Positions 1-43,313 of a stretch of DNA of 43,313 bases are shown in pieces. The notes under the pieces are model-generated. The model saw only the letters and a program-made list of their open reading frames with translations, made no database searches and was not told where the DNA came from. Each line of letters begins with the position of its first letter. Positions within the stretch are counted from its first letter, which is position 1. The stretch covers positions 1 through 43,313 of the forward strand of contig JAFRPY010000118.1 of NCBI GenBank assembly GCA_017428925.1. The letters are read 5' to 3'. The DNA comes from Prevotella sp. (lineage in GTDB: Bacteria; Bacteroidota; Bacteroidia; Bacteroidales; Bacteroidaceae). A program made the position numbers and the translations under genes.

Positions 1-10
1 CCAAGGGCTT

Positions 11-127
11 AAAGGGCTTAAAGGGGAGTGAAAGGGGAGAAAAGGGACGAATGCTTTGTGCAACCAGAGGGGTGAGAGGCAGGACTATTGTCCCTTTTAT
101 GCCCTTTCACTCCCCTTTATGCCCTTT
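11..127. repeat. Long imperfect inverted repeat, possible terminator or REP-like element
   Basis: The arms at 11-47 and 91-127 are reverse complements at 34 of 37 positions, with a 43-base loop. Each arm is itself built from short AAAGGG-type direct repeats, so the element is a minisatellite folded into a hairpin. The rest of 1-496 (128-459) shows no coding signal that I trust; a small open frame across 51-392 looks spurious. The hairpin may terminate a gene that lies left of the window. Confidence 0.6.
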
Positions 128-459
128 ATACCTTCGACTTGTGAAAGTTGTATATATTTATAAGCCGCAAAGCGTATATGTATGCAAATTCGGGCGCAAA
201 GTTACGAATAATCTTGCAAATATGCAACTATTGATGCAAAAAAAACTTTTTGCCGACCGTATTTCTGTTGCAAGGGGAGGTTTTATGGACAGAAATACGC
301 TTCGCATCTTTTTGAAAAGTTCTTTAAAAGTCCGTTTCGCAGCCCATCTTACAAGGGTGAAATTTTGCGTCATTTCTCAATTATTTGCTTGAAAATAACA
401 TCATGAACTTACGGGGTGAATTTTCTTGCGATTTCCTGAACAGTCTTCATAAAAAACTA

Positions 460-467
460 TATCTTTG
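460..467 (+). promoter_or_regulatory. Bacteroidetes -7 promoter box for the esterase gene
   Basis: TATCTTTG matches the TAnnTTTG consensus used by the main sigma factor of Bacteroidetes. It lies 29 bases before the ATG at 497. A clear TTTG -33 box at the right distance is not visible. Confidence 0.55.
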
Positions 468-496
468 CAGAGGAATAACTAAAACAAATAGTACAG

Positions 497-1954
497 ATGA
501 TGAAGAAAATGATGATTTTTAGTCTGTTGTTCCTTGCCGCATCGGTGCAAGCACAGACGGCGAGAAAGTTTACCATCGACCTGACTGAAGACGGAAAGGC
601 ACAGATGGTGTGTTTCCTTCCTGAAACCTCATCCGGACAGGCTATCGTAGGTGTTCCCGGCGGTGGCTATTCGATGTTGTCGAACACCCATGAGGGCTAT
701 CTGGCCTCCGAGTGGCTCAACAACCAAGGCATCGCCTATTTCGTGGTGAACTACCGACTGCCTGGAGGCGATCGCACGAAGCCTATGGGCGATGTGCAGA
801 AGGGTATAAGGATTGTGCGCGACTCCGCTGCCGTGTGGGGCATCAATCCTCATGATGTGGGAATCATGGGATTTTCTGCAGGCGGTCACCTGGCCTCGGT
901 TATCTCCACCCATTCCGACTTCGCCTCGCGCCCCGACTTCTCCATCCTTTTCTATCCTGTTATCTCGATGGACGAGCGGGTTTCCCATGTGTGGTCGTGT
1001 CGTAACTTCCTGGGTGCAGAAGGGCAGAAAGATCCGGAACTCGTGCGCTCCTTCTCTACGCAAAATGCCGTGCGGCGCCACCTTACACCGCCAGCCATCA
1101 TCATTATGTCGAGCGACGACAATCTGGTGCCGCCCGTCACCAATGGACTGGAGTACTATAAAGCCATGCGCAACGCAGGCAACGAGTGTGCTATGCTGCT
1201 CTATCCCACCGGTGGTCACGGCTACGGATTCGGACAGTGGTTCCCCTATCGCGACGAGATGCTTGCCACGCTTGGCAAATGGCTCAAAGCACGCAAGACA
1301 CCCAAGCCCGACGCCATCAAAGTGGCATGCATCGGCAATAGTATTACTGACGGTCACGGCATCGACCTTGCTGAGCAGAACGGCTATCCGGCACAACTCC
1401 AACGCATGCTGGGAGATGGCTATTGGGTGAAGAATTTCGGCGTCAGCGCCCGCACCATGCTCAACAAAGGCGACAACCCCTACATGAAGGAGATGGCTTG
1501 GGAAGACGCGCAAGCCTTCAAGCCCGATATCGTGATTATCAAACTGGGCACCAACGACTCAAAACCCCAGAACTGGCAATATAAAGACGAGTTCAAGCAA
1601 GATCTCTGCCAGATGATTACAACGCTGCGTCCCGACCTTCTACAGCCAGCCAAGAAAGTCAAGAAGGGAAAAAAGAACAAGGCCGCACCAGCTGTAGCAA
1701 AGCCGCAGATATTCCTCTGTACGCCTATTCCCGCCTTGAAGCCATCGTGGAATATCAACGACTCCATCATTGCCAATGGTATCATCCCCATCCAGCAGGA
1801 AGTGGCGAAGCAATATGGTCTGCAGGTCATCGACCTCCACACGCTCTTCGGTACAGACCCGGGCAACTTGCAAAACGACGGCATCCATCCCAATGAAAAA
1901 GGCGTGCGCCACATGACGCAAATCATCGCCGACGCAGTTAAAGGGGGTGAGTAG
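497..1954 (+). CDS. Secreted two-domain esterase: alpha/beta hydrolase fused to SGNH/GDSL hydrolase
   Basis: The 485-residue protein starts with a signal peptide (about 1-18, cleavage likely at VQA-QTA). Residues about 35-265 form an acetylxylan-esterase-like alpha/beta hydrolase: oxyanion motif PGGGY (54-58), nucleophile S127 in GFSAGG, acid D207 or D208, and H241. Residues about 274-480 form an SGNH hydrolase: S282 in GNSIT, GTND at 351-354, and D461/H464 in DGIHPN. A lysine-rich loop (386-394) interrupts the second domain. Families with these folds remove acetyl or other ester groups from plant polysaccharides, so the protein probably de-esterifies hemicellulose or pectin in the periplasm. 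The exact substrate cannot be read from the sequence. The ATG at 497 gives the complete signal peptide. It appears to be transcribed alone. Confidence 0.88.
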   Translation: MMKKMMIFSLLFLAASVQAQTARKFTIDLTEDGKAQMVCFLPETSSGQAIVGVPGGGYSMLSNTHEGYLASEWLNNQGIAYFVVNYRLPGGDRTKPMGDVQKGIRIVRDSAAVWGINPHDVGIMGFSAGGHLASVISTHSDFASRPDFSILFYPVISMDERVSHVWSCRNFLGAEGQKDPELVRSFSTQNAVRRHLTPPAIIIMSSDDNLVPPVTNGLEYYKAMRNAGNECAMLLYPTGGHGYGFGQWFPYRDEMLATLGKWLKARKTPKPDAIKVACIGNSITDGHGIDLAEQNGYPAQLQRMLGDGYWVKNFGVSARTMLNKGDNPYMKEMAWEDAQAFKPDIVIIKLGTNDSKPQNWQYKDEFKQDLCQMITTLRPDLLQPAKKVKKGKKNKAAPAVAKPQIFLCTPIPALKPSWNINDSIIANGIIPIQQEVAKQYGLQVIDLHTLFGTDPGNLQNDGIHPNEKGVRHMTQIIADAVKGGE

Positions 1955-1985
1955 TTGGTAACGAGATAGAATTAGACCCCGAAAA

Positions 1986-2059
1986 TGTAGGGACGCGACG
2001 TGTCGCTTTATTGGAGTAAGAAATCCTGCCCAAGTAACGCGATGCATTGCGTCCCTGCA
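1986..2059. repeat. Imperfect inverted repeat (TGTAGGGACGCG...GCGTCCCTGCA)
   Basis: The arms at 1986-2006 and 2039-2059 pair at about 16 of 21 positions across a 32-base loop. It lies after the esterase stop and could be its terminator. Its TGCAGGGACGCG-like arms resemble short palindromic repeats that are common in Bacteroidetes intergenic regions. I see nothing else in 1955-2215. Confidence 0.5.
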
Positions 2060-2218
2060 TTTATTTCAGCTTTGCTGCGCTATCAAAATAGAACAAAACA
2101 AAAACGAAATAAGAAAACAATTGGTTTTTCTTTGCCGTTTCAAAGCAAACGGATGTTATTTTATTTTAATGTGAACGATATTTTTGTGTGAATGCTGCTA
2201 TATTCCGAATAATCTTTG

Positions 2219-2226
2219 TATATTTG
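2219..2226 (+). promoter_or_regulatory. -7 promoter box upstream of the rpoN gene pair
   Basis: TATATTTG fits TAnnTTTG and is followed after 22 bases by the ATG at 2249. It would drive the hypothetical gene and rpoN, which lie 42 bases apart. Confidence 0.55.
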
Positions 2227-2248
2227 CAGTGAAATAAACGGAAATCCT

Positions 2249-2896
2249 ATGGCTAAGCATCCTTTATGGTCAGACGAATACTGGCTGCTGCTCATGCAGC
2301 TGTATTTGAAGAAGCCCGTCGGCGTGAAGGCTCTATATTCGCGTCCGTTGGTGGCATTGGCACTTGAGTTGCACATACCGCCACAGTATCTGTATGAACA
2401 GCTGTTCCGCTTGCGCACCATCGACACACCGCGCATGGAGAAGCTCTGGAAAGACTACGGCCGCAATCCGCGCCGTCTGAGCCGGGGCGTGAAGCTGTTG
2501 CGTCAGAAGTTGGGCTATGCCGATATGTTCTTCGAGGGCGTAGAGCTCAACGAGACATGGGAGAAGGATTTCTATCCAGTGGAGGGCGTAGAGAACACGA
2601 CGATAACTCCCGTGATGCTCATCCTCATCCTCGACCAGTACTTCCGCCTCACTCCTCTGACGATGGTCACCGAGACACCCGAGGTGCAGGAATTGGCACG
2701 ATTGTTGAAGATGAAGCCACGCGAGGTTGTCGATATCATGGAGATATACCAGTTCTGCGACCCCTGCCTGAACCGTAGCGACTTCCTGACGAGCCCGTTG
2801 CTCGACCCCTGTTTCCAAATCTGGAAGCGCTTTGGCAACGACAGCCCACAGAAGCTGGCTGCGCTGGCCGCACAGCTGAAGGAATACTTCAAGTAG
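2249..2896 (+). CDS. Conserved-looking hypothetical protein upstream of rpoN
   Basis: This 215-residue protein has no signal peptide and no membrane helices. It is alpha-helical in character, with a basic middle (about 65-90) and conserved-looking Trp, Tyr and Pro residues at the N-terminus (HPLWSDEYWLLLMQLYLKKP). A TTG at 2216 would extend it upstream, but that codon overlaps the promoter box, so the ATG at 2249 is preferred. It ends 42 bases before the rpoN start and is probably co-transcribed with it. I do not recognise a domain. A regulatory link with sigma-54 is possible from position alone but is not shown. Confidence 0.7.
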   Translation: MAKHPLWSDEYWLLLMQLYLKKPVGVKALYSRPLVALALELHIPPQYLYEQLFRLRTIDTPRMEKLWKDYGRNPRRLSRGVKLLRQKLGYADMFFEGVELNETWEKDFYPVEGVENTTITPVMLILILDQYFRLTPLTMVTETPEVQELARLLKMKPREVVDIMEIYQFCDPCLNRSDFLTSPLLDPCFQIWKRFGNDSPQKLAALAAQLKEYFK

Positions 2897-2938
2897 GCGT
2901 TGGGTCCGGGCGCAAACGAATCACAACAAAAAGAAATC

Positions 2939-4450
2939 GTGGCACAAGGAAACATACAAGAACAACAACTTGAGCAGCGACAGCAGCAACGCCTCACGCA
3001 GCAGCAAATGCAAGTGGTGCGCCTGCTGGAGATGCCGCTGGCGGAGTTCGAGGACAGCATCCGCATGGAGCTCGACGACAACCCTGCCTTGGAGAGCAGC
3101 ACCGATCCTGCTGATATGGCAGACGGGTCGGACTATGGCGATGCAGCCGAGGGCGGCGTTGCGCCGGATGACTTTGCTGAGGCCTCTGAGCGCCAAGACC
3201 GCGAGGATGCACTCGAGATGGCATTGGAGGGTATTGGTCGTGATGACGAGATGCCCACGCCTTACGGCAACACGACCTATCAGGCTGCCGACAATGAGGA
3301 GATGGTGTTTGGCAATACAACATCGTTCTACGACAAGCTGAAGGAGCAGATGGGTGAGTTGGAACTCACCGAGCAGGAGCAGCTCGTCATGGAATACCTC
3401 ATCGGTTCGCTCGATGGCGATGGATATCTTCGCAAGAGCCTCGACAGCATCAGCGACGACCTCTACATCCATCAGCACATGGACCTCAGCGAGGAAGCCA
3501 TCGAGCAGGTGCTCGAGAAACTGCAGACCTTCGACCCTGCTGGCATCGGCGCCCGTACGCTGCAGGAGTGCCTGCTGCTGCAGATTGCCCGCAAAGAGGC
3601 TGATGGCAACGAAAAGGCCCCATTGCTGCGACGCGTGGTAGCCGACTACTACCCGGAGTTCATCAAGAAGCACTGGCATAAGATTCAGGATGCCCTGCAT
3701 CTGAGCGACGTACAACTGGAGAGCCTGAAGGCTGAGGTGCGCAAGCTCAATCCGAAGCCGGGCGCCTCGTTGGGTGAGGCCATGGGCCGCAATCTGCAAC
3801 AGATTACTCCTGACTTCATCGTCGACACGGCTGACGATGGATCGGTTTCCTTCTACATCAATCGTGGGCAGGTGCCTGAGCTGGTGGTGTCGCCGTCGTT
3901 TGCCGATATGGTGGATGCCTATAAGAACAACCGCGAGGGCATGAGCCGGCAGGAGAAGGAAGCTCTGCTCTATGCTAAGCAGAAAGTGGAGCGGGCACAG
4001 GGATTCATCGATGCCGTGAAACAGCGCCGCCACACGCTATATGTCACGATGAAGGCCATCATCGACTGGCAACACCGCTATTTCCAGGAAGGCGATGAGG
4101 CTGAGTTGAAGCCGATGATTCTGAAAGACATCGCCGACCGGACGGGTCTCGACATATCAACCATCTCGCGTGTCTCGAACATGAAGTATGCTCAGACGCG
4201 TTGGGGAACATTCCCCCTTCGCCATTTCTTCAGTGATGGAATGGTCACGCAGGATGGCGAGGAGCTCTCCACCCGTAAGGTGAAAGTGGCATTGCGCGAG
4301 CTCATTGCCAAGGAAGACAAGAAGAAGCCCATGAGCGACGAGGCACTCACCGCCCAGCTGAAGACCGAAGGATATCCCGTGGCTCGGCGCACGGTAGCAA
4401 AATACCGTGAGCAGATGGGAATCCCAGTGGCTCGTCTGCGCAAAGGATAA
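2939..4450 (+). CDS. rpoN: RNA polymerase sigma-54 factor
   Basis: The product is sigma-54, which binds core RNA polymerase, recognises -24/-12 promoters and needs an AAA+ activator to open DNA. The glutamine-rich region I (about 1-50) contains the family pattern LTQQQMQVVRLLEMP. An acidic region II follows, then the core-binding domain (about 100-290) and the DNA-binding part with a helix-turn-helix near DIADRTGLDISTISRV. The RpoN box ARRTVAKYRE is at 482-491, close to the C-terminus. The GTG at 2939 gives the usual start MAQGN and a 503-residue protein of normal length. An upstream TTG at 2900 is in frame but less likely. A sigma-54-like site lies before dnaK in this window. Confidence 0.95.
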   Translation: MAQGNIQEQQLEQRQQQRLTQQQMQVVRLLEMPLAEFEDSIRMELDDNPALESSTDPADMADGSDYGDAAEGGVAPDDFAEASERQDREDALEMALEGIGRDDEMPTPYGNTTYQAADNEEMVFGNTTSFYDKLKEQMGELELTEQEQLVMEYLIGSLDGDGYLRKSLDSISDDLYIHQHMDLSEEAIEQVLEKLQTFDPAGIGARTLQECLLLQIARKEADGNEKAPLLRRVVADYYPEFIKKHWHKIQDALHLSDVQLESLKAEVRKLNPKPGASLGEAMGRNLQQITPDFIVDTADDGSVSFYINRGQVPELVVSPSFADMVDAYKNNREGMSRQEKEALLYAKQKVERAQGFIDAVKQRRHTLYVTMKAIIDWQHRYFQEGDEAELKPMILKDIADRTGLDISTISRVSNMKYAQTRWGTFPLRHFFSDGMVTQDGEELSTRKVKVALRELIAKEDKKKPMSDEALTAQLKTEGYPVARRTVAKYREQMGIPVARLRKG

Positions 4451-4476
4451 CAGTTTAGAAGCATAGAGACAACATT

Positions 4477-5094
4477 GTGAAAGAGAAGCATATCATACTT
4501 AGTGCACGCATCATTAGCTTGGTGTTCACGCCGTTCTATCTGCCATTGGTGGGACTGGCGGCACTCTTCATGTTCAGTTATCTAGGCATGCTGGAGTGGA
4601 ACTACAAGGCAATCGTGCTGCTTATCGTGTATCTCTTCACGGTCCTCCTTCCTACGCTGCTCATCCGCTTCTATCGTCGCTTTCAGGGCTGGAGCCTCAT
4701 TGATCTGGGTGTTCGTGAGCGACGTATGGTGCCTTACATCATCTCTATCGTGTGTTATTTCACGTGCTACTATGTGTTGAGCAGTCAGCATGTGCCCTAC
4801 ATCATCGGTGGGGTGTTGCTGGTGGCATTGGCCATACAGGTTGTCTGTGCGCTGATCAACGTGTGGTGGAAGATTTCCACGCATACCGCTGCCATCGGCG
4901 GCATTGCCGGAGCCTTGGTGGCATTCTCTGGTAAGTTCTCCTATAACCCCGTGTGGTGGCTTTGCTTGGTCATCCTCGTGGCAGGACTGGTGGGTACGGC
5001 TCGCATGATTCTCCGCCAGCACACCCTAGCTCAAGTGGTGGCAGGCTTCGCGGTAGGCTTCGTGAGCGCCTTCTATCTCATCATGAGATTCTAA
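4477..5094 (+). CDS. PAP2-like integral membrane protein, catalytic motif incomplete
   Basis: The 205-residue protein has about six hydrophobic helices and the layout of small Bacteroidetes PAP2-superfamily proteins, which dephosphorylate lipid phosphates such as undecaprenyl or phosphatidylglycerol phosphate. Recognisable pieces are K132 with STH at 134-136 (in place of PSGH), and R176-x5-H182. The final acidic residue of the SRxxxxxHxxxD signature is Q186 here, and the KxxxxxxRP motif is not clear, so catalysis is uncertain. It starts with GTG at 4477, 26 bases after the rpoN stop, and may be in that operon. Confidence 0.65.
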
Positions 5095-5110
5095 GTGTCG
5101 CTGCGCGACG

Positions 5111-5163
5111 GTTCAAGGTTCAAAAGTTCAATGCGCCTGCGGCGCTGTTCAAAAGGTTCAAAA
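5111..5163. repeat. GTTCAA repeats around a GC-rich palindrome
   Basis: GTTCAA-type hexamers recur on both sides of a perfect palindrome, GCGCCTGCGGCGC (5133-5145), between the PAP2-like gene and purE. The layout resembles the array at 10056-10195: short pyrimidine/purine words flanking a GC palindrome. It may act as a terminator or be a REP-like element. Confidence 0.5.
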
Positions 5164-5183
5164 TTGTAAATCATAAATATAAG

Positions 5184-5690
5184 ATGTCTCCAATTGTAAG
5201 TATTATCATGGGCAGCACAAGTGACCTGCCCGTTATGGAAAAAGCTTGTAAGTTTCTCGACGATATGCAAGTACCGTTCGAGGTAAATGCACTCTCGGCT
5301 CATCGCACACCTGATGCAGTTGAGCAGTTTGCGAAAGATGCCCACGAGCGTGGCATTCGTGTCATCATCGCTGGTGCAGGTATGGCGGCAGCCCTGCCTG
5401 GCGTCATCGCTGCACAAACCACTCTGCCCGTTATCGGCGTACCCATCAAAGGCATGCTCGACGGTCTTGATGCGATGCTGAGCATCATCCAGATGCCGCC
5501 GGGAATCCCTGTGGCAACAGTGGGCATTAATGGTGCCATGAATGCTGCCATCCTCGCTGTCGAGATGCTGGCCCTTGCCGATGAGGCTGTTGCCGAACGG
5601 CTTGCCGCCTACAAGGCTACGCTTGGTCAGAAGATTGAAAAGGCCAACCGCGATTTGGCAGAAGTGAAATACATGTTCAAGACAAACTAA
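5184..5690 (+). CDS. purE: N5-carboxyaminoimidazole ribonucleotide mutase (class I PurE)
   Basis: PurE catalyses N5-CAIR to CAIR in de novo purine synthesis in the cytoplasm. The 168-residue protein has the full class I pattern: phosphate-binding MGSTSD (9-14), catalytic SAHRTP with H40 (38-43), and the [10 protein letters not shown] loop. No PurK is present in the window. The ATG at 5184 gives the standard start [11 protein letters not shown]. Only three bases separate it from ispG, so the two are probably one transcript although they belong to different pathways. Confidence 0.95.
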
Positions 5691-5693
5691 CTG

Positions 5694-7088
5694 ATGAGCT
5701 ATCAACGCCGCTATACTACTGTTGCCCATGTGGGACCTGTTGCCATTGGTGGCGACAACCCCATTCGCATTCAGTCGATGACCACCACGAACACCAACGA
5801 TACGGAAGCTTGCGTGGCGCAGGCGAAGCGTATCATTGCTGCCGGTGGTGAACTCGTCCGATTGACCACACAAGGCACCCGCGAGGCCGAGAATATGCGC
5901 AACATCTCGCAAGCGCTGAAGGAACAGGGCATCATGACACCACTCGTGGCCGACGTGCACTTCAACGCCCGCGTGGCCGATGTTGCTGCGCAGTATTGCG
6001 AGAAGGTTCGCATCAATCCGGGCAATTATGTCGACCCTGCACGAACGTTCCGTCATCTGGAGTACACCGATGAGGAATATCAGTCGGAACTGCAGAAGAT
6101 TGATGCCCGGCTGGTGCCGTTCATCAATATCTGCAAGCAACACCACACGGCCGTAAGAATAGGAGTGAACCACGGTTCGCTCTCCGACCGTATCATGTCA
6201 CGTTACGGCGACACGCCTGCCGGCATCGTTGAGAGTTGCATGGAGTTCCTGCGCATCTTCCGCCGTGAGGACTTTACGGATGTGGTCATCTCCATCAAGG
6301 CAAGCAATACGGTGGTGATGGTACAATCGGTGCGGCTGCTCGTCGAGGCAATGGACCGCGAAGACATGCACTACCCGTTGCATCTCGGTGTGACTGAGGC
6401 TGGCGAGGGCGAGGACGGACGCATCAAGAGTGCTGTGGGCATCGGAGCATTGCTCACGGAAGGTATCGGCGATACGATTCGCGTGTCGCTCTCCGAGGAG
6501 CCTGAATGTGAGATTCCTGTTGCCCGACAGCTGGTAGACCTCATCCCTGAGTGTGCGCGCCTGCGCAGCGAAGCGGAGGCCGCCATCAGCGACGACACCA
6601 TCCGTCTTCAGCTGGATGCTGCGAACGTGGAGCAACTGCAACTCAAGGCAGCAATGGCCGTTGGGGCCTTGCTCATCGACCGCAAGGCAACAAAACTGGT
6701 TATCACGTCGCCGCTCTTGACTGAGGAGCAGGCTGTGATGCTGGCTGACGCTATCCTGCAGGCCGCCCGCATCAAGTTTACGAAGACCGAGTACATCTCC
6801 TGTCCGGGCTGTGGACGCACGCTCTACAATCTGCAAGACACCATCCGTCGCATCAAGGCTGCCACCGCTCATCTCGTGGGCCTGAAGATTGGCATCATGG
6901 GCTGTATCGTGAACGGCCCAGGCGAGATGGCTGATGCCGACTACGGTTATGTAGGAGCGGGTCCTGGCCGCATCTCGCTCTATCGGCAGAAGGAGTGCGT
7001 GGAGAAGAACATTCCTGAGGCAGAGGCTGTAGAGAAACTCTTGCAATTGATAGAAGAAGATAGAACCAATAACTCCAAGGAAGCCTAA
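5694..7088 (+). CDS. ispG: 4-hydroxy-3-methylbut-2-enyl diphosphate synthase with shortened insert
   Basis: IspG makes HMBPP from MEcPP in the MEP isoprenoid pathway using a [4Fe-4S] cluster. The TIM-barrel domain (about 1-275) carries IRIQSMTTTNTND and GVNHGSLSDR. The C-terminal cluster domain has C370, C373 (CPGCGRT), C404 (GCIVNGPGE) and E411. The sequence style, such as HLGVTEAGEGEDGRIKSAVG, is that of the plant/Bacteroidetes type, which from memory is usually near 600 residues with a large middle domain. Here only about 85 residues lie between barrel and cluster domain and the total is 464, so the insert looks contracted. It follows purE by 3 bases. Confidence 0.94.
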   Translation: MSYQRRYTTVAHVGPVAIGGDNPIRIQSMTTTNTNDTEACVAQAKRIIAAGGELVRLTTQGTREAENMRNISQALKEQGIMTPLVADVHFNARVADVAAQYCEKVRINPGNYVDPARTFRHLEYTDEEYQSELQKIDARLVPFINICKQHHTAVRIGVNHGSLSDRIMSRYGDTPAGIVESCMEFLRIFRREDFTDVVISIKASNTVVMVQSVRLLVEAMDREDMHYPLHLGVTEAGEGEDGRIKSAVGIGALLTEGIGDTIRVSLSEEPECEIPVARQLVDLIPECARLRSEAEAAISDDTIRLQLDAANVEQLQLKAAMAVGALLIDRKATKLVITSPLLTEEQAVMLADAILQAARIKFTKTEYISCPGCGRTLYNLQDTIRRIKAATAHLVGLKIGIMGCIVNGPGEMADADYGYVGAGPGRISLYRQKECVEKNIPEAEAVEKLLQLIEEDRTNNSKEA

Positions 7089-7090
7089 AG

Positions 7091-7170
7091 AACCTAGGAA
7101 GCTCTAGGAAATCCTAGGAAATCCTAGGAACTCCTAGGAAACCCTAGAAAATCCTAGAAACTCCTTGAAA
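7091..7170. repeat. Minisatellite of eight 10-bp CTAG-centred units
   Basis: Eight units of exactly 10 bases follow the ispG stop by two bases, consensus ATCCTAGGAA. The unit is nearly its own reverse complement (TTCCTAGGAA), so the array can fold in many registers. The last units drift (CTAGAAA, CTTGAAA). It ends 12 bases before the aldo/keto reductase ATG. Confidence 0.85.
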
Positions 7171-7182
7171 AAAGTTACAACG

Positions 7183-8139
7183 ATGGTACCTTCTCCCTAT
7201 TCCCCCAACCCCAACCGTTACGACCGCAGCGATGAAATCTTTCGCCGCTGTGGACGTTCAGGTGTTTTGCTGCCGAAGGTGTCGCTGGGATTCTGGCACA
7301 ACTTCGGAGGCATCGACCCCTATGAGCGCAGTCGCCAGATCACACACTATGCCTTCGATCATGGTGTCACCCACTTCGACCTGGCAAACAACTACGGTCC
7401 TCCCTACGGGTCAGCTGAAGAGACCTTCGGCCGACTGATGGACGACGACTTCCGCCCCTTCCGCGATGAACTGTTCATCTCCTCGAAGGCCGGCTACGAC
7501 ATGTGGCCTGGACCCTATGGCAACTGGGGCTCGCGCAAGTATCTCATGGCATCGCTCGACCAGTCGCTCCGACGCATGCACCTCGACTACGTAGACCTCT
7601 TCTACAGTCATCGCTACGACCCGGAGACACCTCTCGACGAGACGTTGCAAACATTGGTCGACATCGTGCGTGCAGGAAAAGCCCTCTACGTGGGAATTTC
7701 GCGCTGGCCACTGGAGGCTTTGAAGTTTGCCGATCAGTATCTGCGTGAACACGACGTGCCGCTGCTCATCTATCAGGGACGCCTGAACATGCTCGACCGC
7801 GAACCCATCGACGATGGTGTGCTGCAGTATTGTCACGAACATGGCATCGGCTTCATCTCGTTCTCGCCACTGGCGCAAGGCTTGCTCACCGACCGTTATC
7901 TCTCGGGTGATGTGCCGACCAACTCGCGAATGTCGAAGGGCCAGTTCCTGAAAGCTGAGATGCTCACCCCGGAACTGCTCGGACAGCTGCGACAGTGGAA
8001 CGAAGAAGCGGGCGCGCAGGGTCGTTCGCTTGCCGAACATGCCCTGCGCTGGATTCTCGACCAGCAAGGCATTACCTCGGTGTTGGTAGGAGCCAGCAGC
8101 GTAGGTCAGTTGGAGCGCAACCTGCAGGCAATGTATTAA
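7183..8139 (+). CDS. Aldo/keto reductase, YghZ/Gpr-like
   Basis: This NADPH-dependent aldo/keto reductase resembles E. coli YghZ, which reduces L-glyceraldehyde 3-phosphate and methylglyoxal-type aldehydes. The catalytic tetrad is visible: D66 and Y71 (THFDLANNYG), K102 (SSKAGYD) and H143 (FYSHR). Further family signatures are GLWHNFG-like FWHNFGG and MWPGPYGNWGSRKYL. The ATG at 7183 is chosen over a TTG at 7165 that lies inside the repeat array. The protein is 318 residues against about 346 for YghZ. It stops right after SVGQLERNLQAMY, so the last helix that covers the barrel in relatives is missing. It is 24 bases upstream of the next gene. Confidence 0.9.
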   Translation: MVPSPYSPNPNRYDRSDEIFRRCGRSGVLLPKVSLGFWHNFGGIDPYERSRQITHYAFDHGVTHFDLANNYGPPYGSAEETFGRLMDDDFRPFRDELFISSKAGYDMWPGPYGNWGSRKYLMASLDQSLRRMHLDYVDLFYSHRYDPETPLDETLQTLVDIVRAGKALYVGISRWPLEALKFADQYLREHDVPLLIYQGRLNMLDREPIDDGVLQYCHEHGIGFISFSPLAQGLLTDRYLSGDVPTNSRMSKGQFLKAEMLTPELLGQLRQWNEEAGAQGRSLAEHALRWILDQQGITSVLVGASSVGQLERNLQAMY

Positions 8140-8162
8140 AACGGAATCAGTCAGTCGAGCCC

Positions 8163-9353
8163 ATGCGTGATGCTTTCCTGCTACTTGCATGCCTGATGAG
8201 TGGTTTGCTCTGTGCTCAAACCGTCAAGCCACTCGACGATGCGAAACTCAAGCGGCAACAGTTTGAGTTCCGCAAGAATATGCCAGCCTATGCAGAACAG
8301 CTCGTGGCCGACCTGACCTTTCCGATGGCCTGGGGAAACAGCACGACGACCGACTTCAACGAGTGGCGGCAGCTGGCTCGCGAGAAGGTGTTCGAATGTA
8401 TGCTCACACCGCCTCCGCCGTCCGACGCTCCGGCAAAACCTCTCGAGCTGCCTGGTGACTTTGAGCAGCGAGAAGGCTATCGGGCTTATCGGCTGAGTCT
8501 GCCGCTATCGCGCTACTACGATGTCCCGGCCCTGCTGCTTGTGCCCGATGGAGAAGGACCGTTTCCCGCAGTGAATGTGCTGCACGACCACGGAGCTCAT
8601 CTCTTCATCGGCAAGGAGAAGATGATTCGCCCGCTGGCCACCGACGACTCGCAGGTGCGTGCTGATGCCGACGCGTGGGTGGCGAGCCTCTACGAAGGAC
8701 AGTACTTGGGCGACTTCTTGGCGAAGCACGGCTACGTTGTGCTCTCCACCGATGCTCCCCTTTGGGGCGAGCGCGGGCGTGAGGAGGGTGTCGACCGCAA
8801 GGCTTATGATGTCATTGCAGGCAATATGATGATGTATGGTGTCGACCTCTGTGGCTATATGCACTACGACGACATTCATGCCACCGATTTCCTGGCCGCC
8901 CTGCCCCAGGTCGACAGTTTGCGCATAGGCTGTGCCGGCTGTTCCATGGGAGCCTATCGGGCTTGGATGCTCTCGGCGTTGAGCGACCGCATCCGCTGTG
9001 GTGCCGCCATCTGCTGGATGAACACCGCCGACCACCAGCTCACCCTTCGTCACGGGCGTGGCGAGAACGGCGGCTTTGCCAACTGCCTGCCTGGTCTGCG
9101 TCGCTGGTTGGATTATCCCCATGTGGCCTCGCTGGCTTGTCCGAAGCCGATGCTTTTCATCAATGGACGACAAGACAAGTTGTTCCCAGTGGAAGGCGTG
9201 GAGAAGGCCTTTGGCGTGATGCACGACGTATGGAAAAGTCAGTTGGCCGACAGCCAGTTGGAAACGGAACTATGGGACATTCCGCATAGCTGTGGCTTGG
9301 AAGCCCAGCAACGCATCCTGGAGTTTCTCGACAAGACATTGAAACGAAAATAA
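8163..9353 (+). CDS. Secreted alpha/beta hydrolase, dienelactone-hydrolase/acetylesterase-like
   Basis: The 396-residue protein has an N-terminal signal peptide (about 1-18, ending LLCA-QT). The cysteine is not in a good lipobox. The catalytic triad is S261 in the nucleophile elbow GCSMG, D338 in GRQDKLFP and H375 in IPHSCG. The VLHDHGAH motif near 139-146 likely forms the oxyanion hole. Large secreted hydrolases of this kind in Bacteroidetes often act on esterified glycans, but no polysaccharide gene cluster surrounds it, so the substrate is open. A longer in-frame opening upstream overlaps the aldo/keto reductase; the ATG at 8163 is chosen because it places the signal peptide at the N-terminus. 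Confidence 0.82.
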   Translation: MRDAFLLLACLMSGLLCAQTVKPLDDAKLKRQQFEFRKNMPAYAEQLVADLTFPMAWGNSTTTDFNEWRQLAREKVFECMLTPPPPSDAPAKPLELPGDFEQREGYRAYRLSLPLSRYYDVPALLLVPDGEGPFPAVNVLHDHGAHLFIGKEKMIRPLATDDSQVRADADAWVASLYEGQYLGDFLAKHGYVVLSTDAPLWGERGREEGVDRKAYDVIAGNMMMYGVDLCGYMHYDDIHATDFLAALPQVDSLRIGCAGCSMGAYRAWMLSALSDRIRCGAAICWMNTADHQLTLRHGRGENGGFANCLPGLRRWLDYPHVASLACPKPMLFINGRQDKLFPVEGVEKAFGVMHDVWKSQLADSQLETELWDIPHSCGLEAQQRILEFLDKTLKRK

Positions 9354-9383
9354 AGTATCTCTCGAAAGTTGATGGAAGCGAAT

Positions 9384-10019
9384 ATGAGAAAAACGTTAGT
9401 CATCCTCCTGCTATGTGTGTATAGCCTTGCCTCTTGGGCACAGAAGCGTGAGCACATCAATCCTGAAGACCGGAAGGTCATGATGGATTCGCCCACCTAT
9501 GTGCCAATGGTGAAAGTGGGTAAGGCGCTTGTCGACGGCGATAGCATTCAGTACATGGAGATGAACAACGTGTATGTGTATCCGCAGCCCACTTTCAAGG
9601 ACGAGAAGCAGCGCCAGCAATATAACCGCCTTGTTTACAACGTGAAGAAGGTGTTGCCCATTGCGAAGGAATGTCACGATATCATCATCGAGACCTACGA
9701 ATACTTGCAGACGCTGCCCGACAAGAAGGCCCGCGACGAACACTTGAAACTGGTTGAGGAAGATATCAAGCGCACCTATACGCCACGCATGAAGAAGCTC
9801 ACCTATTCGCAAGGAAAGCTGCTCATCAAACTCGTCGACCGTGAGTGCAACAGCACTTCCTACGGACTCATCCAGGCCATTCTCGGTCCGGTGAAGGCAG
9901 GCTTCTATCAGGCCTTCGCCTGGCTCTATGGTGCCAGTTTGAAGAAGCAATACGATCCCAAAGGAAAAGACCGCCTCACCGAACGCGTTGTACGTATGGT
10001 GGAAAGCGGTCAGTTATAA
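9384..10019 (+). CDS. DUF4294-family secreted protein
   Basis: The 211-residue protein has a clear signal peptide (MRKTLVILLLCVYSLASWAQ). Its body carries the pattern I associate with Bacteroidetes DUF4294 proteins: DGDSIQYMEMNNVYVYP, then a helical region (YNRLVYNVKKVLPIAKEC) and KLIDRE/TSYGLI-like motifs near the C-terminus. The function of the family is not known. The start could also be the ATG at 9372, but 9384 places the basic n-region of the signal peptide at the N-terminus. It lies 30 bases after the hydrolase and may share its transcript. Confidence 0.8.
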   Translation: MRKTLVILLLCVYSLASWAQKREHINPEDRKVMMDSPTYVPMVKVGKALVDGDSIQYMEMNNVYVYPQPTFKDEKQRQQYNRLVYNVKKVLPIAKECHDIIIETYEYLQTLPDKKARDEHLKLVEEDIKRTYTPRMKKLTYSQGKLLIKLVDRECNSTSYGLIQAILGPVKAGFYQAFAWLYGASLKKQYDPKGKDRLTERVVRMVESGQL

Positions 10020-10055
10020 TGATAGCCTTTCTTCGCTCGACGCGAAGCGGAGAAA

Positions 10056-10195
10056 GAACCTTTCTCAACAAGGCCGCAGGCCCTCTTAACCTTTCTGAAC
10101 CTTTCTTAACCCTTCTGAACTTGGCCGAAGGCCTTCTGAACCTTTCTCAACAAGGCCGCAGGCCCTCTTAACCCTTCTCAACTTGGCCGCAGGCC
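10056..10195. repeat. GGCC-palindrome repeat array with exact 35-bp direct repeat
   Basis: The 35-base segment 10056-10090 recurs exactly at 10138-10172. The palindromes GGCCGCAGGCC or GGCCGAAGGCC occur at 10072, 10123, 10154 and 10185, separated by CTTTCTGAAC/CTTCTCAAC words. The array sits between convergent genes (DUF4294 and M28), so each palindrome could help to terminate both transcripts. A separate small hairpin, CTTCGC/GCGAAG (10031-10047), precedes it. Confidence 0.85.
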
Positions 10196-10200
10196 CTCCC

Positions 10201-11226
10201 TTACTCTTCCGTCCACAACACTTGGATGACAGTCTGTCCGACGGCCTTCAGCGTGTTGCGATCAATGTGCTGCATGTCGTCGGCGAGTGTGTGCCATGTG
10301 GGGCCGAACGAGCTCTGGGCGCAGTCAGGATAGTAGGGGATGATGTCGATGGTTGCAATCTTTGCTATTTGGTTCAAAGGCACGTGGTCGTCGGTGATCT
10401 GGCCTCCTTCCTTCTTCGGGAAGAAGCTACCATAGCCGGCCTGTCGTGCTGCACGCCACACCTTCTTCACGATGGCCGATGCGTACTGCAGCGATATCTG
10501 CTCCTGATAGAACTGAGCACCCTGGCCGCCCACCATATCGAGTAAGATGCCGTAGCGGGCCTCGTAGCCTTCAGGCAGGTTGCGCGAGAAATACTGCGCG
10601 CCCAGCGCCCACGACTCGAAACTGTTGGTCTGGTCCTCAGCCCATTGTGGAGTACCCCAGTCCTCAGCATCGAGGCACACGAAGTCGACACCAATCGGGC
10701 TTGGCAACTCGTTGGTCTGCAGCAGGCGGGCAATCTCCATCATCACGGCCACACCCGAGGCAGCATCGTTGGCTGCGAGAATGGGTTTGTGCCAGTTGGC
10801 CTCGTCGGGATCGTTGTCGGCCCACGGGCGGCTGTCCCAGTGCGCACAGAGCATGATGCGCGTGGTGAGTTCCGGACGATATTGCGCCATGATGTTCGTC
10901 GATTTCAGCGTAGTTCCATCGTAGCCCTTCAGGTCGGCATGCTGCTGTCTGACCTTGCAGCCATACTTCCTGAACTGTTCCACAATCCATTCGCGACACT
11001 TCTCGTGTCCTTCCGTATTCATGGCACGTGGTCCGAAGTCGCACTGCGCCTGACAGAAGGCGTAGGCCGAGTCGGCATCGAAGGCCGGCCCCACGGGGTT
11101 TGTCTTCTCCAGTTCATCCACGTCCTCGGTCTTGGGGCTGGTGAGTGCTTTAATGGTACTCCATCCGTAAGCGATGGCGGCAATGAGCAAGGCTGCCATG
11201 CCGATTCTGATCATATTCTTTTTCAT
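10201..11226 (-). CDS. M28-family metallopeptidase, probable glutaminyl-peptide cyclotransferase
   Basis: The protein has one N-terminal membrane segment or uncleaved signal (about 5-23) and an M28 fold of 341 residues. Zinc-site residues fit bacterial and animal glutaminyl cyclases: D154 (AANDAASG), E188 (DAEDWG) and H312 (TWHTLADD), with CAHWDSRPW (127-134) before them. In Bacteroidetes many secreted proteins begin with Gln after signal cleavage, and such an enzyme would turn that Gln into pyroglutamate in the periplasm. Several exports in this window do expose Gln after the predicted cut. An aminopeptidase activity cannot be excluded. It lies 76 bases downstream of the C26-M19 gene on the same strand. 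Confidence 0.85.
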   Translation of the reverse strand: MKKNMIRIGMAALLIAAIAYGWSTIKALTSPKTEDVDELEKTNPVGPAFDADSAYAFCQAQCDFGPRAMNTEGHEKCREWIVEQFRKYGCKVRQQHADLKGYDGTTLKSTNIMAQYRPELTTRIMLCAHWDSRPWADNDPDEANWHKPILAANDAASGVAVMMEIARLLQTNELPSPIGVDFVCLDAEDWGTPQWAEDQTNSFESWALGAQYFSRNLPEGYEARYGILLDMVGGQGAQFYQEQISLQYASAIVKKVWRAARQAGYGSFFPKKEGGQITDDHVPLNQIAKIATIDIIPYYPDCAQSSFGPTWHTLADDMQHIDRNTLKAVGQTVIQVLWTEE

Positions 11227-11302
11227 TTTTAGGATTATTATTTTTCCGACGTCATATCGCGATGCCGATAAAACGTGATAATCAACTTTGTCTCGGCCGT
11301 TC

Positions 11303-13216
11303 TTAACCTCTCAGCTTCTGCACCTCAGTCATGACACGAAGCCAGTTGCCGCCCCATATTTTGCGAATGTCGCGTTCGCTATACTTGCGGCGCAGCAGTT
11401 GCAACGTGAAGTTGATGAGTTCCGACGAATCGGCAATACCGCTTACGCCCCCGTCGCCGTCGAAGTCGGTGCCAAGGCCTACGTGGTCGATGCCCATCAC
11501 CTCGATAGCATGTTCCAGGTGGCTGATGGCGTCGAGGATGCTGGCTTCGCCGTGTTGACGCAGGAATCCGCCGTAGAGGGTGGTGTGGGCCACACCGCCT
11601 CTAGCTGCCAAAGCGCGCAGCTGGTCGTCGGTGAGGTTGCGCGGGTGGTCGCAAAGGGCGCGGCAGTTGCTATGACTGCACACGATGGGAGTCTCGCTGA
11701 TTTGCAGGGCGTCGTAGAAGCTCTTCTCGGCAGCATGACTCAGGTCGACCATGATTCCCTGGTGGTTCATCTCGCGGATGACCTGCTCGCCAAACTGGCT
11801 GACGCCGTCGTGGGTGTTGCAGCCTCGTGCTGAGTCGCAGATGTCGTTGTCGCCGTTGTGGCAGAGCGTGATGTAGACGACGCCGCGTTGGGCAAACCGC
11901 TTCACGTTAGCGAGGTCGTGCTCCAGAGCCAGACCGTTCTCGATGGCAAACATAATGGACTTGCGGCCTTGGCGCTTATCGGCATAGAGGTCGGCAGGCG
12001 TGCGGGCGATACTGATGTATCGGCTGTTGTTGGCCACGATGCTTTCTATCTGGTCGAAGATGCCGTTGGCGTAGGCGTAAGGAGTGGTGGTGATGGTCTT
12101 GTCGGTGATGCCAGCAAACGACGACGACTGCTGCAGCGTGGCTGAGAACGTGTCGCCCATCTTCGGCTGTGGCAGATAGGCTGCCATGATGACAGCATCC
12201 TGATGGCCCTCTGTCATCTTATGAAGGTCGACGAGGATGCGCTTGTCGCGCTGTTCGAAGTGGATGCCCTGCGGGAAGAACATCGGTGTGTCGCAGTGGG
12301 TGTCGAGGGTGATGATACGACTATGCAACTGCTTGGCTACGTGGAAGTTATTACCTTGTGCCACAAGCCATTGGAAGAGTGGCAGACCGGCTTCTTCCAT
12401 CCATTCCGGATGCCACTGAACACCCATGATCATCTTGTGTTCGGCACTCTCTATCGCCTCAATCACACCGTCGGGAGCGGTAGCGGTGACCGTGAAAAGC
12501 TTACCGGGGTCGTCGACGGCCTGGTGGTGGAACGAGTTCACGTAGAGCACGCCGGCACTTTCATTGCCTTCTTCCTGCTTCTTCCCAACGGCTTTCTTCT
12601 CTACAGGTATAAGCTGGTCGCGATAAATCTCGCTGAGTATGGAGTTGGGTTCCACTTTCACGCTGTGCGTGACCTCCTGTCGGTCGGCATCCTGCGAGTG
12701 CTTGATGGGCACGATGTCGGGCTTTGCGTCATGCTTCTTGCTCTTGGCGGCTTGCTCCTTGATCTTCGCCTCTTGCACCTGGGAAAGGTCTTGTGCCACA
12801 TGACCGCCCAGCGCCATTGCCAACGTCTGTATGCCCCGACAAATGCCTAGCATCGGGATTTGTCGGTTGTAGGCCAGCCGGGTGATGAGCAACTCCGGCA
12901 GGTCGCGGCTCGCATTCACGTGATGCAGCCCCGCTGCAGGCTCTTCGCCCGCCCACAACGGGTTGTAGTCGGCGCCGCCGGTGAGTAGCAGGGCGTCGAT
13001 GTTCTCAAGGGTGTTCACGATGACGTCCTTATCGGCCACGGGAGGAATGATCACCGGTGTGCCGCCCGCATCCACGATTTGCTGGTAGTAGCGGTCGCGC
13101 AGCGTTGCATCGATGCCTTCGTAGTTCGCCGTGATGCCTACGATGGGTCGCGGGTTTCCTTCAGGAAACTTGCTGTATATCTCGTCGAGATAACTATTCA
13201 GATGAAATGATTTCAT
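11303..13216 (-). CDS. Fusion of class I glutamine amidotransferase-like (C26) and membrane dipeptidase (M19) domains
   Basis: This 637-residue protein joins two enzymes. Residues 1-290 resemble gamma-glutamyl-GABA hydrolase (PuuD, C26) with nucleophile C126 in GICRGIQ, and H269 and E271 in VQWHPEW. Residues about 300-637 resemble the zinc dipeptidase M19: H307 and D309 (DTHCDTP), E426 (IENG), H494 (DLSHAAE) and H515 (CSHSNCR). Two lysine-rich loops (150-165 and 205-217) interrupt the first domain. No signal peptide is seen, so it acts in the cytoplasm, perhaps on gamma-glutamyl and ordinary dipeptides in sequence. It lies between lrp (42 bases upstream) and the M28 gene, suggesting an amino-acid-responsive peptide catabolism unit. 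Confidence 0.88.
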   Translation of the reverse strand: MKSFHLNSYLDEIYSKFPEGNPRPIVGITANYEGIDATLRDRYYQQIVDAGGTPVIIPPVADKDVIVNTLENIDALLLTGGADYNPLWAGEEPAAGLHHVNASRDLPELLITRLAYNRQIPMLGICRGIQTLAMALGGHVAQDLSQVQEAKIKEQAAKSKKHDAKPDIVPIKHSQDADRQEVTHSVKVEPNSILSEIYRDQLIPVEKKAVGKKQEEGNESAGVLYVNSFHHQAVDDPGKLFTVTATAPDGVIEAIESAEHKMIMGVQWHPEWMEEAGLPLFQWLVAQGNNFHVAKQLHSRIITLDTHCDTPMFFPQGIHFEQRDKRILVDLHKMTEGHQDAVIMAAYLPQPKMGDTFSATLQQSSSFAGITDKTITTTPYAYANGIFDQIESIVANNSRYISIARTPADLYADKRQGRKSIMFAIENGLALEHDLANVKRFAQRGVVYITLCHNGDNDICDSARGCNTHDGVSQFGEQVIREMNHQGIMVDLSHAAEKSFYDALQISETPIVCSHSNCRALCDHPRNLTDDQLRALAARGGVAHTTLYGGFLRQHGEASILDAISHLEHAIEVMGIDHVGLGTDFDGDGGVSGIADSSELINFTLQLLRRKYSERDIRKIWGGNWLRVMTEVQKLRG

Positions 13217-13258
13217 GATGTGTTTTATCGTTAGTGAAGGTATTCGTGAAAGGCGCCG

Positions 13259-13732
13259 TTAGTCAACGTCGTCGTCTGCCGAGATGGGAATCTCGCGCTT
13301 GATGCTCTGCTCTAGCGAGATGAGCGTCTCCGTCGACACCACGCCAGGGATGGTCTGCAGCTTGTTGTTCAGCAAGTCCATGAGCTGCTCGTTGTCGCGG
13401 GCATACAGTTTCACAAGCATCGTGTAGCCGCCCGTTGTGAAGTGGCACTCCACCACTTCGGGAATCGTCTTCAGACGTTTCACCACATCCTTATACATGC
13501 TGCCACGCTCCAGGTTCAGTCCCACATACGTGCAGGTGGCATAGCCCAGGCTCTTCGGGTTCACGGTGTATCCGCTGCCGGTGATGACCCCCTCTTCGAT
13601 GAGGCGTTGTACACGTTGGTGGATGGCGGCTCGCGAGACGCCGCACTCGGCAGCGACATCCTTGAACGGGATGCGTGCGTTTACGGAAATAATACTAAGT
13701 ATTTTCTTGTCGAGTTTGTCAATTGTATCCAT
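13259..13732 (-). CDS. Lrp/AsnC-family transcriptional regulator
   Basis: The 157-residue protein has the standard two-domain layout. An N-terminal winged helix-turn-helix (about 4-60, with IPFKDVAAECGVSRAAIHQR) is followed by an RAM effector domain (about 65-150) that senses amino acids and mediates octamer formation. The acidic tail ADDDVD is unremarkable. The ATG at 13732 gives MDTIDKLDKKIL, the normal family start; an earlier TTG overlaps the promoter. It is followed on the same strand by the two peptidase genes, which it may regulate. Confidence 0.92.
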   Translation of the reverse strand: MDTIDKLDKKILSIISVNARIPFKDVAAECGVSRAAIHQRVQRLIEEGVITGSGYTVNPKSLGYATCTYVGLNLERGSMYKDVVKRLKTIPEVVECHFTTGGYTMLVKLYARDNEQLMDLLNNKLQTIPGVVSTETLISLEQSIKREIPISADDDVD

Positions 13733-13759
13733 GATTACTTGTATTTTCAAAAGCGAAAG

Positions 13760-13767
13760 CAAAAGTA
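13760..13767 (-). promoter_or_regulatory. -7 promoter box for lrp
   Basis: Read on the minus strand the bases are TACTTTTG, matching TAnnTTTG, 27 bases before the lrp ATG. A TTTG on the minus strand at 13791-13794 could be the -33 box, at a slightly long spacing of 23 bases. Confidence 0.55.
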
Positions 13768-13791
13768 ACCATTTTCTTCGATATAAACAAC

Positions 13792-13827
13792 AAAATGCGC
13801 GAATATTTTGAAATATCCGCGCATTTT
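13792..13827 (-). terminator. Hairpin terminator after the first FKBP gene
   Basis: Arms AAAATGCGCG...(13792-13808) and ...CGCGCATTTT (13811-13827) form a stem of about 16 pairs with one mismatch, flanked by T-rich sequence on the minus strand. It lies 34 bases beyond the FKBP stop and before the lrp promoter, so it would isolate the two transcripts. Confidence 0.7.
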
Positions 13828-13860
13828 GTTATGAAAATCGTCAAAAAACGATACTTCTCA

Positions 13861-14865
13861 TTACTTCTTCCTGACAGAACGCTTCACGGGAGCCTTCACG
13901 CTTCTAAGACCCTTGGGAAGCTCAACCTTCGTTTCGGGCTTCACGTCCTTGCTGGCCTCGATGCCCATGAGCTCAACGGTGAAGATCAGGGCCGAGAAAG
14001 GCTTGATGTTACCAGCCTGGCGCTCGCCGTAGGCCAGTTCCTGCGGGATGTAGAGCTCCCACTTCGAACCTACCGGCATGAGCTGCAGAGCCTCCGTCCA
14101 ACCCTTGATGACCTGGTCGCAGCGGAACTTCGACGTCGGCGGGTTGCGCTTGTAAGAGCTGTCGAAGACGGTGCCGTCGATCATCTTACCTTCGTACTTC
14201 ACCTCGACAGTCTGGTCCTTCAGCGGCTTCTCGCCTTCACCCATCGTGATGACCTTGTACTGCAGACCGCTAGGCAGCGTCACCACGCCTTCCTTCTTGG
14301 CATTCTCAGCCATCCAGTCGACGTTCTTCTGCTTGTACTCCTGGGCCACCTGCTCCTTCACCTGCTTGTTGGTGTGGTCGAAGAAACTCAGGGCGGCGGT
14401 ATCGGTATAGATGCTGTTGTCGCGCATCAGCGCAGCCACGAATCCTTTGTAGAACAGGTCGTCGGCAATCACCTTGTCGCTACCCTCGAAGTCGGCCTTC
14501 ATGCTGGGGAGGATGCGCTGGTTAGCCATCTGTGCAATCTGCACACCAGCCTGATAGGCTGCATAGACGGGATCGCCCTTGTGCTCTGTGGCAGCGGTGA
14601 ATCCCTTCACGAAGTCGGCCATGTAGGCGGTGTCTACCTTCAGCTGCTGCACCAGATAGGGGATGAGTCCGTTGGTGGCAGTCTTACCGGCAGCATAGCT
14701 CAGCGAGTCGTTGAAGGTGGCGAGCACCACGGGCTCTTCGGCCGGTGCCTCTACCACCTGCTCGGTCTCGGCTTTTTTCTTCTTGTCTTTCTTCTTGCCT
14801 GCAGTAGCGGTGCTGAACGAAGCGCTGAGCACCACGGCTGCAGTAAGCAAAATAATCTTTTTCAT
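13861..14865 (-). CDS. Secreted FKBP-type peptidyl-prolyl isomerase (Mip/FkpA-like)
   Basis: The 334-residue protein has a signal peptide (about 1-22), a lysine-rich stretch (KKKDKKKK), an FKBP N-terminal helical dimerisation domain (about 50-185) and a C-terminal FKBP domain (about 190-300). FKBP active-site landmarks are VKYEGKMIDGTVFDSS, VIKGWTEALQLMPVG and YIPQELAYGER. It catalyses proline cis/trans isomerisation and probably assists folding of exported proteins in the periplasm. A basic tail of about 35 residues (ending VKRSVRKK) follows the domain, absent in its two neighbours. It is the last of three consecutive FKBP genes on this strand. Confidence 0.92.
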   Translation of the reverse strand: MKKIILLTAAVVLSASFSTATAGKKKDKKKKAETEQVVEAPAEEPVVLATFNDSLSYAAGKTATNGLIPYLVQQLKVDTAYMADFVKGFTAATEHKGDPVYAAYQAGVQIAQMANQRILPSMKADFEGSDKVIADDLFYKGFVAALMRDNSIYTDTAALSFFDHTNKQVKEQVAQEYKQKNVDWMAENAKKEGVVTLPSGLQYKVITMGEGEKPLKDQTVEVKYEGKMIDGTVFDSSYKRNPPTSKFRCDQVIKGWTEALQLMPVGSKWELYIPQELAYGERQAGNIKPFSALIFTVELMGIEASKDVKPETKVELPKGLRSVKAPVKRSVRKK

Positions 14866-14951
14866 TTGTTCAATGTTGAGTGTTTAGTGTTTAGTGAACA
14901 GGCACATCATAACCTATTACCTTATTCACTATTACCTATTCACTAAATTGT

Positions 14952-15821
14952 TTACTTGATGCCCTGCAGCTCAATCTTGAAGATCAGAGCAGAGAAAGGC
15001 TTGATCTGTCCGGCCTGACGCTCGCCGTAAGCCAGCTCCTGCGGGATGTAGACTTCCCAAGTAGAACCAACAGGCATGTGAACGAGAGCCTCGGTGAAGC
15101 CCTTGATCACCTGGTTAGCACGAAGGTCGACGGGCTGACCCTTCTCGAACGAGCTGTCGAACACCTTACCGTCGATGGTCTTGCCCTCGTAGTGCACCTT
15201 CACCATCGAGGTGTCCTTCGGCATCGGGCCGTTACCAACCTTCAGCACCTTGTACTGCAGACCGCTGGGCAGCGTCTTCACGCCTTCCTTCTTAGCGTTG
15301 GCAGCGAGGAACTTCTCACCAGCCTCCTTGTTCGGACCAAACTCCTTCATGGCAGTCTGAGTCTTGATCTCCTGCATCTTAGCCTGAGCAACAGTCTGAG
15401 CCTGCTCCATTGTCATCTTCTGGTCCTTACCAGTAGTACCGGCCACGAAACCAGCCATGAAGTTCTTCAGCGAGATGGTCTTCGTCGAATCCTCACCGAA
15501 TGCCTCGCGGTTGATGCCCACGACCATCTGGTTCGAAATCTGCTGACCAATCTGGATACCTGCATAGTAGGCAGCCTTCTTCTTGTCGTCGCCGGCGTTA
15601 GCACCGTCGTTCAGACCCTTGATGAAGTCGTTCATGTAAGTAGTGTCGATGCTCAGACGCTCCACGAGATACTCCTTCAGACCCTGGCTCTGAGCCTGTC
15701 CGATGGCATAGCTCATCGTGTCGATGTCGTTCTTCAGACTTGCTTTCGGAGTTCCATTTCCGCAGGACATAAAGATGCCGGCTGCAATAGCCATCATGGC
15801 TACAATTGTCAGTTTTTTCAT
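14952..15821 (-). CDS. FKBP-type peptidyl-prolyl isomerase, lipoprotein
   Basis: The signal sequence ends in IFMSC, a lipobox-like end with C20 as lipid anchor, so the 289-residue protein is likely membrane-anchored. It has the FKBP N-terminal helical domain (about 30-170) and the FKBP domain (about 180-287). The active-site tryptophan present in its neighbours (GWTEAL) is phenylalanine here (GFTEAL), which can shift substrate preference. The C-terminal segment QELAYGERQAGQIKPFSALIF is almost identical to that of the gene at 13861, showing recent duplication. It is separated by 86 bases from that gene, without an obvious terminator between them. Confidence 0.92.
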   Translation of the reverse strand: MKKLTIVAMMAIAAGIFMSCGNGTPKASLKNDIDTMSYAIGQAQSQGLKEYLVERLSIDTTYMNDFIKGLNDGANAGDDKKKAAYYAGIQIGQQISNQMVVGINREAFGEDSTKTISLKNFMAGFVAGTTGKDQKMTMEQAQTVAQAKMQEIKTQTAMKEFGPNKEAGEKFLAANAKKEGVKTLPSGLQYKVLKVGNGPMPKDTSMVKVHYEGKTIDGKVFDSSFEKGQPVDLRANQVIKGFTEALVHMPVGSTWEVYIPQELAYGERQAGQIKPFSALIFKIELQGIK

Positions 15822-15879
15822 TGTTTTGTTTTTGTTTTTGATATTGTTGTTTGTATTGTCAATTCTCTTTTTTTTGATT

Positions 15880-15947
15880 CTAGAAAGTCTAGGATCCTCT
15901 AGAGATTCTAGATGCTCTAGACGTTCTAGATATTCTAGATATTCTAG
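15880..15947. repeat. CTAG minisatellite array, 9-bp period
   Basis: CTAG occurs at 15880, 15889, 15899, 15908, 15917, 15926, 15935 and 15944, so the spacing is 9 bases except once 10. The intervening bases are variable (ATTCTAGAT-like). The last CTAG supplies the TAG stop codon of the FKBP gene at 15944-16549. It is analogous to, but not the same as, the 10-bp array at 7091. Confidence 0.85.
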
Positions 15948-16549
15948 ACAACCTCCAGGAGCTCCACGTCGAACACCAGAGCAGCGAAGGGAGGAATGCT
16001 ACCACCGGCACCACGCTCGCCGTAGCCCAGCTGGTAGGGGATGAAGAAGCGATACTTCGCACCCTCCTGCATGAGCTGAAGACCCTCGGTCCAACCGGCA
16101 ATGACGCCGTTCAGCGGGAATGTGGCGGGCTCGCCGCGCTGGATGCTGCTGTCGAAGAGCGTACCGTCGATGAGCATGCCCTCATAGTGGCAACGCACGC
16201 TGTCGGTGGCCTTTGGCTTCTTACCGTTGCCCTCGCGCAGCACCTGATACTGCAGTCCGCTAGGCAGGGTGATTACGCCTTCCTTCTTGGCATTCTCGGC
16301 GAGATACTTCTCGCCCTCAGCCTTCAGCACCTGGTGCTTAGCGGCGGCGGCAGCGCGCTGCTTCTTCTCCTGAGCCTGGAAGAAATCCTGTACTATCTGC
16401 TGGGCCTCACGGTTGTCGATGGCGAGCTCACGCCCGGCGATGACGTCCTTGATGGCCTGTGCAAAATCATCAATGTTCAGTTCCTGGGCACCCATATCGC
16501 TCAGCTGACGGCCGATGCCGAGACCCAGTGCATAACTTACTTTATCCAT
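15944..16549 (-). CDS. Cytoplasmic FKBP-type peptidyl-prolyl isomerase
   Basis: This 201-residue protein begins MDKVSYALGLGIGRQL with no signal peptide, so unlike its two neighbours it should stay in the cytoplasm. A shortened helical N-terminal domain (about 1-90, ending in an alanine-rich helix) precedes the FKBP domain (about 95-200: VRCHYEGMLIDGTLFDSS, VIAGWTEGLQLM, YGERGAGG). The TAG stop comes from the CTAG repeat array. It is the first of the three FKBP genes in transcription order and has its own promoter box. Confidence 0.92.
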   Translation of the reverse strand: MDKVSYALGLGIGRQLSDMGAQELNIDDFAQAIKDVIAGRELAIDNREAQQIVQDFFQAQEKKQRAAAAAKHQVLKAEGEKYLAENAKKEGVITLPSGLQYQVLREGNGKKPKATDSVRCHYEGMLIDGTLFDSSIQRGEPATFPLNGVIAGWTEGLQLMQEGAKYRFFIPYQLGYGERGAGGSIPPFAALVFDVELLEVV

Positions 16550-16591
16550 CTTTCTCTCTTAATTTTATAATGTGTACGTACAAAAATCGTG

Positions 16592-16599
16592 CAAAGTTA
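16592..16599 (-). promoter_or_regulatory. -7 promoter box for the FKBP genes
   Basis: On the minus strand the bases read TAACTTTG, matching TAnnTTTG, 42 bases before the ATG at 16549. The divergent GH3 promoter lies about 150 bases away. Confidence 0.6.
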
Positions 16600-16748
16600 C
16601 GCATTTTTTCTTTCACGCCAATTTTTTTTCATGAAATTTCATATTATTTTGTAGAATATTAAGGTTCGCGACCCGTGATGTAGCGATTTATGCGCAACAC
16701 TCTGCGTAAAAATATCATGGTTTCTGCTGCTATGACGATTTTTTTTTG

Positions 16749-16756
16749 TAATTTTG
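16749..16756 (+). promoter_or_regulatory. -7 promoter box for the GH3 gene
   Basis: TAATTTTG fits TAnnTTTG and lies 24 bases before the ATG at 16781, just after a T8-T9 run. Confidence 0.55.
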
Positions 16757-16780
16757 ACACCACAATTAAACTATTCGACG

Positions 16781-19381
16781 ATGAAAACCAAATTCACACT
16801 CCTGGTCTGCCTGCTCGCATGGAGCATTGGGGCCCTCGCGCAGCAACAACTGCCGTATCAGAATCCATCGCTCTCGAGCGAAGAACGTGCTCGCGACCTC
16901 TGCCAGCGACTCACGCTGGAAGAGAAGGCGAAAATCATGATGGACGTCTCGCCAGCCATCCAGCGGCTGGGCATCCCGGCCTTCCAGTGGTGGAACGAAA
17001 CGCTGCATGGCGTCGCCCGCAACGGCACAGCAACGGTGTTCCCCATCACCATGAGCATGGCTGCGTCGTGGGACGATGCGTTGGTGCGCCGAGCCTTCAG
17101 CATCGCCAGCGATGAGGCTCGTGCCAAAAACATGGTGGCGAAGCGGGCAGGGAAGATGCAGCGCTATCAGGGGTTGTCGTTCTGGACGCCTAACATCAAC
17201 ATCTTCCGTGACCCACGCTGGGGACGCGGACAGGAGACCTACGGCGAAGACCCGTTCCTCACGGCACAGATGGGACTGGCCGTTGTGCGCGGTCTGCAGG
17301 AGGGCGATGCCGACGACTTCTTCTCGCGCAACAATGTTGGTGGCGGGAAATACATGAAGACGCTGGCCTGTGCAAAGCACTTCGCCATTCATAGCGGACC
17401 GGAGTGGAACCGCCATCAGTTCAACGTGGAGGACCTTCCCGCCCGCGACCTCTGGGAGACCTACCTGCCCGCCTTCAAGGCACTGGTGCAGGAGGGCCAT
17501 GTGGCCGAGGTGATGTGTGCCTATCAGCGCTGGGACGGCCAGCCGTGCTGTGGCAACACCCGTCTGCTGCAGCAGATTCTGCGCGACGAGTGGGGCTACC
17601 AGGGGCTGGTGGTGAGTGACTGCTGGGCCGTCAACGACTTCTGGGAGAAGGGCCGTCACGGCTACTCCGCCAACGCCCACGAGGCATCGGCAAAGGCTGT
17701 GCTGGCAGGTACCGATGTGGAGTGCGGACAGAACTACAAGACGCTGCCCGAGGCGGTGGCAGCAGGCGAGATCACCGAGGAACAAATCGATGTGAGTGTG
17801 CGCCGACTGCTGAAGGCTCGCTTCGACCTTGGCGACTTCGATAGCGACGAAATGGTGCCTTGGTCGAGCATTCCCGAGAGCATCATCGGCTGCAAGGAGC
17901 ATAAGAAGACCGCCCTGGAGATTGCCCGCGAGGGTATGGTATTGCTCAAGAACGATGCCATCCTGCCGCTGAAGAAAGACATGCGCGTGGTGGTGCTTGG
18001 TGCCAATGCCGTCGACTCCACGATGATGTGGGGCAACTACAACGGCTATCCCACGCACACCGTCACCATCCTCGAGGGCATTCGCCAGAAAGCCGCGCAG
18101 ACGCGCTTCGTGAAGGGTTGCGGACTGACTCGCAACATCGCCGAGGAGAGTCTCTTCGGTGAGATGACGACGCCCGACGGACTGCAGGGCATGCGTGTCA
18201 CCTATTGGAATAACACCCAGCAGGAAGGCGCTCCCGTCACCAATGGCTACCACACGCAAGGCGTCGTGAAGGACAACGGCGGTGCAACGGTGTTCGCACC
18301 GGGTGTGTCGCTTGAGAACTTCAGTGCACGCTATGAGGCCACGCTTACTCCGCGCGAGAGCGGAAAGGCTCTCTTCTCCCTCACCGGCGACGACGGCTAT
18401 CGCGTCATCATCGATGGCGACACGCTGACGAAGCGCTGGGAGGTGTGTCACCACCTGACCACCTTCGCCCGCGAGCTGCAACTCGAGGCCGGCCGCGCCT
18501 ACAAGGTGCAGATCGACTATGTGCAGTTCAACGGCGTCGCACACCTCGACTTCGACCTCGTGCGTCGCAGCCCGCTCTCCGTCGACGAAGTCCTGAAGCA
18601 GACCGCCGATGCCGACGTAGTGGTGTTCGTGGGTGGCATCTCGCCACGCCTCGAAGGCGAGGAGATGCGCGTCAGCGAAGAGGGATTCCGTGGAGGCGAC
18701 CGCACCAGCATCGACCTGCCGCGGGCTCAGCGTGAAGTGCTTGAGGCCCTCCATAAGGCAGGACGCCACGTGGTGTTCGTCAACTGCTCGGGCTCGGCCA
18801 TCGGACTGGAACGCGAGAGCCAGTGGGCCGATGCCATCCTGCAGGCGTGGTATCCCGGCGAGCAGGGCGGCACAGCCGTTGCCGATGTGCTCTTCGGCGA
18901 CTACAATCCTTCCGGCCGCCTGCCCATCACGTTCTACAAGAGCGTCAGCCAGCTGCCCGACTTCCTCGACTATCGTATGCGCGGGCGTACCTATCGTTAT
19001 TTCACGGGCGACGCACAGTATCCCTTCGGCCACGGACTCAGCTACACCACGTTCCGTTATGGCCGTCCGAAGTATAAGAACGGCCAGCTCACCGTCGCCG
19101 TCACCAACACCGGAGAGCGCGCTGGCACGGAGGTGGTGCAGGTCTACATGCGCGATCTCGCCGATGCTGACGGACCGCTGAAGAGCCTGCGTGCCTACCA
19201 GCGTGTACAGCTGGCTCCGGGCGAGACGCGACAGGTGGTCATCGACCTGCCCCGCGAGCGCTTCGAGGGCTGGGATGTAAGCACCAACACCATCCGCGTC
19301 GTTCCCGGCCGCCATGAACTCATGGTGGGTGGCAGCAGCGCCGACAACCAGCTCCAGCGCCTCACGGTAAAGGTGAAATAG
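16781..19381 (+). CDS. Secreted GH3 glycoside hydrolase (beta-xylosidase/beta-glucosidase type)
   Basis: The 866-residue enzyme has a signal peptide (1-20, ALA-QQQ), a GH3 N-terminal barrel (about 40-380) and a GH3 C-terminal alpha/beta sandwich interrupted by a probable PA14 carbohydrate-binding insert (about 465-610, around YWNNTQQEG and LTGDDGYRVIIDG). A fibronectin-III-like domain (about 765-860) completes it. Barrel landmarks are WWNETLHGVAR, WTPNINIFRDPRWGRGQETY and CAKHFAIHSGPEWNRH. The catalytic nucleophile is D280 in VVSDCWAV. The length and order match Prevotella Xyl3A-type beta-xylosidases, so xylo-oligosaccharides are a reasonable substrate, but beta-glucosidase activity cannot be excluded by eye. 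No PUL genes (SusC/SusD) are adjacent. The ATG at 16781 is chosen because it begins the signal peptide. Confidence 0.93.
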   Translation: MKTKFTLLVCLLAWSIGALAQQQLPYQNPSLSSEERARDLCQRLTLEEKAKIMMDVSPAIQRLGIPAFQWWNETLHGVARNGTATVFPITMSMAASWDDALVRRAFSIASDEARAKNMVAKRAGKMQRYQGLSFWTPNINIFRDPRWGRGQETYGEDPFLTAQMGLAVVRGLQEGDADDFFSRNNVGGGKYMKTLACAKHFAIHSGPEWNRHQFNVEDLPARDLWETYLPAFKALVQEGHVAEVMCAYQRWDGQPCCGNTRLLQQILRDEWGYQGLVVSDCWAVNDFWEKGRHGYSANAHEASAKAVLAGTDVECGQNYKTLPEAVAAGEITEEQIDVSVRRLLKARFDLGDFDSDEMVPWSSIPESIIGCKEHKKTALEIAREGMVLLKNDAILPLKKDMRVVVLGANAVDSTMMWGNYNGYPTHTVTILEGIRQKAAQTRFVKGCGLTRNIAEESLFGEMTTPDGLQGMRVTYWNNTQQEGAPVTNGYHTQGVVKDNGGATVFAPGVSLENFSARYEATLTPRESGKALFSLTGDDGYRVIIDGDTLTKRWEVCHHLTTFARELQLEAGRAYKVQIDYVQFNGVAHLDFDLVRRSPLSVDEVLKQTADADVVVFVGGISPRLEGEEMRVSEEGFRGGDRTSIDLPRAQREVLEALHKAGRHVVFVNCSGSAIGLERESQWADAILQAWYPGEQGGTAVADVLFGDYNPSGRLPITFYKSVSQLPDFLDYRMRGRTYRYFTGDAQYPFGHGLSYTTFRYGRPKYKNGQLTVAVTNTGERAGTEVVQVYMRDLADADGPLKSLRAYQRVQLAPGETRQVVIDLPRERFEGWDVSTNTIRVVPGRHELMVGGSSADNQLQRLTVKVK

Positions 19382-19402
19382 CCGTCGGTAGCCATCCGGA
19401 AA

Positions 19403-19590
19403 TTCTTGGATGATTCACCATAACGGAAATGAAACAGAAATAATTCGGAAGAAACGGAAATTGAGGTTGTTTTTCTGTTTGTGTCACGAAATCTTTCAGC
19501 AAGCACAGAACGGAACCTCCCCTAAATTTCCGTTATTTCCGTTTGTTTCCGTTGTTTTCCGTTATAAATGATGATGAGGAAGTCAGCATA
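19403..19590. repeat. First copy of a duplicated ~190-bp hairpin element
   Basis: This copy is about 93-95% identical to 19607-19798. Both ends are built of CGGAAA/TTTCCG words: ATAACGGAAATGAAACAG near the left and TTTCCGTTATTTCCGTTTG near the right, in inverse orientation, so each copy can fold on itself. No convincing reading frame lies in either. Confidence 0.8.
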
Positions 19591-19606
19591 GGGCATTTTC
19601 AAATAG

Positions 19607-19798
19607 TTCTTGAATGATTCACCATAACGGAAATGAAACAGAAATAATTCGGAAAAAACGGAAATTGAGGTTGTTTTTTCTGTTTGTGTCATGAAATCTT
19701 TCAGAAAGCACAGAACGGAACCACCCCCCAAAATTTCCGTTATTTCCGTTTGTTTCCGTTATTTTCCGTTATAAATGATGATGAGGAAGTTAGCACAG
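19607..19798. repeat. Second copy of the duplicated ~190-bp hairpin element
   Basis: A tandem copy of 19403-19590 with a few substitutions and single-base indels. Offset between copies grows from 204 to 207 bases. Together they fill most of the 606-base gap between the GH3 gene and dnaK. This could be a MITE- or REP-like element. Confidence 0.8.
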
Positions 19799-19844
19799 TT
19801 GCAGGATAAAAAAGTATTTAGTAACTACAAAAAGACCAGACAAC

Positions 19845-19903
19845 GTGACAATTTGTCACATATTTGTCGTGAATTCAGCAGTGGCGTGTCAGTTGGCACG
19901 CCA
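19845..19903. promoter_or_regulatory. Two perfect palindromes upstream of dnaK
   Basis: GTGACAATTTGTCAC (19845-19859) is a 7+1+7 palindrome. TGGCGTG (19882-19888) and CACGCCA (19897-19903) form a second dyad of 7 bp with an 8-base centre. The HrcA/CIRCE consensus is not present. They are candidate operators for heat-shock control. Confidence 0.5.
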
Positions 19904-19909
19904 TTTGTT
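19893..19909 (+). promoter_or_regulatory. Sigma-54-like -24/-12 element before dnaK
   Basis: TTGGCACG, four bases, TTGTT matches the sigma-54 consensus TGGCACG-N4-TTGCW except that the -12 GC is GT. The GG-to-GC spacing is correct. Transcription from it would start near 19920, giving a leader of about 68 bases. A competing TAAATTTG box at 19911-19918 could be a normal promoter. Confidence 0.5.
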
Positions 19910-19987
19910 GTAAATTTGTCGTAAGCCTTCGATGTGTGAAGGCGGAAAACGAAAAATATTAAAAACAAAAATAAAAAAAGTACTATT

Positions 19988-21919
19988 ATGGGAAAGATTA
20001 TTGGAATTGACTTAGGAACTACCAACAGCTGCGTTGCCGTTTTCGAGGGCAACGAGCCAGTAGTAATCGCCAACAGCGAGGGTAAGCGCACAACCCCCTC
20101 CGTGATTGGCTTTGTGAAGGATGGTGAGCGCAAGGTCGGCGACCCCGCTAAGCGTCAGGCCATCACGAACCCGAAGAACACCGTGTACTCCATCAAGCGT
20201 TTCATGGGTGAGACCTATGAGCAGGCCCGCAAGGAGGCCGAGCGCGTGCCGTACACAGTGGTCAACGAAAACGGCTATCCGCGTGTCGACATCAACGGAC
20301 GCAAGTACACCCCGCAGGAAATCTCGGCCATGATTCTGCAGAAGATGAAGAAGACCGCCGAGGACTACCTCGGACAGGAGGTCACCGATGCTGTCATCAC
20401 CGTGCCTGCCTACTTCTCCGACTCACAGCGCCAGGCCACGAAGGAGGCCGGTCAGATTGCCGGTCTGAACGTGCAGCGCATCGTCAACGAGCCTACCGCA
20501 GCCGCTCTGGCCTATGGCGTCGACAAGGCAAACAAGGATATGAAGATCGCAGTGTTCGACCTCGGTGGCGGTACGTTCGATATCTCCATCCTCGAGTTCG
20601 GCGGCGGCGTGTTCGAGGTGCTCTCCACCAATGGTGACACCCACCTCGGTGGCGACGACTTCGACCAGGTCATCATCGACTGGCTGGTGAACGGCTTCAA
20701 GGCCGACGAGGGCATCGACCTCTCGAAGGACCCGATGGCCATGCAGCGTCTGAAGGAAGCTGCCGAGAAGGCAAAGATCGAGCTCTCCTCCTCCACCACC
20801 ACCGAAATCAACCTGCCGTACATCTCTGCTGAAGGCGGCGTGCCCAAGCACCTCGTGAAGACCCTCACACGTGCTCAGTTCGAACAGCTCGCACACTCGC
20901 TCATCCAGGCTTGCCTCGTGCCCTGCCAGAATGCAGTCCGCGACGCTAAGCTCTCCACTAGCGACATCGACGAGGTCATCCTCGTGGGCGGCTCCAGCCG
21001 TATCCCCGCTGTGCAGACCCTCGTGAAGAACTACTTCGGCAAGGAGCCTTCGAAGGGCGTGAACCCCGATGAGGTGGTGGCCGTAGGTGCCAGCATCCAG
21101 GGCGCTATCCTCAACAAGGAAGGCGGCGTAGGCGACATCGTGCTTCTCGACGTGACCCCGCTGACGCTCGGTATCGAGACCCTCGGCGGTGTGATGACGA
21201 AGCTCATCGACGCCAACTCCACGATTCCTTGCAAGAAGTCCGAGACCTTCTCCACGGCCGTCGACAACCAGACCGCAGTCACCATCCACGTGCTGCAGGG
21301 CGAGCGCCCGATGGCTGCACAGAACAAGTCCATCGGACAGTTCAACCTCGAAGGCATTGCCCCCGCACGTCGTGGCGTTCCTCAGATCGAGGTCACCATC
21401 GACATCGACGCCAACGGTATTCTGAACGTGTCGGCAAAGGACAAGGCCACCGGTAAGGAGCAGGCCATCCGCATCGAGGCTTCCTCCGGTCTGAGCGAGG
21501 ACGAAATCAACCGCATGAAGGCTGAGGCCGAGCAGTTCGCAGAGGCCGATAAGAAGGAGCGCGAGCGCGTCGACAAGCTCAACCAGGCCGACTCGCTGAT
21601 CTTCTCCACCGAGACCTTCCTCAACGAGAACGGCGACAAGATTCCTGCCGACCAGCGTCCCGCCATCGACAGCGCCCTCCAGCAGCTGAAGGACGCCCAC
21701 AAGGCCGCCGACGTCACTGCCATCGACAACGCCATCAACAACCTCAACCAGGTCATGCAGGCCGCCTCTGCCCAGATGTACAGCCAGGCAGGTGGTGCAC
21801 AGCCCGGTGGCGCAGGCTTCAACGGTGCCCAGGGCGGTTCCGGCTTCCAGGGTGGACAGCAAACCCAGTCCAACCCCAACGACGACGTCCAGGATGCCGA
21901 CTTCGAGGAGGTGAAGTAA
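19988..21919 (+). CDS. dnaK: Chaperone protein DnaK (Hsp70)
   Basis: The 643-residue Hsp70 binds and releases unfolded polypeptides in an ATP-driven cycle with DnaJ and GrpE, neither of which is in the window. The nucleotide-binding domain starts [20 protein letters not shown] and contains [25 protein letters not shown] and [10 protein letters not shown]. The substrate-binding domain starts near residue 390 ([19 protein letters not shown]). The C-terminal lid is followed by a Gly/Gln-rich stretch and ends DADFEEVK. It is transcribed alone, with a terminator 32 bases after its stop. Confidence 0.98.
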
Positions 21920-21950
21920 GGCTGATAAACAGTAATAAGCAATAATAAGA

Positions 21951-21985
21951 AAATCGGTGTAACTCATTGAGCTGCACCGATTTTT
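21951..21985 (+). terminator. Rho-independent terminator of dnaK
   Basis: AAATCGGTG (21951-21959) pairs with CACCGATTT (21975-21983), followed by a T run. It is the last core-genome feature before the mobile element. Confidence 0.85.
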
Positions 21986-22033
21986 ATTTTAGTTAAACTT
22001 TGTATATTTGGTTCTATTTTCGGATTTTTATCG

Positions 22034-22041
22034 TAAATTTG
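22034..22041 (+). promoter_or_regulatory. -7 promoter box for the HTH-integrase genes
   Basis: TAAATTTG fits TAnnTTTG. A TATATTTG at 22003-22010 contains a TTTG that could be its -33 box, with a spacing of 23. The ATG is 73 bases downstream. Confidence 0.45.
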
Positions 22042-22114
22042 CACCAAATCGTTCACGCGACACTTTAGTCGGTGATGTTCAACAAACGAATAATACACCT
22101 TATTATATAATAGT

Positions 22115-22678
22115 ATGGCTCAGGCAAAATACGAGATTCGAAGGAAATGTCCTATCTGTGGTGCTGTATTCCAGATACGCACCATCGACTCTGTGTATTG
22201 TTCAAAGCAATGCTCAGATGTTGCCTACAAGAGGAAAAAGGACAGAGAGGCTAAAGAAGCAAAGTATGAACGGATGGCTAAGGAGATTCCAGACATCAGA
22301 GAGTTTCTTTCTGTTCAGGAGGCCGTTGCCGTTTATTGCGTTGAACGTGACACATTGTATCGTGAGATTCGCAAGGGCAAGATCCCTGCTGTCAACCTTG
22401 GCACAAAGCAGCTGAGGTTGAACCGTGCAGACCTTGAACAGCGTTACCCAAGAAGGAAGAAGGTGAGGAAGGCGGCTAAAAAGCCAATAGCCAAAACTTA
22501 CAATATGGAACCAGAGAATTGCTATACCATCGGCGAAATCTCTAAGAAGTTCAGAATTCATGATTCATCCGTATGGGCTCACATCCGCAAGTTCTCTATC
22601 CCTACCCGACAGATAGGTAACTATGTTTACGCTCCAAAATCAGAAATCGACAAACTCTATAAATCTATCAAGTTATGA
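22115..22678 (+). CDS. Zinc-finger and double helix-turn-helix protein paired with the integrase
   Basis: The 187-residue protein opens with a four-cysteine finger (C12, C15 in CPICGAVF; C29 and C33 in CSKQC). Two MerR/excisionase-like HTH modules follow, at about 63-110 (FLSVQEAVAVYCVERDTLYR) and about 134-185 (CYTIGEISKKFRIHDSSVWA), separated by a basic linker. Proteins of this layout sit directly upstream of integrases in Bacteroides mobile elements and are thought to help recombination or regulate the integrase. Its last codons overlap the integrase start by four bases (ATGA), so the two are translationally coupled. Confidence 0.85.
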   Translation: MAQAKYEIRRKCPICGAVFQIRTIDSVYCSKQCSDVAYKRKKDREAKEAKYERMAKEIPDIREFLSVQEAVAVYCVERDTLYREIRKGKIPAVNLGTKQLRLNRADLEQRYPRRKKVRKAAKKPIAKTYNMEPENCYTIGEISKKFRIHDSSVWAHIRKFSIPTRQIGNYVYAPKSEIDKLYKSIKL

Positions 22679-23964
22679 AGACTCCAATGAAGCGCACGGT
22701 ATTCAAGGTAATACTCCGCAAATCCGAATACAAAAAGCAGTGGTCATTGCTCATTGAAAGTTTTCCTGTCTTTGAGCCAGGCAGAGACAAACCACTTCGC
22801 AAGCATGAACCACTTGGTCGCTATATCACGACTCCCATCTTTGACAAGAATAGTTCTGGAAGAACTCTACCTGATGGGAAAGCCTACTATCGTCCCAAGC
22901 GTGATGCCAATGGAATCATCATGTGCCGCTCACAAAAGGATCAAGAGGCTTGCATCTTTGCTGACAAGGTTCGTGACCTTCGTCAGCATGAATACGATAA
23001 TCAGTCTTTGTACACAGACTCGGAGGCAGAACAAGCAGCACAAAACGAAAGGTCAAAGTGCGACTTCATCAAGTACTTTGAAGAGCTAAAGGACAAACGT
23101 CACAAGAACAGTTCCAAGTCAATTCAAGTGAACTGGAAAAGAGAACTGGCATTGATGAAGCTATACACTGGAGGGAAACCTCTTCTATTCAGTAGCATTG
23201 ACGTGAACCTCATCGAAGACTACAAGGATTACCTTATCAACGCGCCCCAAGGTGGCAGTAAGACAGGAACCATATCTGCCAATACCGCATCCACCTATTT
23301 CTCGATATTCAAGGCAGGACTTCATCAAGCCTTCATTGATGGCTACTTGACCATAGACCTTGCAGCCAAGGTTAAGAACATATACTACGAGGAAAGCCAA
23401 CGCGAGTATCTGACACTGGAAGAACTTAACCAACTGGCAGCTACACCATGTGATAGCGAAATCCTCAAGAGAGCAGCCTTGTTTTCTGCCTTGACAGGAT
23501 TGCGCCATAGTGACATCAAACAACTGAAGTGGCGCGATATTGTGAAAGACAAGGAACATTACCAACTACATTTTACCCAACAGAAAACCAAGGGTGTAGA
23601 GTATATGCCAATTTCTGACCAAGCCTTTTCCTTATGTGGTGAACGTGGCGATGCAGACCGACTTGTATTTGAAGGGCTACAAGACCCATCATGGATTAAC
23701 CGACCTGTGAAACGATGGATAGAAGCCTCGGGTATCACCAAGCACATCACCTTTCACTGCTTTCGCCATACCTATGCTACCTTGCAGTTGACTAATGGTA
23801 CGGACATCTATACAGTCAGCAAGATGCTCGGCCATAAGAAGGTAACAACAACTCAAATCTATGCCAAGATAGTTGACGCAAAGAAGGATGCTGCCGCTGA
23901 TGCCATCCAAATCACCCTCACTGACGACATGATTGGAACTCCCATCGACTCCAAGAAAGAATAG
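22675..23964 (+). CDS. int: Tyrosine recombinase/integrase
   Basis: The 429-residue integrase has an arm-binding N-terminal part (about 1-120), a SAM-like core-binding domain (about 130-235) and a catalytic domain (about 245-405). Catalytic residues visible are R277 (TGLRHSDI), K303 or K305 (QQKTKG), H361 and R364 (HCFRHTYA), H387 (LGHKKVTTT) and nucleophile Y396 (QIYAKI). It would recombine the element attachment site with a chromosomal target. No tRNA gene lies at the left junction, so the target is probably a short sequence downstream of dnaK. It is followed by a hairpin terminator. Confidence 0.95.
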   Translation: MKTPMKRTVFKVILRKSEYKKQWSLLIESFPVFEPGRDKPLRKHEPLGRYITTPIFDKNSSGRTLPDGKAYYRPKRDANGIIMCRSQKDQEACIFADKVRDLRQHEYDNQSLYTDSEAEQAAQNERSKCDFIKYFEELKDKRHKNSSKSIQVNWKRELALMKLYTGGKPLLFSSIDVNLIEDYKDYLINAPQGGSKTGTISANTASTYFSIFKAGLHQAFIDGYLTIDLAAKVKNIYYEESQREYLTLEELNQLAATPCDSEILKRAALFSALTGLRHSDIKQLKWRDIVKDKEHYQLHFTQQKTKGVEYMPISDQAFSLCGERGDADRLVFEGLQDPSWINRPVKRWIEASGITKHITFHCFRHTYATLQLTNGTDIYTVSKMLGHKKVTTTQIYAKIVDAKKDAAADAIQITLTDDMIGTPIDSKKE

Positions 23965-24023
23965 TTCGTATTCCGCTACCATAGGTCTAAGCATACAGTA
24001 ACTTTAACGTCGTTTACATCCAT

Positions 24024-24051
24024 AGCCATTTACGTTCATACGTGAGTGGCT
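24024..24051 (+). terminator. Hairpin after the integrase; rest of the 23965-24328 gap
   Basis: AGCCATTTACGT (24024-24035) and ACGTGAGTGGCT (24040-24051) pair at 10 of 12 positions and are followed by TTTGTGTATTTGG. The same gap holds a 9-bp dyad CGTTATGAT/ATCATAACG and the palindrome GCTGATTATCAGC (24160-24172). It has no gene that I can support. Confidence 0.6.
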
Positions 24052-24254
24052 TTTGTGTATTTGGTCTTTTGATGTCAATTTCGTTATGATAGGGATATGA
24101 TACCAATCATAACGATGCCATAATAAAATTATTTTTCAACTTTATTATTTTTTATTATCGCTGATTATCAGCATGATACAGACAAGATGAGACCATGCCG
24201 AGTATGTTCCTTTTATGCCTCGAATCATACCGAAATCACCATTGCTTTTCACGA

Positions 24255-24262
24255 TACTTTTG
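24255..24262 (+). promoter_or_regulatory. -7 promoter box for the replication/mobilization genes
   Basis: TACTTTTG matches TAnnTTTG 67 bases before the ATG at 24329. The leader holds a hairpin (24263-24292). A perfect 10-bp inverted repeat, CATAAGCTGC (24296-24305) with GCAGCTTATG (24364-24373), encloses the start codon. Confidence 0.5.
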
Positions 24263-24328
24263 CAGTCGCTTTCTTCCCAAAGAGAGTGACTGTAGCATAA
24301 GCTGCAGCCAACTTAAAACATCATTTAT

Positions 24329-24706
24329 ATGTGTACAACAGTACCATCATTCGATGCAATGCCGCAGCTTATGGCAAGCATTTTAGAAAAGTTGGAGACG
24401 CTTGAACAGAAGTTCGACGCCCTGCAGTCAAACAACAATGTAGAGACCGATGCCTGGTTCTCGCTGCAAGATCTTTGCAATTACCTCCCTAACCATCCAG
24501 CCGAACAAACGGTTTACGGCTGGACGAGTAATCGCACCATTCCCTTCCACAAGAATGGAAAGAGCATCATCTTCCGTAAGTCAGAAATCGACAACTGGCT
24601 AATGCAGACCACTCGTAAGTCTGTCAATGACATTTACGATGAAGCACGTGCGTATGTAGCTAATAATCCCAAAGGCAGAAAGGAGGTGACACGCAACCAT
24701 GTATAA
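24329..24706 (+). CDS. Excisionase-like helix-turn-helix protein
   Basis: The 125-residue protein has a short coiled segment (ILEKLETLEQKFDALQ, about 17-32) followed by an HTH_17-type module (WFSLQDLCNYLPNHPAEQTVYGW to FRKSEIDNWL, about 43-91). Proteins of this type precede the primase gene in NBU-like elements and act as excision or transfer regulators. Its start lies in the loop of an inverted repeat. It overlaps the next gene by eight bases. Confidence 0.8.
   Translation: MCTTVPSFDAMPQLMASILEKLETLEQKFDALQSNNNVETDAWFSLQDLCNYLPNHPAEQTVYGWTSNRTIPFHKNGKSIIFRKSEIDNWLMQTTRKSVNDIYDEARAYVANNPKGRKEVTRNHV
24681..24686 (+). promoter_or_regulatory. Consensus Shine-Dalgarno for the VirE_N gene
   Basis: AGGAGG stands 12 bases before the ATG at 24699, inside the preceding gene. 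Strong Shine-Dalgarno sequences are unusual in this group and suggest independent ribosome entry at this overlap. Confidence 0.5.
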
Positions 24707-25337
24707 CCCCCTTTTTATCTATGAGGACTTTTTCGGAGTCAAAGAGGGAGAACCGCTATCTTTTTCCTTCTTCCGAAAACCCATCCGCAACACGGAGCCA
24801 CTGCGCTGCATCGGCATTCCTGACATCTACCGCTACATCGTTGGCCCGTATGCAAAGAAGCAAACAGAAATGTTGCGCTCCATCACGGACAAAGACCAGG
24901 CACGGAAGTACAAAGCTGAGAACTTCGACTTCTGCACATTCTCTGGAATCTTCCATACTCGAAACAAGGACGGCCTGTTGCAGCAGTCCGATCTGATTTG
25001 TATCGACTTCGACCATGTGGCCGACATTCCTTCGTTGCATGAGAAACTGCTCAATGACCCTTGCTTTGAGACAGAACTCCTTTTTCGCTCTCCTTCAGGC
25101 GATGGGTTGAAATGGATAATCCAAGTATTCCGCAAAGGATGGGAGCATAGCCGTTTCTTCAATGCAGTGTTCAACTATCTCGTAGCCAATGGCTATCCTG
25201 AGCCAGACAAATCTGGCAGTGATGTTTCTCGCTCCTGTTTCATTCCATATGACCCAGAAGCTTTTATTAACCCTAAGTATAACAATGTTAAAGATGAAAA
25301 CTTTTTCACCAGAAGATTGGGAGAATGTCCCTTCTAA
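24699..25337 (+). CDS. VirE N-terminal domain (BT4734-like) protein
   Basis: The 212-residue protein carries the VirE_N/BT4734-like fold: DLICIDFDHV near 98-107, then ELLFRSPSGDGLKWIIQV (about 126-143) and SRSCFIPYDP near the end. In many Bacteroides elements this domain is the N-terminal part of the primase-like protein encoded by the next gene. Here the two are separate but overlap by about 40 bases, so they likely work as one replication unit. The conserved aspartates resemble an archaeo-eukaryotic primase active site, but activity is inferred only. Confidence 0.85.
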   Translation: MYNPLFIYEDFFGVKEGEPLSFSFFRKPIRNTEPLRCIGIPDIYRYIVGPYAKKQTEMLRSITDKDQARKYKAENFDFCTFSGIFHTRNKDGLLQQSDLICIDFDHVADIPSLHEKLLNDPCFETELLFRSPSGDGLKWIIQVFRKGWEHSRFFNAVFNYLVANGYPEPDKSGSDVSRSCFIPYDPEAFINPKYNNVKDENFFTRRLGECPF

Positions 25338-26247
25338 CTCAGAGAACAGCAACACAAGCAATACACAGTCTGCATACTCCAGTACAAGCGAAGACACCCA
25401 AGCCAAAGTCGAGCGTATCGTATCTCTTATCGAACAGAAGGGAATAGATATTACGAATGGCTATGCCAACTGGATGAAGGTTGGGTTTGCTCTTACCAGT
25501 GAGTTCCAAGAGGCAGGAAGAGGATTCTTCCACCGTGTTAGTCGGCAGAATGCAGAGTATAATACGAGTGATACAGACAAGCAATTTAACAAATGCTTGG
25601 CTGCACATGGAGATGGTATAACTATCGCCACATTTTTTCAGATGGCGAAAGATGCTGGTATTGACATTTCTAATCCCAAAGAAATCCAAGAGCCTGTCGT
25701 TGGAACTTTGGATATTTGGACTTCTGGTTCTGGCAACCAAATATCCAAAAAACCAAATATCCAGCCTATCGAAGTGGACTCCAAATGGATTTTGGATGAA
25801 GAATCCCTTCCACATTTCCCTGCCTTCATATACGACATGCTTCCACCTTTTCTAAAGGAAGTGGTGGGCAACTGCATCTCCGAAGATGACCGAGACATGA
25901 TGCTGATGGGCACATTGACTTGCATCTCAGCCACGCTCCACAATGTAGTCGGTGAATACAATTACGATGATTGGTACCCTATGCTATACTTCTTTGTTAT
26001 GGCCGATGCCGGTATGGGCAAAGGCTCGCTGAAATATTGTCGCGAGATTGTAGCTCCCATCCATAACGAACTGCGTGAAGCTTCCGAGCGGCTGATGAGA
26101 GAATATAAGGAGAGTAAAAGCGAGTTCAAGTCTGGCGAGAAAGATACTCCAATGTCGATGAAGCACCACACCGTCGCACACTCTTCATTCCTACCAACAG
26201 TAGTGCAGCATCCGTTATACAACAGTTGGACAACAACGATGGCATAG
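25294..26247 (+). CDS. Primase/DUF3987 protein, N-terminal part (frameshifted)
   Basis: The frame holds a PriCT-2-like module (about 35-125, RIVSLIEQKGIDITNGYANWMKVG) and the beginning of a DUF3987 ATPase with a Walker-A-like GMGKGS at 240-245. After about residue 285 the sequence stops resembling the family. The expected continuation (APHRRTLFIPTNSSA) is in another frame from about 26160, so a single-base change lies between 26118 and about 26165. The last ~25 residues here (HHTVAHSSF... to the stop) are nonsense. Intact, the protein would run to 27170 with about 625 residues. The start could also be the ATG at 25285. Confidence 0.75.
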   Translation: MKTFSPEDWENVPSNSENSNTSNTQSAYSSTSEDTQAKVERIVSLIEQKGIDITNGYANWMKVGFALTSEFQEAGRGFFHRVSRQNAEYNTSDTDKQFNKCLAAHGDGITIATFFQMAKDAGIDISNPKEIQEPVVGTLDIWTSGSGNQISKKPNIQPIEVDSKWILDEESLPHFPAFIYDMLPPFLKEVVGNCISEDDRDMMLMGTLTCISATLHNVVGEYNYDDWYPMLYFFVMADAGMGKGSLKYCREIVAPIHNELREASERLMREYKESKSEFKSGEKDTPMSMKHHTVAHSSFLPTVVQHPLYNSWTTTMA

Positions 26248-27170
26248 GTCTGATATTCGATACGGAATGTGATACGCTGAGTGCCATACTGAAATCGGAG
26301 TATGGTGACTACAGCACCATTATCCGCAAGAGCTATCATCATGAACCTATCGACCTAAGCCGCAGAAAGGATGACGAATATCGTGTCATTGAGAGACCGA
26401 TGCTTGCCATCTGTCTTTCTGGAACGCCTGGACAGCTCTACACTTTGACACCTCAGGCTGAGGATGGCACCTTCTCACGTATCACCTGTTATCACATGCC
26501 ATTCAAGACAGAGTTCCGTGATGTCCTTGTCGAGAGTGTCAACCACAATTCTGACAACTACACTTTGCGTGAGAGATTCTTCCAGTTAGGTAAGCTATAC
26601 AAGCAACGTCGCGAGTCATTCTTCCGTGGTGGCAGTTACCGCATTGTCATTCCCCAAGAATACTGCAAGGTATTCAATGAGCATTTCAGACAGATGAATC
26701 AAGAGGTAGTCGATGACATCTCGCATGATATGCAGAGTGTGGTACGCCGTCTGGCCTTCACTGTGTTTCGCATTATGATGGTACTGACCTCTATCAGGTT
26801 CATGGACAAAACGCCCAATCCTTCTGCACTGACTCCAAAGGACGGTAGCCGGATCTTGTTGCGATGCTCAAAAGATGATTTCGATATTGCTATGGCAGTG
26901 GGCGATGTACTCATCTACCATACTGTCTATTGCTATGCCCATCTGCCACAGAGCAAGGTCACTACTAATGGGCAGGGGGAGATTGTCACGAAGAAAGTAA
27001 AGATGGCGCAGCTGTTAGCTGCTCTGCCAGACACATTTGACAGAGAGATCTATCGGGCTATGTCCAAGAAGCAAGGCTATCCTGAGAGTACCACGGCCAA
27101 GTGGATCAATGACTACATCCGTCAAGGCCATCTGGAACATACCAGTCAAAACTGCTATCGGAAATTGTGA
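26226..27170 (+). CDS. DUF3987 protein, C-terminal part (frameshifted)
   Basis: This frame continues the DUF3987 domain: IGLIFDTECDTL, then the Walker-B-like region and LAICLSGTPGQLYTL, and FSRITCYHMPF. The open frame extends back to 26118, and family-like sequence begins near 26160. The ATG at 26226 is therefore probably an internal methionine, not a natural start. The C-terminus (about 270-314) has a small winged-helix-like segment. Together with 25294-26247 it forms one broken gene. A sequencing error is as likely as a true mutation. Confidence 0.75.
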   Translation: MDNNDGIGLIFDTECDTLSAILKSEYGDYSTIIRKSYHHEPIDLSRRKDDEYRVIERPMLAICLSGTPGQLYTLTPQAEDGTFSRITCYHMPFKTEFRDVLVESVNHNSDNYTLRERFFQLGKLYKQRRESFFRGGSYRIVIPQEYCKVFNEHFRQMNQEVVDDISHDMQSVVRRLAFTVFRIMMVLTSIRFMDKTPNPSALTPKDGSRILLRCSKDDFDIAMAVGDVLIYHTVYCYAHLPQSKVTTNGQGEIVTKKVKMAQLLAALPDTFDREIYRAMSKKQGYPESTTAKWINDYIRQGHLEHTSQNCYRKL

Positions 27171-27177
27171 CAATGGA

Positions 27178-27296
27178 GGTGCCTCGTCCCGTGTGGTATG
27201 ACGGACTTTTGTAAAAGTCCTAAACATAATAGGGACTTTTAGATTCACTGGCTATCGCCGCTCACTTAAAAAGTCCTCCTATTATGCTCAGGCACC
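27178..27296. other. Nested palindromes upstream of the relaxase, candidate oriT
   Basis: Outer arms GGTGCCT (27178-27184) and AGGCACC (27290-27296) enclose a perfect hairpin GGACTTTT-gt-AAAAGTCC (27203-27220). They also enclose a second dyad CATAATAGGGACTTTT (27225-27240) with AAAAAGTCCTCCTATTATG (27268-27286). The GACTTTT word appears repeatedly. This gap (27171-27365) precedes the MobV gene by 70 bases, the usual place of oriT in MobV systems. Confidence 0.5.
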
Positions 27297-27365
27297 GCCC
27301 GAGACCTGGCATGCTCCACTTAAAGACATTATAAACAATGTATAACCCTTAAACAAAAGTTTTCA

Positions 27366-29399
27366 ATGGAAATGAACATACCACGCGCCTCTATCCACGT
27401 TGGCGCAGACAAGAAATCGTTCTCAGCCCAGATGGGTAACGAGGCAGAGCGTAGAGGCTGGGACGAGAAACGTTATCACTCCAAGAATGCTGAGACGGAG
27501 AAGAACAACCATTACAACTTCTCACGCAAGCATCTCAACTTTGAAATCACCAAGGGGCGCAAGGTCATACCCCTTGGCTCCAATCCTATTCCACTCCATC
27601 AACGCCTCCAGCAGCGTCACGAAGAATTGGGCTTCAAACCATACATGGATGCCAATCATCCCGACCAGATAGCGAAGAACAGTCCAAACGGGTTAGTGAA
27701 CATCATCTTTGGTGGTGACCACGAAGTGATGAAACGACTGGCCTTTGGCGAACAACAGATAGACACCTCAGACCCATACGCTGACAATAGCCACATCAAG
27801 CTGATGCCAGCTATCTATGAGTGGGCAAAGGACTCCTATCAGTTCTGCTGCAGTATGTGGGGTGAGGAAAACATCATTGGCTTCGACGTGCATTGTGATG
27901 AGACTGGTGTTCATGCTCATGCCTTGACCGTTCCTGTAGAGCAGGTCAAGAAGCGTGGACGTATCGGCAGTCAGTATGTCAACAAGGACAATCCCGACAA
28001 GGTCCTGTCAACGAAAGAGTGGAAGGCTTTGCCCAAGGAGGAACGCGGCAACTACATCAAGACTGAGTCAGCAAAAGGTGTGGTAGAGCGTGTATCGTAT
28101 GCCAAGGTATGGGGCGAGACGGTCAAAGACAAGTCCGGGTATCTCTCTGACCTCCACACAAAGTACTATAATGAGGTGGGCAAGAAGTATGGTTTGGAAC
28201 GAGGCATCCCATACCAAGAACTCTCCGAGGAGGAGAAAAGGGAACGCAGACACAAGAGCAAGGTTGTGTTGGAAGCTGAACGACAGGCGAAACAGGCCAT
28301 AGCAGAGGCAGAAAAACTGAAAGCGGAGATTGAAGCAGAAGCATCTATTGCTACTCAACAGAAAGAGGAAGCTCAGAAGGAACTGAAGACTGCTCAATCT
28401 GGCTTCCTTGCAAAGATCTTCCAGCCAGGCAAGTACAAGAAGGAGGAAACTGCAAAACTCAAAGAGTCGTATGATGCTGGTGTCAAGGAAACCATCGGCA
28501 GCTTTATCAAAGCAACGGGGCTGAAATGGAAAAGTGAACCAACCGCCGAGTCCTTGGGACGACAATACCGCATGTCATGGGACACGAACAAGAACCTTTC
28601 CAATGACTTGAAGAACAAGGAAGGAATCATCTCATCAAAGGATGTCGAAATCCGAGGACTTCGCGCTAAAGTAACCACCCTAACAGAAGAAGTGAACGGA
28701 CTCAAATATCGCTTGACACTCATCGATGAGAACGCCGTAGAGCGACTGCGTAATGCCAAGAAAGCCGAAACTTCTCGTGCCGACAAAGCTGAGAGTGAAC
28801 TGCACTCGCTTCGGTCGACGTACCAAAACCTCCTGGGAAAGTGGAATGCCCTTTGGAATGAGCCAGAGTACAGCGAGGCAGCAAGGAAGGTAAAGGAGCG
28901 CAAAGAGCACGAGGCTCGACTTGCTGCAGAGAAACAAAACCGATACCAGAACATACTCAATCGTTTCATCGCAGAAGGACGCGCTGCCCTCAGAGCATTC
29001 GCTCTTTCAAATAGAACGAACTTCAACGACAAAGAGGCTACATCCATCTACTACGGTATCATGGCTGTTGCCCATAAGATGAAATTGAGCCTTGGTACAA
29101 AGGAAGGTATTACCTCGGCCGTCAACAATTTTCTTAGTGGTATGTCGTGGCGTGAGTGCTCAAAATTCAATGTAGAGTGCGTCACTAGCTGGACACATCT
29201 ATTTGCAGAACAGGATGTGACCTACGAGCCATCTATCATAGACAACTTTATCTCTTTCGTTGATTATATGTCATGTAGTGCAGAAACCTACACTTCCCTT
29301 GGAGGCTCCAATGGCTGTGCAGATCAGCTCACCAATTGGGACGGTACGAAGAAACTTGGCCTCGGCTCACCAACAAAGAAGAAAGGTCAGTCTTATTGA
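27366..29399 (+). CDS. mobV: MobV-family relaxase (plasmid recombination/mobilization protein)
   Basis: The 677-residue protein nicks oriT and pilots the strand during mobilization. The metal-binding motif of MobV is H176-x-D178-E179-x3-H183-x-H185 (FDVHCDETGVHAHALTVP). An upstream motif near 50-60 (NFSRKHLNFEI) corresponds to the NRE-type motif I. After residue about 290 come long charged coiled coils (about 290-345 and 415-500). The C-terminal third (GYGIMAVAHKMKLSLG-like region) has no domain I recognise. No mobB or mobC is nearby. The second ATG (27372) is an alternative start. Confidence 0.9.
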   Translation: MEMNIPRASIHVGADKKSFSAQMGNEAERRGWDEKRYHSKNAETEKNNHYNFSRKHLNFEITKGRKVIPLGSNPIPLHQRLQQRHEELGFKPYMDANHPDQIAKNSPNGLVNIIFGGDHEVMKRLAFGEQQIDTSDPYADNSHIKLMPAIYEWAKDSYQFCCSMWGEENIIGFDVHCDETGVHAHALTVPVEQVKKRGRIGSQYVNKDNPDKVLSTKEWKALPKEERGNYIKTESAKGVVERVSYAKVWGETVKDKSGYLSDLHTKYYNEVGKKYGLERGIPYQELSEEEKRERRHKSKVVLEAERQAKQAIAEAEKLKAEIEAEASIATQQKEEAQKELKTAQSGFLAKIFQPGKYKKEETAKLKESYDAGVKETIGSFIKATGLKWKSEPTAESLGRQYRMSWDTNKNLSNDLKNKEGIISSKDVEIRGLRAKVTTLTEEVNGLKYRLTLIDENAVERLRNAKKAETSRADKAESELHSLRSTYQNLLGKWNALWNEPEYSEAARKVKERKEHEARLAAEKQNRYQNILNRFIAEGRAALRAFALSNRTNFNDKEATSIYYGIMAVAHKMKLSLGTKEGITSAVNNFLSGMSWRECSKFNVECVTSWTHLFAEQDVTYEPSIIDNFISFVDYMSCSAETYTSLGGSNGCADQLTNWDGTKKLGLGSPTKKKGQSY

Positions 29400-29420
29400 A
29401 GCGATTAAAGTAACTCAGTT

Positions 29421-29458
29421 GGAGCGACTTGCAGGCATAATTTGCTGCAAATCGCTCC
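29421..29458. repeat. Strong hairpin between relaxase and cargo operon
   Basis: GGAGCGACTTGCAG (29421-29434) and CTGCAAATCGCTCC (29445-29458) pair at 13 of 14 positions over a 10-base loop. No T run follows. It may be a terminator of the mobilization genes or mark the junction where cargo was added. Confidence 0.6.
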
Positions 29459-29501
29459 CAAGTGTTAAAATGCAACAAAAAAGCAAAGAATTACAGGAGT
29501 G

Positions 29502-29535
29502 TTTGATGGGATTCCGATATTTATTATTATCTTTG
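29502..29535 (+). promoter_or_regulatory. Promoter of the AT-rich cargo operon
   Basis: TTTG (29502-29505) and TATCTTTG (29528-29535) form a near-ideal Bacteroidetes -33/-7 pair with a 22-base spacer. The leader to the ATG at 29594 is about 50 bases and has no evident hairpin. Confidence 0.7.
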
Positions 29536-29593
29536 TAGTCAAAATCTGACAATTCAAATTTCAAACAGCCCTAAAGCTAACATTTAACGTCTT

Positions 29594-30883
29594 ATGGGAA
29601 CAAAAGAGGCCAAGTATGATTTCATAGGAGAGTTCTATCAAGGTATTGCTATCGTTATGAAAAACGACACATTTGGTGCTATTATGGTTGGAGGTAATGA
29701 GATAATTCCTCCAATATATAAAGCCTTAAGTGCTTTTGAAAATGGTATAGCCACTGCAAAATATGAAACCTTTGAACACAGAATAGAAGAAAGAACAATA
29801 AATCTGTCAAAACAAATTCAAGTTGATTGTGGTAAAGAGACTCTTTTCTTACCGAATATTTACGACTGGGGACATAATTATGTGGGAGAAATATGTATCG
29901 TTGAAAAAGATGGTGACATAGGTGTTATTGACAAGGAGGGAGGCATCATAGTTGCATTAGGTTCATATAAATATGTTGTCATCATTAATGAACGTATAAT
30001 AAAAGTTGCAGGAGAGTCTATTGAATCAGAGTTGCGAGTGTTGGGACATATTAATTTTGACACTATGGTTTCAGATGATAAAGAAAAAATAGTTAAAATG
30101 AAAAGCTATACTAAATGGGGGCTTTTAGACAATAAAGGAACACCCGTAATACCATGTATTTATGATGGCATAGACCCATATGATTCGTATTTGAAAATAC
30201 GCAAAGAAAATCTTTATGGAATAGTTTCTGCGGAAGGAGTTCCAATAGCACCTTGCATTTATGATAAAATTGAACTATTTTGTTCTTTTATCAAAGCTTA
30301 CAAAAATGACAAGTTCGAAGTATTCAATAATCTCGGGAAAAAAATAATCGAAATAGGTCAGTATGAATATGCAGAGCTTGGAAATAGGTGTTTAGTTGTT
30401 GTCGCAAAAGGGAAAAAGAACGCCGCTTATTCCACTACACGTAATCTTTATACTAATTGGGGAGTTTTAGATTTCAATGGAGAAGAAGTAGCTTATTGTG
30501 GCTATTCTGCTGTATCTATTGAAAGGGGAGAATATATTCTTGCTTGCCAAACAATACCCATAGATGATATATACAATGGTCGTGAATTAGAAGACGAAGA
30601 TGATAGAAATTATTACAATTGGGTAAAAAGTTCTGAAAACAATTACAACTTTGGATTGTGGGAAATAATCAATAAAGAAGGCGATATTATAATAGATGAC
30701 ATAGAGGGGAGTGAGGAAGATGCAAGAATGGCTCTTGATTGTTATCTTAAAAAATCAGGATCAGATGATACGGAATGCTATGATATTAGTTATTCTAAAT
30801 ATGGTGGCTATAATAGTTGGGATGATGATGCCATTAACGAAGCTTTTGAAGGGAATCCTGAATTAACTTGGAATGTTGATTAA
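29594..30883 (+). CDS. WG-repeat-like protein, first gene of the cargo operon
   Basis: The 429-residue protein has degenerate WG-type beta repeats: FGAIMVGGNEIIPPIY (27-42), IGVIDKEGG (109-117), KWGLLDNKGTPVIPCIYDGI (174-193), LYGIVSAEGVPIAPCIYDKI (207-226) and NWGVLDFNGEEV (288-299). Such repeats are thought to fold as beta propeller-like or solenoid scaffolds for protein binding. The C-terminal 100 residues are very acidic (ELEDEDDRNYY, SWDDDAINEAFEG). No signal peptide is present, so it is cytoplasmic. Codon use is far more AT-rich than the flanking genes. The next gene begins 13 bases after its stop (or overlaps, if the ATG at 30873 is used), indicating one operon. Confidence 0.75.
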   Translation: MGTKEAKYDFIGEFYQGIAIVMKNDTFGAIMVGGNEIIPPIYKALSAFENGIATAKYETFEHRIEERTINLSKQIQVDCGKETLFLPNIYDWGHNYVGEICIVEKDGDIGVIDKEGGIIVALGSYKYVVIINERIIKVAGESIESELRVLGHINFDTMVSDDKEKIVKMKSYTKWGLLDNKGTPVIPCIYDGIDPYDSYLKIRKENLYGIVSAEGVPIAPCIYDKIELFCSFIKAYKNDKFEVFNNLGKKIIEIGQYEYAELGNRCLVVVAKGKKNAAYSTTRNLYTNWGVLDFNGEEVAYCGYSAVSIERGEYILACQTIPIDDIYNGRELEDEDDRNYYNWVKSSENNYNFGLWEIINKEGDIIIDDIEGSEEDARMALDCYLKKSGSDDTECYDISYSKYGGYNSWDDDAINEAFEGNPELTWNVD

Positions 30884-30896
30884 AATTAAAAAACAT

Positions 30897-31952
30897 ATGC
30901 AGGAAGAAAATTTCGATTTTGAAGAATACGAAAAGACATTAAAGTCTAAGCCTGATTATATTTTAGATCAGTGCTATGATATGATAATGCATATTTCAGA
31001 AGATAGTATCATCAGTCTCTACACAAGTTTTGATAACTTTTTGTTTCAAGATATTGATTACGGAAAAGTTATATCCATAATGCCGAAGTGGGTAGCAGAT
31101 ACGGGTATAAGTCCAGAAAGTGCATGTGACAAAGATTCTTTTGAGAAATTGAAATCAACTTTCTCACATCCTTATCTTAATAGGTTCATATACTATTATG
31201 ATGTGTGGAGCTTAATTGCTGCGGTACAAGATAGATTGCAAGCAGTCGAATACTTTATGCGAGATTTTTATTCTTCGATACCATGCTTCTTGAAATATGA
31301 TAAAAAGAAATACACATCATGCATTAGGGTTGGAGGTATAAGCAGTACTAATGCATTTGTTTCTTTGAATAGCATCTTTGTGTCTCTTGCATCTGTGTTT
31401 GATTTGTTGAGTAAAATAGCAGTTGAACAATACAAGTTTGGTCAATATGATTTTTCTAAGTACAAAAAGATGAAAAGCGAGAGTGTCCTCTATAATTATA
31501 CTTATAATGATATTAATCCAACGTTGAAAGGAAAGGGGGGTCTGTTTTCCGCTCCACTATGTGTTCGGAAAATCCTTACATTTCGAAATGAATATATCCA
31601 CAACGGCCCTTGGGATTTGAGATGCAGTATATACGAAACATGTATTGAAGATAATCCAGCTGACATAATTGTGTATAGTCCTGATATGGATGAATATGGG
31701 AATTTCGTCACTTCAGGTTCTCGTGACAAGTTTTATTCGCAGGGCAATATGATAAACATCCAACTCCCTCATTTAGTAATGGACACTCTTGATGTTATCC
31801 AAAAAACTATTGATGAGATTGTGGTGTTGTATTCACAGGAAACGACAAGAACAGAAGATGAAAATCTTACAAAGGAATGCATCGATGAGATAACTATGTA
31901 CTACGAATCGTTAAAGAATGATACTTGTCAATTATTAACACCTAAAAAATAA
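30897..31952 (+). CDS. Unknown protein with HEPN-like R-x4-H motif
   Basis: The 351-residue protein is mostly helical by composition and has no signal peptide or membrane segment. I do not recognise the family as a whole. Near residues 150-240 two long helices (NSIFVSLASVFDLLSKIAV, then LCVRKILTFRNEYIHNGPWD) carry R230-N231-x3-H235. This is the R-N-x3-H form of the R-x4-6-H catalytic motif of HEPN ribonucleases, found in a typical position at the start of a late helix. If real, it would be an RNase effector. Only three bases separate it from the next gene. An alternative start at 30873 overlaps the previous gene. Confidence 0.65.
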   Translation: MQEENFDFEEYEKTLKSKPDYILDQCYDMIMHISEDSIISLYTSFDNFLFQDIDYGKVISIMPKWVADTGISPESACDKDSFEKLKSTFSHPYLNRFIYYYDVWSLIAAVQDRLQAVEYFMRDFYSSIPCFLKYDKKKYTSCIRVGGISSTNAFVSLNSIFVSLASVFDLLSKIAVEQYKFGQYDFSKYKKMKSESVLYNYTYNDINPTLKGKGGLFSAPLCVRKILTFRNEYIHNGPWDLRCSIYETCIEDNPADIIVYSPDMDEYGNFVTSGSRDKFYSQGNMINIQLPHLVMDTLDVIQKTIDEIVVLYSQETTRTEDENLTKECIDEITMYYESLKNDTCQLLTPKK

Positions 31953-31955
31953 TAT

Positions 31956-34865
31956 ATGGCTAAATATAATTCTATATTGTCAGATGACAAAATTCAAAAA
32001 GTTTTCGATAAACTACAAACGCTTAATGCTGATTTTATCAGTTTTGGCGATTTCTTTTTTGGATGTTGTATAGTTAGTTTTAAACAAAAAGCTGGAGATA
32101 TTTACAAATCTGGTTCTGTCTTAGTTGACGAAAATGGTGAAATAATGTCTATAAAGATTAAAGGGAAAACTTATGATGGTTTTGATAGCATTGAACCAGG
32201 AAAAGAAGGATCATCATTATTGCAGCTAGGTCATATTACAGATTCTGACGGCAATAAGACACAATACTTACATTACGCCATTGACATTCATGAAGAAAGG
32301 CGTGATAAGCCATATTGGCATTGGGAAGAAGGTATTTTTGACACAGAGAAGATTAGAGTTGTTTTTGATGAGGACATAAAGGGAATTCAAGCAAAATTGT
32401 GGACAGAGAAACTCATGTGCATCTCATATTTGGACAATGAGGATAGAAAATATGGGGTAATTAAAAAAACTTTGGGGAAATGGGATTGGTTAATTAAAGC
32501 AAGTTTTGCTTTTGTAGATTATATAGACGATAAAATTTTTACATATGATAACGATGATGTAAAGACAGGGAAAGGCCAATTGTATGAATTAAAAATGAAA
32601 CCATTAGAGTTTTGCGAGAATAACGGAAAGATGATTGTAACAGGAACAATTGTCAATTCCCCCAAAAGTATTATACGAAACGGCAAGTATGCTGGAGCAT
32701 ATTTCTCCAGCATAGAGTGCTGGAAATATTCAGAAGAGGATTTAGCAAATTTCTTTTTTTTAGTAGACAAGATTGTAATTGACTGGCCTGAAAAATATCG
32801 TGCCTATAGAGATTCTGCAATGATAAAAAAGGCTCTGCTAATTGACAAAAAAGAACAAATAGTATGTTTTGAGATTCCAACTTATGTTGACAAGGACAAT
32901 AATGTTCTTGAAGTCTCCACCCTTATTGATGGATTAACTTTTGAAGAAGCATATCTCAAACATTATGATTACATTAATGAACTCATTAAAAATTTAAAGA
33001 TTAAGGTGAAAGAATGTGTGTTTTCATCAATGTTGAAAGAAGATTATGCTAATAATGAAAACCCTTATTATAATGAAAATTGGAATGACGATTATAACTC
33101 TGGTGTAATATGCGGTAATAGATTTAAGTATTTCCGAGATACGATTATTTCTTCAAGGGATAATATTTGTAATATTTTGGATAGTAACACAATATATGCA
33201 TTAAGGAATTATATAAAGAATAATTATTATACTTCTATCGAAGAAGAGTTCTGCTTTTTTAAGGGAAAAGTAGCTACAATCGGAGTTCCCCCAAATAATG
33301 AAAATGATTATGAAAGTGTTGTTTTACTTGTCAATAGAGACGGGAAGATTATTGACAATGGATATACCGATATTCGAGTGATAAATGACGATGTCATATT
33401 ATATGAAATAGGGGGAATGGTAATTGTTGAAAACGAATCTGAACCAAACATTTATACGTCATATTATGAAGCCTCTGAACAAGGCATTATAAACTATAAA
33501 GGAGATCTTTTATTTAAAGGGGATTTGGGAAATTTGTCTGCGGCATCCGTGAAGTCACAATATTTATTATTAGAAAAGCCCAAATTTACTGAAATAGAGA
33601 GAGATAAAATTGAGTATTATTTATCTGAATATGTTGGTGAGGAGAGGGATTCTTGTGAATGCCCAGAATGTGGTGCACAGGCTTATTGGGATGAAGATGA
33701 AGAATGTTACATTTGTGAAGGCTGTGAGAATCATGTGCAAGGAGAACATAAAGACAAACAAAGTTGGGAGTTGTCTAAGATACAATCATTAGCTGCTGAC
33801 AATTTCGAAGACGTTCTTTCTTCTGAGAAAGTTAATCATGGCCAATTTATTACAGAGACAGAAGAAGAGAGGAACGAGCGGGAATATTGGGAACAAGACC
33901 CAGAATGGCAAGAAGAAATGCGGGCAATGCAGGAAGAAAGAGAATTTTGGTCAGACGATGAACAGGAAGAAAAATATTTAGAAGGTAAATTGTACTCTCT
34001 ATTCTCAATTTCTAAGAAATCATTTTTGATTCCTTTCCAAAAATGTAAAATATTAGTAAATCCTCATGGCTTTAATCCTGGGATATATTTGGTTGATGAG
34101 CAAAAGGAAGAAGGACTTACAGCAGGAATAAGCATGCCGTTCGATCCTAAACTAAAAAAAGGAGAATGGGTATTGCAAAGAAGTTATTGGAATGGTGAAT
34201 ACTATCATACCTTACGTGGAACCGTATTCCATACTATCCTTGATACTTTCCGTTATGGCCCGCTAACGGGTATGACTCTGTCATTAGCATTTAAGAAGGA
34301 TTTTCAAATGTTAGTCAAATACCTTCAAGATAGTTGCGTTTTTATTACTACTAATGCATTAAAACAATTGTGCCAGAAATATCTTAATGAGTACCCCAAA
34401 GATATAGAGAAAATCATCTTACTCCGTGATCTTTCATTTGAATTTGAGGGAATTAAAGAGGGTAACGACATAATTGATGGAAAGGCTTCTTATTATGGTA
34501 TTGTGGAATTTGGAAGAGATAGATTTTATGATCCTATCCAGGATAAAGGCTGGCACAATGGCGAATCGTTCAAAGATGTAGTGAATAATAACCCAGATTA
34601 TATAATTGGTTTAATCAAGAACGACAAGATAGACGTTTCCAATAAAGTTCTTTCAGATTTTACTGATAATAACACTTTTTATAATCGATTGAAGAATGCT
34701 TTTGAAGTCCAAGAGAAGAAGAGAATGGAAGAGGAAGATTGTTGGCCAGACAACGAACCAGATTATAATGATTATGAAAGAGATACTTGGAATGCAATGA
34801 CAGACGGACAATATGGAGAGATGCCAGAAGGGTTCGATGGCGATTATGATTTCACTGGTCACTAA
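31956..34865 (+). CDS. Large protein with zinc ribbon and DUF3820/ExoX-C-like tail
   Basis: This 969-residue protein is not a family I can name. The N-terminal half has scattered beta-rich, WG-like segments (YGVIKKTLGKWDWLIKASF; VVLLVNRDGKIIDNGYTDI). A zinc ribbon sits at 567-590: C567, C569, C572 then C584, C587, C590. It is followed by an acidic coiled region with EEERNEREYWEQDPEW. Near 845-890 the segment KGWHNGESFKDVVNNNPDYI resembles the small DUF3820/ExoX C-terminal motif (FGKYKGKSF...DPDYL). That suggests nucleic-acid or polymerase contact, although the leading FGK is not clear. The C-terminus is acidic and Tyr-rich. It is the third of four tightly spaced AT-rich genes. Confidence 0.65.
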   Translation: MAKYNSILSDDKIQKVFDKLQTLNADFISFGDFFFGCCIVSFKQKAGDIYKSGSVLVDENGEIMSIKIKGKTYDGFDSIEPGKEGSSLLQLGHITDSDGNKTQYLHYAIDIHEERRDKPYWHWEEGIFDTEKIRVVFDEDIKGIQAKLWTEKLMCISYLDNEDRKYGVIKKTLGKWDWLIKASFAFVDYIDDKIFTYDNDDVKTGKGQLYELKMKPLEFCENNGKMIVTGTIVNSPKSIIRNGKYAGAYFSSIECWKYSEEDLANFFFLVDKIVIDWPEKYRAYRDSAMIKKALLIDKKEQIVCFEIPTYVDKDNNVLEVSTLIDGLTFEEAYLKHYDYINELIKNLKIKVKECVFSSMLKEDYANNENPYYNENWNDDYNSGVICGNRFKYFRDTIISSRDNICNILDSNTIYALRNYIKNNYYTSIEEEFCFFKGKVATIGVPPNNENDYESVVLLVNRDGKIIDNGYTDIRVINDDVILYEIGGMVIVENESEPNIYTSYYEASEQGIINYKGDLLFKGDLGNLSAASVKSQYLLLEKPKFTEIERDKIEYYLSEYVGEERDSCECPECGAQAYWDEDEECYICEGCENHVQGEHKDKQSWELSKIQSLAADNFEDVLSSEKVNHGQFITETEEERNEREYWEQDPEWQEEMRAMQEEREFWSDDEQEEKYLEGKLYSLFSISKKSFLIPFQKCKILVNPHGFNPGIYLVDEQKEEGLTAGISMPFDPKLKKGEWVLQRSYWNGEYYHTLRGTVFHTILDTFRYGPLTGMTLSLAFKKDFQMLVKYLQDSCVFITTNALKQLCQKYLNEYPKDIEKIILLRDLSFEFEGIKEGNDIIDGKASYYGIVEFGRDRFYDPIQDKGWHNGESFKDVVNNNPDYIIGLIKNDKIDVSNKVLSDFTDNNTFYNRLKNAFEVQEKKRMEEEDCWPDNEPDYNDYERDTWNAMTDGQYGEMPEGFDGDYDFTGH

Positions 34866-34893
34866 TTATTAGAAACAATTTATTGTATTCAAA

Positions 34894-35550
34894 ATGGAAG
34901 ATATAAAGTACTTTTTAGAAACAGAAAAAAAGTTCCAGGAAGAACACTCTGACGGACCTGAACTTTACTATGACCCAGAATGTGGTGGCATGACATACAA
35001 ATCATATCCAGACGATTTTTTGGAAGAAGGCTGGATGAATAAATTTGCGCAAGAGCCACATTCAGAGAAAGTAAGGAGTGCAATGAAAAAGTATAACCTC
35101 ACAGAAGTCGAAGTCCTTATTATGAACTGCTTTTATGGTAATCTGTCTCAGTATTTCAGGGATGATACATATGAACAGTTTGGGGAAGTTCCTGAAATAT
35201 CACAAAAAATGCAGAAAGTACTGGAGAATTTTATAAGGAAAGCGCCCAAACATAAAGGAGGTGTACTTTACCGATTTCTAAATTCACATGATAGATCAGA
35301 TTTCAACATAGGTGATGTATTTGAGCCCTCATTCAGCCTTACGACAACAAATGAGGATTGGGAACAAGACAAAAATTCATATGTGATTACTCCACTTCCA
35401 GAAGAATCCACATCAGCATATGATATATATAAAATATACAATCATGGTGAAGAAAATCAAGTGAATTTCCTTAAAGGAACTAAATTTGTAGTTACCAGAA
35501 TTGAAAAGACCCCCAATGGTCATCGTCGAATATATTTTAATGAATTATGA
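34894..35550 (+). CDS. ADP-ribosyltransferase-like protein with altered catalytic Glu
   Basis: The C-terminal 100 residues of this 218-residue protein follow the order of an ADP-ribosyltransferase exoenzyme fold. R127 lies in VLYRFL, a serine/threonine-rich FSLTTTN (147-153) stands where the STS motif belongs, and NHGEENQVNFLKGTKFVV (183-200) aligns with the (Q/E)xE-VL-PGTKF segment. In most members the residue before Val is the catalytic Glu; here it is Q189, with E187 two before. It may therefore be catalytically changed or inactive. The N-terminal 100 residues are helical and not recognised. It is the last gene of the cargo operon, 28 bases after the large protein. Confidence 0.7.
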   Translation: MEDIKYFLETEKKFQEEHSDGPELYYDPECGGMTYKSYPDDFLEEGWMNKFAQEPHSEKVRSAMKKYNLTEVEVLIMNCFYGNLSQYFRDDTYEQFGEVPEISQKMQKVLENFIRKAPKHKGGVLYRFLNSHDRSDFNIGDVFEPSFSLTTTNEDWEQDKNSYVITPLPEESTSAYDIYKIYNHGEENQVNFLKGTKFVVTRIEKTPNGHRRIYFNEL

Positions 35551-35630
35551 CCGAATTCGAATCACAACAATACCTACTCAGCGAATACCTATAAGAGAAT
35601 GCTTAGTATGAGTTCGGTAATCATATAATT
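35547..35630 (+). pseudogene. Remnant of a decayed gene start
   Basis: An ATG overlaps the preceding stop (ATGA) and reads MTEFESQQYLLSEYL, then stop, ENA, stop, YEFGNHII, stop, all in one frame. The ordered look of the fragments, in a single frame, suggests an eroded coding region of unknown family. Chance cannot be excluded. Confidence 0.3.
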
Positions 35631-35663
35631 TGAAGATTCATATAATATATTAAAACAATAGCT

Positions 35664-37250
35664 ATGGCACTAGCAATAAACATAGAAGACCTGCTGAACA
35701 AGCAGAAGATAGAATCCAACAGGATTGAGTTTAAGAAGGGTTGGAATCCGGCAAGCATATATCGTAGCGTATGTGCTTTCGCCAATGATTTTGATGACCT
35801 TGGTGGTGGGTACATCCTCGTGGGTGTGGATAGTGATGATGTGGGGATGGCTATTCGGCCTGTAGAAGGTGTGCCCATTGAAAAGATTGACGGCATTCTA
35901 CAGGAGATGGTGGGTTATAACAACAAATTGTCACCATACTATATGCCCAGGACAAGCGTTGAGGAAGTAGATGGAAGGCAGGTTTTAGTGATATGGTGTC
36001 CTGCCGGCATCAACCGTCCTTACTCTGTGCCTGAGAATGTGACGGCAAAGAGTGGTAGCAAAGAGTACTTTTACATTCGCAGTGGGACCAGCAGTATCAT
36101 AGCCAAGGGAGAGGTGCTGGACGAACTGCGTGAATTGGCCAGTCGTGTACCATTTGATGAGCGCGGCAACGACGATATTCAGTTAGAGGACATTTCGCTG
36201 GTACTACTTCGCGACTATCTCGTTAAGGTGGGTAGCAGGTTGGCTGACCAAGTGGCAACGATGCCTCTTCCGAAGATTCTTGACCAAATGGAACTATACA
36301 CGGGGCCAAAAGAGAACCGCTTGATTCGCAACGTGGCAGCCATGATGTTCTGCGAGAATCCAAGCAAGTTCTTTCCCTACACTCAGATTGATGTGGTGAC
36401 ATTCCCTAATGGCAAGCTGAAAGATCCAAATAATTTCACGGAAGTGACATTCAAAGGTAGCGTACCTCAGATGATAAAAGAGACGATGGGGTATATCAAG
36501 AGCAATGTGCTCAAAGAACATGTACGCAAAGTTTCAGGGAGACAAGAGGCAGACCGTTTTTGGAACTACCCCTACGACGCAATAGAAGAGGCAGTCGTAA
36601 ATTCGGTATATCATCGGGATTTCATGCAACATGAACCTATCGAGATAACTATTGAGCCAACGGGAATCTCAATCCTTAACTGTCCAGGCCCCGACCGCAG
36701 TATTCCAAAGGAGGACATAGAAAGGGGCGATATGCTAAAGAGCCGCCGCTATCGTAACCGTCGTTTGGGTGACTTTTTGAAGGAACTAGACCTGACAGAG
36801 GGTCGTTCAACGGGTGTCCCGACCATTCAGGCCAAGTTGGCTGAGAATGGTTCGCCTCGTGCATTCTTCGAGACGACCGATGATCGTCTTACTTTCTTGG
36901 TGACAATTCCTGTTCATGAAGGATGCTACCACAGTTCAGAGAAAAGTTCGGGAACGAGTTTGGAAACAAACTCAAAAAGTTCGGAGAAAGGTGTACTTGG
37001 TTCGGAGAAAAGTTCGGAGAAAGCCTCAAAAAGTTCGGAGAAAAGTTCGGAGAAAAGTTCGGAGAAAATCCTTGATTTAATCAAGAACAAGCCGACAATA
37101 TCAGCTGCAGAAATAGCCATGGAAATAGATATGTCAGCACGAGGTGTCGAGAAACAAATTCGCAAGCTTCGAGAGGCTGGTATCATTAAGCGCATCGGTG
37201 CTGACCGTGGTGGCTATTGGGAAATCACAGTTACGAAAGAAGACAAATAA
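35664..37250 (+). CDS. AlbA_2 (Schlafen-like) / RecG-type HATPase transcriptional regulator-like protein
   Basis: The 528-residue protein has an N-terminal AlbA_2 domain (about 15-135; NRIEFKKGW, GGGYILVGVDSDD), a linker, and a HATPase_c_4-like domain (about 285-405; AIEEAVVNSVYHRDF and GRSTGVPTIQAKL). A hydrophilic linker rich in SSEK repeats (about 424-468) follows, then a C-terminal winged helix (about 470-525; ISAAEIAMEIDMSARGVEKQ). Such proteins are common in Bacteroidetes genomes and are usually called ATP-binding or putative DNA-binding proteins; some are linked to phage defence and RNA handling. It is followed 14 bases later by an XRE regulator. Confidence 0.85.
   Translation: MALAINIEDLLNKQKIESNRIEFKKGWNPASIYRSVCAFANDFDDLGGGYILVGVDSDDVGMAIRPVEGVPIEKIDGILQEMVGYNNKLSPYYMPRTSVEEVDGRQVLVIWCPAGINRPYSVPENVTAKSGSKEYFYIRSGTSSIIAKGEVLDELRELASRVPFDERGNDDIQLEDISLVLLRDYLVKVGSRLADQVATMPLPKILDQMELYTGPKENRLIRNVAAMMFCENPSKFFPYTQIDVVTFPNGKLKDPNNFTEVTFKGSVPQMIKETMGYIKSNVLKEHVRKVSGRQEADRFWNYPYDAIEEAVVNSVYHRDFMQHEPIEITIEPTGISILNCPGPDRSIPKEDIERGDMLKSRRYRNRRLGDFLKELDLTEGRSTGVPTIQAKLAENGSPRAFFETTDDRLTFLVTIPVHEGCYHSSEKSSGTSLETNSKSSEKGVLGSEKSSEKASKSSEKSSEKSSEKILDLIKNKPTISAAEIAMEIDMSARGVEKQIRKLREAGIIKRIGADRGGYWEITVTKEDK
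36933..37067 (+). repeat. 12-bp tandem repeats encoding SSEK units
   Basis: Copies of AGTTCGGAGAAA, some degenerate, encode Ser-Ser-Glu-Lys in the linker of the preceding protein. The last three are exact and adjacent. The period is a multiple of three, so copy-number change alters linker length without breaking the frame. Confidence 0.85.
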
Positions 37251-37264
37251 AAAATGATATAGAT

Positions 37265-37552
37265 ATGTTATTCGGAAAAAAGATTAGAGAACTAAGAGAT
37301 GAGAATGGAGTTCTGCAACGCCAGTTGGCTGCACTATTGGAGATAGACACCCCGATGTTCAGTAAGATTGAACGTGGCGACAGGCGTGCTAAGCGCGAAC
37401 AAGTTATAAAACTTGCTGAGTATTTCCATCAGGATGAGAACGAAATGCTTACCCTTTGGCTGGCTGACAAAGTGCTTGATGCGGTGGATGGCGAGCAAGA
37501 ACTCAGTTCGCAAGCCATTGAAGTTGCCCAAGAGCAAATCAAAGAACTGTAA
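37265..37552 (+). CDS. XRE-family helix-turn-helix regulator
   Basis: The 95-residue protein has a Cro/CI-type HTH (about 8-62: KIRELRDENGVLQRQLAALLEI, then FSKIERGDRRAKREQVIKLAEYF), followed by a short C-terminal helix. The ATG at 37265 gives the usual MLFGKKIRELR start; an upstream in-frame GTG would extend it into the previous gene. It lies 14 bases after the AlbA_2/HATPase gene and 4 bases before the next gene, so it may autoregulate this three-gene group. Confidence 0.88.
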   Translation: MLFGKKIRELRDENGVLQRQLAALLEIDTPMFSKIERGDRRAKREQVIKLAEYFHQDENEMLTLWLADKVLDAVDGEQELSSQAIEVAQEQIKEL

Positions 37553-37556
37553 AAGT

Positions 37557-38543
37557 ATGGAAATTGATATTTTCCCATTACCCCATCGGAAAGAAGGGAT
37601 GGCTCGAAACCTTGACAAGGGTTTCCTTGGCATTCTTATCATTACTTATGTCATTGCCGCTTTTAAGACAGCTCAGTGTATTGTAGGTAATGATGCAGAA
37701 AAGGAGTTAGTGTGCTTCCTGCTCACAATACCGATATTCATTGGCTATTACGCTCTATTTGTGCTTGTCTGTCATGGCATCAAGACGGGACTCTATACTT
37801 ACTTCAAGTCTCATCGCAAGGAATGGAACAGCATAGCTGACCGCGAGGAGATGGAGGAGCACATCGCTCAGAACCTTGGCCAGATACAGAAGAAGGCACA
37901 AGAGAAGACGGCAACTATCACCAATACAAAGAATGCTACACCTATTGCTGATGACACTCCCAAGAGAGAAAGCAATGTGGAATCACATAGTCCAGAAGAA
38001 GTCCTCGTTACTCCTGAGGCATTGGCAAAGTTGCAGTTGAAGCGTGACATCCAGAAGGCACATGACGAGTTGGAGGTATTCATCAATCAAGTGCAAATTG
38101 ACCGCAAGCAGATGAATGAAGCAAAAGTCGCTCGTGAGGCAAGGAAACTTGAAGCCATCCTCAAATATACCCGTTATACGCTCATGCCTCATGGTTTCAC
38201 GGATGAGGAACTGTATCAAATAGAGGAAGCTGTCAAACTTCTTGTTGAACTAAATGGTGTTACCCGAATGGAAGTCCTTTCTATCAGCAAGAAGAAGGGG
38301 CTGAAGCAAGCCGACCTAAAGAACTTCTGTTGGAACATTGCAAACCAATATGGAATTGATCCGAAGACAACGGCTCTGTTTGCGCTCAATCTGTTTTATG
38401 CCTGGTTTAGCAACACCGAACCTTCAAGCATTCAAAAGACGCTGCGCAACACAGCGGGCACATATACAATTGAAATTGACGCAAACATCATAGACCATCT
38501 GCCTCAGTTGGAAGAGAAAGTACTTGGCAAGAATCACAAATAA
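37557..38543 (+). CDS. Membrane protein with two helices and a cytoplasmic coiled-coil domain
   Basis: The 328-residue protein has two hydrophobic segments (about 24-44 and 50-74, KELVCFLLTIPIFIGYYALFVLV), then a charged helical region (about 85-190) with long Lys/Glu/Gln stretches. The C-terminal half (about 190-325) looks globular. I do not recognise a family. It begins 4 bases after the XRE gene stop and is probably co-transcribed. Small two-helix proteins with a cytoplasmic domain often serve as regulators or effectors at the membrane, but nothing here proves this. Confidence 0.7.
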   Translation: MEIDIFPLPHRKEGMARNLDKGFLGILIITYVIAAFKTAQCIVGNDAEKELVCFLLTIPIFIGYYALFVLVCHGIKTGLYTYFKSHRKEWNSIADREEMEEHIAQNLGQIQKKAQEKTATITNTKNATPIADDTPKRESNVESHSPEEVLVTPEALAKLQLKRDIQKAHDELEVFINQVQIDRKQMNEAKVAREARKLEAILKYTRYTLMPHGFTDEELYQIEEAVKLLVELNGVTRMEVLSISKKKGLKQADLKNFCWNIANQYGIDPKTTALFALNLFYAWFSNTEPSSIQKTLRNTAGTYTIEIDANIIDHLPQLEEKVLGKNHK

Positions 38544-38633
38544 CAGCAATCTGCAAATAACATTGACATTATGTTCAATTAGAGTAAAACTTGTACAGCT
38601 AATACTAGTCGGTATAGTAAAAACAGAACGAAC

Positions 38634-39035
38634 ATGAAACAAAATAGATACAATGAATTATATAAAGAGTTGAATCCTTCCCTTAAAATGAAGTTGAATG
38701 CTATACGTATGAACTTACATGAGGGAAAGGCTTCTTGTTTAGTAGGTGCAGGCTTTAGCAAGAATGCCGAAATGGATGATGCCACTCATATGAAAGATTG
38801 GTTCGAGCTTGCAGATGACTTCTATGAGACTCTATATGGAGAAAAGCCAGACGATAAGAATGTAAGATATAAGAATGTTCTTAGGTTGGCATCTCAAGTG
38901 GAGGCATCCAAAGGAAGAGGGGAGCTAGAATCTTTGATTCAAAATTCTCTGCCTGATGAGCGTGTATATCCGGGACGCTTGCATATCGAACTAATGAAAT
39001 TGCCATGGTCTGATGTTTTTTACTACAAATTATGA
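38634..39035 (+). CDS. SIR2-domain protein, N-terminal fragment before frameshift
   Basis: The 133-residue frame contains the NAD-binding start of a SIR2_2 domain, CLVGAGFSKNAEM with G38-A39-G40. It reads up to LPWSDVF and then leaves the family pattern (YYKL, stop). The continuation TTNYDTLLEKA is in the next frame. The run GTTTTTTACT at 39016-39021 has six T residues; five would give DVFTTNYD in one frame. The full product would be about 1,160 residues. Translation of this frame alone gives only a third of the SIR2 domain and should be inactive. Confidence 0.85.
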   Translation: MKQNRYNELYKELNPSLKMKLNAIRMNLHEGKASCLVGAGFSKNAEMDDATHMKDWFELADDFYETLYGEKPDDKNVRYKNVLRLASQVEASKGRGELESLIQNSLPDERVYPGRLHIELMKLPWSDVFYYKL

Positions 39036-42000
39036 CACACTGTTAGAAAAGGCTTTCATAGAAGCTGATAGGTATTACTACAAGGTAACAAATAAGGAAA
39101 CATTATTGTACACGCCTCATCCAAGGTTGATTAAGCTGCATGGCAGTTTTCCCGATATACGTCCATTTATTATAACCGAAGAAGACTATCGCACTTATCC
39201 ACAACGATTTCCAGAATTCGTAAATACAGTGCGACAGTCTCTAATAGAAAATGTTCTTTGCCTTATTGGATTCTCTGGTGATGATCCAAATTTTCTCAGT
39301 TGGATAGGCTGGTTGCGTGATGTTATGGGAGAACAGGCCTCTCCTGTGTATCAGATCACGTATAATAACCAAATGCACGATTCTAATATTCATCTATCGC
39401 ACGACCTTGGAATCGATGTCATCAACCTTGCAGACATAAAAAAAGTTAGTGGTTTCTCGGAAGCGTTGGATTTTTTCTTGATGTATATAGGTAAGAAATA
39501 TAAAACGGATTGGTCGGGAGAGTTAAAAAATGCCCATACATCAATACACATCGGAGAAAACTACGACGTCGATGCTCTTATAAAGGAAATGAAGATGATA
39601 CGCGAATCGTATCCAGGCTGGATTGTATTGCCAGCATCTCATATGAGTGAATTTTCCGACACAAAGGAATATATACCTTTTTGGACCAACATATATGCGA
39701 AGTGTGCTAATGATGTTATAAAGCAGGTATATTTCTTGTTCGAAGTAAATTGGCGTATTGAAACAGCATTGGCATCTCCAGATATGGAATGGTATTTACA
39801 AGCTTTAGAACAATTGCCTTCAGAAGATGCAAATGGTTTGGATAATTCTACATATCAGAAGCTATTGGGATTAAAGCTTTCTCTTCTCAACACCTATCGT
39901 TTCAAAGGTGCAGATGATGATTATGTTCATCTGTTAGAAAACATTGAGACTCACATTTCTCAGCTCACTTACGAGCATAAACGGCAGTTGAATTATATAA
40001 AATGTCTATATGCCATCTCGACATTGAATTATTCCAACGTTCAACAAGTTGTTGATGACTGGAACCTCCGCTCATTTGATTATCAAGGCCACTTGTGGAA
40101 AGCCGGGATGCTGATAGAGATGGGGCAGTTGCGAGAATCCCAAGTAATGCTTCGTGACTTATTGAAGTCAGTGAAAAGGAATATTCTAACATCAAAGTAC
40201 TCCGCACAGTTGTCTTCTGTTCGCTCTGCCATAGAACTCTTCCTATGGAGGATGGATTATATGTATTCCATGTATAAATCTAACCCAGATTTCGACTTTG
40301 CTGAGATTGCGAGAACTTGTCGCGACATGATTGTTAAAGAAGAAAACAAACCATCGCATCACCAAATAACACATGGTTTCAATCTATTAGACACTGGTCA
40401 ACAATGGAATTTTGGCGGAAGTGGATTTAGAGGAGATTATTATGGGGCGATTCGTTATTTCCGACTATATGAAAAGTTAGGATTCCCATTTGGTATGCCT
40501 GTAGGTTTTTCTTCGGAAGTTGAGACTAAGACTTTTATGATAGAGCGATTAATACGTTATTATCCGAAGTATGCATTACAATGGATCGTTAGATGTTGTG
40601 AGACAAAAACTATAAATGCATTAAACCGTGAAACATTATTGCATATTAGGCGAGAAGATGCTTGTGCGTTTTTTGACAAGTCGATTGCATCTTGCGAAAT
40701 AGGTCTTGACCGGTATGCAGGAAGAATCCTACAGAAACGAGTTTTGACTTGTCTGTTGCCCATACTGGTAAAACTTTCAGTTTTGCTTACGCAGGAAAGA
40801 ATGGAACGTGTATTTAATGCGCTTTGTATCGTATATCGTCAACATTCACGAAAGTATGATGGAAAACAAGTCCAAACTTTATACGACAATTTGTCTGGAG
40901 AATCGTTGAAACGCTGCCAGAAAAAAGCTTTGGAACAACCAATTTTGCAATCAGGCGTTAGAGAAGAAGATTTTAAAATGCCCAATTTGTTGAAAGATGA
41001 AATTGATTATTCTATAGAGGCTGGTAACATCGCCATGACAGGTTTATCGTCTGATGTAATTAAAGAGCAACAAGCAGCTTACAAAAGACTCAGAATCTTA
41101 AAACGGACAAAGAAAGATGATTTAACTTCTTCTGTTTTAGATACGTGCATTAATGTATGGAGAACAATACCGCCTTTATCTGATGACAAATTAGAATCTT
41201 TTTATGAGTTTCCTGCAGAGGAAAATACGATGAAATCCATAGCGGCTTCTGAGTTAGATTCGTTTTTGGCTACAGACTTCACAAATGAGAATTCTTCTGC
41301 CTTCATAGATAAAATCTCGAATAAATTATTCCGTCTTCAAATAGGCTTCCCTCGTTTTACAGAGGAACAACACTCGCTATTCTTGAACAAAGTAATAAAA
41401 ATTCTTACAGAAAATGAAGATGCATTCAAAAAGGATGATTCAGACAGTTTCTTTGGAGGCTTTCGCTCTCATGTAGAGAGGATTTTCTCCTATTTGAACT
41501 ATTATAGCCAAGTAGAGGGTCTTCCGTCAAAAGAGAATGATATCTGGCTGTCTTTTAAAAACGTAATTGAACGATACCGTAAACACGGATATCCAGTATT
41601 AACAATTATGACTCACCTTGTTTATTGGGGCATATGGAACAAGACTACTATCAAAAGTTACGTGAATAAAGCAATATTCTCAGAATCTAGTTCATTAGTC
41701 CGTGATGCTGGTCAGGCTTTAATCTATACGGCTACCAAGCAAGGTTCAAAAGTTAATCAAACCATAATTAAAGACATAATAAGTAAGGTGTCTTATGTCT
41801 TTGATGAGAGTACTCATACATATCTTCGTATTATAAGAGATGTCTTATTGAATAAGGGGATAAGTAAAGAAGCACATGTCAAGTTAGAAGAGTGGGTGAA
41901 TAACCTGCCATATAGAATAGAACGATGTTCGGTATCAGAAGAAATTAAAGACGATATAAGATATTATGCAAATCAAATAGCAGGTATTATGACAACAATT

Positions 42001-42111
42001 TGGCCCGACTGGGCAGGTTTAAGTGCTTGGCAAACTTATATGGAAAAAGAACATATAAAGAATGATGTCAGAAACGGATTTGAAATAGGAGTCCGTCTCG
42101 CTAATTCATAA
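39013..42111 (+). CDS. SIR2-domain protein, remaining SIR2 part and large helical C-terminus
   Basis: The frame holds the rest of the SIR2 domain: TTNYD (N6), H43 in KLHGSFP and GFSGDDPN (86-93). About 850 residues of alpha-helical, repeat-like sequence follow, without recognised motifs. SIR2 plus a long helical C-terminus is the layout of defence-associated sirtuins (DSR1/DSR2 type), which deplete NAD+ after sensing phage proteins. The ATG at 39013 is probably not a real start, because it would drop the GAG motif. The stop overlaps the next start (TAATG), so the two genes are translationally coupled. Confidence 0.85.
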   Translation: MFFTTNYDTLLEKAFIEADRYYYKVTNKETLLYTPHPRLIKLHGSFPDIRPFIITEEDYRTYPQRFPEFVNTVRQSLIENVLCLIGFSGDDPNFLSWIGWLRDVMGEQASPVYQITYNNQMHDSNIHLSHDLGIDVINLADIKKVSGFSEALDFFLMYIGKKYKTDWSGELKNAHTSIHIGENYDVDALIKEMKMIRESYPGWIVLPASHMSEFSDTKEYIPFWTNIYAKCANDVIKQVYFLFEVNWRIETALASPDMEWYLQALEQLPSEDANGLDNSTYQKLLGLKLSLLNTYRFKGADDDYVHLLENIETHISQLTYEHKRQLNYIKCLYAISTLNYSNVQQVVDDWNLRSFDYQGHLWKAGMLIEMGQLRESQVMLRDLLKSVKRNILTSKYSAQLSSVRSAIELFLWRMDYMYSMYKSNPDFDFAEIARTCRDMIVKEENKPSHHQITHGFNLLDTGQQWNFGGSGFRGDYYGAIRYFRLYEKLGFPFGMPVGFSSEVETKTFMIERLIRYYPKYALQWIVRCCETKTINALNRETLLHIRREDACAFFDKSIASCEIGLDRYAGRILQKRVLTCLLPILVKLSVLLTQERMERVFNALCIVYRQHSRKYDGKQVQTLYDNLSGESLKRCQKKALEQPILQSGVREEDFKMPNLLKDEIDYSIEAGNIAMTGLSSDVIKEQQAAYKRLRILKRTKKDDLTSSVLDTCINVWRTIPPLSDDKLESFYEFPAEENTMKSIAASELDSFLATDFTNENSSAFIDKISNKLFRLQIGFPRFTEEQHSLFLNKVIKILTENEDAFKKDDSDSFFGGFRSHVERIFSYLNYYSQVEGLPSKENDIWLSFKNVIERYRKHGYPVLTIMTHLVYWGIWNKTTIKSYVNKAIFSESSSLVRDAGQALIYTATKQGSKVNQTIIKDIISKVSYVFDESTHTYLRIIRDVLLNKGISKEAHVKLEEWVNNLPYRIERCSVSEEIKDDIRYYANQIAGIMTTIWPDWAGLSAWQTYMEKEHIKNDVRNGFEIGVRLANS

Positions 42112-43175
42112 TGAAAATGGAATATACAATACAAAAAATACTAGAATTCCACGACTTATTTCCAAAGGAAAAAGATTTGGACGTGCGAACAATACTGAAG
42201 AAATATAGCCGTGAGTATATTGTTCGTTGCTGTCATGTCCTATGCAATAATTACAGCAATGCAGCCTTTATTCCAGACGATAATAATACCTTTTTCTCAG
42301 AGGTAAGCAAGAAACATATTCCTGGTCTAAATGAAAAAATATCTAAATATCGTAATACAACAGGGCTGGATAGAGTATGCTATTGTACAGTGAAAACAGC
42401 ATTAGAGTTGATGCGAGTGGCCTTTTCTATTCCCGTACAAGAGTACAAGAATGAAGGACAAAAAGAAGATTTTGAATATGATTTGTTTCGTTCTGTGCTG
42501 ATGCTTAATGAAAATTTGATGGCTTTTTCCCATGTTGGTCAATTAGATTTAGCAACACTGTTGTTCGCCAACTACTACGTGCAGAATGATATAATTAATC
42601 AAAATCAGAGTGATTCTTTTGTTCGTCAGATTACACACTATAAGAAACTAGTGGATTTCTTAGAGAATCACCCTAAATGTGCTAATGCATATGAAGTATT
42701 CATGCAAAAGATGGGGATTAATTCAATTGATGAGTATTCCAAAACTTGGATGTCATTAGTGTCGCTATCAATGGGATATTTGAAGAGTGGTGTAAAAGCA
42801 TGTCCTATCTTTGACTATAATCAGTTGAAAGATGAAGATCATCTTATAAGTAAGTCTGTGCTGGATAATCTCTGTATAGACATAACGGCTACTATACCGT
42901 ATGATGCAGAAGATGCGGAATCAAGAGATAATAATGTAGATTATAGAACTTTCCGTTCACACCCTCTGGTGAGAATTGATAGTGGTAAATATCTGATTTA
43001 TAGTCTTCACTTGTTACTAGAGAGACTATACAGCAGTCTATTCTTTGATATAAAGGATGGATTCAAGAATGCTTTTGCATTTTATAATAAAGAATTTGTT
43101 GAGCGACGATTGTTTCAACCTGCAGCTCTTGCTGCTCTTTCAAAGCATACGTCGTTCTTTTTGCCTACTAAATAA
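42111..43175 (+). CDS. SIR2 partner protein, probably truncated by the IS
   Basis: This 354-residue protein shares one base with the SIR2 stop and is clearly part of the same operon. It is helical at first. The stretch YRTFRSHPLVRIDSGKYLIY (about 280-299) and what follows resemble the region that precedes a PD-(D/E)XK nuclease in several uncharacterised proteins. The reading frame ends ...SKHTSFFLPTK just where an AC-starting IS end would begin (43175-43176), so the natural C-terminus is probably lost and the TAA comes in part from the IS. The missing part could have been a nuclease, which is inference. Confidence 0.65.
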   Translation: MKMEYTIQKILEFHDLFPKEKDLDVRTILKKYSREYIVRCCHVLCNNYSNAAFIPDDNNTFFSEVSKKHIPGLNEKISKYRNTTGLDRVCYCTVKTALELMRVAFSIPVQEYKNEGQKEDFEYDLFRSVLMLNENLMAFSHVGQLDLATLLFANYYVQNDIINQNQSDSFVRQITHYKKLVDFLENHPKCANAYEVFMQKMGINSIDEYSKTWMSLVSLSMGYLKSGVKACPIFDYNQLKDEDHLISKSVLDNLCIDITATIPYDAEDAESRDNNVDYRTFRSHPLVRIDSGKYLIYSLHLLLERLYSSLFFDIKDGFKNAFAFYNKEFVERRLFQPAALAALSKHTSFFLPTK

Positions 43176-43224
43176 CGTGAGTTCGACGAAATTAATTATA
43201 AAATAATTGCTTGATTATTAGGTA

Positions 43225-43289
43225 ATTAGCGATATTTTTAGTAACTTTGTAGTACCACCCATAAAGTTGAACTAAAAGATATCGCTAAT
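43225..43289 (+). promoter_or_regulatory. Promoter in the loop of an inverted repeat covering the transposase start
   Basis: ATTAGCGATAT (43225-43235) and ATATCGCTAAT (43279-43289) are perfect 11-bp inverted repeats; the second includes the first two bases of the ATG. The -7 box TAACTTTG lies in the loop at 43242-43249, so a transcript from it starts after the left arm. Only transcripts entering from outside could form the hairpin. Confidence 0.65.
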
Positions 43290-43313
43290 GTTTACCGAGG
43301 ACAAAGTTACTGA
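43288..43313 (+). CDS. IS982-family-like transposase, 5' end only
   Basis: Eight complete codons (MFTEDKVT) are visible before the window ends. The start matches what I remember of Bacteroidetes IS982 transposases (DDE type). Too short to prove by itself; the upstream promoter and hairpin support a real gene start. Confidence 0.5.

What the first reader, a model, noticed from the sequence alone, without database searches (positions are those of the whole stretch)
29502..35550. Unrecognised four-gene AT-rich operon: WG-like, HEPN-like, zinc-ribbon giant and ART-like proteins
Seen: one good promoter, four genes with gaps of 13, 3 and 28 bases, base composition much lower in GC than the carrier element, and location directly behind the relaxase in a mobilizable element, where defence cargo usually sits. 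Known: HEPN RNases and ADP-ribosyltransferases are common effectors in antiphage and toxin systems; WG-like repeats and zinc ribbons are common sensor or scaffold parts. Inference: a multi-protein immune or abortive-infection system not matching one I can name.
Basis: partly seen in the sequence, partly recalled or inferred. Interest (0 to 1): 0.85.

Follow-up and report, generated by a model that had tools for sequence, protein, structure and literature searches.

The report
Mobile defence-like operon with variable subunit
A four-gene operon riding on a mobile element in a Bacteroidales bacterium looks like an uncatalogued anti-phage or conflict cassette whose largest protein has a strikingly variable middle, as expected of a part that recognises a changing target, but no function has been tested.

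Summary
The four-gene, AT-rich operon is real (GC 0.335 against 0.46 in the carrier). It is cargo of a MobV element inserted at the 3' end of dnaK. A second element (L050, MAG RUG13423) carries the same four genes in order. There, genes 1 (first 238 codons), 2 and 4 are nearly identical (dS 0.04, 0.03, 0.00), but gene 3 is 65% identical and its middle (residues 131-510) is saturated at synonymous sites between better conserved ends. Gene 3 thus exists as at least two anciently diverged alleles, like a specificity subunit. Its C-terminal tail (WDAxTDGxYGDxP...G) recurs on otherwise different proteins, two of them cargo beside the same AlbA_2/HTH flank with other enzymes (PLD, FRG). Gene 2 has a HEPN-type motif in 11 of 11 members spanning the region; its fold is unconfirmed. 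Gene 4 is ART-like only by motif and weak profile hits; the catalytic Glu is Gln in 3 of 3. Elsewhere, homologues of genes 2 and 4 were seen without the other three, so one four-protein machine is not proven. Best reading: a defence-like cassette with variable recognition subunit and HEPN effector (about 0.5). No PADLOC 2.0 match.

The parts
29502..29535 (+). Candidate Bacteroides-type promoter TTTG-22-TATCTTTG (consensus recalled)
   Evidence: sequence; pattern count (4 places in 43 kb for spacer 19-23)
29594..30883 (+). Gene 1, WG-repeat protein (429 aa)
   Evidence: Pfam WG_beta_rep E 3.9e-20; 94-96% identical in L050, where it is split into two ORFs
30842..30880 (+). Gene 1 C-terminal AFEGNPELTWNVD, similar to the end of a 547-aa protein in L019 (AFEDDPDAEWNID)
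   Evidence: by eye, not searched for
30873..31952 (+). Gene 2, HEPN-like helical protein (359 aa; a start at 30897 is possible too)
   Evidence: PHROG 31026 of unknown function E 3e-13
31584..31601 (+). HEPN-type motif R238-N-E-Y-I-H243
   Evidence: kept in 11 of 11 members that span the region, P0002 itself included; a twelfth, truncated member ends before it
31956..34865 (+). Gene 3, 969-aa protein with conserved ends and a variable middle
32346..33485 (+). Variable block of gene 3, residues 131-510
   Evidence: 0.41-0.67 DNA identity in 8 of 8 150-base steps from 32351 to 33550, with indels; pS 0.80-0.82 against L050
33654..33725 (+). Cys cluster of gene 3 (C567, C569, C572, C584, C587, C590), zinc-ribbon-like
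   Evidence: six of six Cys kept in the second allele; zinc binding inferred
34554..34625 (+). ExoX-like_C-like stretch of gene 3, residues 867-890
   Evidence: Pfam PF20600 E 6.3e-4, 19.5 bits, below the 26.5-bit cut-off; a separate 137-aa protein of L043 joins ExoX-like_C (E 3.2e-14) to the same tail
34773..34862 (+). C-terminal tail of gene 3, ending ERDTWNAMTDGQYGEMPEGFDGDYDFTGH
34894..35550 (+). Gene 4, ART-like protein (218 aa)
   Evidence: identical in L050; profile hits to ART-family entries E 0.077-0.12
35452..35460 (+). ARTT-like E187-N-Q189, Gln at the place of the catalytic Glu
   Evidence: alignment of three relatives, positions; motif definition from PMC6829252 passages
27366..29399 (+). 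MobV relaxase, left flank of the cargo slot
   Evidence: NCBIfam MobV E 1.7e-39
35664..37250 (+). AlbA_2/HATPase_c_4/winged-helix protein, right flank of the cargo slot
   Evidence: Pfam SLFN_AlbA_2 E 2.3e-14
37217..37552 (+). Small protein resembling XRE-type HTH regulators (by eye and recall, not scanned), right flank
   Evidence: a similar small gene follows or precedes AlbA_2 in the same direction in L021, L050, L094, L107
21902..21919 (+). att-like repeat at the 3' end of dnaK; only this copy is in the window, so the right end seems to lie beyond the contig
   Evidence: two copies bracket the element in L050 (1022-1039, 17792-17809)

Best explanation
The operon is a defence-like (phage or mobile-element conflict) cassette carried as swappable cargo of a MobV element. 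Gene 3 is proposed as the recognition subunit: its middle varies between alleles and meets the trigger, while its Cys cluster, ExoX_C-like stretch and tail are conserved parts that contact partners. Gene 1 (WG repeats) is proposed as scaffold. On recognition, gene 2, a HEPN-type protein, is released or assembled and cleaves RNA, stopping growth of the infected cell. Gene 4, ART-like with Gln at the catalytic position, is proposed to bind NAD or another ligand, or to restrain the others, rather than transfer ADP-ribose efficiently. Shown: operon, cargo position, second allele, motif conservation, shared tail. Inferred: every functional step.
For: Same operon in two elements, with gene 3 alone highly diverged and saturated in its middle while genes 1 (first 238 codons), 2 and 4 have dS 0.042, 0.030, 0.000. 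Carrier genes are intermediate (integrase 0.17, relaxase 0.30, AlbA_2 0.47). HEPN-type motif in 11 of 11 members that span the region. Some relatives of gene 2 lie among defence genes: directly behind a type I specificity gene in L053 and about 4 kb behind a gene with HEC-06/Orf5 hits in L056. Behind related relaxases, 9 of 10 proteins chosen by eye from 5 of the 12 regions read hit PADLOC models at 1e-10 or better: type III RM (L090), type IIG RM with helicase (L093), PDC-S31 and DEDDh (L094), GajB-like and RTasDUF1848 (L097), type I methylase (L098); the other 7 regions were not scanned. Beside the same AlbA_2/HTH flank, L107 has a PDC-S15 FRG gene. A Dsr2-like gene lies further downstream in the window.
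Against: None of the four proteins matches a PADLOC model. The full set was found in one other genome only. Gene 2 and gene 4 relatives occur without the rest in the other loci read. Gene 1 is split in L050 (assembly error or decay), so it may be dispensable. HEPN fold unconfirmed; the gene 4 model is unusable (pLDDT 41.7); hhalign of gene 4 with T4 ModA/ModB gave 1.7%. The slot also holds other cargo (arsenic-type genes in L088, a toxin-antitoxin-like pair in L089, both named by eye). L050 is a MAG and the own genome a 122-contig draft of 85% completeness, so local mosaicism could be partly artefact, though both gene 3 alleles are intact long ORFs.
Confidence: 0.5

Rival explanations
1. Composite cargo: a HEPN-like singleton, WG and tailed proteins and an ART-like singleton were collected side by side in a cargo slot and share a promoter, without forming one machine.
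For: In 7 of 7 named loci other than L050 (L051-L057) the gene 2 relative (50-54% identity) has no blastp match to genes 1, 3 or 4 in the stretch held; L054, L055 and L057 are cut near the gene by contig ends, and L051, L056, L057 are the same contigs as L013, L014, L015. In two plasmid records (L022, L023) phmmer found only gene 2; in the third (L024) only the annotation was read. Gene 4 relatives stand alone in L016 (a 3-kb contig) and L017.
Against: Gaps of 3 and 28 bases; all four kept in order in L050; genes 2 and 4 nearly identical there on both sides of a diverged gene 3, as if shared as one unit.
Confidence: 0.3
2. Competition or kin-discrimination cassette (exclusion of related elements or strains): the variable block matches a variable partner of other elements rather than a phage.
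For: A specificity-like allelic block in a mobilisable element; mobile elements carry exclusion functions (general knowledge).
Against: The gene 2 motif points to an intracellular nuclease (inference). Secretion signals and membrane segments were not searched for.
Confidence: 0.12
3. Accessory genes of the element (transfer, stabilisation) without a conflict role.
For: Located between relaxase and AlbA_2/HTH genes; the slot also carries other cargo (L088, L089).
Against: Between the same two flanks the genes are wholly different in L021 and L094, so they are not needed for transfer.
Confidence: 0.08

Closest known systems
HEPN-family nucleases (Pfam HEPN_Cthe2314 the nearest model)
   Same: RNxxxH-type motif in 11 of 11 members that span the region; one relative (L023) has a weak HEPN_Cthe2314 hit over 177-251, E 0.0047, which covers its motif at 245-250
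   Different: Gene 2 itself has no Pfam hit; that hit is below the cut-off (17.4 of 27.1 bits); no HEPN chain among the structural matches shown
R-S-E class mono-ADP-ribosyltransferases (XopAI and Vis the top PDB hits; T4 ModA/ModB used as yardstick)
   Same: arom-R (Y126-R127), STS-like T150-T152, ARTT-like ExQ in the expected order
   Different: Catalytic Glu is Gln in 3 of 3; one relative (L017) also lacks the arom-R Arg; best E 0.077; no support from hhalign with ModA/ModB (probability 1.7%)
Type I restriction specificity subunits (HsdS), as analogy only
   Same: Conserved frame with a diverged, exchangeable recognition block (recalled)
   Different: No sequence relation was seen; two alleles only
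FRG candidate defence gene (PDC-S15) beside a tailed WG-like protein (L107), and PLD-like protein beside a tailed WG giant (L021)
   Same: Tailed protein plus an enzyme next to the same AlbA_2/HTH flank
   Different: Different enzymes; no gene 2, gene 4 or gene 3 body there
Dsr2 (SIR2-like) in the same window
   Same: Cargo of the same element
   Different: Different protein; in two frames here

Membership tests
HEPN nuclease | Rx4-6H motif | tested here: met
   11 of 11 members that span the region, P0002 included; truncated L015 lacks the region
HEPN nuclease | HEPN helical fold | tested here: inconclusive
HEPN nuclease | Pfam model above cut-off | tested here: not met
   No hit for P0002 at E up to 1; weak hit for 1 of 7 members
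HEPN nuclease | RNase activity | not testable with these tools
   needs assay
R-S-E mono-ART | arom-R | tested here: met
   Y126-R127 in P0004 and in L016; absent in L017
R-S-E mono-ART | STS motif | tested here: inconclusive
   S148-L-T150-T-T; definition in PMC6829252 is S-[TS]-[STQ]
R-S-E mono-ART | Catalytic Glu of [QE]xE | tested here: not met
   ENQ, ETQ, EWQ in 3 of 3
R-S-E mono-ART | ART fold | tested here: inconclusive
   single-sequence model pLDDT 41.7, not searched; profile hits E 0.077-0.12 among 5 hits in all
WG-repeat proteins | WG_beta_rep repeats in gene 1 | tested here: met
   E 3.9e-20, 4 stretches
WG-repeat proteins | WG repeats in gene 3 | tested here: not met
   no Pfam hit; own WG profile: P0003 1.3 bits against 13.2 for the best of 300 shuffles
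Known PADLOC defence system | Match of any of genes 1-4 to a PADLOC 2.0 model | tested here: not met
   0 hits at E up to 1
Defence cargo | Slot holds known defence genes in relatives | tested here: met
   9 of 10 proteins, chosen by eye from 5 of 12 regions read, hit at 1e-10; 7 regions not scanned, of which some show other or no recognisable cargo by eye

The most novel reading that the evidence does not exclude
This Bacteroidales family shares a modular immune platform in which otherwise different sensor proteins (WG, leucine-rich, or the gene 3 type) carry one common C-terminal tail read by a shared partner, while the enzyme next to them (HEPN, PLD, FRG, ART-like) and the variable recognition block are exchanged between mobile elements.
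Probability: 0.18. Interest if true: 0.88.

Novelty: new variant of a known kind. Interest (0 to 1): 0.6.

Why it matters
If gene 3 is a recognition subunit, two natural alleles in otherwise nearly identical operons are a ready-made test of what a new immune sensor recognises. The shared tail gives a handle (pull-down) on a common partner of many unnamed Bacteroidales cargo proteins.

Tried and rejected
P0003 relatives: none in plasmids, phages, viral contigs or by the pattern scan of genome contigs. The pattern scans are weak negatives: one search missed L050, which the gene 2 scan found. In 251 family and 348 genus genomes only the own genome gave the whole protein; other hits were to the C-terminal tail or, in L004, to residues 739-930. 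Gene 4: 4 of 251 family genomes, own genome and one broken fragment included; only the own genome of 99 class and of 99 order genomes; none in plasmids, phages or viral contigs. Gene 2: 4 of 251 family genomes, own included, 3 plasmid records, 8 genome-contig loci with L050, none in phages or viral contigs. WG repeats in gene 3 tested and rejected (one search was a faulty first attempt). hhalign of gene 4 with T4 ModA/ModB gave no support. HEPN chains are absent from the structural lists shown, which excludes nothing. No Rfam family at gathering score in 21800-43313. att repeats were not found by the repeat finder, run on each side alone, but by direct comparison. Literature: 'WG repeat' with antiphage defence or HEPN gave no paper; with phage one on nucleoporins; Pfam-type names gave listings of 5 and 13 papers, none on defence by title and start of abstract; one of them, on Wolbachia phage WO (PMC4701759), holds 'KWG Leptospira' once and was not read. 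HEPN with ADP-ribosyltransferase and anti-phage defense gave one review, Bacteroidales cargo terms one plasmid paper, neither read. The library holds open-licence PMC papers only.

Full report
Observation. The four genes stand at the stated coordinates on one strand with the stated short gaps. GC is 0.335, against 0.46 for the mobilisation genes to the left. Upstream is a MobV relaxase, downstream an AlbA_2/HATPase/winged-helix protein and a small HTH-like protein (by eye). The window is the whole contig G000:C103 of a 122-contig genome.

The element. In L050 (uncultured Bacteroidales MAG RUG13423, CADALZ010000012.1; rumen by its name, recalled) the same element lies behind dnaK, between two copies of TTTGAGGAGGTRAAGTAA (1022-1039 and 17792-17809, 17 of 18 bases equal), the 3' end of dnaK. 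The window has one copy (21902-21919), so its element seems to run off the contig. It carries further cargo: a Dsr2-like SIR2 gene in two overlapping frames (38634-39035 and 39013-42111; PADLOC Dsr2 E 3.6e-36 and 5.8e-116).

A second copy of the operon. L050 carries all four genes in order. Gene 1 is 94-96% identical but split in two ORFs, gene 2 98%, gene 4 100%, gene 3 65% by blastp (69% by the aligner's count). Along the DNA, identity is 0.97-1.00 over genes 1 and 2 and 0.99-1.00 over gene 4. In gene 3 it is 0.86-0.89 near the start, 0.41-0.67 in 8 of 8 steps of 150 bases from 32351 to 33550, and 0.73-0.97 after that. NG86 dS: gene 1 first 238 codons 0.042, gene 2 0.030, gene 4 0.000; gene 3 0.82 overall, with pS 0.80-0.82 (beyond correction) in the four bins of residues 131-510, 0.16 at residues 1-60, 0.22-0.88 in the bins between 511 and 920, and 0.09 at 921-969. 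Carrier genes: integrase 0.17, relaxase 0.30, AlbA_2 0.47. The middle of gene 3 is therefore an anciently diverged allele inside an otherwise recently shared operon. Non-synonymous values stay below synonymous ones in every bin of gene 3, so this is old allelic divergence plus exchange; I could show no burst of positive selection. Two alleles are all I found.

The tail. The last 45 or so residues of gene 3 match otherwise different proteins. A 3-row tail profile hits 15 of 251 family genomes, own genome included (17 places), some only partly. Of 347 other genus genomes, 5 matched the gene 3 profile, each only at its C-terminal 47-64 positions. A 13-row tail profile hits the own genome and one other of 188 class genomes. 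The tail sits on WG giants (L021 1114 aa, Pfam; L106 1116 aa, by eye), shorter WG-type proteins (L107, Pfam E 8.8e-7; L109 and L110, by eye), a leucine-rich-repeat protein (L108, Pfam LRR_5), ExoX-like_C proteins (L043, Pfam; L047, by eye) and small proteins of 61-66 aa, in three of four loci read near a DUF4407-type gene (Pfam run in L045 only). Eight tail columns are invariant in 13 rows picked by eye, so conservation is somewhat favoured. The distribution suggests a factor of this bacterial family; its function is unknown.

The cargo slot. Thirteen stretches beside related relaxases were fetched; 12 were read, L100 being only 1.3 kb. Relaxases of L090-L093, L098 and L099 are only about 38-43% identical to the window's, so their slots are more distant. 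Ten proteins from five regions that looked like defence genes were scanned with PADLOC, and 9 of 10 hit at 1e-10: type III RM (L090), type IIG RM with helicase (L093), PDC-S31 and DEDDh (L094), GajB-like and RTasDUF1848 (L097), type I methylase (L098). Not scanned: L088 (arsenic-type genes by eye), L089 (toxin-antitoxin-like pair by eye), L095 (DUF2971-like and AlbA-like genes by eye), and L091, L092, L096, L099, where I recognised no defence gene by eye. Beside the same right flank (AlbA_2, HTH), L021 holds a tailed WG giant plus a PLD-like protein (PLDc_2 E 1.7e-21), and L107 an FRG protein (PDC-S15 E 6e-51) plus a tailed WG-like protein; in L107 no relaxase end was found in the 0.6 kb before it, where the contig starts.

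Gene 2. R-[ND]-x3-H-[ND]-G is present in 11 of 11 members that span the region, P0002 and its near-copy in L050 included, among them three proteobacterial plasmid records at 22-25% identity. Relatives at 50-54% lie in other mobile or defence contexts, e.g. right behind a type I specificity gene in L053. A DNA match to the E. coli relative is in 84 of 5426 genomes, all on chromosomes; the rows listed are annotated as hypothetical. The model is fairly confident and helical, with no decisive structural match. I take HEPN nuclease as likely by motif, not as established.

Gene 4. Three relatives share arom-R (two of three), STS-like and ARTT-like segments; the Glu that PMC6829252 (passages read) calls required for NAD cleavage is Gln in all three. 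The three best of five PDB profile hits are ART-family entries, E 0.077-0.12, not significant alone; NCBIfam gives XopAI at E 0.065. That paper describes XopAI itself as an ART-like protein with an altered site unsuited to NAD. hhalign with T4 ModA/ModB gives no support. Gene 4 may be a degenerate ART used for binding or control.

Judgement. The finding is real, and more specific than first described: the remarkable feature is the allelic middle of gene 3 within a conserved operon, plus the shared tail. A single four-protein immune system is the best but unproven reading; a composite cargo is the main rival.

Noticed in passing
38634-42111: Dsr2-like SIR2 gene in two overlapping frames, followed by a 354-aa gene (42111-43175) without a convincing family match
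   Followed up: partly
L050 8721-10011: Gene 1 of the second operon is split into two overlapping ORFs
   Followed up: no
L044, L045, L048, L049: Small 61-66 aa proteins that are almost only the tail, in three of the four loci near a DUF4407-type gene
   Followed up: partly
L046 6470-15001: Kinase-like fragment (by eye), tailed 312-aa protein, 1663-aa protein with a Sacsin-domain hit and AAA/PIN protein in one direction; a possible separate system
   Followed up: partly
L053 3761-16409: Type I restriction genes with two methylase genes in a row and a gene 2 relative directly behind a specificity gene
   Followed up: partly
L017 7094-7717: Gene 4 relative lacking both arom-R Arg and catalytic Glu, near a leucine-rich-repeat-like gene (by eye)
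   Followed up: no
L019 7742-9385: 547-aa protein weakly matching both ends of gene 3 without its middle (26% over 203 columns at the C-terminal side, weaker at the start), ending in the gene 1 type of tail
   Followed up: partly
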